From the NCBI GenBank assembly GCA_030386875.1, contig CM059576.1:11933058-11997057 (forward strand): DNA of 64,000 nucleotides, in the 5' to 3' direction. Origin of the DNA: Morinoia aosen. Taxonomy: Eukaryota > Arthropoda > Malacostraca > Amphipoda > Talitridae. This document shows positions 1 through 64,000 of this stretch, one piece after another. Position numbers and translations under genes: made by a program. A model generated the notes under the pieces. It worked only from the letters and a program-made list of their open reading frames with translations, had not been told where the DNA came from and did not search any database. Numbering within the stretch: position 1 is the stretch's first letter; the number at the start of each line of letters is the position of its first letter.

Positions 1-2325
1 TGGCTCTTCTTTGCCACGTTTTATTCGCATTAATCCATGTGTAGTACTGAGGAAAATCACAATAAAGGATACCTCTTGCTAGTGGATCTTCTTGATTCAT
101 CTGGAAGTATGCTGTCAACTTTGTGGCTCTATTTTCTTCTAAAGCTACTTGTGCATGGTCTGGATCATAAACGACGTGCTGTTGATTAGGCAGGTGTATC
201 TGTAAACATTCAACTGCAGGTTGCCTCTCTTGAATAGGAAATTCGAATAATCTCCAGCACGCCTCCGTCGCTCCAATATAGCGGCAATTTTCATAGCGAG
301 TTATGTCATCACGTTCCATAGCGTTAGAGAAACCAATGCGGACACGATCGTCTTCTCTATGCAGAGAAACAGTTGCCTGATCAACAACTTTGTAAATATA
401 TTTGTATAGATATTTTACTGCTTTCACTGAAGCGCACCACTCAATATTGATATGAGCTTCGTATTTTTGCAATAACCATGCGTTGTAGGGAACAACGTTG
501 CGATTATCAATATTAACTGTGCTGTTTCCAACTTGTATAGTAGCTATGAACCTACCTTCTGCAGGACTTCTACGACGATAATTTGGGTAAGAATCGTTTG
601 CAACTGATGTCTGTGAATTGTAGTCTTTGGGATAATTCTTGCTGCATTTGCCATCAATCATGCAGGGTGAACTTGGGTTATCTCTTCCACACGGGCCGTG
701 TGTCATGTATTTTGTAACCAAATTGTATAGATGCGTGGTGTTTGTGTTTTCAGGATCAGGAAGTTCAGCGGAAACAACTTTATCAATTTCTTGCCAAGTA
801 TCATGGTGATTTTCCAAAATAAACAAATAATGACAATGAGGCAATCCTCTTTTCTGAAATTCTATAGTGTTCACATGAGCGATGAGTTTTCCAAGAACTC
901 CAGATTTTATGTCGTATAGCAATTGCTGCTATTTTAGTCTAAACACTCTTGCAGTTATATCAGGCCTATCTGTAGCTGTCTGGCCATTGGAAAGTTCACT
1001 AAAAATTTCAGGCCATTTTGGATTGCATGTAAAAGTCAGGAATAAAGTAGGTTTGACAAATTTTCTAACAATTGCCATGGCATCCTGATAATGCTTAACC
1101 ATATATCGCGGACTTCCAGTAAAAGAAGGTGGTAATATAACCTTGCGGCCGGCTCGATCAGCGTCGCCTGCAAGTATAGCATCTTCTAAGCCATTGTACA
1201 GATCAGATCGTAAAGTTGTTTGATTATCGCGAATGTATTGTAGACGGCATGATTGTACTTTTGCAAACTGATCGACACAATATTGTTGGAATAAACGATT
1301 GCCGAAGAGCAATACGTTCACAGACTGTGCTCGTTTCATGATGCGATAAGAGTAAAATTGTACCAATGAAATTTGACGGGTTCCAGTTGCATTCATAATT
1401 CCAAGATGCCAACCGCCAGTGCCAGAAGGAAAAAAACATGGATACATCATAGGATCATACGATCGATGAGAGTCACTCAATGTTTGCAATCGGTGCTCAG
1501 AATTCACTTCTCTGAAATTTGTAATCACTGATCTTTCAAAATAATTTGGTTCATTATCAACACCATTCGGTATCAAAATTGCAACTTCATTAGAAGTTGG
1601 TAGATTATACCTTCTTGAGTGTTCAGCATCAGGCTTTTTATCAGCATGTAAGGCAATAGATTCATTTGATGGGATGGTACCGGTGTCTATTTGTTCTTGT
1701 ATTGATAAAAAAGACTCCAAATAAGAGTTTCCTGCAGAAACGATTGAAGAATGGATTATTCTGAATATATTTTCATCAAAAATGGGGTTTGCTCTGTTGA
1801 CAGGCATTCGATGAATTCGTTGCCTTATCTGTTCGTCGGGATCGTAGAAGTATGTCTGCAAGCACGAAGGAGAAGTTCCATGAATGTTTCGAGGAGCACC
1901 GAAAAGTCTGTAGACAATTCCATGAATTTTATAATTAGAAATTCCTCGTAGAATCGTAGCATCATTTACTTTCATTGAACACATCGCCATCGCACTGATA
2001 AATCTTCTAATATTGACCGGAAATATTTGGCCTCTAGTGTATTAGCAGTGTAAAGATTAGAGAGCTCATCGGGTAACTCAGGCATATTTGTAATTTTATC
2101 ATACCTGATTTACAGCAAATTCCCAAAATTAGGATTGTTTACCGTCCCTCCTGTTTTTTCTCCCATAAACATAAGAGAATTGCAGTGCCGACATCGTACT
2201 TCCATTAAACCACAACTTTGGCGTTCAACGTTAACAGATATCTGAAGAAAACCATCTATATCACAACTCCTGGCTGTATTGAAATTCCGACGTCGATTTT
2301 ACTGACGTACTCTTCTGTGATGAAC

Positions 2326-2486
2326 TGTATTTTGTTATTGAATTCTTTCTCGTGCTTCTTGAGACAATTGTTCTCTTGCAATACGGTGCTGAGCTGCATT
2401 TTGTTATTGAATTCTTTCTCGTCCTTCTTGAGACAATTGTTCTCTTGCAATACGATGCTGAGCTGCATTTTGTTATTGAATTCTCG
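2326..2486 (-). repeat. 69-bp coding tandem repeat in Helitron leader
   Basis: Two full copies and one partial copy of a 69-bp unit encode a 23-residue repeat on the minus strand (core EFNNKMQLSTVLQENN, then CLKKHEK). One further partial copy resumes after the inserted element at about 3255-3290. The unit preserves the frame, so it expanded while the leader was still coding. Confidence 0.75.
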
Positions 2487-2490
2487 GAAC

Positions 2491-3250
2491 AAGTCTCGCT
2501 GAGCGGCGAAGCCGCTCAGCGAGAATGAAAATATCAACTATAACTGGAATTTGATGCTGATTCCGAATCTGCAATTTGTTTTGACCGCTCTCGATTTTTT
2601 CGATTTTTTGTGATTTTTTTGAATTTAAATTTTTATACATTTTTAATGTTTTTTTTTGTCCTGCACCACCTCATGATCCGAACTTTGCCAGACCGTGCCT
2701 TGAAGACCTGAGTACCGGATAGGGCCGGGTTTCACCCGACCGTCATGGACATGGCATTCTTTGGGCACCACGTCAGTTGTTGCTAGCCGCCTGGCCTGAC
2801 CAGGCCGGACTTAGCATTTTATGAGCACATTCACCTCATGATCCGAACTTTGCCTCTCTCGACCCAACCTGGTCGGACTTGGCATACTTTGGCTTGCACC
2901 ACCTCATGATCCGAACTCTGTCATTCTCGACCCAACCTGGTCGGACTTGGCATACTTTGGCTTGCACCACCTCATGGTCGGAACTCTGCCATTCTCGACC
3001 CAACATGGTCAGACCGTGCCTTGAAGACCTGAGTACCGGATAGGGCCGGGTTCCACCCAACCTGTACGGACATGGCATTCTTTGGGCACCACCTCAGTTG
3101 TTGCTAGCCGCCTTTCCAAAAAAAAAAAAAAAAAAAATCGAAAAAATCGAGAGCGGTCAAAACAAATTGCATATTCGGAATCAGCATCGAATTCCAGTTA
3201 TAATCGACATTTTCATTCTCGCTGAGCGGCTTTGCCGCTCAGCGAGACTT
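2491..3250. mobile_element. Palindrome-ended MITE inserted in the Helitron
   Basis: A non-coding element of about 760 bp. Each end carries a near-perfect 29-bp hairpin (2495-2523 and 3218-3246, arm CTCGCTGAGCGGC), and the inverted repeat continues inward for roughly 100 bp more (2524-2625 against 3130-3217). The middle holds direct repeats: a roughly 130-bp unit at 2655-2795 and 2970-3113, and a roughly 65-bp unit repeated between them. An A-run lies at 3119-3137. It interrupts the Helitron leader repeats. No clear target duplication is visible, partly because the flanks are themselves repetitive. The superfamily is unknown. Confidence 0.7.
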
Positions 3251-3600
3251 AAGCCGAGTTCTCTCTCGTGCTTCTTGAGACAATTCAGGACGGAGTTCAC
3301 GACGTCTTTCAGTATTTCTAAGTCATTGCTCTTCTTTCTGATCTTTCGGTTGTCTTGCTCGCCGCAATTGTTGAGCTAATCTCTTTGCGTTTATTCTTTT
3401 TTGTTCATCCGTGTCTAAAATAGGGATAAGTAAATTTTCTAATGAAGAAATTTTAGTCGTAATACTTTCTTTTAAATATGAACATTGAGTTGCGAAAATT
3501 GTGAAGTAGATGTAGCTTGTATCACAGATACGCTCATCACACACTTTTGGCTGGCTTCGGACGGACAGACGGACGGACGCGGCTCTTATTATAGTATAGA

Positions 3601-5574
3601 TTTTCACTAGAAGAACTGTGGCTAACCCTCACGACCCAACCTCTTTACGTTTGTAATAGGGGGTTAGCTTCCGTTATTAATTAAATTCTGCTTGGCGCGG
3701 TCACTTTATCTGACGCGCGACGGCCAGCTTCGAAGTTCAATAATTAAAAAATAACGCATCAGTGAGCAGAATGTCATTCATGTAAAAGGTCTTAAAATGT
3801 GTTCCTTTGTTGATTATTTGCCCCCAAATTATCAATTTCCGTGCAGCACCTAAAATAAATATTGACCCAGAATGATTAGTGGATGAAATATATTTTTGAG
3901 AGAATAACTGTGATATGTATTCTATAAAGCTGGGTTTTAAAAAGTTCTATTTTAAAATTTACTAAACTTTTGCTGACTGATTTTTGTGATGTATCAGAAG
4001 TAGACTTCAATAAAATTGTAAGAGGATAGGAAATATAGATTGAATGATAGGGAACTGCATGAAAGAAAAGTCAACATGGTATGTTTGAAAGCAGGATATA
4101 ATATTAAAATTTAAACAAGAAAAAAAGTTCTAAAATTTCTCTAATCAATTATAAAATTAGATTGCTTCTCCTCTATATTCAACTTCTTCTGAGAACATCA
4201 AATCTGTTTTATGATGAAAATTTTATATGCCAATAATAATTTAGTTTCTGGAATATGTAAATTTGATACTTTCAAATTATGAGGTTATGGGGGTTAAGTT
4301 CTTTTCACAACAAGCCAGGCAGGTTAATGAGTGCTTAGACTTGAGCTTTGTCCGTAAACCAAAACCTGAAAAGATCATGTTCCATCATTTATTTTATATA
4401 TTGTAAGGCATTACAATTTAATATTAACAAAGTGAAGTATGTAACATTAAACATGAAATTACACAATGTGATACTAAATGTTGATGCTCAGAGATCTTGA
4501 TTAACTTAAAACAACGAAAAATCAAACTCGCCCTATAACAGGGGTTCTCACGGGTTGTAACTCTACAGATGAAACTTGAAATTTAGGGGAATTTTTCTGG
4601 TTAATTTATCTAGTCTGAAACAAAAAATGCAATGAAATAAATGATTAAATCATTTTTCCCAATTATACGTCTGAAACAAAGTTCTGAAGTTTGAACAAGA
4701 CCATACAATAAACAATCAACTAATTGTTTTTATTTAGTGGACACACTGCATGCATGAATTCAACTAAGTTGAAAGTTGACTTAGCTTATGCAACTGGGTG
4801 ACAAGTGTTGCCATACACTGTCTCCTGAAAGGGTTTTTATTAGGTTAAAATGGAATCAATCTTGTTGAAGAAGAGCCAGAAGGTTATTGATTGGCATAAA
4901 ATTTAAGGATTCTCAACTTTTTATGGATTGAGGTCAGCTAAATGATCATAGTGCTTTTAACAGTAACATTTAATGGCTACTTTTTATTACAACCTTGTAT
5001 TATTATCTCTCTAAATGATAAATTGTGGATGCATTGTAGGACAAACTTATTCATCATCAAATACTAGACATTTGAATTTTCTTACACTGAATTTGATGGT
5101 AATGTTTTACTCGGTTTGTTTCCTAATATAGCTGGGATTTGTAAAGGTGAGTAAATGAATAATTAGGGAGAAATGCGGATTGGAAAAATGCATACAATAT
5201 CACCCTAGCCTCAAAACTTTTATTTGCCGACTAGCAAGCATTGTCCTTTGCAGTATTGTATGTTGTCACGAACATTAGAACATTGAAGCAAGCATTTATG
5301 GTTGAAAGTGATGAGAAAATTACTCTTAGTAAAAAAGTAGTCTGTTGCATTGGATCTTTTTGCTCCTAATGAAATTATATTAGATTTCCATCCTTTTGTC
5401 TTATGTTTCCTTAGTTATTTAATTATGTCTGAATCCATTGATGAAATAATTTATCTTATATGTCTCTTTCATTGATGCATGTTCATGGCTCAGAACAAGC
5501 AGTATTGGCTTTTTATAGAAAATAATGATAAATGTTATAGATCTATTCTTCAATGCAATAAAATATCATTCGTG
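3601..5574. other. AT-rich stretch, no gene seen
   Basis: No long open frame, recognisable protein motif or strong repeat structure was found between the Helitron end and the start of the left large repeat unit. Confidence 0.6.
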
Positions 5575-5874
5575 ATAGAGATGCGGGGAGAGTAGAAATT
5601 TGATCATTGTGTTGAGGAAGATACTTGTGAAACAGGGATTATTTCTGTTGTAAACTTGCATAACTGGTGTCCTGGTTCTTTGCTATATCAAACTCTTGTT
5701 GCTACCTGAGCAGAAACAGCTTCTGGCAGATGTTTATTTGTATTATCAAACAATTGGGCGCAGTATGAAACGTGTAATCTTCGGCATTTGGATGTGAATT
5801 ATTTTCTCCACACAGAATTGAGCCCACACATTTCCAATTTTTATATATAGAATAATGCGGCTCATAATTTTATA

Positions 5875-6421
5875 AGGTAAATCTGAAGGATATGACAGTT
5901 ATCGATTATCCACTTTTTGGTGCCTGAACCTAATTAATTGCATCAAAATGAACAAGTTTTCTTCTATGCACTTTCGGTCTCAAATGAGTATTTTACGATT
6001 TATAGCGGTAAGTTTAGTTTCGTCTTTGGTTACGAATGCGCTCGAATAAACAGCTACTCATTGATTTTTGAATTTTTGTTGCTTGAATCATGGTTATAAC
6101 ATTGAAATAAACAACTTTTCTTCCATACACTTTTTTCGTCGAATGAGTATTAAAAGAGGTATAGCGGTAGGTTTGGTTTCGTCTTTGATGACCGCGCTGG
6201 AAGCGAGTGCGCATTGCAGTGTTGCTGTCCGACATGCTCCTTGAATTACTTGCCGCTTCAAACACTGGAGTTGCGGTAAGTCATTTACCGCTATACATAA
6301 TAAAATACTCATTTGAGACGGAAAGTGCATAGAAGAAAACTTGTTTATTTCGAACGAATTAACAATGCTAAGGCATCGAAATTAATAAAATCGATAACTG
6401 ACATATCCTTCAGATTTACCT
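5875..6421. mobile_element. Foldback MITE, AGGTAAATCTGAAGG ends
   Basis: Terminal inverted repeats of about 150 bp begin AGGTAAATCTGAAGGATATG and end with its complement. The 6-bp direct repeat TTTATA flanks the element at 5869-5874 and 6422-6427. The right unit has the uninterrupted site near 54170-54180, which confirms both the insertion and the duplication. An internal segment (about 6100-6190) repeats the left arm, so the element also contains an internal duplication. It is non-coding. A relative lies at 19497-19939. Confidence 0.8.
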
Positions 6422-6445
6422 TTTATAATTTTTTAATGAGTTTAA

Positions 6446-7281
6446 CCCGTCTCCCCATGGTCGACCTACCGGGAGGTTTGAAGAAAATGGGTCAACTGTG
6501 CAACTTACTGTACATTCATTAATCATGTTAGAAGTTTCATTGGGGGTTCATTGTAGAGAGAGAGTTGCTCTTTCTGTCAGTGGGGAAAAAAATGCTGCTA
6601 CCCCAACAAAAATCTACGAAATTTGAGTTTTTATTTGGGTAAAATAAAAAAACAGAAATCAGAAAATCACTGGCCATTTTTCATTTATTGCACTTTCATG
6701 TTTTTTTATGATGGATTTTCATAGATTCTGAGTTGCTGAATCTTGTGGTATTTGAATTTTTTTTCAGGTCTAATAGTTCCGGAGTTATGTGCATTATATG
6801 TAAAACACAGTTTTTATTTTTCAGTTCATTTTGTGTATAGGCTGTTATCAAGCAGTTTCATTGTTGTAAATAGTGTGATCTGCATAGAGCTTTTCCTCCC
6901 GAATACAATGGTGGTATTATTTTTTGCCTAGGAGTAAATCTGTGGATTTGGACTCCCATTTTCGGAAAAAAAACCAGGAAAAAATAAAAATGATGGCGAC
7001 CTTCTAGAAGGCAGAGTGTGTGCTGGTATGCCTCAGCTACACTGCTGGCCTTCTAAGAGGTTGTGCAGCGCCGGTAGCGACACTCCAGACTGAGCAGAAG
7101 AATTCATACAGATTTGAGCTTGTTACCTCTCCTTCCCAGTTCCCCCCACCTAATTTTACCTTACACCAATGAATAGCGCTTAACGAGACGGTTAAGGCCA
7201 TATATGGCAACCCTAGGTTTGCTGATATGAAACATGTACTAGCTTTGCCGACCATCCAAGAGTCCAGGACGTGGCGACGGG
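6446..7281. mobile_element. Non-autonomous piggyBac-like element
   Basis: TTAA at 6442-6445 and 7282-7285 flanks an 836-bp insert whose ends are CCCGTC and GACGGG. TTAA targets and CCC-starting termini are typical of piggyBac. The right unit lacks the insert at the matching position (near 54140-54155). No transposase is encoded. Confidence 0.75.
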
Positions 7282-8849
7282 TTAATGTAGTACCTGCATC
7301 TTAGCAACTTGGCTGGAAAATTTAGTATTCTACAGATGTTTTTGTTCAATTTTTGTGTTAACTGTTTTGGAATTATCATTCTGACAAATACATTAGGGGA
7401 ACCTAATTTTAATTTACCATACATAAAGTGAATTTTTGCTTAAGGAGACCAAATATCCTTGTGGGTCGAGACATCATATATGAGATTTTTGTGTGAAAAT
7501 GTTCGTAAACCCTTCCTACATCACGTAATGAAAATGGGAACCCTGTACGAGGCTTCTAACCCCCCCCCCCAAAATACCTCCCAAAGGGGGTAGTTTACCC
7601 TAAAAACCCTCCAAAAAGAAGGTATTTTGGAGGCATACCCAGAGAGTTTCCATAATACGCAAAGGGAGAACACAATGGAAAAACCAAGTGAAATATTATA
7701 TAAAATTAGTTGTGTTATAGTTATTTTGTAGGGATAACAAAAACATAAGTATCATATATGGCAAAGTGCTCTGAAGAGAAGAATACCCCTTTAGGAAGAA
7801 TTTCTTTAAAATTGAACCTAGAGCAATGAAATTTGATACACTGATAGGAAATGCAATTTGGAATCATTTATCTTGAGTGAAAAAATGTGATTTTCTTGAA
7901 AGAAAACGAGATATAGAAAAAGAAGTTTTTGGTGGAGTTTTTCAAAATGCATCTCTTCCAACAGTTTTTGAGTAGAAGTGATGATTTTGGTGTCATTGGA
8001 TGCGAAAATACCTGTACATTCCAAAAACTAACATGGTGTTCTCCAAACATTCAATTTAAAATGGAAAAACATAAAAAATTCCATGGCACGTCTTATGTTA
8101 AAAAACGTATCATGACGTCACAACTCATGATCGGAAATGAATTTTGAATTGCCAATTTAGTTTTTAGAATGCCCTTGTTTTTTCCGCATCCAATGATACC
8201 AAAATCATTACTGTAGCTCGAAAACTGTAGGAGGAGGCGCATTTTGAAACACCACATTCTGATCCTTCAAATTAAGGTGAACAAAGAAACCTAATCAATC
8301 TCAATTTTTCTTTATCATTATTGGTTGGGTCAGCTAGGACCATTGAAATCATTATACAGTAATAAAGAGACATAGAAGATAACATAGCCACTTCGAGCCA
8401 TGGAGAAAAAGCCAAGGGGGAAGTGTAAAATGATAAAATACCACTTCCCCCTCCCCTCCCCCCATTCTTAAAACCCTCGGAGCATCGGACCCAGTGCACA
8501 TACAAAGTTAATTTTTTCACAGGATGTACGTGACATCTTACTCTTTCTATAGCACCTAAAAATCAATATCCGAGAAAACTCGCCAATCTGGGAGTATTCA
8601 CCCTTGAACACAACCCCCATTTTCTCAGAACCAACTTTTTAGGATTTTGGCGCTAAATTTCAGCCACAGGTTTCATCAGATTGAGGTCATCTTTTTGTAT
8701 CACCAAGAGCAAGGTGAGTACTATAATATGCCTGAGTTTTTTTTATAATCTTTCAAAATATTCATGTATGAATTTTTTATGAAAATAATCACGAAAATAT
8801 TTTTCAAAAATTTTTTAAAATTTTTTCGAAACTAAAACAGAAATCTATC

Positions 8850-11800
8850 TAGTGATGTCCCGATACCATTTTTTTGGGCGACACCGATACCCATTTTTTG
8901 GCCGATACCGATACCGATACCGATACTCCGATACCTGAAAATACCGATACTTTGACCGATTCTACTACCGATACCGATACTTTTACAATCATCTAACCTA
9001 ATAATACCCGTTGTATGTTAGTTTATGTATTAGCTCGGTGTCCGCTTCTTAAGAAACATAGGGTGTCTGAGTTTGCGGTATCATGGATACCGAATTCCTC
9101 AGTGTAACATTGAAAGATCGTCTGTAAATGCAATGATATGTTTGAAATTCAATCAGGATAGGTTAGTAGTATTGAATAGGTTGTTGTGATCGCCGTAATT
9201 TGCGCATTTTCCTAACCATGTCGCTTTTGTGCAGCTTTCAGGCCATATTGAATAATTAAAAGACATTAAATTAAACATAGTAATTTGGTGAATAGCTGTG
9301 CCCAAAGTAATCATTTTTGAGTAATGGTGATTTGTCACCGGAGGGGAACTCCGAGTCACGAGAGCTTTGTGTGTTCTTGTGCATATGTGCTCAGCATAAA
9401 CATTTTAAACCTACCCGACTTTCCGTTCTACGTATTGGCAACAGTGGACAACGCATTAGTGGTGTAGGGCCTACAAGAACCGCAGTTGCTACCGTGTAAT
9501 GACGATCGCTAGGCCTTCGCGTCGTCAACGTGCTTTGCGGCGGTGCGAGTTACGACATGGAATTAGGATAGCATAGGTTAGATAATGTTGATGGAATTTT
9601 TCCATGGGTCCATCTAGCTTAACGATGACATTGTCCTCGGCATTTCCATGGGTCATGCTGCTACCTAATAATACCCTTGCCCTTGGTTTATTTGTTTGGT
9701 GTCTGTTTCTTCCATTTCTCTGTCACTCACGCTCATAAGGATAGTTATAATGGTCGTATCTGTGGTACGAGTTTCAACGGTGCGCAAGTACAAAAATATT
9801 TTTCATCACGGGTACTGTTAGGATGGATATACTGTATTTGTTCATCATCTACATCTTGGAAATTCGTTCATGAATAGTATTGAATCCCATTTTTGGCGGG
9901 CCGTGCACACTTGTATTAAAATAAAACCATTATAACTCCTTCATGGGAGTTATAATAAAATTATTTGCTAATATATCTAATAATACAAAAATATTGATAA
10001 AAAAGTTTCCGGTTGTGAAAAATAAAATGCTCTTGCTATGTTAACTATATTGTTGAGGAAAACAACAAAATGAAATCCATTCAACAGATATGTGTTTCTA
10101 ATCGTATTGCAACGTAATGTAGACTAGCTATAATAGCAACTGGCTCCAAAAGTGGACCAAAACAATAGTTTATTCGAAAAAGGATTGTCATTTTCGTGTT
10201 ATTCACACCAAAGACGAGTACATACTTTGGCGAAAGAAAATAGTAAAATTCGATAAGCCCCGAAACCGAAAATATCCTCAAACACGCAACCATCTATAAG
10301 ATGAGGAATTTAAAAACGACAGTTTCAATTCAGGAACTTGATCATATTTATTAGGAATACGTTTCGGAGTCCAGATTCATCATCAGTTCGTAAATTTACA
10401 AATCATTATGTCTGCAATAAAAGATCAAGCAAAATGTTAGATACAGTCATTAAAGGAAATCGAGAAAATAAAAATAAAATTAAAACATGCCCCAGAAAAA
10501 CTAAAATCGACAAGATTACTATTTAGTTACAATTTGTAAAGGGTAGGAACTATCAGAATTGTTGAGGGCCGGTTTTCGTTTAAAAATATGTAGCGACTCT
10601 AAAATTCTGAGGTCACATGCAGTTGAAGCCGAATCTAATATTTAGTTGCATTTTACTGCGTGATTACGTACTGCGGAGTGTGAGGAGTAAGCTAATTAGT
10701 TCCCCGCGCGGAAGCTTCGACCCCAATGTTCGACCATTCTGTTATAAAAATTTCGTGACGTCATGCCGACGTACGATGATGTGCACTGCACACAACTGTA
10801 TAACTGTTAAAAATAAATCAGATCGAGGTTCGCATCTCCATCGGAAGCGTATCCTTGTACCGGAAAAAATGAAGCAACCATAAAATTATACAATTCCGGT
10901 ACAAGGATACGCTTTTGATGGAGAAAGAACCTTTCTGATTTATTTTTACAGTTGTGTGCAGAGCACATCATCGTACATCGGCATTACGGCACAAAATTTT
11001 GATATCAGAATGGCCGAACATCGGGGTTGAAGCTTTCGCACGGGGAATCAATTCGCACAATTCGTACGTAATCACGCAGTAAAATGCAACGAACCGATAT
11101 CCTCTGCAGACTTCAAAATCTTAGATTTGGCTTCAACTACATGTGACCTCAGAATTTCAGAGTCGCTACATATTTTTAAACGAAAACTGGCCCTCAACAG
11201 TTCTGACAGTTCCTACCCATCGTAAATTGGAAGTAGATCTTGTCGATTTTATTTTCTCTGGGACATGTTTTGATTTTTTTTTTGTTTTCTTGATTTTCTT
11301 TAATGACTGTATCCAACATTTTATTTTTTCTTATATTGTAGTCATAATGAATTTTAATTTTCCGAACTGATGATGGAGCTGGACTCCAAAACGTATTCCT
11401 AGTAAATATGATTAAAGTTCCTTGGAAATTTCCTCGTTTTTAAATTCATCAAGTTGCGATGAAAGCAATCAACTGACCCGTTCAGATGTATTCAACTAAT
11501 AAGATTGTTCGTGAATTTTTCAAACATCTTAACATAGAAGAAAAATGCAAGATTCGTAATGAACGGTGATATGCATGCTAAGTTAAAACAAGTTAATAGC
11601 TTCGTAATATTTGGCGATTTACAAGCTAAATTAAAATAGAATTATCGGCAATTTTTATATTCAATTCACAAAACCTTTCAAATGCACCTTCAACTTTATT
11701 AAATTGGTTTGGTTTTTGTTTACCTGTCACATACTTTCAGAAATGGATATTAGGTCAAACTATATAGGTTTTAGTCGTAAGAGTATAATTATTTTATGTC

Positions 11801-12658
11801 GCTACAGGATTTAACCATTCATGCTACATAGCTTTCAGTTATGACCGTGACTCATCGGGAATTCAAAGTAGTGAATTCAGTTAGCGGGCCTGAGTAAACG
11901 CAATAATTCAACAGTTAGCTATCTAATTCACTAGGTATGAATAGGCTCGTTATTTGATTACAAGTACGCACAGTCCGTCAAAAATTACGGGATTCACTAA
12001 CTTTCTTGAACAAATTTTCTAAATGTGGTGCCCAACGAATGTATTCATCCTAACAGCGCTCGTGATGAAAAATATTCTTGTACTTGCGCACTGGTGAAAC
12101 TCGTATCACAGATACGGTCACTATAACTCTCCTCATGAGCGTGACAAAGAAAATGGAAGAAGCGGACTCCAAATACACCAAGGGCATTATTAGATAGTAG
12201 CAGGACCCGTGGAGATTCCATGGACAATGTCATCGTTAAGCTAGGCGGACCCGAGAAAAAATTCTGACAGTATTACCTCACCCGTGCTAACATTGCCTAT
12301 CCTGATCTAAGGTAACCTATCCTATCCTAACAAAACCTATCCTGATAAAATATGAAATATTTAAATGCATGGAAACGCCATCTTTTAATGTTACACTGAG
12401 GAATTCGGTATCCATGATAGCGCAAACTCACACAACGCGGACACCAAATAAATATATAAATAAACACACAACGGGTATTATTAGGTTAAATACTTTTACT
12501 TTCATGATTTATGACCTTCATTTGAATGATAAAATACGTATTTTTGGAAAGTATCGGTAAAGTATCGGCCAGGTTTTGCCGATACCGATACCGATACCAC
12601 TAAAAATGGCCGATACTGCCGATACCGATACCGATACCGATACATCGGTACATCACTA
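8850..12658. mobile_element. Non-autonomous hAT element, TAGTGATGT ends
   Basis: Termini are TAGTGATGT and ACATCACTA, with subterminal runs of the GATACC/CCGATA type. The 8-bp direct repeats are AATCTATC (8842-8849) and CATCTATC (12659-12666), one mismatch apart. The right unit carries the single uninterrupted site near 51449-51456. The inverted repeat continues inward for several hundred bases (8990-9130 against 12370-12480, and 9600-9840 against 12040-12240). No transposase frame was found. The interior holds a separate large palindrome (10300-11450). A shorter relative sits at 39670-40892. Confidence 0.82.
10300..11450. repeat. 1.15-kb palindrome (foldback) inside the hAT element
   Basis: Two arms of about 570 bp run outward from a centre near 10883-10900. 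For example, the stretch ending GTATCCTTGTACCGGAA at the left of the centre is mirrored by TTCCGGTACAAGGATAC to its right. The outer ends share GAATTTAAAAACGA-type sequence. Agreement is close to complete in the core and weaker outward. This is either a foldback transposon that landed in the hAT element or an inverted duplication within it. It encodes no protein. Confidence 0.8.
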
Positions 12659-13163
12659 CATCTATCTGCACCATTTTGACTGGTGTTCATAGTGAATCCA
12701 ACAGAAAAAAAACTTTTGTCTTTATCTGCGTTATTGGCTGAGATGCTTGGCATTGGCATTCGAATGCTTCAAACATGCTCTGAATACCTCAATGCTTATT
12801 TCAACGTGGAAGTATTTTTTTTAAAATAATAGAGAACAAGCGTTCGGTCTCCTTAAACTAACTTAATGTTAATCTTAATTAGAATTAAGACAAAAATTGT
12901 TAATCAAAGTTGTTAGTATTTGGGAGTGCTTGGGGCTGCTAATAATGAATTAGATAAGAGGAAAACTAGAAGATCGGAACAAGCATGGGAAAGTTTGTAA
13001 GGAAAAGTTACCTGGCTATAAATGCTATAAAAATTGTACTGTAAGGAAATAAGGCATTTTGTTGTTTCATTGGTTGATGTACTTAATTCTCCTTTGTACT
13101 TCAATTTCATTCTATTGTATTCAGCTTTGTTTGTTTACTGAATGCTTCTTAAATTTTTTTCAG

Positions 13164-13249
13164 CTTCCTCCTACAGCAAAGAAAAAATAACTTAATAAAA
13201 CCTGCCTTCCTGTAAAAGGAATATCCTGTGTGATCAGGACTCTCATTAG
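13164..13249 (+). other. Conserved exon-like block in the left unit
   Basis: A pyrimidine-rich acceptor ending TTTTTTTCAG at 13163 and a GTAAGT donor at 13250 bound an 86-bp block. The right unit keeps both signals around 44832-44961. All three frames contain stops, so if this is an exon it is non-coding or decayed. A second acceptor-like site shared by both units precedes 14674 (CTTCAG then AGCAGCGAGAG). Confidence 0.35.
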
Positions 13250-13329
13250 GTAAGTCATTTATCTGTTATTTGAAGATGCTTATGATGCCAGACTTTAATT
13301 ACTATAGTTCTTATGCATTGCAGGATTAA

Positions 13330-14488
13330 GGGGATGGTTTGGGATAAAAAAAAGTCTGTAAGTTCTCGGTGGATTTTTCTGAGGTATCTACCGTAGTTGT
13401 AAATTGTTATGAATATTTATATTATTTGTGCGTATTTTTCGTAACCATACATGAATAAGATAATTTTAAAAAAACATGAAAAACATGTGGGAAATCCTAC
13501 TACAATTTTGAACTCACAGAACTGAAAATATTTTCTAGATAACTAATGGTCTTGTCTAGAGATCCGGTGCAAAAGTTTTTTGATTAATTAATTTTTTTAA
13601 TTCCGTGAATTTTTTTCCCAATAAAAGACCTCTTTTTCCACTTTTTAAAATAATTTTGCTTCTAATTTTCAACATGAATTGAAATTAAAAAAAACTTTTG
13701 CACTGGATCTATAGACCTTTTCAATCGCTATTGATTGGTATGCTTGCCATCTCTGTACCTTTAAAACTGTGGGAGGAGTAGGTTTTCGCAACTCAAAAAG
13801 ATAAGTTTTCAAGAGAGCTATTTTTCAAAAAAAAATTTCGTTCGTTACTAATTTTTGAATTGAGTCTATTCAGCGATTCTGTACCTTCTTATGTACCTTC
13901 AAAACAGTGGGAAAGGATCCATATCGAAAGTCAATAAATACAAGTTTCAGAACAGGATTTTTTTTGAACAATTTTTTTTCCTAACTGATCAATTTTATTG
14001 AGTTACCTGCATTGTTTTGTAGCCCTTTTTGAGCCCTTTTGATTGATATAATTGTCATTCCTGTAGCTTCAATACTCCGGGAGGCGTTTATGGTTACACA
14101 GCAAGCTAATTAGCTGATGACTCAGCAGCCGGACTCTAAACAAACACTCAATTACACTATCATAATTTATCACTTGATATATCACTGAGTAAAATAATGT
14201 TTCGTTTAAGTACAAAAGCATTTCAAGTAAGGCCATGAATGAACTCTCGCGTTATTCCCGTAGAGAAACACTCAATACTGACTCGTAATGGGGGGAAAGA
14301 GGGAGGTCACCCATCCATTGGCACACCCCCAAGGTCACACTAGTGCGCGTCTTTTACCCCGTCCAGAAGATGAACCAATTGACGGACTTGAAAGCCAATT
14401 ATATCGTTGGATGCGCAAGAAAAATCTCTAAGATGAGTTTATAAACCAAAAAATTACCATTATCCGGAAATAGACCTGAACCGTGCCC
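13330..14488 (+). mobile_element. X family element, copy 1 (TTAA target)
   Basis: TTAA at 13326-13329 and 14489-14492 flanks the insert. Its ends GGGGATGGTTTGGG and CCTGAACCGTGCCC form an imperfect inverted repeat. The right unit has the empty site, reading through TTAA, at about 44755-44760. The element is non-coding. Its sequence is related, in inverted orientation, to 17169-18376 and, in the same orientation, to 49641-51187. Confidence 0.8.
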
Positions 14489-14985
14489 TTAAACTATTTG
14501 TTGTGATAATGTTGAAACATAGTCAAGATCAAAGGAATCACATTTTTTCTTCAATTTAGAAGAACATTATTGAGTGGCCTCTTGTATTGCTATTGCAGAT
14601 GTACATTAGGATGAGTTTTGCCACACTGCAACCTTGAAGGTTATGATTGTTTGTCCTTGTTAACCTTCAGAGCAGCGAGAGTCAGGTGGAGACCAGCAAG
14701 TTGGTGCTGGCTGGAGTGCCTGGCAGTGTTGGGGCCACTGATTGACTTCTGGAGTCTGACAGGTGAGCCTTCATGGTGACTCTACTTCTTTGATGCCCCT
14801 TCTCAAATCCTGTGACTCCTTGTTTTTTTAGTTATTTGTTCCTAAAGTTTAAGTTTTGTTTAGTTTTGAATTGTCTTCAGTTTCTAGATAACTATCTTCA
14901 AGATTATATTCCATGTTTAACATCATTTAAGACCTTTGAGTTATTCTCACTTCTTTGATTTCATTTATAGAATTTTAATTGAATC

Positions 14986-15896
14986 TTAGTTTATTTCTGT
15001 TTTGGGTATCATGTATTTTTGCAACAGTAAATAATTAATTTGATTTGGTGCTATGATTTCAAGTGCTGATAGAAATTCATGAGTCTTCTCTTGTGCAGCC
15101 TTTGGGATTGCTATCAAGTTACTCATATCACCATTTTGTAGTTTTTCTTGATCTTCTGTTATATTTTGCTCATTCATAAGGTTTGCTCTCAGTCTTCCTA
15201 AACTATAGACTGTGTAGTTGGTGCTATACTGGTCTTCTGGAACCTTTAGCATTTCTGTATTGAGGAGGCAGATATTCAAGTGTTTTCCTAGCAGTATGAG
15301 GGTGTCAGGCTGATGTGCTGGATGGATATAAAATATGAAGCTCAAAAGTGGCTGATAGGAGTCAGTGGAATGTACTCCAGATGAAGTGTCTGAGGAGTAT
15401 GGCTGGGGTGACATTGTGGGATAGGTAAATCAATGAGGTGAGGAGAAAGACGAATGGGGGAAGGGAGAAAAAAGTGTGAACTGCTGAGTGTTAAAGTGGT
15501 TTGGCCTTACGGGGAAATAAAAAAGGAATTGTTGGTGAAGGAAGTAAGAAAGTCAGATGCATAGGGAAGGAATGTTAAAGGTGAGTCAAACCTAGGTAAA
15601 TGAATGGAGTTGCAAGTGCATTGTGCCATTATTTCATAAGATGACCAACAGTTAAAGATGAGTTGATAATGATTGTCATGATGAAAATGGCTGGAGGTTC
15701 TTAGCCTGCTATATAGGATTTGTAATTGTATCAGTTCTTTTGGTCTGGAATCTTTAAAGTCTTCTAAAGCTGCAGGAGTAAATCCACTTAGTTCTGGTGG
15801 GTCTTGCTGTAGAAGACACTCCAAAAGATGTGTATGTAATAGAGTAAGCAATTGAAAGTTGCTGTCCTCTCTGGAGGATGCAACTTCTGTGTCCAT
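14986..15896 (-). pseudogene. Unrecognised gene-like sequence, two frames
   Basis: Two adjacent minus-strand open stretches, 15896-15507 (129 codons) and 15414-14986 (142 codons), have gene-like composition. The first contains LLTLLHTHLLECLLQQDPPE and FTPAALEDFKDSRPKEL. The second contains ILLGKHLNICLLNTEML, VPEDQYSTNYTVYSLGRL and QEKTHEFLSALEIIAP. They lie in different frames, and the roughly 90 bases between them have stops, so the pair looks like one protein broken by a frameshift, or two exons. The right unit lacks this segment entirely. I do not recognise the family. It could be a retrocopy of a host gene or a captured gene fragment. Confidence 0.45.
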
Positions 15897-16482
15897 AGTT
15901 ATTATTGGTCCATGGAGGAATTAACAGATCCCAGGCTTGAAGTTTAAGAAGGAATTCTTTTTAATAAAATTTAATAATTTCATTTGTTACAGGTCATCTT
16001 TTTCCAGTTACTGCTTTTTTTCTCAGTATCCATAACTTTCTTCTTCAACTTCAATTTTGTTTCTTAAACTCTTTTCCTTACTTGCTGTTCTTGTATGCAG
16101 GGGACCCTGTGTGACAGCAGACCTTGTGTGTAGACTCCTTGTTGCCTCAACTCCAAACTGAATGTTGCCTCCAACTTTCTTCCCACTAGAACACCTCCGC
16201 TGGGCAACGGAAAGCTCAAACTAACATATCTAGTTTAATACTCTAACTCTATCCTAAGCAATACCTTCTTTATTTCTCCTTTTGGCTCTCCTTTGTTGAG
16301 ATTAGGGAGGCTTCAACTAATTTATAATTCAATGTGTGAGTTGTTAGACTATAGGGTGAACCTGAGTCTTGCTGGTTGGCTATCTTTCCAGTGTGGAGGG
16401 AATGACCTTGGTGATTACAATACAAAGTGTCTGTTAACAGTGTAGCCAGCTTGTAAATGCTTCCAATTTTCAAATTGTTGTT

Positions 16483-17133
16483 ATGAAAAGTTTCGATGAA
16501 ATTGGTTGCATAGAAAGGACTAAAATTGAACATTTTTTTTTGGTTCTGTTGGGCTCTCAAAATAACCACCACCACCAGTTGCTAGACATTCACCAATATG
16601 AAAACAATTTGTTCTACAACTACCTTCAAAGTATTAATGTAAATAAATTAAATGACTTCTCTGGCATTGTTTCAGAGGCGCAATGTGGAGTACAAAATAC
16701 TCTTCATGTTACCAAATCAAAAAATGAAATCCAAAAAAGACACAAATCAATTAATCTAGTTGACAAAAATTTGATCTATGTGAAATTAGTTATGAGGAAA
16801 TCGGCCCTTCAACTAATCTACGATTTCATATACCATGTGGGCTGTAGTTTCATTTTTTTGAGACAATTCATCAGGTTATGTGCTTTGGAGCAAAATTCTT
16901 TCCACGATTTACATGTGCATTTGAGAAGTCATTATGCCCATTCATGTCTCTACTTAGCACAAGAAATTCTTGCAAATTTTTTCTCTGTGTTGATGTATGT
17001 TTTGAATCTTGTGGTGGCTATTTCAAAAGTTGAACGTGAAACAAAGACTATTAAAAATCTTGTTCTTTTTGATGAAATGTTCACGAGTCATTTATCACTA
17101 CAGCTCTACAATCACTTGCCATCACTGCCCTAA
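16483..17133 (+). CDS. Unrecognised 216-codon open frame
   Basis: An uninterrupted frame inside the left unit. The downstream half (about 16870-17133, with YAHSCLYLAQEILANFF and ISKVERETKTIKNLVLF) is matched by the right unit at 44090-44350, where the frame is broken by stops. The upstream half has no counterpart there. No domain was recognised, and AT-rich composition makes long frames possible by chance. The conservation is at DNA level and does not prove coding. The short YAHSCLYLAQ segment might derive from a tnp2-like transposase C-terminal region, but that is a guess. Confidence 0.25.
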   Translation: MKSFDEIGCIERTKIEHFFLVLLGSQNNHHHQLLDIHQYENNLFYNYLQSINVNKLNDFSGIVSEAQCGVQNTLHVTKSKNEIQKRHKSINLVDKNLIYVKLVMRKSALQLIYDFIYHVGCSFIFLRQFIRLCALEQNSFHDLHVHLRSHYAHSCLYLAQEILANFFSVLMYVLNLVVAISKVERETKTIKNLVLFDEMFTSHLSLQLYNHLPSLP

Positions 17134-17168
17134 TTATCTTAATTAAACTACCTTTTTTGATATATTTA

Positions 17169-18376
17169 GGGCACAATCTGGGTCAAATTTGGATAATGGT
17201 AGATTTTTGGTTTATTAACTTATCTTATAGAGAATTTTCTTGCGCATCCAACGGTATAATTTGCTCTCAAGTACGTACATTGGTTCTTCCCCTAGACGGA
17301 GTAGAAGACGTGCAGTAACGTGACTTAGCGCGCCAGTGTATGGGTGATTTCACCTTTCCCCCGCCTAATTACGAATCAGTTTTGGGCGTTCCTCAACGTG
17401 AATAGCAAGAGAGTTCATTCATGGCCTTGCTTGAAATGCTTTAGTACTCAAACGAAACATTCTAACTCTAAGTGTTAAATATGATGATGAAACTGAGTGT
17501 TTGTTTTGAGTCTGGCTGCTCTGAGTCATCAGCTAATTAGCAGTTGTGTAAACACATAATTGCCTCCCGAAGTTTTGAAGGTGCAAGAATGACAAATATA
17601 TCATTAGAAAGGGCTCAAAAAGAGTTACCAAGCAAAAGAGTTGAAAAAGAAAATTTGTTTGCCATTAAGAAAAATAACTTTTTTTAAAAATGGCTGGTGT
17701 TCTGAAATTTTCAGTCATTGTTTTTTGATATGGATCCTTTCCCACAGTTTTGAAGATACGGGAATGGCTAGTCTACCAATCGATAGAGCTTGGAAAAATC
17801 TACATTAGCTGTAAAATTTATTAGAAAAAAGGTCTATTTCAGAAATAATATGAAGAAAAGATGAAAAATTTTAGAAAAATGGCTCTACTGAAAACTTAAA
17901 CTTTTTGATCTTTGAAGAGGCCCTTCTCTCACAGTTTTGAAGGTACAGGAATGGCAAATATACCAATTGATAGCGATTGAAACATCCTATAGAGGCAGTG
18001 GTACAGTTTTTTGAATTTCAAATCATGTTGAAAATTATACGCTAAATAATTTGAAAGAATGGAAAAGTCAGTTTGGGGAAAAAACTCTCATAATTCGAAA
18101 AATCAAATTATCAAAAAATGTTCCCACTGGCTCTCAAGAATAGACAATTAGCTACCTATAAAACATTTTTACAGTTCTGTAACTTCAAAATTGTAGGCGA
18201 TGGACACGTTTCCGCAACATCCCCTTTTTAATTTTTTTTCAATCATATTTTTTATAAATTTACCAAAAAACACATGAGTTCAAAATGAAATGCCGCATCA
18301 TTTGGCACATATTGTGAAAATCTTAGAAAAATCCGTCAAGAACCAACGGACTTTTGGTTTCCTCTGGACCGTGTCC
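17169..18376 (-). mobile_element. X family element, copy 2, inverted
   Basis: The direct repeat TTTA at 17165-17168 and 18377-18380, a variant of the family's TTAA, flanks a 1.2-kb insert. Its ends GGGCAC and GTGTCC are inverted relative to copy 1, and the body matches the reverse complement of 13330-14488. The right unit has an uninterrupted site near 44070-44090. Copies 1 and 2 face each other across 2.7 kb and could form a long hairpin. Confidence 0.75.
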
Positions 18377-18717
18377 TTTATTTTGCATCATTATGCATCA
18401 GTTTTAGGGCTGAATCATAAATTAGAAAGGCTTCTAGAGAATACTAGGTTTAGCTTGAGAAGTCCCTAGTAGTCATGAGGCTACTGTTCATCTAGTTAGG
18501 CTAAGCTAAATGAGAAATATCCTCCAGCTGTTGAATTGTCTCACCTATGAATAGACCTGTGTTTATTTTATGTTTTGTGCTGTACCCACTTATCATCCAT
18601 GGGCTTTCATACCACTTTTTTACTTATGTATTTTCATCCCTCCATTTGTTTTAATACATGATGTAGCTGGTTCAAAAACACTATGTTCCTTGACTACACA
18701 TTTTCTTTAGTTTATAC

Positions 18718-18830
18718 CAGGGTGCAATTTCAGAATTGGAGGACATAAATTAGAAAAAAGTTCAAAAATATTGAAAGGAGTAGTTAAAAAAGTTCACTTT
18801 TCCCTACATTTTAATTAATAAAAAACACTT
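18718..18830 (-). pseudogene. Fragment of tnp2-like transposase gene
   Basis: Read on the minus strand this stretch encodes FELFSNLCPPILKLHPG. That is nearly the same as FELFANLCLPILKLHPG in the transposase frame at 57900-57955. The match stops at CCCTGGT, where the left unit begins. A similar fragment lies at the outer end of the right unit (54478-54620). Confidence 0.5.
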
Positions 18831-19496
18831 AAAATTTTGTTATTATGAATAATTCATTTACTTCAAAGCATTACAAGCCACTAAAATATGCATACTTGAC
18901 ATTAATTTACTGTCATTGGATATTCATGGATAACATTTGTGATTACTAAACAGCAAATGACTTAAGTTTTTGAACTTCTTGATGATTGAATTCAACACAG
19001 TGCTCAAGCCTCTAGAAGTATTCTCAGCAGCATCATTAAATACCCATTTTTCATTTTAATCTAAGATTTTAGTATTTTACTATTAAATACTATTTTTTGA
19101 AATTAAAAATTATAAGACTTGAGTAGAACATATTATTTTCAATCAAATCTTCAGCCTTTTAAAGCTCCTTGCACTGAGTTAAATTTTTAGTTTCGCTCTC
19201 AATTTTTCATAAAAATGATAGAGAGTTCTTGGTACTAGACCTTAAGACAGGAGAGATAGTAATTCTGAACGGAAATGCTGCAGCTCATGGTAGAAAAAAC
19301 ACCATGCAAAACTTTTTGTAAACATCAAGGAGCTCTGCTATGGATAAGTCTGAAAACTTAATTGCACTATCTTTCTAGACTATTTTCATTTTTAGTATGT
19401 GATTTTTTTATTTCTGCCTCGTCTAACTGTTGAGTAGCACCATTAAGTCTTCTTTGTTGATTTATGCTGTGATGCTATTGTTGGCGCAAAAAGATA
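18831..19496. other. AT-rich, no gene seen
   Basis: No coding or repeat structure is recognised between the transposase fragment and the MITE. Confidence 0.5.
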
Positions 19497-19939
19497 GGTA
19501 AATGTCAAGGAGAAGCTGCTAATCGATGTTCGAATTTTTGTTGCAATAAAACACTTTTCTTCTATACACTTTCCGATAGAAATGAGTACTTTTTGAGTAA
19601 TAGAGGTAGATTACTTACCGCAATCTAGTCTTTCCAGAAGGGAAAAATTGTTTTGAGAGGAGACTCCGATAAAATTCGTTTTGACGCGCTCGAATTATCG
19701 CTACGTTAAGTTATATTAAGTTAGTTTACGTTACCTTAACTTGCTTTAGGTTACATTAGGTAAGGTTGGGTATGATTATATCAGTTCAGTTTTGTTACGG
19801 TACGTCACCGCTATAACTCTTTAAATACTCACTTCCCCAAAAAGTGAATGGAATAAAAGTTGTTTATTTCGATGTAATTGCCATGATTTTTGCAACAAAG
19901 TTTTGAAAATCGATTAGTACCTTCTCCTTAACATTTACC
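19497..19939. mobile_element. Foldback MITE related to 5875-6421
   Basis: Inverted repeats of about 150 bp (19497-19640 and 19790-19939) share the GGTAAATG start, the AATCGAT block, the TTTTCTTCTATACACTTT block and the AGCGGTA-type motif with the element at 5875-6421. Flanks show an imperfect 6-bp repeat (AAGATA and AAAATA). It is non-coding. Confidence 0.7.
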
Positions 19940-22537
19940 AAAATATCTCATTACTGAATTATTACAGGTAACATTTTGTTTCGATGTGTACATATGTTAT
20001 CAGCCTGGTTGTACATGAGTATAAGTAATTTCCCAAGTTCCAACTATCTTTACACCAAAACTAAATGAGGAAATATTTCTCTTCTTTTACCTAAGATAGT
20101 CAGTTTGAAACTATTTAACTAGACATGACAGAGTGAAAGAAGAAAGAAAACTCAAATCGGACGGTCACAAATAGTGCTAATCCTTGAATACATCCTCGGA
20201 TTTTCCAGTTTCTAGTACGAGAAACGACATTATGGACTACGCTGTGAAGTTACTAAAATGAAACGAGCACAATATCAGAAACATATAGAGTTAAAATAAA
20301 ATTTCTCAAGCTCTTAGAAGCATATATATGAATTCCACGCATTTTAATTTCATTGTTACTTAATTTTGCACGAGAAATATTGTGTACCCATCATTGTGCA
20401 CAAATATCATCATCGACAATAATACCTTTGATGATTCTACTGTTGGATTCTGACGTTTTCACTTCACTAATATAACATGAACAACACTCATGGTAACACG
20501 AATCGTTCAGAAGCCTAAAATAATATACTTCAATTATCAATAACGTGGAAACAAATTTTCAAGCCCTTTTAGATACGTACAAATCAGTTTTTTTTCTGAA
20601 GGAAAGACAGTTTTTCAAAATTTCCACTGATGAAAACATAATTACCGAGTTCATGAGAAGTGCAGAGCGAATTCCTCCTTCCATGCGCGATTCTTTAAAA
20701 TTGTTTTTAAAGAATCCACCGTCAACTGCGTTCTTGCAGCAATGAACCCACAATTTGGGCAATTAGAATTGCAGAGTTAGAAAGAGAAGATTTTCGATCA
20801 TATAGTACGAAATGCCAGGGGATTGTTGTTATGGAGCTCAGAACTGAAAGCATGGACTGCCAACAGATATATGATTTAAAAAACTTGTATGTGGCGAGTA
20901 GTTTATTTGGCTATCAATGGTCTAACTCAAAACATAGAGAGCTATTTTTAATGATATTTTAAGAAACATTTCTCTCTTAGAACCTGAAAATGGAAATAAC
21001 TGGACTGATTCCTCAATAAGCGCCAACTAGCCTGAATTAGCACTCTCCTGATGAAGAAACTGTTTTATGTACTTTCAAAAAATGGTCAAGTAATACATGA
21101 AGCAGTCTATTACTTAAAAAAACACAAGATAGCATATCTTTAAAATAAAATTACACTGATAAAAACATCCTCAGATACTAATCAGTTTAAATAGTACATA
21201 TGAAGAAAATTTATAGGCTATTTGTATTTCGAAAACGTTTCGAATGAACTACTAAACAATATATTGATATTGCAATGACGTTCGAGGAAAAACTAAGTTA
21301 TGAAAACTTTTTTACTTCCAGGTGTACATTTTCAACATCTGTCCAGTTATAAAACTAATTTTCATGAAAGTATATATAGCATCTAAGCATTTCACAATAA
21401 ATTATGATCTCATTGTCATTATGTATTTCAAATTAAATTGCATTGAATAAAAAACACAACATAATTCTGACAAACTGCTGAGATATTGCGCGCATTTGAT
21501 CGCAAACATTTTACATATGTAGGCGTGTCTATGTTTAACATTCCATTAAGGTATACAAAATTATTTACCGCAACCAATTATCCTAATTCTCATTTACTAG
21601 AGATTTATGTACAATAGTAGTCAATATTTTCTCTGAAGAATATATACTTACAGCACAACTTAGCGCAATGAGATGGCGGTGAAGCATGACGCAATGAGTG
21701 AAGAACAGTCGCCTGCCGCCACCTGAAAGTTAATGTAAAATATTCAATGTACTCAAATTTAGAAGATTAGAAAATTATTTAATTCCTGCAAGTTCTTTTT
21801 AATCGTATTGTTTAATAATTCTGGAAAATATCGAGGTAAATGTAAGTTTTTAAAAAGACAACGAGTGTATGAGCTAAGAAAATAATTTTTTTTATTATTC
21901 TTGAAAAAATGTCGCGATAAAATTTGATAATGGCTGAAAATCTTTGGTAACCAGTACTTCACTATAAATACGTCCTACTGCACTGAAGTCGGTAGCAAAA
22001 AGTAAGTGAAATAGAAAACCTGTAAACCAGTTTGTTCCAGAATAAATTATGAAACAATAGTATAACATGTAAAGTATGATCTGGAGTGGTAATTTTCAGG
22101 AAAGTATGCATAGTTTAGAGACCCGCTCTGAAATTTTGGATCATAAAAGATATCAATATATATCATTCAAAGAAATCTGAGATAACAATTACACACACGT
22201 ATTCATGTCTAAAGCAAATTAGGGTGACAGGAGTAACGAGAGCAGATCTATCAGGAACACGCATTAAACGATAGCTTCTATTCGTGGCTGACGCATGATA
22301 ATTTGTTGTATACTCTACGTTTGAAACTTGAAATTTTTATTTTATCTTGTCACATTTTTGCTGTAATTTCTTTTGACACTCGTAGCTTTAAACTGGGTTT
22401 TGGTGCAACACTAGAGAAATGAGAAAAAATCAGTACTAAGATAACAAGACGATACTTTGTTTCGTAAGCCGAACGCCAGCAATACAAATACATACAAAAG
22501 ACCTAAATGCTTGCAGATTAAAAATACGCAGGAAAAA
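19940..22537. other. AT-rich stretch with one short open frame
   Basis: The only candidate is a 66-codon plus-strand frame at 20545-20745 (contains FLKERQFFKISTDENIITEF and RIPPSMRDSLKLFLKNPP). It ends at a stop and then continues poorly. It looks protein-like in composition, but I recognise no family. Nothing else is supported. Confidence 0.35.
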
Positions 22538-22842
22538 GCGCATAGACATCAATAGCACATAGACTACAACGGGCCATAGTCTACAACAGCGCATAGACTA
22601 CCACAGCACATAGACAACAACAGCACATAGACAACAACAGCACATAGACAAAAACAGCACATAGACTACAACAGCACATAGACTACAACAGCATATCAAC
22701 TACAACAGCACATCGACTACAACAGCACATAGACAACAACGGCACATAAAAAACCACAGCACATAGACTACAAAGGCACATAGCCTACAAAAGCACATAG
22801 ACTACAACAGCACGTAGACAACAACAGCACATAGTCTACAAA
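22538..22842. repeat. 17-bp minisatellite, about 18 copies
   Basis: Tandem copies of a 17-bp unit close to CACATAGACTACAACAG run for about 300 bp. The variable positions are mostly CTA/CAA after AGA. The array lies just beyond the 3' end of the transposase-PHD-OTU locus and has no spacers, so it is not CRISPR-like. Confidence 0.88.
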
Positions 22843-23024
22843 AACTCAAAGAACTAAGCGGTTGAATGACTCAGTACAATGCCAAGAAATATCTTTAAAG
22901 AATCAGAAAGATTTCCGTTAGCCAATTGAAGCGGTGCATTATTATCTACTTTACCGGAAGCTTCAGAAAAGAGTAGTACCTCATGTAAAATGCTGCAACC
23001 ACCTAACGCCTGGTATCCAGTCCA

Positions 23025-23682
23025 GTATTATTCAATGATTAATGCAGCATCTTCTCTGCTCCGAAGAAAAGTTTTGTCAACTCCTTTATATTGCACCATT
23101 GTTGACGGCCGTGTAGCTTTTGCGTTATTTATTATTGCGTCATAGTGATTACAAGTTTCGTTTTGGGAGTCAAAGTAGTAGAGCAAAGTGACAAACCTCG
23201 AATCAAGGGAATTTTCACCATATTTGTTAGTTAAAAACCATCTGTATTCTCCGTCATTATTTCTGCGTAGTAGAAATACATCTTTCTGGTATATTACAGA
23301 AAAAAAAGAATTCAATGGAACCTCCATACTTGCTGTATCTCACAGTTGGCGTGTCATGAGAAAGTGCAGGAGGCATCATCCTTCTTGCGTGGGCGACTAG
23401 AGCTTCTCGAGTTGTTTTGTTTCGAACGTTTTCCCGTAAAATATCACTGAAGAACATGACTGTTGAATAAATGAGATACGCATCGGGGTTAGCAGATTTT
23501 TCAAGCATTGCGTTTCCTTCTTTCCAATAGTCCCTCGTCCATTTTTCATCATTTGATTTTTCGTTGGCAAGTCGAAGCATTTTCTGGCAAATGATACCTC
23601 GCATTTCGTCATTGCGACATTGGTCTTTCAATTCGATTTCCGCCATTGCTCTAAATACGCAATTTCCATCCCCTATTATTGG
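23025..23682 (-). pseudogene. OTU-family cysteine protease domain, frameshifted
   Basis: Continuing the PHD frame, the sequence shows IVPIIGDGNCVFRAMAEIEL, the OTU active-site block with aspartate and cysteine in GDGNC. Further on come the expected YGGSIE/VPLNSFFSVIY strand and, at the C end, NETCNHYDAI with the catalytic histidine in the NHYD motif. OTU enzymes cleave ubiquitin chains. The reading frame changes near 23320: the two frames overlap across a short GTTCCATTGAA stretch, which suggests loss of one copy of a short direct repeat. All three catalytic positions survive. Apart from the frame change and the stop in the PHD, the domain looks intact in length (about 185 residues). Confidence 0.78.
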
Positions 23683-23784
23683 GACAATCTGGCGAGCTTC
23701 AGCTTCCATGTGCTTTTGAAGGCTTTCAAGGTAATTTTCTTTGATATATCTTTTAGTAGAATGTGAAGAAGATTCAGCGTCAAT

Positions 23785-24003
23785 TTTTCTACACTTGAAA
23801 CACAGCCATTTACCTCGTGGCACCTTCTTCAAGTCGACACAATTTAAATGAAACCAATCGCCTCCTTTCACTCCCTCATTCTTCAGTCGTTGTTAAAATG
23901 AAATACAATTTTCTCCATTGTCGCACCCAATCCAACGACTCTCCCTGATACCTGTTTGGCATTCTCTTCCAATAGAGACACGACACGTACAATACACCTC
24001 AAG
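23785..24003 (-). pseudogene. PHD finger in frame after the transposase
   Basis: The transposase C-terminal frame continues directly into an ING-like PHD finger: VYCTC, then WIGCDNGENC, then DWFHLNC, then GKWLCFKC. This gives the Cys4-His-Cys3 order, with the tryptophan before FH and the GKW typical of chromatin-reading PHD fingers. One TAA at 23893-23895 interrupts the loop between the second cysteine pair and WFH. The same frame resumes immediately, so a single polypeptide is implied. The loop there is longer than in ING proteins. The likely role is binding modified histone tails, inferred from the family. Confidence 0.75.
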
Positions 24004-27000
24004 GTCTTCATCAGGATTAACAAATTGTTTAAATTGTTTAAAAACTCCAGGCTCATCTTCAATAGTGTCAGCATAAGCATTTTCTGACGATTCTGAGGCA
24101 CACAATATCCTCTTAGGCTTTCTTGATTCATCGACCAGGTTTTGCTGAGTTACGTCGATGTTTTCAATCATTTTTTGAGAAAATAGCACAGGTGCTTGAA
24201 CTGACGAAATTTTAGTAGTGTTGGAAATGCTTTCATTACCAGCGGGAATTTTTGATGCTGAAACAAAATCGCAAAATTTGGTCCTTTTTACTTTCTTTGG
24301 ACAAGGTTTTTTAGATTTTATTTTTCTTTTGCTTGAGGCTATTGGTTGAGATTTACTCTTAGATGATCGCAGCTTAGATATGAGATTCCGTACAGTTGAG
24401 CTTTGATGCGTGGCTGGTTTGCCTTTCATTAATGCTTCTTCATGCTCTCGCAAAAATATCTCTCGTGGTCGTTTACTGTCGATGATTGCCATGTTTGAGT
24501 TAAACCGTAAGAAAACTTCAAAATTTACGTTGTCCAGTTTCTCGTCTTTGTAAGTATTGTACTGATATTTCGACTCGAATCGATCGCGCACAGTATTTGA
24601 AACATGAGACATAGCTCTTTCTGTGCCTGATTGGCTAGGTTTCATCAACTGAATGATTTCAAGAGTTCGATAAATGTTCAAATCTTTCACTTGCATTGCG
24701 TAGTTTTCATTCTCGTTTAGATATCGGCTAAAAACCTCCACGTAGTCCGTTTCTTCCTCGCAAGGGTCCCGAAGATCGACGAGCTTGTTATTGGCTACCG
24801 GCTTCCAGTGCTCGCGAAAGTGATCCAAAAATGTGCGAAATCCATTTTCAACAGTCACAGATAACTTTCTGACAGTTTTGGGAACATGGCTCAAATGAAA
24901 TATTAACGAGATCCAGGAGGCTTCGGTAGGCATCGAGACGGGCTTCATCGGTGATCTCAGTCGTCGACGCGTGAAGAGACAGGAATGTTGTAGCGAATAA
25001 TATCGCCTCCGGAGCCTGTAGAAAGTCACTCTTCCGTTCAAGGATAGATTCAATCCAACTTTGATTTTCTGCAAGAACCTGTTCAGTATCCGGAAGCAAT
25101 GAAGCTGATTCAGACCTGGTTTTTAGTAATTTATTTTTGATCTCCTTCACGTTAATTCCAGTCCAATGCGTAACTGAACGGAACTGAACGTTCCCTCCAT
25201 TAGAAGCTCCATTCCCTCCATTCCCTCCATTAGTCAAAGGTTCCCTCCATTAGAAGCTTTTCAACTTCTTCTGGTGGATGCTGAAGTTGTGCAAATTGAG
25301 TGTCGAAAAGCGAGAGCAAGCTCATGAATTCAAAAGGTCCAAACGAAGCACTTTGAGCTTTTTTCTCCAAATCAGATACACAGTGATACACGCGGGAAAT
25401 GAGTAAAACTCTGGCCAAGAAGCTTTCTTGCGAAACAATTCTTAAAATGCCGTGGGCCTTCTCACCCAGATTAGGATAGTACATGAGAGATGAAAGAGCT
25501 TCGCACAACACTTTATCATTGGAAAAAAGAGCATCTAGATGGAGATGTAGGTATTCCGCGAATCTAGTAGCACATTAGTTTGGTATTATGCGGAAAACGC
25601 TTACTTGAACGATATTTACATATTTGTGAATTTCATTTTTAACTACTGCGTGGTCATTGACGAGAGAAGCAATAGACCTACAGGATTCCAAAGTCTCGCT
25701 GACCCACGTTGGCATTGCTTGAGTCATTAAATTCTCAATTTTATGGCAAAAATCTGGAAGACCGTGCACTTTTCCGAAGTCATTGTCTGCTCTCAGCCTT
25801 TCGATCATTCCAGATTTTTGCCAACGTAAACAGCAGCTGAGTCGGTAGCTACGAAGGCAACAGCCTTGAGCGGCAAAAATTGTTCTAACGTGTGTTTCAA
25901 ATGGGATGCTGTTGAGCCTGCATCACCATTCCTTATCATCGAAACACCAAGCAAGGCTTCGCGTGGTAAGCCACTCGTATCAATATATGTGGCTACTACA
26001 GCCTGACGCGTTACATCTTTCGGTGCAGTTCCTTTGTCAGCGCTGATGGTAAAACGGCGGCATTGTTTAGTCTTTAGGTGTTCAGCACAAAAGAAATTTT
26101 TCATTTGCTCAGAACAAGAAAGATAATTTGCTTGAAGCATTTTCTGCATCGAGTTATGACTATGATGACGATTTCCGAGCGGATTAGGTACCCCCTTCAG
26201 GTGTGATGAGAGACATCAAAGCGCATACTTGGGGATATACACGGTAAGGCATGTTGTTATTTACCATGAACATTCCAGCTACAGACATATTTTCTGTTGC
26301 TTGATGTCTTTGCGCGTTGGTAGGTCGGCCATGCTTTAGTTGTGACCTGTCGTCATGCTTAGAAAAGTCGAGCGCTTTCAAATGTTGAGCTGAAGATAAA
26401 TGGTGTTTCATTGCCTGTGCCTTGCGTTTTTTAGACGTGAAGATCATACCTTGCGTCCATGATTCATCTCTCTTCTTTCTTCCATGGGTCCGAATCCCGT
26501 ACTGTGTACATCACATACAGAAAACTTTTGTCTCATTCTTCCTCGAATCAAATTGATACGCGAAAGAGGAATCTAAAGATGAGCTTACGCAACCTTGTTC
26601 CTCCTCTGTTGGGCAAGAATCGGGTAATAGTTCTTTTATTTTCGCATTACAGCAACAATTTACGTCGGCGTGCTTACATTCCTCAGTAATTTTGTTCAGA
26701 TTATGATCGAAATATTTTTTCAAAATTGATATTTCATTACAACTCTTGCATGCAGGTTTCGCCAGCAGAAGCTGAGTTGTTTTAACTGCTTTGGTATTAC
26801 AATCATTCAAATCATTTTTCGATTTTTTTTTCGACTGTATTCTCTTCAGTGCAGCTTGATACAAATCCGTCTGACACTGATATAATATTTTCCGTTTGTG
26901 AAATTTCGAACTCTCTTCCACAGCGAGAAGTGATGGGTTCATCGGTATCAGGTAAAGTTAATTTCTTAGCAACAGCTGAAGGCGTAGTAAAAGTTTTACT

Positions 27001-27557
27001 GGTAGACACATTTTCAATCAGTGCAGCATTCGCCTCGAGACTGGGGATCTTGAGAATTTCGGCAGGAACTTCTAAACTATCATGCTGCACCACGCCCTTC
27101 GATTTTGCGACAACCTGTTCTCCAAGCTTATCCAAATTTGTCTTTCTCTGTTGAGCTGCCGTCGTAATCCTAGCTTCCACTGTTTCTTTCTCCTCATGAT
27201 GTTGAGCGGCAATATGTTCCTCAGACTGCGAGGGAACAGCTTCCTTACATTCAGACTGCAGGGTTACATCTGGTGAGAGGTGCTTTGCGACGCATTCTTG
27301 CTCTACGCCGGCAGTACTCTTTGTTTTTTCGTTGCGTTTTAAGTAAGATGCAAAATAGGTGGGATGTTCTTTCTTTACATGCCGCAGTATATTTGTTGTA
27401 CTGCTTTTAGCAAAGGAAACAGTTTTTTCCCGTAAGTACAGAACTTGCAATCTGCTGAAAAATTATTCCCAGAACTGTGGCGCAAATTTTTGAATGCAAA
27501 TTTGATGATTGTGGATTCGGAAATTTTTTCCAATAAATGAAGATGATTTCCATCCAT
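23960..27557 (-). pseudogene. hAT-like transposase, frameshifted
   Basis: This is a DNA transposase of the hAT type. A BED-like zinc finger spans a frame break near 27430 (CKFC, then NILRHVKKEH). A low-complexity linker follows (26.5-27.3 kb). The core is in two frames, 26447-26184 (MSVAGMFMVNNNMPYRVYP) and 26149-25805, and holds ISADKGTAP and FVATDSAAVYVGK, which align with the first and second catalytic aspartates of hAT enzymes. It runs on through 25808-25575, 25511-25230 and 25237-24848. The last block (25074 onward) has KPSQSGTERAMSHVSNTVRDR and NVNFEVFLRFNSN, the region with the catalytic glutamate and the C-terminal dimerisation segment. Adjacent blocks overlap or abut with single-base frame changes. 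A basic stretch (KSKKPCPKKVKRTK), possibly a nuclear signal, follows before the PHD finger. Confidence 0.72.
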
Positions 27558-27614
27558 TTTGGTGCTCGGTCAACACCTGCAATTATTGAATCATCTGAAA
27601 AAGTAGAATACAAA

Positions 27615-30600
27615 AATTTGACTGAAGTTGTTCATGGCTTTTCATTTCATAAGTCTAATTAGAAACAATCCTACCCCGATATTTTGACAATGGGTAGTTT
27701 TGAAGCATGTTTGGACAGTATAAATAAAATTTCCGTTGAGAGATATAGATGTCTGATTTTCGTGTGAATCATTTTGAGACGTTCTGCTCTTGAAATGACT
27801 CAAGTTGAAGAAATTAAACCTATCTTACTTAACTATTCAGATACTATTCAATAATAAGCATTATACTTGACTCGCAGCAGTGCCATAAGAAGCAATTGAA
27901 GCGTACACAATATATGTGTTGCACTTGATTACAGGAACATTTTGCGTCGCGGGCACACTCGACATATCAACAAATTGTACAGCATGGTTAGTCATATATC
28001 TGTAAAACACGGGAAAAGCTCGGGAACGGATAATCATTCCACCGATGAAAAATCAAGTCCTCTAGACATGAAATACCGTATCTCTAAATATTTTGCCACT
28101 GTTTGCTTATACATGTATAATACATTTCTATGTATACATACATAATATGCAGATTGCAGAAACACTAAAATTATATTCTGTACAATTCACTTAAACTGTC
28201 ATTGTTATGATTTGTTTTAATACAGCTTCTACACTCAACAGAAGTAATCTATTATTTTTGAGTTGTGTAAGTTTGAGAAAATAAGAGTATCTTAAAACAA
28301 TGAAAGACCAGCTAACTTGTAATGAACGTTCGTCAACTCAGAAAACTCACGTTTTCTCACAGGCCCTGATGAATTGCTTCCGGATGAATTGCTCGGAAAT
28401 CCTCAGCGTCCTCTTCCGAGTGGTCAAAACAGCAAAACCTGAAAATATAGGCGTTTAGCACTAAAAAATAATATGCAATAAAGTTCCTGACAAATAATAT
28501 GTTACAACTCGCAAGAGCTTGTCAAGTCCCGGAAGAAGAAATTTATTTTTGAATCTGGCTTCTATCTTAATTCTTCTGCCATGTTAATTTCATCGCAGGA
28601 AAGTGAAATTGCAAGAAAAACATGGAAAAAATAATATGTTTGGAGTTCGTCTGAAGCACTCCTGCGAAAACGATGCACGCTTAACTACTAAGACCGACCC
28701 CGGCCCGACGTATGTGACATTTTTGTCGAGTCATATATTTTCAACTCGCCTTTCACGCAATAATATTTCATTCAAATCCGGATAAATATTGCACAGAAAT
28801 TGAAACCATCATGCAAAACCTCATTTCTACCTTGTAAGTTGCAGGGGCAATGAAACAATAGACACTTATTTCCCCTCTGGTGACGTAGGAACGCCGAGCA
28901 GAACACGAGCATCTATATATATATATAGAGCGAGTGCGATTCTAAAAATTAGGTTCACAACTTGTTGAAGATTTTGTAATTAATCACGTGCAATCAATCT
29001 CAACATCAACAATTGTTGCATATTGTGAAAAAATAGCTTTGAATCATTGCTAAATAATGAATAAAGGAGGTAAAAAATAAACTATAATCTACGAAGAACT
29101 CACTGAATCAAAATAAAAATTAGTAAGAACGCTTGAAGTCACACCTACACCTCTCGACTTTCTATTACTGACTGACACGATTTAGCATTTGCAATTTTGC
29201 AATGACCGGGCAATGGCAATGACAGTGACGCAGTATGAGTTGATACTTTATGCCCCGCTTTATGCTCATCGAAGTATTGCTCACTCAATGTCTCTCCAAA
29301 CGTAGAAACTTTTAAGTCGTACAAAATGCCTGAAGGACACAGACTGAAGAAACACAAAAATGTAGTTTCTTTTACAAATATGTAAAATAAAGTCATCTAA
29401 AGATAATATAATTTATCGTCAATTTTTTTGTCTCGGTTAGCCGTTTCTGTGTTGAGAGTGATTTACGTTCAAAGTTATGTGTGAGAGTAAAATTATTTCC
29501 AATTGACAAGCAGTCGAACGTCTTGCAGATAATAATATGAAGGGAATACATTTCTATCTCAAGAATGAGCAGGTTGTTCATGATTTGGGAAATAATGACC
29601 ACTACGCCTTACAAATAGATATGAATCAGGATCGATGAGCACTTTTTCATTTCAGCGGAATACAAAAAAATTGCACTAGGGAGGTTAGTTCGGACAGAAC
29701 GCACTCTACAAATATTTCTTTATAATGCAAAGTTAATGGATAACATAATGAAAGTAATGAATGTTGGTTATTTTTTAATACGCTCAAGACCGAACTGGCA
29801 TGGTTATTACTTTCGTAATATTCATATGAAAATGAATCTATTGGATTTTTTCCTTGCTTGTAGGTATGCAGTGACCTATGAAAATATTGGCGCAGATCTG
29901 CTCTCAGATAATCATCTATTATATTTCTATTCAATTCTTATTTGCACCTTGAGTGTGTTCTTCTTATGTTGTATTAATTTTCAGGGGAAATACACGAGGT
30001 ACCGAGCTCAAGGCTCATATACTGTATTTTTATTTTTATATATTAAACTTTCTAGCTTGTCTTTTTCATTTCTGCTGTTATTTTTCAACACACGCAATTT
30101 TTTTTCATTTATACTTTGTTTCATGAACTTAATTACGGTTGCAATATGCAGGGAACCGGAACACACTTTTTGCATATCTTTTTCGTTCCCTTGTTTGTTA
30201 ATATAAAAATTCCTTCCACCTTCGGAAAAAAATTTGTTGGGGTTAGGGGATATGCACTTAACTTAAATCAATCATTCTAACAATTTTATATTAAATTCTT
30301 GAAAAGTAAAATGTGAACAGAAATGTAAATGGATCAAAGTGAACAGACGAAAAATATTTGAATAAAACTAATGTTTTTATGAATTGGTAAGGTATAACTT
30401 CACTCTGTATGTGTTTAAATTTTCGTTATAGATTGTGGAATTTATGATGCAGATTTAGTATTGAGGAATTAATCGCTTCCCAATAATTTTGATAGAGGTA
30501 AATTTCATTATCCGTAATTGCTTGTTAATTTTTATGTAACATAATTCTCAAATGCCGAGTATTCTTTACCGAAATCAATCCAAATCTGCAAGTTATTATA

Positions 30601-32079
30601 TGAGTTGCTCCGAAATGATGAGCTATATTTATAGCTAAAATTAAAGCCTGACTCAAATTACACCTCGTAATCTAATTTCGTTGTGCATTGCGGCAAGAGG
30701 GCTGAAAATTTATTTTAGAAATGTGAAAATGAAATAATCGGGATGTGAACGAGGTTTGACCATCAAATTATTCATAAAATATCTACTGCTATAAAGGAAA
30801 AATTGATTTATGCTATTTTTAAATTTTTATTAGTTACGATGATTGTGATAGGAAAAATATTTTATAACCTGTGTAATACTATCAGAATATATTCAAGATT
30901 TCCATGTTTATATACGCAGGACAAATTAATGAAAAATTCAATTTTTATCTTTTGCCTGCCACTATTACCTTAAGAGCGCATTTCAAAAAATATCTGCGCA
31001 TGAAGAGACAATAGATAATTGAGATAGTGTCGCTTTTGTCGCTGTTTCATGTTTGAATGAATTGAACAAACTTAGAAAAGAAAAATTGAAGATAATGTGT
31101 ATCATATATTGCGGATACAGTCATTGCGAGCTCATCACTTAATTAAACATAAATGTTATTAAAGTGATATTATTTAATGTGTTTATCACATTAATTAAAA
31201 TTTCTGCGTGCTTTGTCGAACATTTCGAATGTCGATTGCCATAATTTTTGACGAAACATGCATACCGTCAGTGAGGTTTTCATCGTCAAAGAGGTTTTTA
31301 ATAATGATTCTTTTTATGAATGAATAACGTCAGCTGAAAAACTTTTCTTCTTCCCAACATCATTTATAGGACCAGAGTTCATCTAAATCAAATTGAAAAT
31401 ACTTATTTGAAATAATATTGCTTATCGTTTCAAGAACATTCACGGTGGAAATTATTTTAAACAGCCTTTGAATGTGAAAGTCGAAATCTTCCATTTTCGT
31501 AACATACAAATATCATGTTAGGCAATGTATCAACTGGATTAACTTAACCGAAGTATGCCAAATCGAATATTGGATGCTTTAGATAATTGTGATTCATTAT
31601 TTTCCGGGTATGATATATGCAGTTATTCCATCAAACGTCATCGAGAAATATTCTTTAAAATCTCGTCTAGGCAGTTGTATCAGATATCATATAACTACTG
31701 AATTTATAATCAATAATAATCAATTTTGCGGGTATCTGCGAGATGCATTTAATGTTTGCATACTTGTTGTCTTGGTGTACTGGATAATCAAAAATTGTTT
31801 CCACTATTTTATTCACGAACATGAACAAAGATAATGTTACATTTTTATTCCTAATACTTGATATTTAAGTTTTAAAGTCTCCGAATTGGTCGACATAAAT
31901 TTTATTTTTGCAACTTTCTGACATCATTAAATTATGAAAAAAATAAAAAGTTCTATGAAAAACCAAAATATTATGTGAATATGTATCTACTCCAAAAGAA
32001 AATCAAAATTTCACAATATTTTACTATTTCTCAGCGTGTTGCATGTTCTACCACGCATACAGCCTGCCTAGTAGCTGCG
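27615..32079. other. AT-rich gene desert
   Basis: No recognisable protein or RNA gene. There is a short TA repeat at about 28915-28935. The longest open stretch (29736-30206) has no coding character. Regulatory function cannot be judged. Confidence 0.5.
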
Positions 32080-32330
32080 GCGCGGGAGTAACTTTCCGGA
32101 GCCACTCTTCTCCTAAGTTCATTTTTTGGTGAACGAGTCGAATTTGTGCCTACAACGAGACCGAATAGCGATTCATTCTCGTAGGAATAACACAAAGTCA
32201 TTTTTAACTGTCTCGTTCAAAGAAAACAATAATAAATAACTAATACTCTGGAGGGTTTTTTGACCAAAAAAATTACCTTTTCGTAAAGCTGAAAGTGTTT
32301 TCTATCTAATGGAGTAATTAAAGGGCCATT
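32080..32330 (+). repeat. Dispersed repeat P, copy 1
   Basis: The segment around ATTACCTTTTCGTAAAGCTGAAAG and the preceding GACCGAG-type block match the reverse complement of about 54930-55180. Both copies are diverged and non-coding. Confidence 0.5.
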
Positions 32331-34229
32331 TAAAACAAGATAAAGGGTATAAATTATCTTTTAAGATAAAGAGTGATCTTCAGTCTGAACTTGCGTTCGT
32401 TCGCTGCAGCCCGGAGCCTCGCTGCACTACACTCCAACAGCACTCGCTTTTCAGTACGCTATCAATAGTAGCCTGAGGAGGGTTGTAACGCTTCTGTCGA
32501 TCCATCCAGCTTAAGTTCTTTCTTCCTCCTGTAAAAGAAACAAAGATGCATCTAATAGCTCATAATAGTTGTTTTGATTAGTTGTATAGTGAAAAATTTT
32601 AAAAACTGATTTTTAGATAATATTAGTACTAAACTAAGGGGCCAATTTCGATTTCAAGGTACTTCAAAATTATTCGACGAAATAGTTCACAAAATTTCGC
32701 CGGGCTGCTACATCTAGTTCCAATTTTCCATTGTGTCCAGGCATAAAAAAGTTCCTTGAAATTCTTCCCTGTACGGTGGAGTTCCTACAACTTGATATAA
32801 TAAATTCAACACATTGATTTTCAGAAAATTCTTAATAAAAACAGCCTTATTTCTAATTTAACACTTTGACTGCGACTCCTAAATATTAGGTTCAATGCCA
32901 AACTCAAATTTAAAGTCAATTGTGGTAAATTATTTTGAAAATACCAAACATGAACTGGTTCGTGCCTTCATTTAGCACAGATTAAGTCTTTGTGAGAATT
33001 TAATTTGCGACTACTGGTCAGTCAGCAGCGTTATGGAAATTACCTCCGTGTACCACCGATGCCGCACGTTTCAGTCAAAGTGTTAAGGAGAAACTGCAAC
33101 ACTTATTATCATTTGTAGAACATTAGTTAAATTTACGGAGAACATAGCCATAAAAATGCATTTCCTTAGCTAAAAATTAGAAAACACACAGAGATGTCAA
33201 ATATTATCCTCGTAAAACGACAAGGAAATATTTTTACGTTGACACAGTAACAGTTCGACGGCTTACATAGTTCATTTCCGAAGAAGTTGTTGCATGTTAA
33301 ATTTTGAATAATGTTAAGCCTAAACGGCTCAAATTAAAAGACGAATCGTATGAAGTAAGCATTAGTACCGTTAGGGGTTGAATGCTTGATTGACACGAAT
33401 TAAATAAAAATGTATTCCCTCGGATTTCTTCACCTTCACACCAGGACTGGAAGCCTATCAATACTACTAAATAAAGCCTTTGCGCATTCTCCTCTTACAT
33501 TCACACAAGAGCTCAGGCTGCCACAGCGATGGATGATTTTGATGAAGGTATAATGTCTGGAAATAAATTATTTTGCCTCGAATACGAAAGTCGATGTTTT
33601 AAAAATTTGAAACTTATTTTTCCTGCATACATGTTAATAAAAACGTACCTACTAAATAGAGAAACGTGATTTACCACACAACAAAATTTGGTCTTCACGT
33701 TTATAACAAAGTAATGCTGGCACAAACGATTCCCAATCGTACCATACGAGCAAGAGCGGCCGTCGCACAAGGTTAACATCAACATTTCACCATCAAAAAG
33801 AACTGAAGAAAAATGAAAGTTGGAAACATAAAACTCAATACATTGGATTATACAGACCTCAATGTAAAATTACTGATGTCTATTTACAAATACCTTTTAA
33901 AATAAAAGGTATTCTAATGCCTAAAATAAAGGTTCAAATCAACTACAATCTGTGCAATAAAAGTGTTTGCTTTCTGTTTGGATAAACGAAAATCTACAAA
34001 ACACTTGACCGAATAGACCAAAACACCGTTCTCAATGATATTCAAAAAGTGGAATATAGATGCTATAAAAAATACGAAAACAGCACAACGTGCATGTCTA
34101 ATTAAAGATATACGCAAAAATCCAATGAAGTTGTCATTCTATTGAAAAATATATGAAAAAATTCATACATATGTAGTCTTCGTACTAAGGAAATTAAAGT
34201 AGAATTCATTATTCTAGTCCAAAATTTTC
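32331..34229. other. AT-rich, no gene seen
   Basis: Nothing coding is recognised. A GC-richer patch at 32390-32500 might be an old promoter or exon, but no open frame supports it. Confidence 0.45.
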
Positions 34230-35230
34230 GAATTCGAGATAAGTTTTTTAGCCTCCCTCCCTAATCGCAACAAAGACGTTCAATAAAAACATGAATGAAG
34301 GCACCATTACGGATGGCGTTGAGAAACACAAATTCTATACACAAGGAGATCTCCTGACCAGGAAACCAGCGCATAGAAACAGTAAGTTACGAAACCAGGT
34401 TGAAATACGATTAAATTTGCAAAAGTAATTCGGAGGTGCGGAAAACCCGGACGCCAATAAACCTAAAAAATTGTCCTAACAAATAATTTCATCTCAGGAA
34501 AAAAAAAACTCACTTAACTCACAGCTCAGACACCTCACATTTTCTGCTAACTAATTTCCATTGTCGGATTCGGGATTAAAATTCGTCAGAACACTGTTGC
34601 TATGACATAAAACATTGGAGAAGATAGCCAGAAATATGCATTTTCTTACAGACACAAACAAAAATATAAACGAAGAAAAAGAACGCGCAGTGTAAGTCAG
34701 ACAAATGTCACAAGGATGCGACATAAACAGTATGAAACAGAATGCGAATTCCTGATTTTCATGCATTACACTCATAAGCAACTCAGCAACTGAAGATAAG
34801 TTCTCATTTCATTCAAAACAGACACATTATAAATTCCTGAAAGTTACGCACAGTAGTACGCAAAACTAAGAACGCAGTTAATTATGGAAATAAAATTTTA
34901 CCGACAACAACGCAACATAGGTATTAGATTACATTAGAAAGTTAGTTTGGGCCTGTTTAATTATAAAAAGTGGTTTTAAGAGAGTAAGGAGGAAGCCATC
35001 ATTCAGTGATGACTTAGGGGAACGCATGGTTTATGCACATGGTTCATAGAAACAGCAATTTGCATAAGAAACTTATGAAACAAAGTAAAGTTGAAGGCGT
35101 AACGGATGCTGGAAAATAGGAGTACAGTTAACCAAGAACGGTCCTTGACATGACAAAAACATTTTATTTATACTAAAACAAGGCCTCTTCACCATTCAGA
35201 ACCTCACATATTCTCCTCGTGAGCGCTAAT
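34230..35230 (+). repeat. Dispersed repeat R, copies 1 and 2
   Basis: Two segments (about 34230-34480 and 34940-35220) resemble each other and 38400-38700, sharing GGCACCATT, GCATAGAAACAGTAA, ATGAAACAA and GGTCCTT...ACAT blocks in order. They lie on both sides of the zinc-finger exon, which suggests local duplication. Confidence 0.5.
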
Positions 35231-35721
35231 TCCCTTGGACACAAAAGAAGAAGAAGAATTTTATGGAAAATTTTCCACCAGGGTCACCAGCAAAATGCAA
35301 CTGTGGACCCCCCAACAAGCATTGGGAATTGGACACAAAAGTTGCGATCTCCTGAGGGAGAAAATCATAGATCTGTGGCCACACGGAACCGCAGCGAATT
35401 ATAACATATCAGAAGTGAGGTGATATAATTAGGTATATGAGTAGTCCATAAATGTGCATTTTACAGTTAGAAAGGAAATGAATTGGCTCGACCATGTTTG
35501 CTAGCTCGTTGTCGTTTAACGCTATCCTTACGAGCAAAAGAATAGTCACAGAATTCACATATGAACAGCTCATCTTCACCCTGTTTGCAAGCTCGGTGTA
35601 CATGAACATGACTCTTTTTAGCAGAGAAATAGTCACAGAACTCACATTTGAACAGCTTACCTTCACCATGTTAACTGGCTAGGTGTAGCTAATGATAACC
35701 CTTACGAGGTGAGAAATGTTC

Positions 35722-37572
35722 TCATAAATGACACTTGGACAGCTGACCTTGACCATGTTTGCTGGCTAGGTGTTGTTTAACACGTTGCTTCCGTGCAGAG
35801 GAATAGTCACATAATTCACACATAAACAGCTGACCTTCACCATGTTTGCTAGCTAAGTGTTGTTTAACACTTACCTTGTGTGCAGAGGAATAGTCACATA
35901 ATTCACACTTGAACAGCTGACCTTCACCATGTTTACCGGCTAAGTGTCGTTCAATATTTCCCTTCAGTGCAGAGGTATAGTCACAATACTTACACATTGA
36001 CATCTCACCTTCACCATGTTTGCTAGCTCGGTGTAGTTCAACAGCCGTCTTTAGAGCAGAGGAATAGTCACATAATTCACACTTGAACAGCTGGCTTTTA
36101 GCATGTTTTCCGGCTAAGTGTCGTTTAACATTTGTTTGACTTGGAGAAGAATAGTCACATAATTCACACTTGAACAGCTGCCCTTTACCATGTTTTCTAG
36201 CTCGGTGTACTTTGATATTACTCTTTTGAGCAGAGGAATAGTCACATAATTCACACTTGAACAGCCGCCCTGCACCATGTTTACTAGCTAAGTGTTGTTT
36301 AACACTTCCCTTCTCTGCGGAGGAATAGTCGCATAATTCACATCTGAACAGCTGACCTTTTCCATGTTTGTTGCCTAGGTGTCGTTTAAGAAGATACTTA
36401 CGAGCTGAGAAATAGTCACATAATTCACATATGAACAGCTCACCTTCACCATGTTTGCTAGCTCGGTGTAGTTCAACAGCCCTCTTTAGAGCAGAGGAAT
36501 AGTCACATAATTCACACTTGAACAGCTGGCTTTTAGCATGTTTTCCGGCTAAGTGTCGTTTAACATTTGTTTGACTTGGAGAAGAATAGTCACCTAATTC
36601 ACACTTGAACAGCTGCCCTTTACCATGTTTTCTAGCTCGGTGTACTTTGATATTACTCTTTTGAGCAGAGGAATAGTCACATAATTCACATATGAACAGC
36701 TGACCTTTCCCATGTTTGCTTGCTAGGTGTTGTTTAACGTTCTTCTTAACTGTAGAGAAATATTCACATAATTCACATCTGAACAATTGACCTTTACCAT
36801 CACTGTAAACTTGGTGCATTTCATGCTCGTTTTTACGAGCAGAGGCATAGTCCTTCAAAATACGCATATCAAGCTGACCTTGCCTATCTTTGCTTATTTG
36901 AGGAATTTCGCGCTTACCAGACAAACACTGTTTCAAGTTTGCCTCACTAGCTGAAGAATTTTCACACACCTCACACTTGGACACCTTCCTGTTGTCTAAT
37001 GCACCTTTTTCAGGCGCTTCTGAACAGGACTTCATGACTATGATAGAGCCACAGACTTCACATTCAAGCTCTTCCTGACTATGTCTTTCAGGTCGCTGTA
37101 CCCCCATCATTTTCACACCAGAATATTGGTAACGCCTTAACAGACCTTTCCATTGGTTTTCATTATCATGCTGCTCTCTTACGTGTCGTTTGGAAGCCCT
37201 CTTGTTCTTAGTGAAGTAAGCACACAACTCACACTTGTAACATCCCAAATTATGCCTGGCACTGAGGTGCAATCTCATAAAATCCTTCTTTCCAGTGGAG
37301 TAATCACAATGTGCACACAGTAAGGGCCGTGACGTAAGTGTGTCCGGAAGAGCGGCCTCAACACCATTGCCGCTACCCGACACATTTGATGAGAGCGAGG
37401 CAGCGCTCTTTTAAGATGCTCCAGCTGGTCCCTGATGAACAGCACATGTGTTGCACGCACCAGAGCTTTCTTCTCTCACCTCGTCTTTTGCTTCTGCGGG
37501 TCCTGACGGTGTTTCAGTGCAGTCTACTTCTCTCTTGAAAGTAACTGCATGAGAACCTGCATTTGAACTGGC
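35722..37572 (-). CDS. C2H2 zinc-finger protein, main exon
   Basis: The exon encodes an array of about 14 C2H2 zinc fingers (core CELCDYSSxxKxxVKxHLxxKH) joined by GxGQLF-type linkers. It should act as a nuclear DNA-binding protein. Two N-terminal fingers and two degenerate ones precede the regular array. One finger has CELG instead of CELC and should not bind zinc. The exon starts after a TTTCCAG acceptor at 37573-37579. Its first part, 37572-37414, encodes an acidic region (VTFKREV, a likely SUMO site). A TAA at 37411-37413 then interrupts the same frame, after which the finger frame continues to 35722. Either this is a nonsense mutation or a short intron removes it. The upstream exon at 39427-39548 joins in phase. 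The last finger is cut short after SKCHL. Confidence 0.8.
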
Positions 37573-37619
37573 CTGGAAAGACGAACTTTTTTCGATTATC
37601 AAGAAATGGAGTTCGTTAA

Positions 37620-38399
37620 AATAACAGCATTATGGTCAAATTGCAACTAAAATCAACAACTTGTAGCCATGTTCTATTGGGACAAAGTTGTGCACTTGAT
37701 TATCAGTTCTTAATTTAATATGAAGCAAATGCACTTCACAGTTCTAAACATAATGCAAGAAAAATATTCTAAAAATAATAAAGGAAGCAAGAAATAACGA
37801 TAGCACAAAACAAAATAAATTTAAAAAACACATTCTCTGCACAGACGGTAAATATTTTGATACAGAGCAAAAATTCAACTACGAATTCATGCAATATCTA
37901 ATACATGAAATTTTACTGTTAACATTTTTCTCTTTGAATAACTGAGAGAGGCTCAAGTGATTTCTTATACTAGCAAAACAGCAAAAAATAATCATTGGTT
38001 TGTCTCACACACAGAGCAAGAACACGTATAAAAAAGTCAGATCTCTAACTACTTGTTATTCAGAAATAATTCATACGGTTTCTAGTGTGGCAAGAGTTCA
38101 CACGGACGTTTTCTCATCAAAAATTTGGCGGCAAATGTTCGAAGAAGTTGAGTAGGGAAAAAGAACAATAAAGGATCTTACAACAATCACTAGAGTAAAC
38201 CAGTAAGTTGCGTCATATAAATCATAGCACTGTAGCACAACGGAATCAAGATAAGGCTCCCCGACACTGGGGGTACAAGAAGCATGGTGAAACTAGCTTC
38301 GATACTGTTGATGACGTGACCATAGCTCAAACAACACTAGCTGTGGTTGGGGAACGGGAACAAAATGGAGCACATGGAGAAATACAACACAAGATTAGA
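37620..38399. other. Intron of the zinc-finger gene, part
   Basis: Non-coding, AT-rich, between exons. No repeat recognised here. Confidence 0.5.
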
Positions 38400-38700
38400 T
38401 TATAGGATAGTTTAAGCCTCCTTAACCGCTACAAAAAAGAGCTTATCGAAGAGAGGAAGGAGGAAGGCACCATTTAGTATGGATATTAGGGAATGCGGAA
38501 TCTATGCAGAAAGGGCATAGAAACAGTAAATTGGGAAAGAAGTTCATGAAACAAGATAAAAGTTGAAGAAGAAAGTAGTAGGTGCTGAAAAACAGGACAG
38601 CAGTGAACCAAAAAAAGTGGTCCTTAACATAGCAAAAAATTTTCTATTTCAACAAAAAGAAAGGCTACCTTACTCTCCGCTCGGGCCCTAACATCTTCCC
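38400..38700 (+). repeat. Dispersed repeat R, copy 3
   Basis: This matches 34940-35220 block by block (GGAGGAAGGCACCATT, GAAACAGTAA, GTGGTCCTTAACAT). It lies within the presumed intron of the zinc-finger gene. Confidence 0.5.
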
Positions 38701-39179
38701 CCTGGGAGCATACAACACAAGACTAAATACCAGCAGTCAAAAGATTCTATCACACAATGACAGGAATTACAAATTTGAAATAAATCAATTACAAAAGCGC
38801 CAATTAGGCATCCATATAGACAAGAAGCCTCAATTCAACACAATAGAAACTTATATACAATGGAGTGTGCAGTGAGACCATTTTCTGGAACCAGAGTAAA
38901 ACATTGCTAGGCAGCCAATGAAACAGTTTAGACAATAAATTAGGCTAATCTACCACAAAAGGCTTTCACTCACTCAAAAGACAGTTCAATAAAATGAAAT
39001 TCCCTGGGAGACAAGTTTTACCAATTTTGTCAGAAATGCTCAAAAGAGCGAGAGGTGAGACCAGTGATGATATAAATGTCACTAAATAGTGGCCAAGAAC
39101 AGGTAGAGATGCACAACATATGAATAAAATTAAAATTTTGTGTAAAATGATAAATGCTACACTGAAATCAAACAAAGCA

Positions 39180-39420
39180 TTCAAGAAAAAATAAGTAACC
39201 AATTCGAAGCACTCAAGAGAAGAGTAAGTACCCAAGTGAAGAGTAAGCCACCAATCGGATGCACTCAAGAAATGAGTAGGCTATCAATTGGAAGCATTCA
39301 AGAGGAGAGTAAGCCACCAATTCAAAGCACTGAAGAGAAGAGTAAGCTACAAATCGGATGCACTCAGAGAAGAGTAAGCAATCAATTGAAAGCATTCAAG
39401 AGAAGAGGAGGCCCGAATTA
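39180..39420. repeat. Degenerate 30-40-bp minisatellite
   Basis: About six imperfect copies of a unit containing GAAGAGTAAGCCACCAAT and GCACTCAAGA lie directly downstream of the donor site of the exon at 39427-39548. Open frames on both strands here are products of the repeat. Confidence 0.75.
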
Positions 39421-39426
39421 CAGTAC

Positions 39427-39548
39427 CTGGGGTTCCTGGTGCCAGTCAATGGGCTCGTCCTTCACAGTAACTGCCTCTAGCTCAGCGTCAGGCACTTCAC
39501 TTTTGATGAGAATTTCTCCCAGCTGGCACCCAGAGCTCAGCCTGTCAT
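39427..39548 (-). CDS. Zinc-finger gene, upstream exon
   Basis: A 122-bp exon bounded by an ATGCAG acceptor and a GTACTG donor. It encodes about 40 residues with two SUMO-type motifs, LIKSEV and VKDEP, and an acidic character typical of regions ahead of zinc-finger arrays. It starts in phase 1 (two bases of a split codon) and ends on a complete codon. The main exon at 37572 opens on a complete codon in the finger frame, so the join is phase-compatible. The start phase also fits the candidate exon ending at 42148. Confidence 0.6.
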
Positions 39549-39669
39549 CTGCATTTGATAAATGCTTATTGAGAAAAATTATATCTGAGAAAATAAATCT
39601 AGTAACAGCTGATTACTGTTAAAAATTTTAAATGATAATTTTCTTTGTATTTTAACACGTGGAAAACTG

Positions 39670-40892
39670 TAGTCATGTACCAATGCCATGTTTTTGGCCG
39701 CCAATACCGATACCCATTTCTTGGCCTTTCCCGATACTACAACCAATATCTATACTTTTACAATTATATTAAAATAAAACCATTTCAAGCCCTACATGTA
39801 TGTTATAATAAAATTAATTACTAATATATCTAATAATATAACAATATTGACAATAAAGGTTTTGATTAGGAATAATAAAACAGCTCTTGCTATTTTAACT
39901 ATATTGTTGAAAAAAATAAAATGAAATCCATTCGATAGATAAGTGTTTCTAACCGTATTGCAATGAAATGTAGACAAGCTATAATAGCACCAGGTTCTAA
40001 AAGTGGACCAAAACAATATTTCAAATCCATTCAAACTAAAATAGTTCCAAAATTATCTTTCAAAACAAAAATGGTTCCAAACCATCTCTGAAAACAATTT
40101 CAGAACAAATTTCTCAAAACAAAAATGATTCCAAAATGAACAGTCAAAATTTTCTCTAAACAAATCAAAACAAAAATGGTTCCAAAACAATCTTTGAGCA
40201 AATCTCTCAAAACAAAACAAAAATGGTTCCAAAACAAACTTTCAAAACAAAATTCTCCAAACAAATCAAAACAATCTCGTAGAACAAATCTCTCAAAAGA
40301 AAAATGCAAACCATCATTTTTCATACTGGAAATTGAATAATCTAAAATTGAAATTAAGGAACATGAGCATCTCTCCATTGTCAGGCTCCAGTTTATTCCT
40401 GTGAGGAGTGTACACATTGCCTCCAATGCTTGAAGTTCTTTGACTCTCGACTGATGAAGACGGACATGATAAGAGTTTGTAAGCAGCTGTGGACAAATTG
40501 GGTATAAGGTTTTATATTCTACCCACTAATTTACAGGGTTTGATTCTCTTGATATTGTTGAAAGTGAGAGGTATTCATCAATATCCCTGGTTAAAGAAGC
40601 TGAAGAAAGTTCAAGTTGAGTAACTTTAGTTTTCTTATGTGCCTTGTAAAATAGTAAATTCAGTTAGCAGGCCTGATTAAAAGCTGGAAATCAACTGTTA
40701 GCTATCTAATTTACTAGGTATGAATAGGCTTTTTCTTTATTATACTTTTACTTTCATGATTTATGACCTTCATTTTTATGATAAAATAAGTGTCATTGGA
40801 AAGTAGCGTTAAAGTATCGGCCAGATTTTGCAGATACCGATACCAGTAAAAATGACCAATACTAACAATACCAATACATCGGTACATCACTA
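39670..40892. mobile_element. hAT element related to 8850-12658, in an intron
   Basis: Ends TAGTCATGTACC and GGTACATCACTA are flanked by GAAAACTG (39662-39669) and GAAAGCTG (40893-40900), an 8-bp duplication with one mismatch. Blocks inside match 9910-10180 and 11870-11960 of the larger element. The palindrome of that element is absent. No transposase is encoded. Confidence 0.8.
40020..40310. repeat. Degenerate CAAAAATGGTTCCAAAA repeat
   Basis: Repeated variants of AAAACAAAAATGGTTCCAAAA and AATCTCTCAAAACA fill this part of the hAT element. A matching single copy (AAAAGTGGACCAAAACAA) exists in the relative at about 10150, so the array expanded in this copy. Confidence 0.7.
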
Positions 40893-40900
40893 GAAAGCTG

Positions 40901-42147
40901 GAACAATTTTGTAAGATTGGAAAGGAAATCTAGTAATACTTATTTTAAGCAGTTTCAGAAAATAATTTTTCAGCTAAAGTGTTAATATCTGAAGAACACT
41001 AGGGATCAAAATGGATTGAAACAATTCTAGCTTGCACAAAGAAATCAAGTCTTCAGAATGAAAAGGACTTGCAGTTCACGTAAAACTGGCAAATCCATCC
41101 AAAATTGGCAATAGAACCTGTCAACTTTACCCTGTTACTATTCTTTGAATGGGTTATCTGAATTTGAATTGAAAAGAAATGGCCTGGCAGGAGGAAGTTT
41201 GACAACGAATACAAAGACCAAACTTGACAAAATGCCTCATATCAATGAAAAATGAAATCCTCATGTTCAACAGAGCTAATTGAACATTTTGATCACAATT
41301 TTAGGGCTTCTTGACATTACATACATAGAACGAAGGAATATTACAACTCAATCTTATCATAAAAATGCAATGATACACTCTAGTATAATATCCGATGTTT
41401 TATAAAGGTTTTTAAATACCTAACATTACACTCAATGCCTGGTTCAACAAATTAAGAGTATGAGCAAGATAAAGTTACCTCTGAAAGTAATTCCTATTAA
41501 AATCCATGGTCTGAATGCTCAGGTTGCTTACACTAAAATTTGTGCCTTGAAAAGAAATAATAAATATGGTACGTTGATGATGTACCGCAAACAGATATAT
41601 AAACAAAGTTTTACATTATCAATTTTTCACACATCATCTCCTCTCCTCACACTGTGTACCCTAAAATGAAGGCTGAATTTACAGCATAAACCCAAGAAAT
41701 ATAAGATGCAGATAATGTTGAGAATGCTCAGACAATTTGGGTCCAGAGTTGCCACATCTATATTCACAGCGTGGGATTTCAAATTTGTCTGTGCTCCTGA
41801 AATTTACCAAAAGTAGGTAACAATTACAGCACATTCAAACTTTGTTGTCTCTTCTGTATGATTTGGGAAATTCCATTCAAATCAGAATTAGCTATACAGC
41901 CCATCAAAATATCGATTGAGGAGAAATGTTCAATTAGAAATTTATTTTTCAACAAAAAATTTTGAGACACAAGATCCAATAATTTTATTTCCTTTGCTTA
42001 CATGTTAAATTTCATAATATAATAACAGGCAGGTCTTGTCTTTAAACTAGAATGCCATCTTAGTTAATTTCCACACTAGAAAGGCTTAGTTTTCCACCGT
42101 AATGTTGACTGTCTTTATCACATACCCAGACCAGATCTAAGTCTCAC
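40901..42147. other. Intronic or intergenic, no feature seen
   Basis: AT-rich DNA between the hAT element and the candidate upstream exon. No coding motif found. Confidence 0.45.
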
Positions 42148-42259
42148 CTTGTGCCGCGTTCTCTGCTGCAGCTTCTTGCTTGATGATCTCTTGCCTGCAA
42201 CACAGCCTCTACACTTCAGCATCTGTCAGCTTGTGCACCATAACCACTGCACGCTCCAT
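42148..42259 (-). CDS. Candidate first coding exon of the zinc-finger gene
   Basis: A GTGAG donor at 42143-42147 ends a frame encoding QEIIKQEAAAENAAQ (IKQE is again a SUMO-type motif). It leaves one base, which joins the two bases opening the exon at 39548 to make an aspartate codon. Two starts are possible. One is an ATG at 42257-42259, but that frame meets a TAG at 42209-42211. The other is an internal acceptor (TTGCAG at 42195-42200), giving a 47-bp exon 42194-42148 without a stop. The second is preferred. Confidence 0.4.
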
Positions 42260-43742
42260 GCTGGGTGTTTAGGTACCTGAGCAATGGAATGCTTCTCTGC
42301 TCTAATATTTGAGAGAACTAAAGCAACACCCTGCAAAAAAATTAAATATACAATGCTCTTCATTCCTCATTGCAGAAAATATGAGGCCAAACATTTCAAT
42401 AATGCAATATCCCTATATCAAGTGGATTGGATAATTGAAATTGAATTCATAAATGAATAGAATAACAGAATTTTTGCCCATGTGTTATAGGATGAACCAT
42501 TCAAAGCTTTTTTAGTGAAAAAATGAGTTTGCAGTCAAAACAATTAATTCATTGATGTAAAACCTATTTTTTAAATCCTTTAGTTTTTTAGTGAAACACG
42601 CACTATGGAATTACTTTGGGAGTTCATTAATTTGTTTTTTGTGGTGTGGTAGTTTTATAACCATCAGCTAGCTGAAGATGGGATTTATTTATGGATCTCA
42701 TATGATCAATCAATAATGAGCAGTCAATAGAAATCAAAGGTCCATTTGTTATTTTGATCATCAAGTTGTAACAGTTACAGTCTTCATTAAGGTCTCCCAT
42801 TGGTGGACATCAACAAAGCAGAAAAAGTCATCTAGTATTAGTTCCAGAATGTTTTCCATCTATAACATATTAGGTTTACATAATGGTTGCAATTACATAT
42901 CGTTTGCAGCTGTCATGAGAATTAGTTCGTCATGATGGATGTACTCATTCTGTCATAATTAAGAGTGGGCCTTGAGAACTAGCGTAGTGAATTCAAGTGT
43001 AGCAACAATCAAGGAACAATACTACACAAGAAACATCTATTAACATATATGTTCATTAATATTATGGTTCAACTAAGACCATTTCTGAAATTGAACAAAA
43101 TTCAAACAGGGGAAATTCCTTCTCATGTTACAATATATATTCTATTCACATAAGGTTATGCAAATAATTGTTGTTCCAAAAATTGAAGACACCCTATGAT
43201 TTTATGTAATTTTCTTACAAAAAAATTCATAGATAACATTACAAAACAATTATAAATATTATAGATGTTGCTACCTTCCACTGAACATTCATTAAATTGT
43301 TAATCTTCATAATTTCTGACAGTGTTAGAAGCTCCAGTTTCTTACTTCCCCCCTCCTTTTGGCTGCAACACACAACTGTTCAACAGATTGGAACATAAAA
43401 ATAGGTGAAAATTGTGAAGAACAATTATCAAACAGCATTCAAAACAAAAAATCAACAGCATGTGCAAAAAATTATCTAACATTGCAAAAAAATCCCATAT
43501 TCTGAATAAAATAAGCATACAGCTCTCAAGACTCCTAATTTTTCAAATTGAAAGAAAGAAGTGGGCGCTTGCTTAAGCAAGAAACACCCACACTAGGGAT
43601 ATTCCAATGATATTTTAGGGCACTGACATCTTTTTTCACTGAAAATTTCTTCCCTGAACTGTTTGAATTTTTGGATTCAAAATGTCAAGGCTTCATTACC
43701 ATAGCATAAATGATTTTAGAGAGGAAAGACAAAAAAGACATG
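42260..43742. other. AT-rich, one weak exon-like block
   Basis: On the minus strand GTTGCAG near 43365 is followed by an open stretch encoding KKLELLTLSEIMKINNLM, ending at GTAGC near 43274. It could be an exon, but the donor is weak and no family is recognised. Nothing else seen. Confidence 0.25.
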
Positions 43743-45400
43743 GTATAGACTAAAGAAAACGTGTAGTCCTTGAACATACTGTGTTCTTATAGAAGATACC
43801 CTATGCATTACACCAGAAAAATTGGAGGGAATAAAAACTACAGGGTATAGAAGGGGTTAGAAAACCCATAAAAACTGAAGTGTCACTGCAGGAAACACAG
43901 ACAACACACAGGCCTATTCAAAAGTGAGGTAACTCCACAGCCAAAATAAATTTTACATTTAGCTCAGGCCAACTAGATGTACACTTGCTTCATGATTACT
44001 AGGGACTTCTCCAGCTAAACCTCGTATTCTCTAGACATATTTCTAAGTTGAAATTCAGCCATGAAACTGGTGCAAAAGAAAGTTTAATAAAAAATTAAGG
44101 CTGTGATGGCAAGTGTTTGACAATGAGGGTAGTACTAGAGACTTGAATGATTTAATTAAAAAGAACAAAATCTTTAATGGTGTCTGTGTCTTGTTCAACT
44201 TTTGAAATAAACAACCCAAGATTCAAAACATACCACAGAGAAGACATTTGCTAGAACTTCTTGTACCAAGTAAAGACATGGATGGGCATAATGACTCCTC
44301 AAACATACAAGTAAATAGTGAAAAGAATTTAGCCAAGAAACATAACCTGATGATTGAGTAAGTTGTAACTACAGGTGTGGCCAATGATTTCAAGAATAAA
44401 TTTTTATTTTAGAGCTTCATTTCAGAAAATAATTATGCCTAATTATTTCAACACTCCAATAATGTAGCAAAATTACTTGGAAGCAAGAAAAAATAAACAG
44501 ATTTTTTCAAAGTTAACCAATTTTGTCTAGCCCAATATTTAACTCATTGGTCTCCACCTGACTCTTGCTGCTCTGAAAGTAAACGTGGAAAAAGAATCAT
44601 AACATTTCTGGTTGTAGGACGATGTCAATGCATCCTATCGTACAAATATAACAGCATTAAAGAGGTTACTCATAAATGTCTGTCTAAACTAAAGAGAAAA
44701 TGTGGTTCTTTATATTTTAACTATATTTCAACATAATTTCAAAAAATAGTTTAATCCTGTGATGCATAAGAACTATAATGATTGAAGTCTACCAACATAA
44801 ACTTCCTTTGGATATAAGATGAATGACTTACCTAAATGGGAGTCCTGATTACACAAGATGTCCTTTTCACAGTAAAGCAGGTTTAGTAAGGTTATTTTAG
44901 TATTATATTTCTTGATTAAATTCTTGTTATCAAGTTATTCTCTGTTTACTGTCAAATGAAGCTGAAAAGAAATAAAACAGCATTCAGTAAAGCAACAGAA
45001 CTGAATACAATAGAACAAAATTTAAATACAGAGGAGAATTAAGTAGATTCAACCCATGAAACCAAAAATCGTTTGATTTCCAGTACAATCGTCTCTTAGC
45101 ATTAAAAGTCAGGCACCTTTTCTTACCAACTGCTTACAAACTTCCCCATGCTTTGTACCATCTTCTAGTTTTGACCTTCTCATTCAATTTATTGTTAGTA
45201 GTCCCGAGCAATCCTAAATACTAGAAACAGCTCTTTTCTTTCATTTAAACTTACATTTATTCTTTACAAACCCCTTCTCCAAACACTCTCCAACATTATT
45301 CTCATTTACATCTATCTGGGGTTTCTTTTAATAACAGACCTTTATAATCTCTTTCACCAATCAACAGTTTCTCATCAATGTAGGTACTTCTGTTACAATA

Positions 45401-45730
45401 CTAGCACACAGTAGCTGCTAAGTATTGATAACTGTGCCCTATGCCAATAAACATTTCCAACCTCAACCAAACTGTCTGGCCGTCATGTGATACAAAACTC
45501 CATCTGGAAACATGTTTAACAAATAATGATATTAAACACCACTGATGCAAACTCACAAGAATTTCATCCCATTCATTTACTATATTACCATTCTCAACAA
45601 CAGCTTGCATATCAATGTGATAACTCATGACCTCAAGCATCTTACTCCTTATACCAGACACTCTAAGCACTTTCTCTAATATTTTTAGATCAACTGTATC
45701 ATCCACTGCATTAAATCTTGTGCGCTCAAA
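45401..45730 (-). pseudogene. Decayed LINE reverse transcriptase fragment
   Basis: The minus strand encodes AVDDTVDLKILEKVLRVSGI and then HIDMQAVVENGNI. This resembles the segment between the first catalytic aspartate block and the GVPQG/GVKQG block of LINE reverse transcriptases. The FDxVD and GVxQG motifs are themselves degraded. It is a different family from the LINE at 45940-47157, which lies on the other strand. Moderate to low confidence. Confidence 0.4.
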
Positions 45731-45929
45731 ATGCCTCTTGCTTCTATCACATTTGTTGAGCTTCTGAAATCAAATCCTCATACTCTTTATCCTGCCAAAA
45801 ACTGCATAGCTTATTTTGAACTGCACTTCCTGTTACATCTTTTACATGATTCAATAGCACTCTGCCACACAGATTACCATTCATTTTGTATATACTTATC
45901 CATAAATGAAAGCAAATGAAAATCTATAA

Positions 45930-47561
45930 ATGAAAACAAAAATCTTTTCTCTATGACGGACAATTCGGTTTTCGTTCTAAGAAATCAACGACACGAGCTG
46001 TATTAAATCATTTACAGTACCTTTACTCTAATATAGATGAAGGAAAGCTTGTTTTCTCCGTTTTTCTTGACTTTCGAAAAGCATTCGACTGTGTGGACCA
46101 TAAGATGTTACTCTCGAAACTACACTGTTATGGCATTCGAGGAATTGCCCATGATTGGTTCAAATCATACCTAACAAATCGGAAGCAATACGCTGTCGTT
46201 GACGACGCAAAATCGGACCCACAGACAATTAGCCATGGAGTTCCACAAGGGTCTGTCCTAGGGCCTCTCCTATTTCTGATATTTATGAATGATATTATCA
46301 AATCAACAACATTTTTCAAATTCATACTTTTTGCCGATGACAGCACGCTTTCTACGGTCCTTCCAAGCCAAAATCCCGCTATGATTGCGGAGAGCATAAA
46401 TAATGAACTCCATAAGGTTTCATTATGGCTTAAAGCTAATAAAATAAGCCTCAACATCGAAAAAACAAAGTATATTACATTCTCATACAAGAAAAGCATA
46501 TCTCTCCCACACATAAAAATTGGCGAAGGTGAAATCGAAGAAACCAACTCATGCAAGTTTCTGGGCATCATAATAGATAAACATATGACCTTTAAAGAGC
46601 ACATCGCTAATATTAGTTCTAAATTATCGAAATCCATCGGAATCCTAAATAAAGTTAAAAATTACCTGCCTGAAACAGCTTTACAAATGCTCTACCGAAC
46701 GCTCATTTCACCATACTTGCAGTACGGAATAGAAGCATGGCACGGAAGTGATAAAAATAAAACCAATATAATTTTTACTCTGCAAAAAAGAGCAATCAGA
46801 GCGGTAAAGAATCTAGAATATAATGCTCACACAAATGATTCATTTAAAAATTTACAATTACTTAAACTTCCAGATCTCTATAAAATCTCCATTTGTAATT
46901 TCATTTACAAAACATTAAGAAATGATGGAGACAATAGCCTGAAACTATTATTAAGTGCGCAAACTGGTCATCACGACCATTTAACCCGAAATAGAAGTAA
47001 ATTCATGCTTCCTTATTATTCAAAGGCCCGGTCGCAACACAGTATCCTCTTCGTTGGAACTAAAACTTGGAACTCAATACCTGCGGAGATCCGTGATAGC
47101 AATTCTTACAAGTTATTCAAAAGAAATCTCGAGACTCACTTCCTATCGGAATATTAGTCATGTAAGATCACCAAGTCAAATCTTGTCTCCAACATGACTG
47201 TTTCCAATAATGAAATTTGCCATGGGTAATATGTAATTCGCCTTCAGTCTGCTGTTAAATCTTTTATCGAATGTACTGTTAAATATAGTCCACATAACCT
47301 ATATTGTAAAATGAAATATCTGATATTGATTGAATTATCTCACTGATCAGTCTAATGTGAAACTAGGTTAAGTGATTTAGGTTAAACATTAATGTACACC
47401 TTAGAATAATGTTGATGGTAGGATGCCCCAAAAGTCGCTGAACTTATTCGGGCCCACAGGTAGCTATATTCAAACTTGTCCATTGTACTAGACTTAAGAA
47501 ACATTCTACCTCTGTATCTGCTGTGGTAAATAAATTGTTTAAATTGTTTAAATTGTTTAAA
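45930..47561 (+). mobile_element. 5'-truncated CR1/Jockey-type LINE
   Basis: A LINE copy beginning inside the reverse transcriptase and ending in a short tandem tail, AAATTGTTT repeated about three times (47530-47561). Such microsatellite tails are typical of CR1-group LINEs. No flanking duplication was identified. The 5' limit is set by the start of coding similarity and may be a few bases off. Confidence 0.75.
45940..47157 (+). CDS. LINE reverse transcriptase, C-terminal part
   Basis: An intact frame of about 405 codons with the standard non-LTR reverse transcriptase blocks: YDGQFGFRSKKST, FLDFRKAFDCVDHKML, GVPQGSVLGPLLFLIFMNDI, the catalytic FADD box (LFADDSTLS), CKFLGIIIDKHMTFKEHI in the thumb region, and a C-terminal tail with HGSDKNKTNIIFTLQKRAIR and FVGTKTWNSIPAEIRDSNS as found in CR1 and Jockey elements. 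The endonuclease and the first ORF are missing through 5' truncation. An internal methionine at 46093 begins the longest ATG frame, but similarity starts upstream, so there is no real start. The absence of stops suggests a fairly young insertion. Confidence 0.85.
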   Translation, partial: KSFLYDGQFGFRSKKSTTRAVLNHLQYLYSNIDEGKLVFSVFLDFRKAFDCVDHKMLLSKLHCYGIRGIAHDWFKSYLTNRKQYAVVDDAKSDPQTISHGVPQGSVLGPLLFLIFMNDIIKSTTFFKFILFADDSTLSTVLPSQNPAMIAESINNELHKVSLWLKANKISLNIEKTKYITFSYKKSISLPHIKIGEGEIEETNSCKFLGIIIDKHMTFKEHIANISSKLSKSIGILNKVKNYLPETALQMLYRTLISPYLQYGIEAWHGSDKNKTNIIFTLQKRAIRAVKNLEYNAHTNDSFKNLQLLKLPDLYKISICNFIYKTLRNDGDNSLKLLLSAQTGHHDHLTRNRSKFMLPYYSKARSQHSILFVGTKTWNSIPAEIRDSNSYKLFKRNLETHFLSEY

Positions 47562-49636
47562 GCTTTCACACCTACCCCCTTTTATGCAATGGAATCACAG
47601 CACAAGCTCTTCAAATCTATTAGCAATGTTCCTTCAATACTAAATTCAACAACTGCAACAAGCAATATATGTCACCCAATGGGTCTTTGTATGCCCAGAT
47701 GATACCGCGTTCTTTCCAGCGAAAGTGACATCTTTTACTCTCTTGACAATTCAACTTTAGGGCTTTAACCACTACAATTCTTTCCTTTTTTTATTTTAAT
47801 ATCAAAGAAGTAAAATTCATTCAAATGATGCTTTCCAATTTCATTCAGTACACCTGACCTGATAGCACAAAAAGGTATGTTGCTCGTGAATTCTTTTCTA
47901 GCTGACATTGTACGTTTATTCAGAGAATTCAAGTTCAAAGACTTCTCTGACAACTTATCACTTACTAATGACTAGTGAATAAATTCTATCAAAATGATGG
48001 CAATTAACATCAAAATAGTTTGAATAAATGCTGTGCAGAAGTTTTTGTTGGTAAGAAAATATCAACATGCCATGTTATTTTCTCACCTATTGAGTTCAAG
48101 TGATTAAGATGGATAACAAGGATCACTTTTCTCTTCCCATTTAAATCTTACATATGCCCACAACAAACTATTATATCCATCTTGACATCTTCAATTTAAA
48201 TATGCATCATAAGGTGGGGTATAGAATGTTTCTTCAATAATGTACTACTGATGCATCATGACCTGTAACAGACAAACAAATTCAACTACATAATAATAAT
48301 GATTATGGATTACTCTATTCATATCATGAATATCTTTTGTATGTGAAATGCTAGGAGCACTCCCATCAAATATCCTGTGATATACACTCTAAAAAAATTG
48401 ATTTCATCAATAAAGGGCCAAAAAATGTGATACAAAAATGCTCCACTCATAATATCAGTCCTTTTAAGATGTCAGACTGTGCTTTTATCCCAAGCCACTT
48501 TTGCATTACTCAGGAATATGAATGTATTGATTGATGCAATCTCTGCTTTAACAAATGTTCTTGAGACAATACACAATGTCAATAAGGAAGCCAATATATG
48601 TCAGTCAGCAAATGAAATTTTTAAAGCTTGGGTTGGGTTGCAAGCATCCCTTTCTAACTGCTCTGTGATTCAGCGAGTTACTCACTGCTTCTATAATTCA
48701 TTTACTAAACAAGATTCATAGCTACATAAGGAAACAAATTGAGTGGAGTACTATTATTGAATTCAGTGCAAGATTTAATTGTTCTTTAATTTTACATTAA
48801 CAAATATAATTATAATAAGACAGGAGTGTTGAATCATAGGGTATGAAAATATCCACTTGAATTTGCTCTTAAAAATCTTTCTTACGCACTAAACTGAATT
48901 AAATACTTCAAACAAGGAAAATCATTGAACTATTTGTTCTAAATCAAAATGGCTTATTCAATGACAATAAAATAATACAAAATTACCAAATTATAGTGAC
49001 ATAATATAGGAGCTCAGAAACTATTCATCATAAAACATAATTGTTATTTTCCAGGACAAAATAAATTAGAGTGAATACATTTTTTAAAATTAAACAGAAC
49101 AATTTTGGAGTTATTCCCTGATTGATAGCTTTCAATCCTGAAATTACACCCACCTGAGATGCACTTTCAATATTATCTTCTGAAACGAGTCCTCTAGATA
49201 ATTTCATCTACTTTTAGTTATCAAATGAAATCTAGGAAAACCACATTATTTCATGACAAGCGCTTGTAATAATTCATGGCATTTTACACTAAATTCCACC
49301 AAAAATTACCTCTTCAAACAAAATTAGGAGCATATATGCATTACATCATTATAATTTTTAGCATAAAAAATAATTATGTGATTTTTACTGAGTTCAAACA
49401 GTAATATTGAATCTATTATCACAGTAAAAAAAGTTTTCTATACTCCACCAAACAAATTTATACTGTGCACAACATGCTCATCACATAAGCATTGAGTTAT
49501 CAACCTAATGAGCAAATTGAATTAATGAAATAAGTTCAGGATCTCTTTGAGTTACCAAAAATCAAGACCTAAAATAATTCTCAGCAACAGAGCATTGGCA
49601 TATAGAAATTTGCTCCTCAAGCCCACAGTAAAAGCT
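47562..49636. other. AT-rich part of right unit, no gene seen
   Basis: No matching segment was found in the left unit. A plus-strand 80-codon open stretch at 48479-48721 has no recognisable motif. Confidence 0.4.
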
Positions 49637-49640
49637 TTAA

Positions 49641-51187
49641 GGACACCGTCTAGGTAAAAAAAAGTCCCGTTATTTATAGATGGATTTCTCTGAAATTTTC
49701 ACAGTAGGTGTGAAATGATGCAAATATCATTTGTTATTTCGACAAAATTTTTGTATCTGCACTGGATTTTTTTTTATTTTCGAAAAATATGATGAAATAG
49801 GAGTTTTTTAAAAATCCTACTACTTCTACAATTTTTAAGTTACAGAACCAGTACTTCGTTTTTAGATTGCTTAGATGTCTATATAACCACTCGCAATAGG
49901 GAATTTTGATAACTTTTTTTTGTAGATTTTGGGAATTAAAAAAAAAATATGAAATTTTTTTCATTTTTTTTAATGTCGTGTAATTTTCAAAATAATAAAT
50001 TTATCGGAAAATGCTATTGCGCGAGGATACACATTGCTGAGCCCTATCGAATGGTATATAAACCATTCTCCTAGCTCTAAAATTGTGGAAGAAGTAGCAT
50101 TTGAGAAACCAATTATCAAGTTTCCAGAAAAACGTGTTTTTTCACAAAAAAAAATTTCTTTTTATCTTTTGAACTACAGGGTTTTCTATAATGAACTCTT
50201 GAGCGTTTGTAGCTCTTTCCAAGCCCTTTCGATTGATACAATTTACATTGCTGTAGCTCTGTAACTCTGGGAAAAATATACAACAAAAGAGAATATGTGT
50301 AATTCTTGAAAGCAACCAATTTTTTTAATTTTTCATTTTTTTTACCAAAATACGTTTTTTTGTCAAGTCAACTCCTTTGTTTTATAGCTCTTTTCAAGCC
50401 CTTTGGATTGGTGTGCTCGCTATAGCTGTAGCTATGATACTGCAGCTGTCATTGAGCTATGAATGAAAGCTGCGGTATCATAGATACGGCAGAACAGCTA
50501 AATTCTGAAATTGTCAAAAATTATAAAAAAAAATTTATTCAGCGTTAGAATGTTTCGTTTGAATAATGGAAGCACTTTGAGTTTGAGTAGCCCATTAACG
50601 AACTATAATGCTATTCCTGCAGAGAAACACGCTCAATTGACCCCCAATAATGAGGGGGGGAGGGTTCAAGGTCACTCCACCCCCATCGCTTTCCCCCCTC
50701 TGGTGGGCGCACTATTCGGAGTAGACGTAAACGGAAAGAACCAATGGAAGCGGAAGAAAATCCTCTATAAGATGCATATATAAACAGATAATCAACACAT
50801 ATCCCGATTTCTATCAAGACGGTCTCCTGCTTCATTATCATAGATACGGCAGAACAGCTAAATTCTAAAATTGTCAAAATTTTACAAAAAATATTTATTC
50901 AGCGTTAGAATGTTTCGTTTGAATAATGAAAGCACTTTGTGTAGCCTATGAACGAACTATATTGCCATTGCCGCAGAGAAACACGCTCAATTGACCCCCA
51001 ATAATGAGGGGGGGTGAGGGTCAAGGTCACGCCACCCCCATCGCTTTCCCCCCTCCGGTGGGCGCACTATTCGGAGTAGACGTAAACGGAAAGTACCAAT
51101 GGAAGCGCAAGAAAATCCTCTATAAGATGCATATAAAAGCAGAAAATCAACACATATCCTGATTTCTACCTAGGCTAGACGGTGTCC
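49641..51187 (+). mobile_element. X family element, copy 3 (TTAA target)
   Basis: TTAA at 49637-49640 and 51188-51191 flanks ends GGACACCGTCTAGG and CTAGACGGTGTCC, a 13-bp inverted repeat. The left unit keeps the single TTAA at about 12852-12855 (GGTCTCCTTAAACT), proving the insertion. It is longer than copies 1 and 2 because of an internal tandem duplication (50470-51180). It is non-coding. TTAA targeting suggests a piggyBac-like or Sola3-like mobiliser, but the GG termini are not the CCC of piggyBac. Confidence 0.85.
50470..51180. repeat. Tandem duplication of about 355 bp in X copy 3
   Basis: 50470-50825 and 50830-51180 repeat each other almost base for base (ATCATAGATACGGCAGAACAG, then CAGCGTTAGAATGTTTCG, then TAAGATGCATATA). 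Copies 1 and 2 have one equivalent each. Confidence 0.85.
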
Positions 51188-52855
51188 TTAAGGAGACCGA
51201 ATGCCAGTTGCCTAAGATTTTTCAAAAATGAAAATAAAATACTTTCAGTTTGAAATAAGCATTGAGGTATTCAGAGCAAGTTTGAAGCATTCGAATAGAC
51301 AGGTATAGCCTATGAAGTTTTGAAATTTGCCCCCCCCCCGGTTCAATAGAAATTCTTTAAAACGAAAATTTTTCCGCCAATAACGCAGATAGAGATGAAG
51401 GTTTTTTTCTGTTTGATTCACAATGAACACCTGTCAAAATGCAGCGGATAGATTTTTGTTTTAGTTTTAAAAAAATTTAAAAAATTTGTTAAAAATATTT
51501 TCACAATTATTTTCCTAAAAAATTCATACAAAAATATATTGAAAGATTATCAAAACATACTCCTGCAAATTATAGTACTCACCTTGCTCTCGGTGATACA
51601 AAAAAGATGACCTCAATAAGATGAAAACTGAAATTTAGCGGCAAAGTTTTGAGAAGTTGTTTCTGAGAAAATGGGGGTTTTGTTCAGGGGAGAATACCGC
51701 CAGATTGGCGAGTTTTATTGATAATATTGATTTTTAGGTGCTATAGAAAGGGTAAGATGTCAAGTACTTCATGTGAAAAAATTAGCTTTGTGCGTGCACT
51801 GGGTCCGATGCTACGGGGGTTTAAGAATGGGGGGGGGGAGGGGAGGGGGAAGTGTTATTTTATCATTTTACACTTCCCCCTTAGCTTTTTCTTCATGGCT
51901 CGAAGTGGCTATGTCATCTTCTATGTCTCTTTATTACAGTATAATGATTTCAATGGTCCTAGCTGACCCAACCAAAAATAATAAAGAAAAATTGAGATTG
52001 TTTATGTTTCTTTGTTTACCTTATTTTGAAGGATCGGAATGTGGGGTTTCAAAATGCGCCTCCTCCTAGTTTTTGAGCTACAGTTATGATTTTGGTATCA
52101 TTGGATGCAAAAAAACGCAGGCATTTCACAACTGAATTGGCAATTCGAAATTCATTTTTGATCATGATTTGCGACGTCATAAATTACTTTTTTCAAGAAA
52201 GAAGACGTGCCGTTGAATTTTTTGTTTTTCCATTTCAAATTGAATGTTTGTAGAATGCCATGTTAGTTTTTGAAGTGTACAAGTATTTCCCCATCTAATG
52301 ACACCAAAATCATCACTTTTACCCAAAAACTGTCAGAGGAGATGCATTTTTAAAAACTCCCTCAAAAAACTTTGTTTTCTATGAATATCTCGTTTTCTTT
52401 GAAGAAAATCACATTTTTTTACTCAGAATAAATGATTCTAAATTGCATTTCCTATCAGTATATTAAATTTCAATGCTCTAGGTTCAATATCAAAGAAATT
52501 ATTCCTAAAGGGATATTCTACCCTTCAGGGCACTTTGCCATATATGATACTTAGGTTTTTGTTATTCCCACAAAATAACTATAACACAACTAATTTTATA
52601 TAATATTTCACTTGGTTTTCCATTGTTTTCTCCCCTTGGGTATTATGGAAACCCTCTGGGTATGCCTCCAAAATACCCCCCTTTTGGAGGGTATTCAGGG
52701 TAAAATACCCTTTTTGGTATTATTTTGGGGGGCTAGAAGCCTCGTACAGGGTTCCCGTTATCACTACGTGATGTAGGAAGGGTTTAGGAACATTTTCACG
52801 TAAAAATCTCATATATGATGTCTCAACCCAAAAGGAAAACGTTCGGTCTACTTAA

Positions 52856-53995
52856 CCCTTTTCTTCCCAGCACTTTAATTTTAAGGGAAAAATTTTCTAC
52901 CCTGTCATCTACCCTGTCATTTTCTACAGTCATTACCCTGGAATATTAGCAAAATTGCCCTAACATGTTTTTTTTCTGCATAAGCTGGTGCTTACTGACT
53001 TTTCGACACGTTGACTACGATTGCACGTGTTGTGAAGTTGGTTTGGTTAGGTTGTAAAAAACCTGGTAAAATCGATTTATTTGCTTGAATAAGTTTTTGT
53101 TCTTTGTAAGAAATGTACAAAATGTACAAAATGTAAGAGCTCAATAATATTTTCATGGTATGATAAAATTTCTTCAGAAAAGGTTGTAAAATTTTTTTAG
53201 GTTTAGGAAAAGGTTGTTACATTGTGCTCGTCGTGCCGTGAGACTAGCGAACTTGCCTCCGTCCAGGCAGACCCTGGTTCGAGTCCCGGCGCTGGTGGCG
53301 ATTTTCTCTGTTGGGTATAGGGGAAAAATTCCAAGCACAATACCCCACTCTACCCAGGTGTCTGAAATGGGTACCGGTCTTGACCGGGGGAAAGCGTAAT
53401 GGCGTCCTGGCGTTAGTTATAAGGCATTTGAAAATCCAATGTATAAGGTGATATGTATCAGGCTTGAAATTGGAAATAAAGCATCCGTAGATGCCTTCAT
53501 TATTTATTTAATTTATTTTAAATGGTTTGAAATGCCATACATTTACATTGGTGTGTGTATGAACAATTTACCTAGTGGTAAACATTTGTACCACTCCATG
53601 GTCAAAGTGTTACATTGAAAAAAATTAGGCAATGTATGCTCGGACGCCAAAAAATGGCCGAAAAATCTGAGAAAAAACATCAATTTAGTTTTTGCTTAAT
53701 TTCATCTATAAATACATGCACGTATGAAAAACTTGCTCAAGTTAAATAACAAAGGATTAAATGTATTGCATAGACTACGAAGCTAACATTGAGTGGATAT
53801 CAATAGCAAATTACACGTGTCAAACTTCTGGAGTGTCAAAAGACATAGTTGCAGGAATATTATTAATTGCCCTAATTTTGTCATTTACTTCAAATTATTT
53901 CCCTACTAGATAATTACTCTGAAATTTTGTCAATTTCCCTAAACCGGAAGAACTAGTCAGTCTGGGAACTAGAGTTCCTGTCTGGAAGCAAAGGG
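52856..53995. mobile_element. Non-autonomous piggyBac-like element
   Basis: TTAA at 52852-52855 and the variant TTGA at 53996-53999 flank ends CCCTTTTCTTCCCAG and CTGGAAGCAAAGGG, an inverted repeat starting with CCC as in piggyBac. The left unit is uninterrupted at the matching point (about 7440). A SINE lies inside. No transposase is encoded. Confidence 0.75.
53205..53520 (+). mobile_element. tRNA-derived SINE
   Basis: Within the piggyBac-like element, TAGCGAACTTG fits a polymerase III A box and GGTTCGAGTCCC, 30-odd bases later, is a textbook B box. The following body (GGTACCGGTCTTGACCGG, ATGGCGTCCTGGCG) does not fold as a tRNA. The copy ends in an AT-rich tail with TTATTTATTTAATTTATTTT. 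This is a SINE with a tRNA-like head, not a functional tRNA gene. The 5' edge is approximate. Confidence 0.75.
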
Positions 53996-54477
53996 TTGAG
54001 CAAAAATTTACTTTATGTATGGTAAATTAAAATTAGGTTCCTTTATGTGTCAGAATGATAATCCCAAAACTGCTAACAGAAAAATTAAACAAAAACATCT
54101 GTAAAATACAAAATTTTCCAGCTAAGTTGCTAAGATGCAAGTACTTCATTGAACTTGATATTAAAAAATTATAAAATTATGAGCCGCATTATTCTATATT
54201 TGGAAATTGGAAATGAGTGGTCTCAATTCTATGTGTAAAAAACATTTACATCTAAATGCCAAAGATTACACGTTTGATAATACGCCCAATTGTTTGATAA
54301 TACAAATGAACATCTGCCAGAAGCTGTTTCTGCTCAGGTAGCAACAAGAGTTTGATATAGCAAGAACCAGAGCACCAGTTATGCAAGTTCACTACAGAAA
54401 TAATCCCTGTTTTACAAGGCTCTTCCTCAACACAATGATCAAATTTCTACTCTCCACGCATCTCTATCACAATTTCA

Positions 54478-54620
54478 GGATGTAATTTGAGGATTTGAGC
54501 CACATTAGAGAAAGTTCCAAATTTTTGTGAATGACCTTTAAAATAGTTCACTTTTTCTCCTCATTTTATGATGGAAGGTTCATAAGATCAATAAATTTTT
54601 TATCATTTAATTTCTATCCT
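54478..54620 (-). pseudogene. Fragment of tnp2-like transposase gene
   Basis: The reverse complement matches 57840-57945 (AACCTTCCATCATAAAATGAGG, then CCTCAAATTACA) before giving way to the right unit at ATCCTG. It is too short and diverged to be functional. It is the counterpart of the fragment at 18718-18830. Confidence 0.6.
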
Positions 54621-57600
54621 TCCTGAAAATTTCAATCGGCACCCTATTTTCGATCAATAGTAACCACAAATAAGTAATTAACATGTTATAATACGGGACA
54701 AATCATGAAAACGCTAATTTCATGTAGCTTTCCCTTGAAAAGTCGAAGAATAAACTGCGGTAAGACGGAGCGTCGAAATAACTCCTCGTACGACAGTTTG
54801 AAGGTAACTGAATGAGACTGAGCCTGTGACGTCAAAACGAACGTGAAATAAACTTACTTTCGTTAAAATGATTACACATCGTATTAAAATGCAATTTTAC
54901 AACATAATTCTTTCAGTATTTGGGCATTTCCTGATGTCATTGGAAAGAAAAAACTTTCAGCTTAACGAAGAGGTAATTTTTCATGGAAAAAAATATTTAT
55001 AAGTACTTTTATTCGTAATTGTTCCCCGCACACCGTAGCAGACAGAATAAACTCCAGTCTTTTCATAGGAAGAAATTAGCCTTGCGGTCTCGGTCCAGGC
55101 ATAAAAACCACTTGCCGAATGTAAATTAACTAAGGAGTGCGGAGAAGTTCCTCTGCCATCATTCCGATGTTTCTATCCTGCCGCAACAATTTGGCAGTGT
55201 GTATGCGGTGTAGTGTACTGATGTTAAATTAAGGATATAATGATGTATTGCAATGCAATTAGTTATATAAAATTTTAATCCCATGAACGTGGTACGAAAT
55301 AGTTGAAATGTAAATCTAATTTTTCCCTTATATTGTTCGTAAAATCACATAATATGTATGTTTGCATTGAAGTGCTTAGATTGAGAATGTTTATTTATGA
55401 ATAGAAATCCGTTATATTAAGTTAATGATAATCAAGATTTTGCCAGCCAAATAAATGACTTTGTTTGAACATCCTTCATCGGGAATAGAAATGTAAAAAG
55501 TTCGATTCGTGACTCATTCATCTAAAATAGCTACAAAAGTCTCTAAGACAAATTAAGAATCATTTAATTTCTGTGCTCACATTTGTGAATGAAATACTCT
55601 AATTTTCTAGTGATAAGAGCACAAAAAAACAAACAATTAGGTCATCAATGCTATATATCCCACGGGCTACTGCATCTACTTAAGATAAAGTCTAATAAAG
55701 TGTAATAACTATTTTGTGATAAATACGACTACCTATTAGAAAATTTTGGCTAGATGTTTATTTATCAACTATAAAAGAATAAGTTCACATGATGTTTTAC
55801 ATTAAAAATCTCGATTTGCCATAAAATATAAATTATTTGATTTGGCAAACATATTTTAATCAAAGCCACTTAATAAACTTCCACGAAAAATCTGTAGCTA
55901 GGCTATTTCATTTTTTTAAATCGTTTATATGCATATTTGATATGTACGAATAAAAGATGTCGAATGACGACCTAATACTCATAAACGCAGAATTTTTCAC
56001 TCGATGTATTATTTTCAATATTAATCCCTGATATCCAAGTTTCTAAGCTCATATTTAAACGTAAGTGCGCACTAATAAAAATGTTTTCAATAATGCATCG
56101 TCACTGGTATTATATTATTTTAATTTGTAGTTATATGAATTATGAAACCTCGACTACTGCATGAGAGCTAAAGCTTTTTTTACTCTTTTCTCTCAATAAT
56201 TTGTTTCGACAATTGAAATGAGTATTAAGATACCAAGCATGCTTATCTACTATGTATCTTTATTGCATGATATTTTAAAAACAAATGATCGTTTTGTACA
56301 ATTTTTCGGAAACAAACAGCTCAGAATTATTTTTCTGTCTCACATTATATTCACAAGTTACAAAAATAGAAGAGTGCCTTGCAAGTAATAGCCTGCAAAT
56401 AACATTTTCTTTTCCCATTTTTTGTTTTTTAAGATCGAAAATAAGTTTTTTCAAATGACGCTTTCCAATGTCATTTGGTGTACACATGAATAAATGAAAA
56501 TTCATGTTGAGAGCGAGATACTTTATAGCATACGTTACACGTTCGTCCAACTAAATCAGGTTTGAAGACTTTTGTGACATTACAGAAATAATTGAAGATT
56601 TGTGTGCAGAGTCCATAAATACTAACGGCAATGTATGCTCGAATAGTTTGACAGAGCACGTAAAAATTTTAATTGGTGGAAAATATAATCAAATAGCATA
56701 TCTTTCTGAAACAATCATGTTTCAATTATGAGCATGTAATAATTACCTGCAATACAGGATGAACCACTTTGTGAATTTACCCTTCTAGATCTTGTGTGTG
56801 CCCATAAAATTTTTTTATTTCTACTACAATGATACCTTCATTTTCAATATACTTCAAACAGTGAGATTATACAACTTTTTTACACTCATTATTACTGTCA
56901 CCGGCACCTGAGGAAAATTATATTTTAGCTACACGGCCTTAGCGAAAAGGGATGTGTCTATTCTTTTCATGAAATTAAAGTGTATGCAAAATACTATGAA
57001 CATTATAGCTAAATACTCCAAACAACATGCATATATAAAATTGAGTTAGCAGCGAGACTATGAGGGAAATATTGTATTTTTTGCGCACTTCTGAAATGCG
57101 CTCTTTTTTATAGGTTATCGTATTATTTAGAAATAATTAAAAATGTAAAATATAAGTTTTGCACCTCTATATCAATCCATGCAAGTTGTTCAAATTCATT
57201 GCTTCATTTGGTAATTTCCTCAACACTCATAAATATTAACGCTTTGAATTTATACCTCCTCTGGATGATTATTATTTTAGTGATTATTCAAAGCGTATAA
57301 TGGTATGCGTCTCTCAGACATTCGGACAGTCCGATCTCGAAAGTTGTGAGGTTCGAAGGCCGATACAAAAGCTCTGACGCTGTCGCCACTCCAAGTTCAA
57401 GCGATTGAGCTTGCAAGGGTTTTTCAACATTTGTGTTGTGATTCACTAGGTTTGTCACTGCTTATATTTTATGTTCATATTTTCGAGGTATAGTTATTTG
57501 ATGCGACAGTTTGAGAGAAGTGCTAGTATTAAACTCAGAGTGAGGACATTTAAATGCTCTTTCAATGATGAAGGGTGTGTTTTACTTCGAAGGTAACGCA

Positions 57601-57640
57601 ATTGGTTTCATCCAAAGAATATCCTTAAAAGACAAGAATG
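54621..57640. other. AT-rich, no gene; dispersed repeat P copy 2 at 54930-55180
   Basis: Apart from the inverted match to 32080-32330, nothing coding or structural was recognised. Confidence 0.45.
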
Positions 57641-57860
57641 TTGAATTTTACAGAGAGCAATAGAAACTTGAAGTTGTTTAAGAACTCAAGCACTAAACTG
57701 AATTCAATTTTTGAAAAGTTTGAAATCCTTGATTATTTACTGATAAATAGTCTGAAAATTCACCAAATGACAGTGGAAACATAGATCAATTCACAATGAA
57801 AAATTTAAAACATGTAAATGACTCAAAATATTATTGATCATATGAACCTTCCATCATAAA

Positions 57861-58994
57861 ATGAGGAGAAAAAGTGAACTATTTTTACGGTCATTCACAA
57901 AATTTTTTGAACTTTTTGCTAATTTGTGCCTTCCAATCCTCAAATTACACCCTGGTGATTGCAGTGGAAAACTGACATGTATTCTGACAACATTGCTTAA
58001 CAGAGAAAAGAGCATTAAACATGCGTGCATTGATAGGCTATTAAGTGATTTATCAGGAGCTTTTAATGTACCTAAATGCTCTGCAACACTTCTTGATAAA
58101 AATTCCCTCAATATTAAGACGATGGAATAAGGTGAATACCTTCACTGCAGTGACTGGCTTCTGAATATTAAACATTACATTGAACTTGATTCTTATGATG
58201 AACCTGAAATTAGATTGATTGTTAATGTTGATGGGGTTAATTTGTACAATGCACTTTCTTCATCAAAATATTCTTCTTACCCAATATTGGTTAAGGTTGA
58301 GAAAAAGGAAAAAATTTTCTGTGTGAGAATTAATTGCTCAAATTCCTATCAATCAAACGAAATGCCAAGCACAGGTGTGCTCCTCAAATAATTTCTTAGT
58401 GACATAAATAAAGCAAACAGTGAAGGTATTCTTGTGAATGAAAATAAAATTGTTGTAAAAATTGAAGCTTTTGTATGTGATGCCCCAGTCAGGGCTGCTC
58501 TCAAAAATACCGTGCTTCATTCAGGCTATAGTAGCTGCGAAAGGTGTGAAGTTGTTGGAGAGTACCATAGCAATACAGTTTTTTTGACTACCAACAGCCC
58601 TGTGAGAACAGATGATACTTTTACAAGAAGAAAGGACAGCTCTCATCATAAATCACAAAATGCCAATGAATTAGAAATTCAAAAAATTCCTATGGTATCA
58701 TCATTTGTTTTGGATATTATGCATCTGTGCTACCTTGGAGTAATGAAAAAATTCCTCAATAGATTGTTGAATCTTAAATTAAAGGAAAAAAGTTGTCGTC
58801 TTGACTCCACATCTAGGAATCTATTTGATGAAAGATTACTCTCATATCAAGTTTATATCCCTTCTGAATTCCCTCGAAAAATTGAAGGGGGAATATCTAC
58901 AATTATCAAATGGAAAGCTAGCCAATATCGTATATTTGCATTATATGTTGGCTTGGTTTTGCTTTCGTGTAAAAAATTGTTGTTTTTAACTTAT
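57861..58994 (+). pseudogene. tnp2-like (En/Spm-related) transposase, broken by LTR
   Basis: One frame of about 378 codons carries the features of the animal transposase family usually annotated near Transposase_21/tnp2: LIVNVDGVNLYNALSSSKYS, then VCDAPVRAALKNTVLHSGY, SCERCEVVGEY, SPVRTDDTFTRRK with HH following, FVLDIMHLCYLGVMKKFLNR, and FPRKIEGGISTIIKWKASQYR. The N-terminal PKC...LL...GEYLH region precedes it. Two TAA stops (58128-58130 and 58389-58391) lie in this same frame. The frame ends at 58994, exactly where a gypsy LTR begins, so the C-terminal part is displaced beyond the window. The family assignment is from memory of these motifs. The superfamily name is less sure than the match itself. 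Confidence 0.78.
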
Positions 58995-59100
58995 TGTCGA
59001 TACCGTCGTGCGGTCGACGTGAGGGTTCGTGGAAAAGGGGCTGTCTTCTGTACAGCTACCTTTTCCGGGGCGCTAGCTTTTCTTCGCAGCTGCCCTTCCT

Positions 59101-59398
59101 GAGGTTCGTGTGGGTACCGCCTACGCCGTAATCAGTCTGCTAGGGCAACAGAAGTAAATTCTGTTAGTGCCGAACTACGGTGGTACCGTTGTGTGTGGGG
59201 GGGTGAGGTGAGTGTGGGTACCACCTGCGCCGTATTCAGTCCGCTAGGGCAACAGAAGTAAATTCTGTTATGTGCCGAACTACGGTGGTACCGCTAGGGT
59301 GAGGTGTGTGTGTGGGTACCACCTACGCCTTAATAAGTCCGTTAGGGCAACAGAAGTAAATTCTGTTAGTGCCGAACTACGGTGGTACCGTTAGGAAG
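59101..59398. repeat. Tandem palindromic repeats, about 100 bp each
   Basis: Three copies here and a fourth at 61400-61497, separated from them by the hAT element. Each has a central GGGCAACAGAAGTAAATTC then TGTT core flanked by complementary arms (GGTACC...CGCCGTA and TACGGTGGTACC). In the fourth copy the arms read AGGAAGACG and CGTCTTCCT instead, with compensating changes on both sides. Confidence 0.8.
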
Positions 59399-61399
59399 CA
59401 GGGCTGCCAATGCTTGGGTTTTAACCCAAGATCTTGGGTTTTTACGATGTACCTTGGGTTCTTGGGTTTTGTTTACGTATATGTTGATAATCTTGGGTTT
59501 TGAGCCTCATACTTCAATCATGGTACACAGAAATTTCTCAAAGTCAAATTATTACGTACAAATGCCTTCTTTTTATTGCGCTTAAAGGTTTCGTTATGCG
59601 ATAGAAATGCGTTGCATGCCTGTCATAACCTGTAAGAGCACTTAGCTTATGAACTCGTAGCATAACCGTGACCTGTCACAAATCACAATCTGCTGAGCGC
59701 GCGTCACTGTGTCAAAAAAAAACTGATTAGAGTGTGTGTGGCGGGTGCCAGTCGCGGTATTGCATTTGCTATGTGATTTTCGTCGGTGGTTTGATTTAAA
59801 AATCTGCATTTTTCGATTAAACTCAAATTTGAAGGGATTATCTTCTAATGAACTCTGTTCATTCAAATTAAAAAAGTGACTGAAGAAATCATGCCAGCAA
59901 AGAAGAGCAAATGGAATGCTCTGTGGTTCAAGGAAGAATGGGCCAGTGAAACGGAATAAAAAAAAAGTGGTTTGAGCATGACTGCAACGACGTAGACTCA
60001 GTTACCTACTGCAAGGCATGCAAAGTGACGCTAAAAAATAAAAATGAGTCTAGGTCGTTGAAGTATAAAGTTTCTTTTAGTCATGAAAAAATTTGCTGTT
60101 GTTAAAGGAAGCAAGAGTATGACTCAATATCTTAAAAAAGAGAACAACTGAAAGCCAAGAAATAGCGAGGAGTGAGATAAGGTTGCAGTCTATTTCGTAG
60201 CACATAATCTACCCTTTGCCAACATTGAGGTCTGTGAGCTTGCATTTCCTGATAGTAAAATAGCCGAAAATCTGTCGATGAAGCGAACGAAACTTACCTA
60301 GGTAATTCTAGATGGTACAGCTTTTGATAAAATAAATGTTAATATCGCAAACGTAAAATAGAGAAAGAAGAAACACAGCTTATTTCCAATAAAGATGGTA
60401 CAAAAGTACCATCATTGGTGTTTAAAATATCTTAAAGTTAATACACTTAGATGATACACACACATGAGTATTGTAATACCCGTCACTAGTCGAAATAAGT
60501 GATTGAGGGCAATGTACTCCTAATGTTACTTAATCTACATTTGATGATGCATGTAATTATAATTATACATGAATATATGCATTTTTTGTACCATACAAGG
60601 TGTTTTTGTGCGAACATATTTCAACTAATTGAAGAAAACTCAAAATAAATCGACTTTCACGAATGATAATTTGCCAAAAACTCTTTACTTTTCGAGTTCA
60701 AATGACTTAAAGAAACTTTAAAACTTAAAGTAGGATACTACATGGGTGCCAATGTTATCTCTACTCTCTAAAATTCCGACCCCATTATAGCAGTTCTTGT
60801 TATTTTTGCAATAAAGCCAGCAAGCATTGTACAGTTGAGAAAAAGGTCTGCCATTTAATTTTCGGTTGAAAATTAACGCCACGCCATCCACAATAGTGAT
60901 TTTATTAAATTTATAGAAGCCTCATTTTTACAATTTGTTAAGAACTTTTCGTCAGGGGTATTGTAAGATATTAATAACAAGCCATAAATTACTGCTCAAC
61001 TTTTATTCAACAAACTAGTCTTATTACAGGTGTTGAAATTAAATGTCCTCCATTAACCTCGACGCATCGAACTCGTGTTTCCATAACGTAGAAACATTAT
61101 TTAATGCTTAAAAGCTTGAAACTACGGGTATTTTTTCTAACAGTAATATGCTTGTAGTTTTTATTGCTAAAATAGCAAAAACCTGCTTTAGTTGGGAGTT
61201 TTTGACATTTTATCCTTCGTAATAATCATTTTTTCATGTTTTTCCACCTATGATTGCAATATGTCCGCGCAGAAAGAAAAAAAACACTTTAAATATCATG
61301 TATATTTTGTATTTTGGTAATCTTGGGTTTTAATTTTAGATCTTGGGTTTTTTAGACCCATGATCTTGGGTGTTTGTAAAAGTCTCATTGGCAGCCCTG
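59399..61399 (+). mobile_element. hAT element with CAGGGCTGCCAA ends
   Basis: The 2001-bp insert starts CAGGGCTGCCAATG and ends with the complement CATTGGCAGCCCTG-type sequence. The perfect 8-bp duplication TTAGGAAG lies at 59391-59398 and 61400-61407. Subterminal TTGGGTTTT and ATCTTGGG repeats occur at both ends. It carries only a decayed start of a transposase (59891-60300). Confidence 0.92.
59891..60300 (+). pseudogene. hAT transposase N-terminal remnant
   Basis: Successive frames encode MPAKKSKWNALWFKEEW, then EHDCNDVDSVTYCKACKVTL (a BED-type C-x2-C pair with a following histidine), then HNLPFANIEVCELAFPDSK and IAENLSMKRTKLT. The last two match the HNLPF and FPDSKIA blocks of ZBED/SCAND3-type hAT proteins. 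Frame changes and stops separate them. The catalytic core is missing, so this is a deletion derivative. Confidence 0.7.
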
Positions 61400-62006
61400 T
61401 TAGGAAGACGAGCAACTGTCTGCGCCGTAAGAGACCGCTAGGGCAACAGAAGTGAATTCTGTTAGTGCCGAACTGCGACAGCGTCTTCCTATCGACAAAC
61501 TATGCGAAATAGTTCGTCCTTCCGAGGTGGCTCCTTAAACCCCTTATTAGGCGAAGTGTCGTACAAGACTGAAGCCTGTCAACAATGAGAAAGGAAACTC
61601 TTTTGACCTCAGGGTGTGACTTGTTTAATGCTGAATCTCTTTGAAGTCCCTATCACATACACTGATATATTTTACCAAAGACAGTGATTTATTTTCTATT
61701 GCAAAAATAGTGCGTACAGACGTGAGCTACTGCATAACAGGGTACAACACTCAAAATTGCATTTAAAATATTAGTCGTATTTAGCTAGATAACACAAGAA
61801 ACATTGGAATATCGACATGTAATACAAATGATATTTAAGGGCTAACTGAAGTAAATGCACAAACGCAACATCAGCGCGGGGAAATAGATAAGTCGGCGTT
61901 CAGAGAGCTGAACACATGAAGAAAATACTTAAGGTTATAAGTAACTAACACAAAAAGGCTCGACAACCCCTGTGCGGCCTGACACGCCCGGGGGAGGGTG
62001 TCTCTG

Positions 62007-62783
62007 CTACGATAGCTGAGACAGGAAATCTGCAAGGTGGTTGTCGACTCCCGGAAGGTGTTCTGCTCGGAACCTGAAAAGGCTGAAATACAAAGCCCAA
62101 CGTTTCAATCGGGGGTTCAACTTGTCTGCCTGTTGTAAATAAAGGAGCGGTCGATGGTCGGTTTGTAACACAAATTCTCGTCCATACAGGTAGACCTCAA
62201 ACTTCTGTAGAGCCCAGTAGATGCTTAACGCTTCTTTTTCAATGGTAGAATAGTTTATTTCTGCTCCTCTCAGTCGACGTGAAGCATATGCTACCGGCGC
62301 GTAGTGACGGAAGTCTCGTTTGCTTGGCTGGAGGAGAGCTGCTCCAAGCCCAGTTTGGGAGGCATCTGTCCTCAGAATGAAAGGACATCTGGGGTCTGGT
62401 AACTGTAAGACCGGTCTCTTGACTAACGCTGTCTTCAAACTTTCGAACAGATCTTCTGTTGTATCGGTCCAAGGTATTTTTTCTGGGGAGTTCTTCTTTA
62501 GGAAATCATGGAGTTTAGATGTCAGTTGAGAGTAGTTAGGAATGTACTGTTGGTAGTACCCAACTGTACCGAGAAAACTTCGGAGCTCCCGTTTGGTTTT
62601 TGGGAGTGGAGCCGATTTCAAGGCTTCGACTCGGTTCTCCAGAGGCTGGATCTGATTACTGCTCAGTTGATGACCCAAATACTGGAGGCTGTCAAATCCG
62701 AATTCGCATTTGGACGGCTTCGCCTTAAGGCCATGTCGAGAGAGAGCTTCAAACAGTTTAGCTAATGCTGTGCAATGATCTTC
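62007..62783 (-). pseudogene. Ty3/gypsy pol: end of RT and RNase H
   Basis: This continues the frame of the reverse transcriptase after a TGA at 62784-62786. It shows the connecting region (RELRSFLGTVGYYQQYIPNY), the RNase H start FILRTDASQTGLGAALLQ, YSTIEKEALSIYWALQKFE, LQTDHRPLLYLQQ, and the end GVDNHLADFLSQLS before a TAG. All the RNase H acidic positions usually seen in Ty3/gypsy are present. No integrase follows. The LTR starts about 25 bases beyond the stop. Confidence 0.88.
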
Positions 62784-63347
62784 TCAGGTTGTCGAGGCGA
62801 TTAAGATGTCGTCCATGTAGACCTCGGTGTCTTGCAGTCCTGCAGTGACTTGACGTATAAGGCGGGAAAAAGTGGCTGGAGCATTTGCTAGGCCGAAAGG
62901 CAGTACGTTGAATTCATAGAGGCCAGACCTAGTTTTGAAGGCGGTGTATTGGCGGGACTCAGGGTGTAGAGGTACTTGCCAATATCCACTGGTCAGATCC
63001 ACTTTGCTGAATATTGTTTTGCCAGCTAAATTGGTGAAAATAGCAGTGGTGTCTGCTATCGGCTCGGCATCGAATACTGTCTGGCTGTTGAGGTGCCTGC
63101 AGTCCAGACAAAATCGGTGGGTTCCGTCTTTCTCCCGGACAGCGAGGAGCGGTGAATAGTAAGGTGATGTGGATGGCGTCACGATTCCCATCTTCATCCA
63201 CTTCTCTAAACTTGACCGCAGTTCAGGCTCAAGCGCTATGGGAAGTGGATACGAATGTTGAAGTCGAAAACTGGAAGGGTCCTTCAATTTTATTTCATGA
63301 ACTGCCGTGCTGGTTCTTCCGGGAGTATCTGTGAAAAGATTGCGATA
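62784..63347 (-). pseudogene. Ty3/gypsy pol: reverse transcriptase
   Basis: The leader NLFTDTPGRTSTAVHEIKL, then YSPLLAVREKDGTHRFCLDC, IFSKVDLTSGYWQVPLH, FNVLPFGLANAPATFSRLI and the catalytic box VYMDDILIAST identify a Ty3/gypsy reverse transcriptase. The frame joins the integrase upstream with only one TAA (63348-63350) between them and the RNase H downstream with one TGA (62784-62786). Confidence 0.9.
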
Positions 63348-64000
63348 TTATTCAAGTAGTTCCTGGAGTTCTGAGCGTTGTGTTGTAGTCAAAGTAGAGG
63401 AGATGAGACAGTCTTCAATGGTTTCTCCGACGGGTGACGGTATCTCTGGTTCTTTCCGGTCGAGTTCTTCTTCTTCGAAGGTAGGTTCTAGGGCGAGGCC
63501 AACCGCTGCAAATGCTTCCTCTACTCTCTCGTCGTCCTCCTCGCGATCTTTCTCGCTTGGTGAGGCGGAACTTTGCTGCTCCCGGTCGTGGTACTGGCGA
63601 AGGAGGTTGATGTGATAGACTTTGTTGTTTCCATCCACGTCCAATGTATAGGTATAGGTTCCCAGGCGTGATTTCACTGTATAGGGACCTTTCCAAGTCA
63701 TAAGTAGCTTCTTTCGAGAATCGGGCAGAAATACGAGGACTTTATCTCCTTGCTTTAGAGTTCGCATCTTGGTACGTCTGTTGAAGAACTTGGCGCTTTT
63801 CTCTTGGCTCCGGTTTAGATTCTCGCGAGCGATTTTACATGTTTCTTTAAATCGGTGCTTCATTTCCATCAAATACTGAGCAGTGCTCGTGTCGTCTTGC
63901 AAGCTACCATCGGTCCAGCATTCCTTGAGCACGGTTAAAGGTCCACGGACGCGATGGCCGTAGATGAGTTCGAAAGGAGAATACCCGGTTGAGGCCTGAG
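63348..64000 (-). pseudogene. Ty3/gypsy pol: integrase C-terminal part
   Basis: At the window edge the minus strand reads STGYSPFELIYGHRVRGPL, the end of a Ty3/gypsy integrase core. The GPY/F module follows (KQGDKVLVFLPDSRKKL, TWKGPYTVKSRLG), then KVYHINLLRQYH and an acidic tail. The integrase therefore lies upstream of the reverse transcriptase. The rest of the integrase, protease, gag and the 5' LTR lie beyond 64000. Confidence 0.88.

Follow-up and report, generated by a model that had tools for sequence, protein, structure and literature searches.

A hAT-type transposon of the amphipod Morinoia aosen whose transposase frame includes ING-like PHD and OTU-like domains

Is a transposase frame that runs into a PHD finger and an OTU-like protease domain a single protein of a mobile element, or is it an element that has landed beside an unrelated host gene? 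The question is raised by a locus within 64,000 nucleotides of Morinoia aosen contig CM059576.1 (assembly GCA_030386875.1, positions 11,933,058 to 11,997,057), the whole of which is called the window here. The features of the locus are collected in Table 1, and it was compared with its other copies, all from this one genome. The fusion of hAT-type transposase, PHD finger and OTU-like domain is real, and the element is a low-copy DNA transposon, of which the window holds a damaged copy. Taken as a whole, we consider it quite likely that this is a hAT-type element of 14 kb that moves by cut-and-paste, that its one transposase frame closes with an ING-like PHD finger followed by a cysteine protease domain resembling OTU, and that these parts have the roles proposed below.

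Table 1. Features of the transposon copy in the window (window positions)
Feature	Position	Strand	Remarks
Whole transposon copy	18718..32771	-	14,054 bp, CAGGG...CCCTG; from limits of homology among copies, sharp ends
5' terminal inverted repeat	32754..32771	-	CAGGG, imperfect beyond
BED-type zinc finger region	27361..27465	-	frame broken, limits approximate; from Pfam zf-BED on C4
Broken transposase reading frame	23028..27557	-	open in copy C4
hAT-type core	24378..26250	-	D, D, C-H, TR[FW] and GTERAMS positions; limits approximate, frame broken
GTERAMS block	24607..24627	-	frame reading
ING-like PHD finger	23791..23994	-	all eight zinc ligand positions present
TAA inside PHD finger	23893..23895	-	frame reading
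OTU-like domain	23028..23757	-	frame break between the two motif boxes
GDGNC box, putative catalytic Cys	23659..23673	-	motif
NHYD box, putative catalytic His	23139..23150	-	motif; in another frame
17-bp minisatellite, ~18 copies	22537..22841	-	between OTU end and 3' terminus; also in C4
3' terminal inverted repeat	18718..18735	-	ends CCCTG

A first-pass annotation had described a hAT C-terminal region leading through a PHD finger to an OTU domain in one minus-strand frame, interrupted only by a TAA. The domain order, the GTERAMS block and the TAA were all found. The minus-strand frame 25122-23893 contains GTERAMS, runs through the first half of the PHD finger and stops at the TAA, past which the same frame resumes (23892-23257) with WFHLNC...WLCFKC and then GDGNC. 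The TAA is, however, not the only interruption, as NHYD lies in a different frame (23339-23028) beyond a poly-T run at which the reading frame breaks, and there are more frame breaks upstream. Both boxes of the OTU domain are kept, as had been stated, but the window copy has its Cys and His in separate frames. Among the 12 loci examined, only the copy designated C4 is open throughout. Its single frame of 1,502 codons (a 1,498-residue protein) contains, in order, a BED-type finger, the hAT-type core, the ING-like PHD finger and the OTU-like domain; the longest C4 frame outside the transposase is 161 residues.

Homology between the window copy and C4 extends from 32771 to 18716 and stops at CAGGG/CCCTG, ends that are common to copies at different sites. 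In the window copy CAGGG is perfect in both terminal repeats, and by eye 12 of the first 15 positions are alike, where hATs have short inverted repeats of 10-25 bp. C4 is 14,083 bp long and has exact 8-bp duplications. Of the inverted repeats and 8-bp duplications that had been proposed as a check, shared CAGGG/CCCTG ends do enclose all the domains. The duplications were seen at four of the nine loci with both ends read (exact at C4, C21b and C15, and with one additional base at C21d). At the other five, including the window copy, a matching 8-bp duplication was absent. At a tenth locus, the old copy C9, the duplication matches at six of eight positions. The two ends were paired by position only at C6, C9, C15, C21d, C21e and C12. 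A sister family has the same transposon ends; in the stretches covered, beyond which its opposite ends lay, no duplications were seen. An Rfam search of 18000-33500 gave no match.

Several observations support the view that the transposon includes the PHD and OTU parts as its own. They lie inside the shared ends, with the duplications noted above, C4 reads them in one frame with the core, and over the older divergence their dN/dS is close to that of the core. The core was found at 13 loci, 12 of which carry PHD and/or OTU sequence, and an old subfamily has the same domain order; it is therefore not the case that related copies always end before the PHD finger. Nor was PHD-OTU found in the genome as a free-standing host gene. 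We therefore reject an accidental juxtaposition with a host gene. Derivation of the OTU domain from an OTU-bearing LINE that is abundant in the genome was also considered and is unsupported, there being one short match to the LINE OTU domain (29 residues, E 0.011). A search of viral contigs for relatives found none.

The N-terminal finger of C4 scores 19.9 bits against zf-BED in Pfam, just under the cut-off of 20.6; neither of the old copies retains the BED ligands, and C21c has lost one of them. A search with a second zinc finger family (PF25431) gave five rows, all below cut-off, one of which was the family described here. For the core, the two best matches outside the family were ordinary hATs of the same genome, with E values of 0.11 and 0.26 genome-wide; pairwise the values are 2e-7 and 4e-8, as single comparisons on a pair chosen from the genome-wide ranking. 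The core aligns to both at D, D, C-H and TR[FW], and one of the two has Dimer_Tnp_hAT above the Pfam cut-off. By eye, GTERAMS also resembles the hAT C-terminal motif. The core itself matched no hAT model in Pfam, including that of the hATC dimerisation region (PF05699), its C-terminal piece did not align to the hATC piece of the hAT comparator, and its catalytic Glu was not located. NCBIfam gave chance-level matches only, the PDB gave one meaningless match (E 2.5), and no integrase match was found in Pfam.

The PHD finger has all eight C4-H-C3 zinc ligands in C4 and at 10 of the 12 loci with the finger, with losses in C21c and the old C9 copy. Its best PDB matches are ING proteins. The Pfam scores are below cut-off (23.8 bits against 27, and 19.2 against 24), and the Pfam and most PDB matches cover the second half of the finger only. 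Like ING fingers, it has the eight ligand positions and the pattern WFH..C......GKW.C..C, whereas in its first half the loops between ligands appear longer, judged by eye against the usual ING spacing. Two aromatic positions that may serve H3K4me3 binding, Tyr1177 and Trp1223, are present in C4.

For the OTU-like domain, C4 has GDGNC at 1284-1288 and NHYD at 1459-1462, a Cys box and a His box in the OTU order and at the usual OTU spacing. Shuffling the 1,498-residue protein 20,000 times gave no such pair, a rough guide only, since the pattern was picked after the sequence had been seen. Compared with Pfam and the PDB, the last 243 residues gave otubain, OTU and OTUD1 as their best matches, each placed on the Cys box. 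The Pfam scores are under the cut-offs (C65 13.8 bits against 24.3; OTU 13.1 against 23.3), and OTUD1 in the PDB has an E value of 0.077, with two unrelated chains near it at 0.096 and 0.18. Where young copies cover the boxes, Asp/Cys is kept in eight of nine, C21e having a stop at the Cys, and His/Asp in all ten. About 70 residues including the Cys box are missing, through two different deletions, at three of the 12 tail-carrying loci (C1a, C1b and the old C9). Of the 11 young copies, 9 have a frame break at the poly-T run that precedes the His box, and the amplified branch may therefore have moved without an intact OTU domain of its own.

Comparison of C4 with one old copy, C9, gave dN/dS values of 0.35 for the N-terminal part, 0.38 for the core and 0.36 for PHD plus OTU. 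In this last part 37 of 152 synonymous and 58 of 583 nonsynonymous sites have changed (Fisher p 1e-5), and the OTU values are 0.40 before the poly-T run (87 codons) and 0.39 after it (83 codons). Since C9 lacks the Cys box, that box falls outside the test. Private changes in the young copies are near neutral. Over the older divergence, the check on selection that had been proposed came out in favour of the tail, which is apparently kept by selection, as judged from substitution patterns.

These data bear on three other readings of the locus. The tail could be a captured host gene fragment, carried as a passenger with no role in transposition, and the broken state of most copies, with the frequent break inside the OTU domain, the loss of the Cys box at some loci and the near-neutral private changes are in keeping with this. 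We consider it improbable, however, since over the older divergence the tail is as constrained as the core, in both halves of the OTU domain, the old subfamily keeps the same order, and a source PHD-OTU gene was not found in the genome. A somewhat unlikely reading, though one that deserves some weight, is that the PHD finger is genuine whilst the last domain, though OTU-like in fold, has no activity and binds ubiquitin or another protein without cleaving it. The sub-threshold Pfam scores, the missing Cys boxes and the broken frames ahead of the His box all suit this idea, but the near-complete retention of Asp/Cys and His/Asp among the young copies that cover the boxes speaks against it.

It is also conceivable, though very improbable in our view, that the element is not a hAT at all but belongs to some other superfamily whose duplications are 8 or 9 bp long, such as Rehavkus/MULE. 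Its length of 14 kb, the core without a Pfam hAT match, and the PHD finger and minisatellite, which resemble Rehavkus as described in PMC6446971, point that way. Against this, the duplications are of 8 rather than 9 bp, the ends are short CAGGG termini rather than repeats of 26-400 bp, and the two best core matches outside the family are hATs, aligned at D, D, C-H and TR[FW].

Within the hAT-type reading that we favour, the BED finger would bind the transposon ends, and the core would excise and insert the element. The PHD finger probably anchors the complex on the tails of histone H3, where H3K4me3 would be the expected mark by analogy with ING proteins. The OTU-like domain probably strips ubiquitin from the transposase, or from chromatin or repair proteins close by, which would protect the complex from degradation until insertion is complete. 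Such an arrangement suggests that the element draws on the chromatin and ubiquitin chemistry of its host for its movement or survival. A fuller version, possible though less likely than not, is that a single chain binds the ends, carries out recombination, reads a histone mark and removes ubiquitin, docking on H3K4-methylated chromatin and stripping ubiquitin there or from itself, and that in targeting the host's ubiquitin control it has converged independently with Ginger1 and Helentrons.

Set beside known systems, the element is like members of the hAT superfamily in its 8-bp duplications at four of nine loci, its CAGGG ends, a BED-type finger that scores just under the Pfam cut-off and a core that aligns to two hATs of the same genome, and unlike them in its additional PHD and OTU-like tail and in a hATC region undetected by Pfam. 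In PMC3942097, hATs are given as 2.5-5 kb in size and two named transposases as ~640 residues, compared with 14 kb and 1,498 residues here. Several transposons of unrelated kinds, namely Ginger1, MULE/Rehavkus and Helentrons (PMC2836005, PMC6446971, PMC4067079), carry PHD fingers or proteases of the OTU or Ulp1 type, and authors have surmised that these take part in transposition or help to avoid degradation. As of 2022, according to PMC9741609, no transposon OTU domain had had its catalytic activity tested.

The architecture is less new than had been supposed, since Ginger1 transposases have a C-terminal OTU domain or, in Ginger1-9_HM, Ulp1 with a PHD finger; in the Ginger1 rows of a table in that paper, OTU and PHD are not listed together (PMC2836005). 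Ginger1, as described there, is unlike our element in its Gypsy-like integrase core and CCGG/CCGT duplications, as against 8 bp and no integrase match here. Rehavkus, an outgroup of MULEs, resembles it in that its transposase has a PHD finger and a minisatellite precedes its 3' end, but has 9-bp duplications, inverted repeats of 26-400 bp and a MULE-type core, and the term OTU is absent from the main text of PMC6446971. Helentrons that encode deubiquitinase-like domains of the OTU or VTD kind (PMC4067079, PMC9741609) likewise place an OTU-like cysteine protease on a mobile element, but are rolling-circle elements with Rep/Helicase. The first-pass view that this is not a described hAT family stands in so far as hAT, PHD and OTU were not found combined in the literature searched, but OTU or PHD tails as such are known from Ginger1 and Rehavkus. 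A hAT with PHD and OTU in one frame, apparently under selection, represents another superfamily for such tails. Excision assays for hATs are well established, and the hAT context makes the role of the tail testable in them, by following excision, protein stability and insertion sites with the tail swapped or removed.

The genome (1.99 Gb in 29 contigs) was searched at the DNA level with window 23025–25074 as query, giving 21 matches, and the surroundings of eleven loci were fetched, oriented and compared with the damaged minus-strand copy in the window. The copy on contig C4 aligns end to end with window 32771–18716 at 96%, and other loci match long parts of it. Homology among the copies is bounded by CAGGG and, at the opposite end, CCCTG, and because the matches stop there we place the window element at 18718–32771 (14,054 bp); the C4 element is 14,083 bp long. 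No clear second gene was seen in C4 outside the transposase. Past the OTU end and before the 3′ terminus, at window 22537–22841, a 17-bp unit is repeated about 18 times as a minisatellite, which C4 also has.

The stretch singled out in the first-pass annotation is part of a minus-strand reading frame at 27557–23028, within a transposase frame disrupted by several frame breaks and by a TAA at 23893–23895. It had been described as one frame from the GTERAMS block to NHYD, the His box of the OTU-like domain, interrupted only by the TAA. This holds from GTERAMS through the Cys box, GDGNC, but NHYD follows a poly-T run and is read in a different frame. Among the twelve loci examined for frame, only C4 is open throughout: there, 1,502 codons run on without a stop, or 1,498 counted from the first Met. 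As judged by eye from the sequences, the poly-T run is crossed in frame by two of the eleven young copies (C4 and C21d) and out of frame by the other nine. Since the diverged older copy on C9 (old C9) is in frame across the run, that state is probably ancestral, and the run may be a weak point for slippage or assembly. Residues 1253–1322 are missing from C1a and C1b, and residues 1244–1311 from old C9; the deletions differ (205 and 212 bp), yet both cost these three copies (L025–L027, L031) the Cys box with its putative catalytic cysteine.

Of nine loci with both ends read, four have 8-bp duplications, and the window copy, C6, C9, C21e and C12 have none. Exact duplications are present on both sides of C4 (GTGAGATG), C21b (GCTGCCAG) and C15 (AACCTACA), and C21d has GTGAGATG with one extra base. 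C12, whose two ends are 5.7 kb apart, was scored from its ends. At several loci the two ends are separated by 18 to 99 kb and position was the sole basis for pairing them, so that some of the loci without a match may be wrongly paired, or copies may have recombined. By eye, six of eight positions are alike between the flanks of old C9. The identical 8-bp target GTGAGATG of C21d (L038, L039) and C4 (L009/L010), whose flanks differ, hints at target preference or a common origin of the sites.

Pfam matches to the C4 protein fall below their cut-offs: zf-BED at residues 32–66 (19.9 bits, cut-off 20.6), zf-C17orf113 at 333–396 (17.6 bits, cut-off 29.5) and two PHD models that cover the latter half of the finger, about 1222–1245, one at 23.8 bits (cut-off 27) and one at 19.2 bits (cut-off 24). 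The top PDB matches, mostly over the same half, are ING proteins: 1wes_A (5.9e-5) when the whole protein is the query, Yng1 (8.1e-6) when the query is the window piece. The full set of eight zinc ligands, the first four assigned by eye, occurs at 10 of 12 loci, C4 among them. For the last 243 residues, Peptidase_C65 (E 0.042) and OTU (E 0.14) match over the Cys box, both below cut-off; the first PDB chain, also over the Cys box, is OTUD1 (E 0.077, below usual significance), followed by two unrelated chains at 0.096 and 0.18. The Asp/Cys pair of the Cys box is kept in eight of the nine young copies covering it (C21e has a stop), and the His/Asp pair of the His box in all ten. We name the domain OTU-like.

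Pfam hAT models gave no match to the core. When the whole genome was searched with the core to an E limit of 10, with 70 of 75 candidates scored, the matches were its own family and two outsiders (E 0.11 and 0.26); one further weak row comes from a fragment of old C9. Of the outsiders, L056 matches Dimer_Tnp_hAT over cut-off and DUF4371 below it, L057 matches DUF4371 below cut-off, and from these matches both are hATs. Pairwise, the core aligns with the outsiders at E 2e-7 and 4e-8, values computed after choosing the genome's two best. The DETT of L057 aligns with the first Asp of the core (507), the TDNAS of L056 with the second (572), the C-H of both with 604–605, and the TRW of L056 with TRF at 664–666. 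The C-terminal pieces of the core and the hAT comparator did not align.

The fusion would count as accidental if related copies always ended before the PHD finger, or if PHD-OTU stood alone as a host gene. Neither was found in this genome. The core is present at thirteen loci (the window copy, C4, C6, C9, C15, C21b–e, C1a, C1b, old C9 and old C20), with PHD and/or OTU sequence at 12; the old C20 copy breaks off at about residue 918 and resumes close to the 3′ end. A genome search with PHD+OTU alone, run to E 10 with all 37 candidates scored, gave the family and six weak rows, the best at E 0.007 and five touching the PHD second half.

Selection also points to a tail (PHD+OTU) belonging to the element. 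Between C4 and old C9, dN/dS is 0.34 for PHD, 0.37 for OTU and 0.36 for both (245 of 328 codons, those with gaps or stops dropped and the Cys box excluded), near the 0.38 of the core and 0.35 of the N-terminal part, with 2.37 in the linker (Fisher tests: PHD+OTU p 1e-5, OTU p 7e-4, PHD p 0.02, linker p 0.13). OTU values are 0.40 before and 0.39 after the poly-T run. Absolute divergence is unequal, with dN 0.107 and dS 0.293 in the tail, and dN 0.046 and dS 0.121 in the core. The tail result has a thin basis, a single old copy whose own decay shifts ratios in the direction of 1. As a control the linker is weak, ranging from 0.27 to 3.24 in other pairs on a small number of changes. Compared with old C20, values are 0.52 for the N-terminal part and 0.56 for the core. 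Six young copies give 0.33–0.57 overall against C4, and pooling the distinct changes of ten puts the domains at 0.52–0.72 and the linker at 1.11, as expected if changes arose mostly after insertion.

Searches were made with the ends (5′ 400 bp, 476 candidates; 3′ 469 bp, 599; 40 each scored). Three loci that were fetched are about 81% alike to the element across its first 950 bp, and beyond that only in short patches, so the ends seem part of a much larger set, probably of non-autonomous partners. Likeness at L033–L035 and L055 is mainly at the ends (5′ 950 bp about 81%, 3′ 205 bp about 76%). A genome search for the OTU family gave 1,842 first-look candidates; all 150 scored passed the cut-off, and none of those 150 is this transposon. 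Two stretches fetched from it, L053:2-3265 (C24) and L054 (C3), hold a non-LTR retrotransposon with an OTU domain at the close of its first frame and an endonuclease frame after that.

Other features of the window
Feature	Position	Strand	Match
Helitron replication-helicase N-terminal region	2-2041	-	Helitron_like_N, 146 and 34 bits, two frames
562-codon open frame, many C2H2 zinc fingers	35722-37410	-	
Reverse transcriptase frame, retroelement	45934-47157	+	RVT_1, 97 bits
Reverse transcriptase frame, second retroelement, Gypsy-like by eye	62784-63347	-	RVT_1, 74 bits

In hAT transposition a BED finger acts on the element ends, and excision is followed by staggered 8-bp insertion. By homology, the BED finger here would most likely bind the element ends, with excision and then 8-bp staggered insertion most likely by hAT chemistry. 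To judge from domain type and selection, the PHD finger would probably tether the protein to histone H3, and the OTU-like domain would probably trim ubiquitin off the transposase, or off repair proteins or chromatin close by. What speaks most strongly against OTU being needed in cis is the frame break in nine of the eleven young copies; transposases act in trans, so one intact copy could serve the rest.

The literature matches listed include no hAT with PHD and OTU, although Repbase reports and most subscription journals lay outside their scope, so absence is unproven. Typical hAT size and duplications are given in PMC3942097. Among other elements, Ginger1 transposases carry a C-terminal OTU or Ulp1, one with a PHD (PMC2836005), and Helentrons carry OTU or VTD domains (PMC4067079, PMC9741609). 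Rehavkus combines a PHD finger with a minisatellite ahead of its 3′ repeat (PMC6446971), and the window minisatellite likewise precedes the 3′ end. PHD and OTU tails are thus known on other mobile elements and, as far as the literature was searched, what is new here is a hAT with both.
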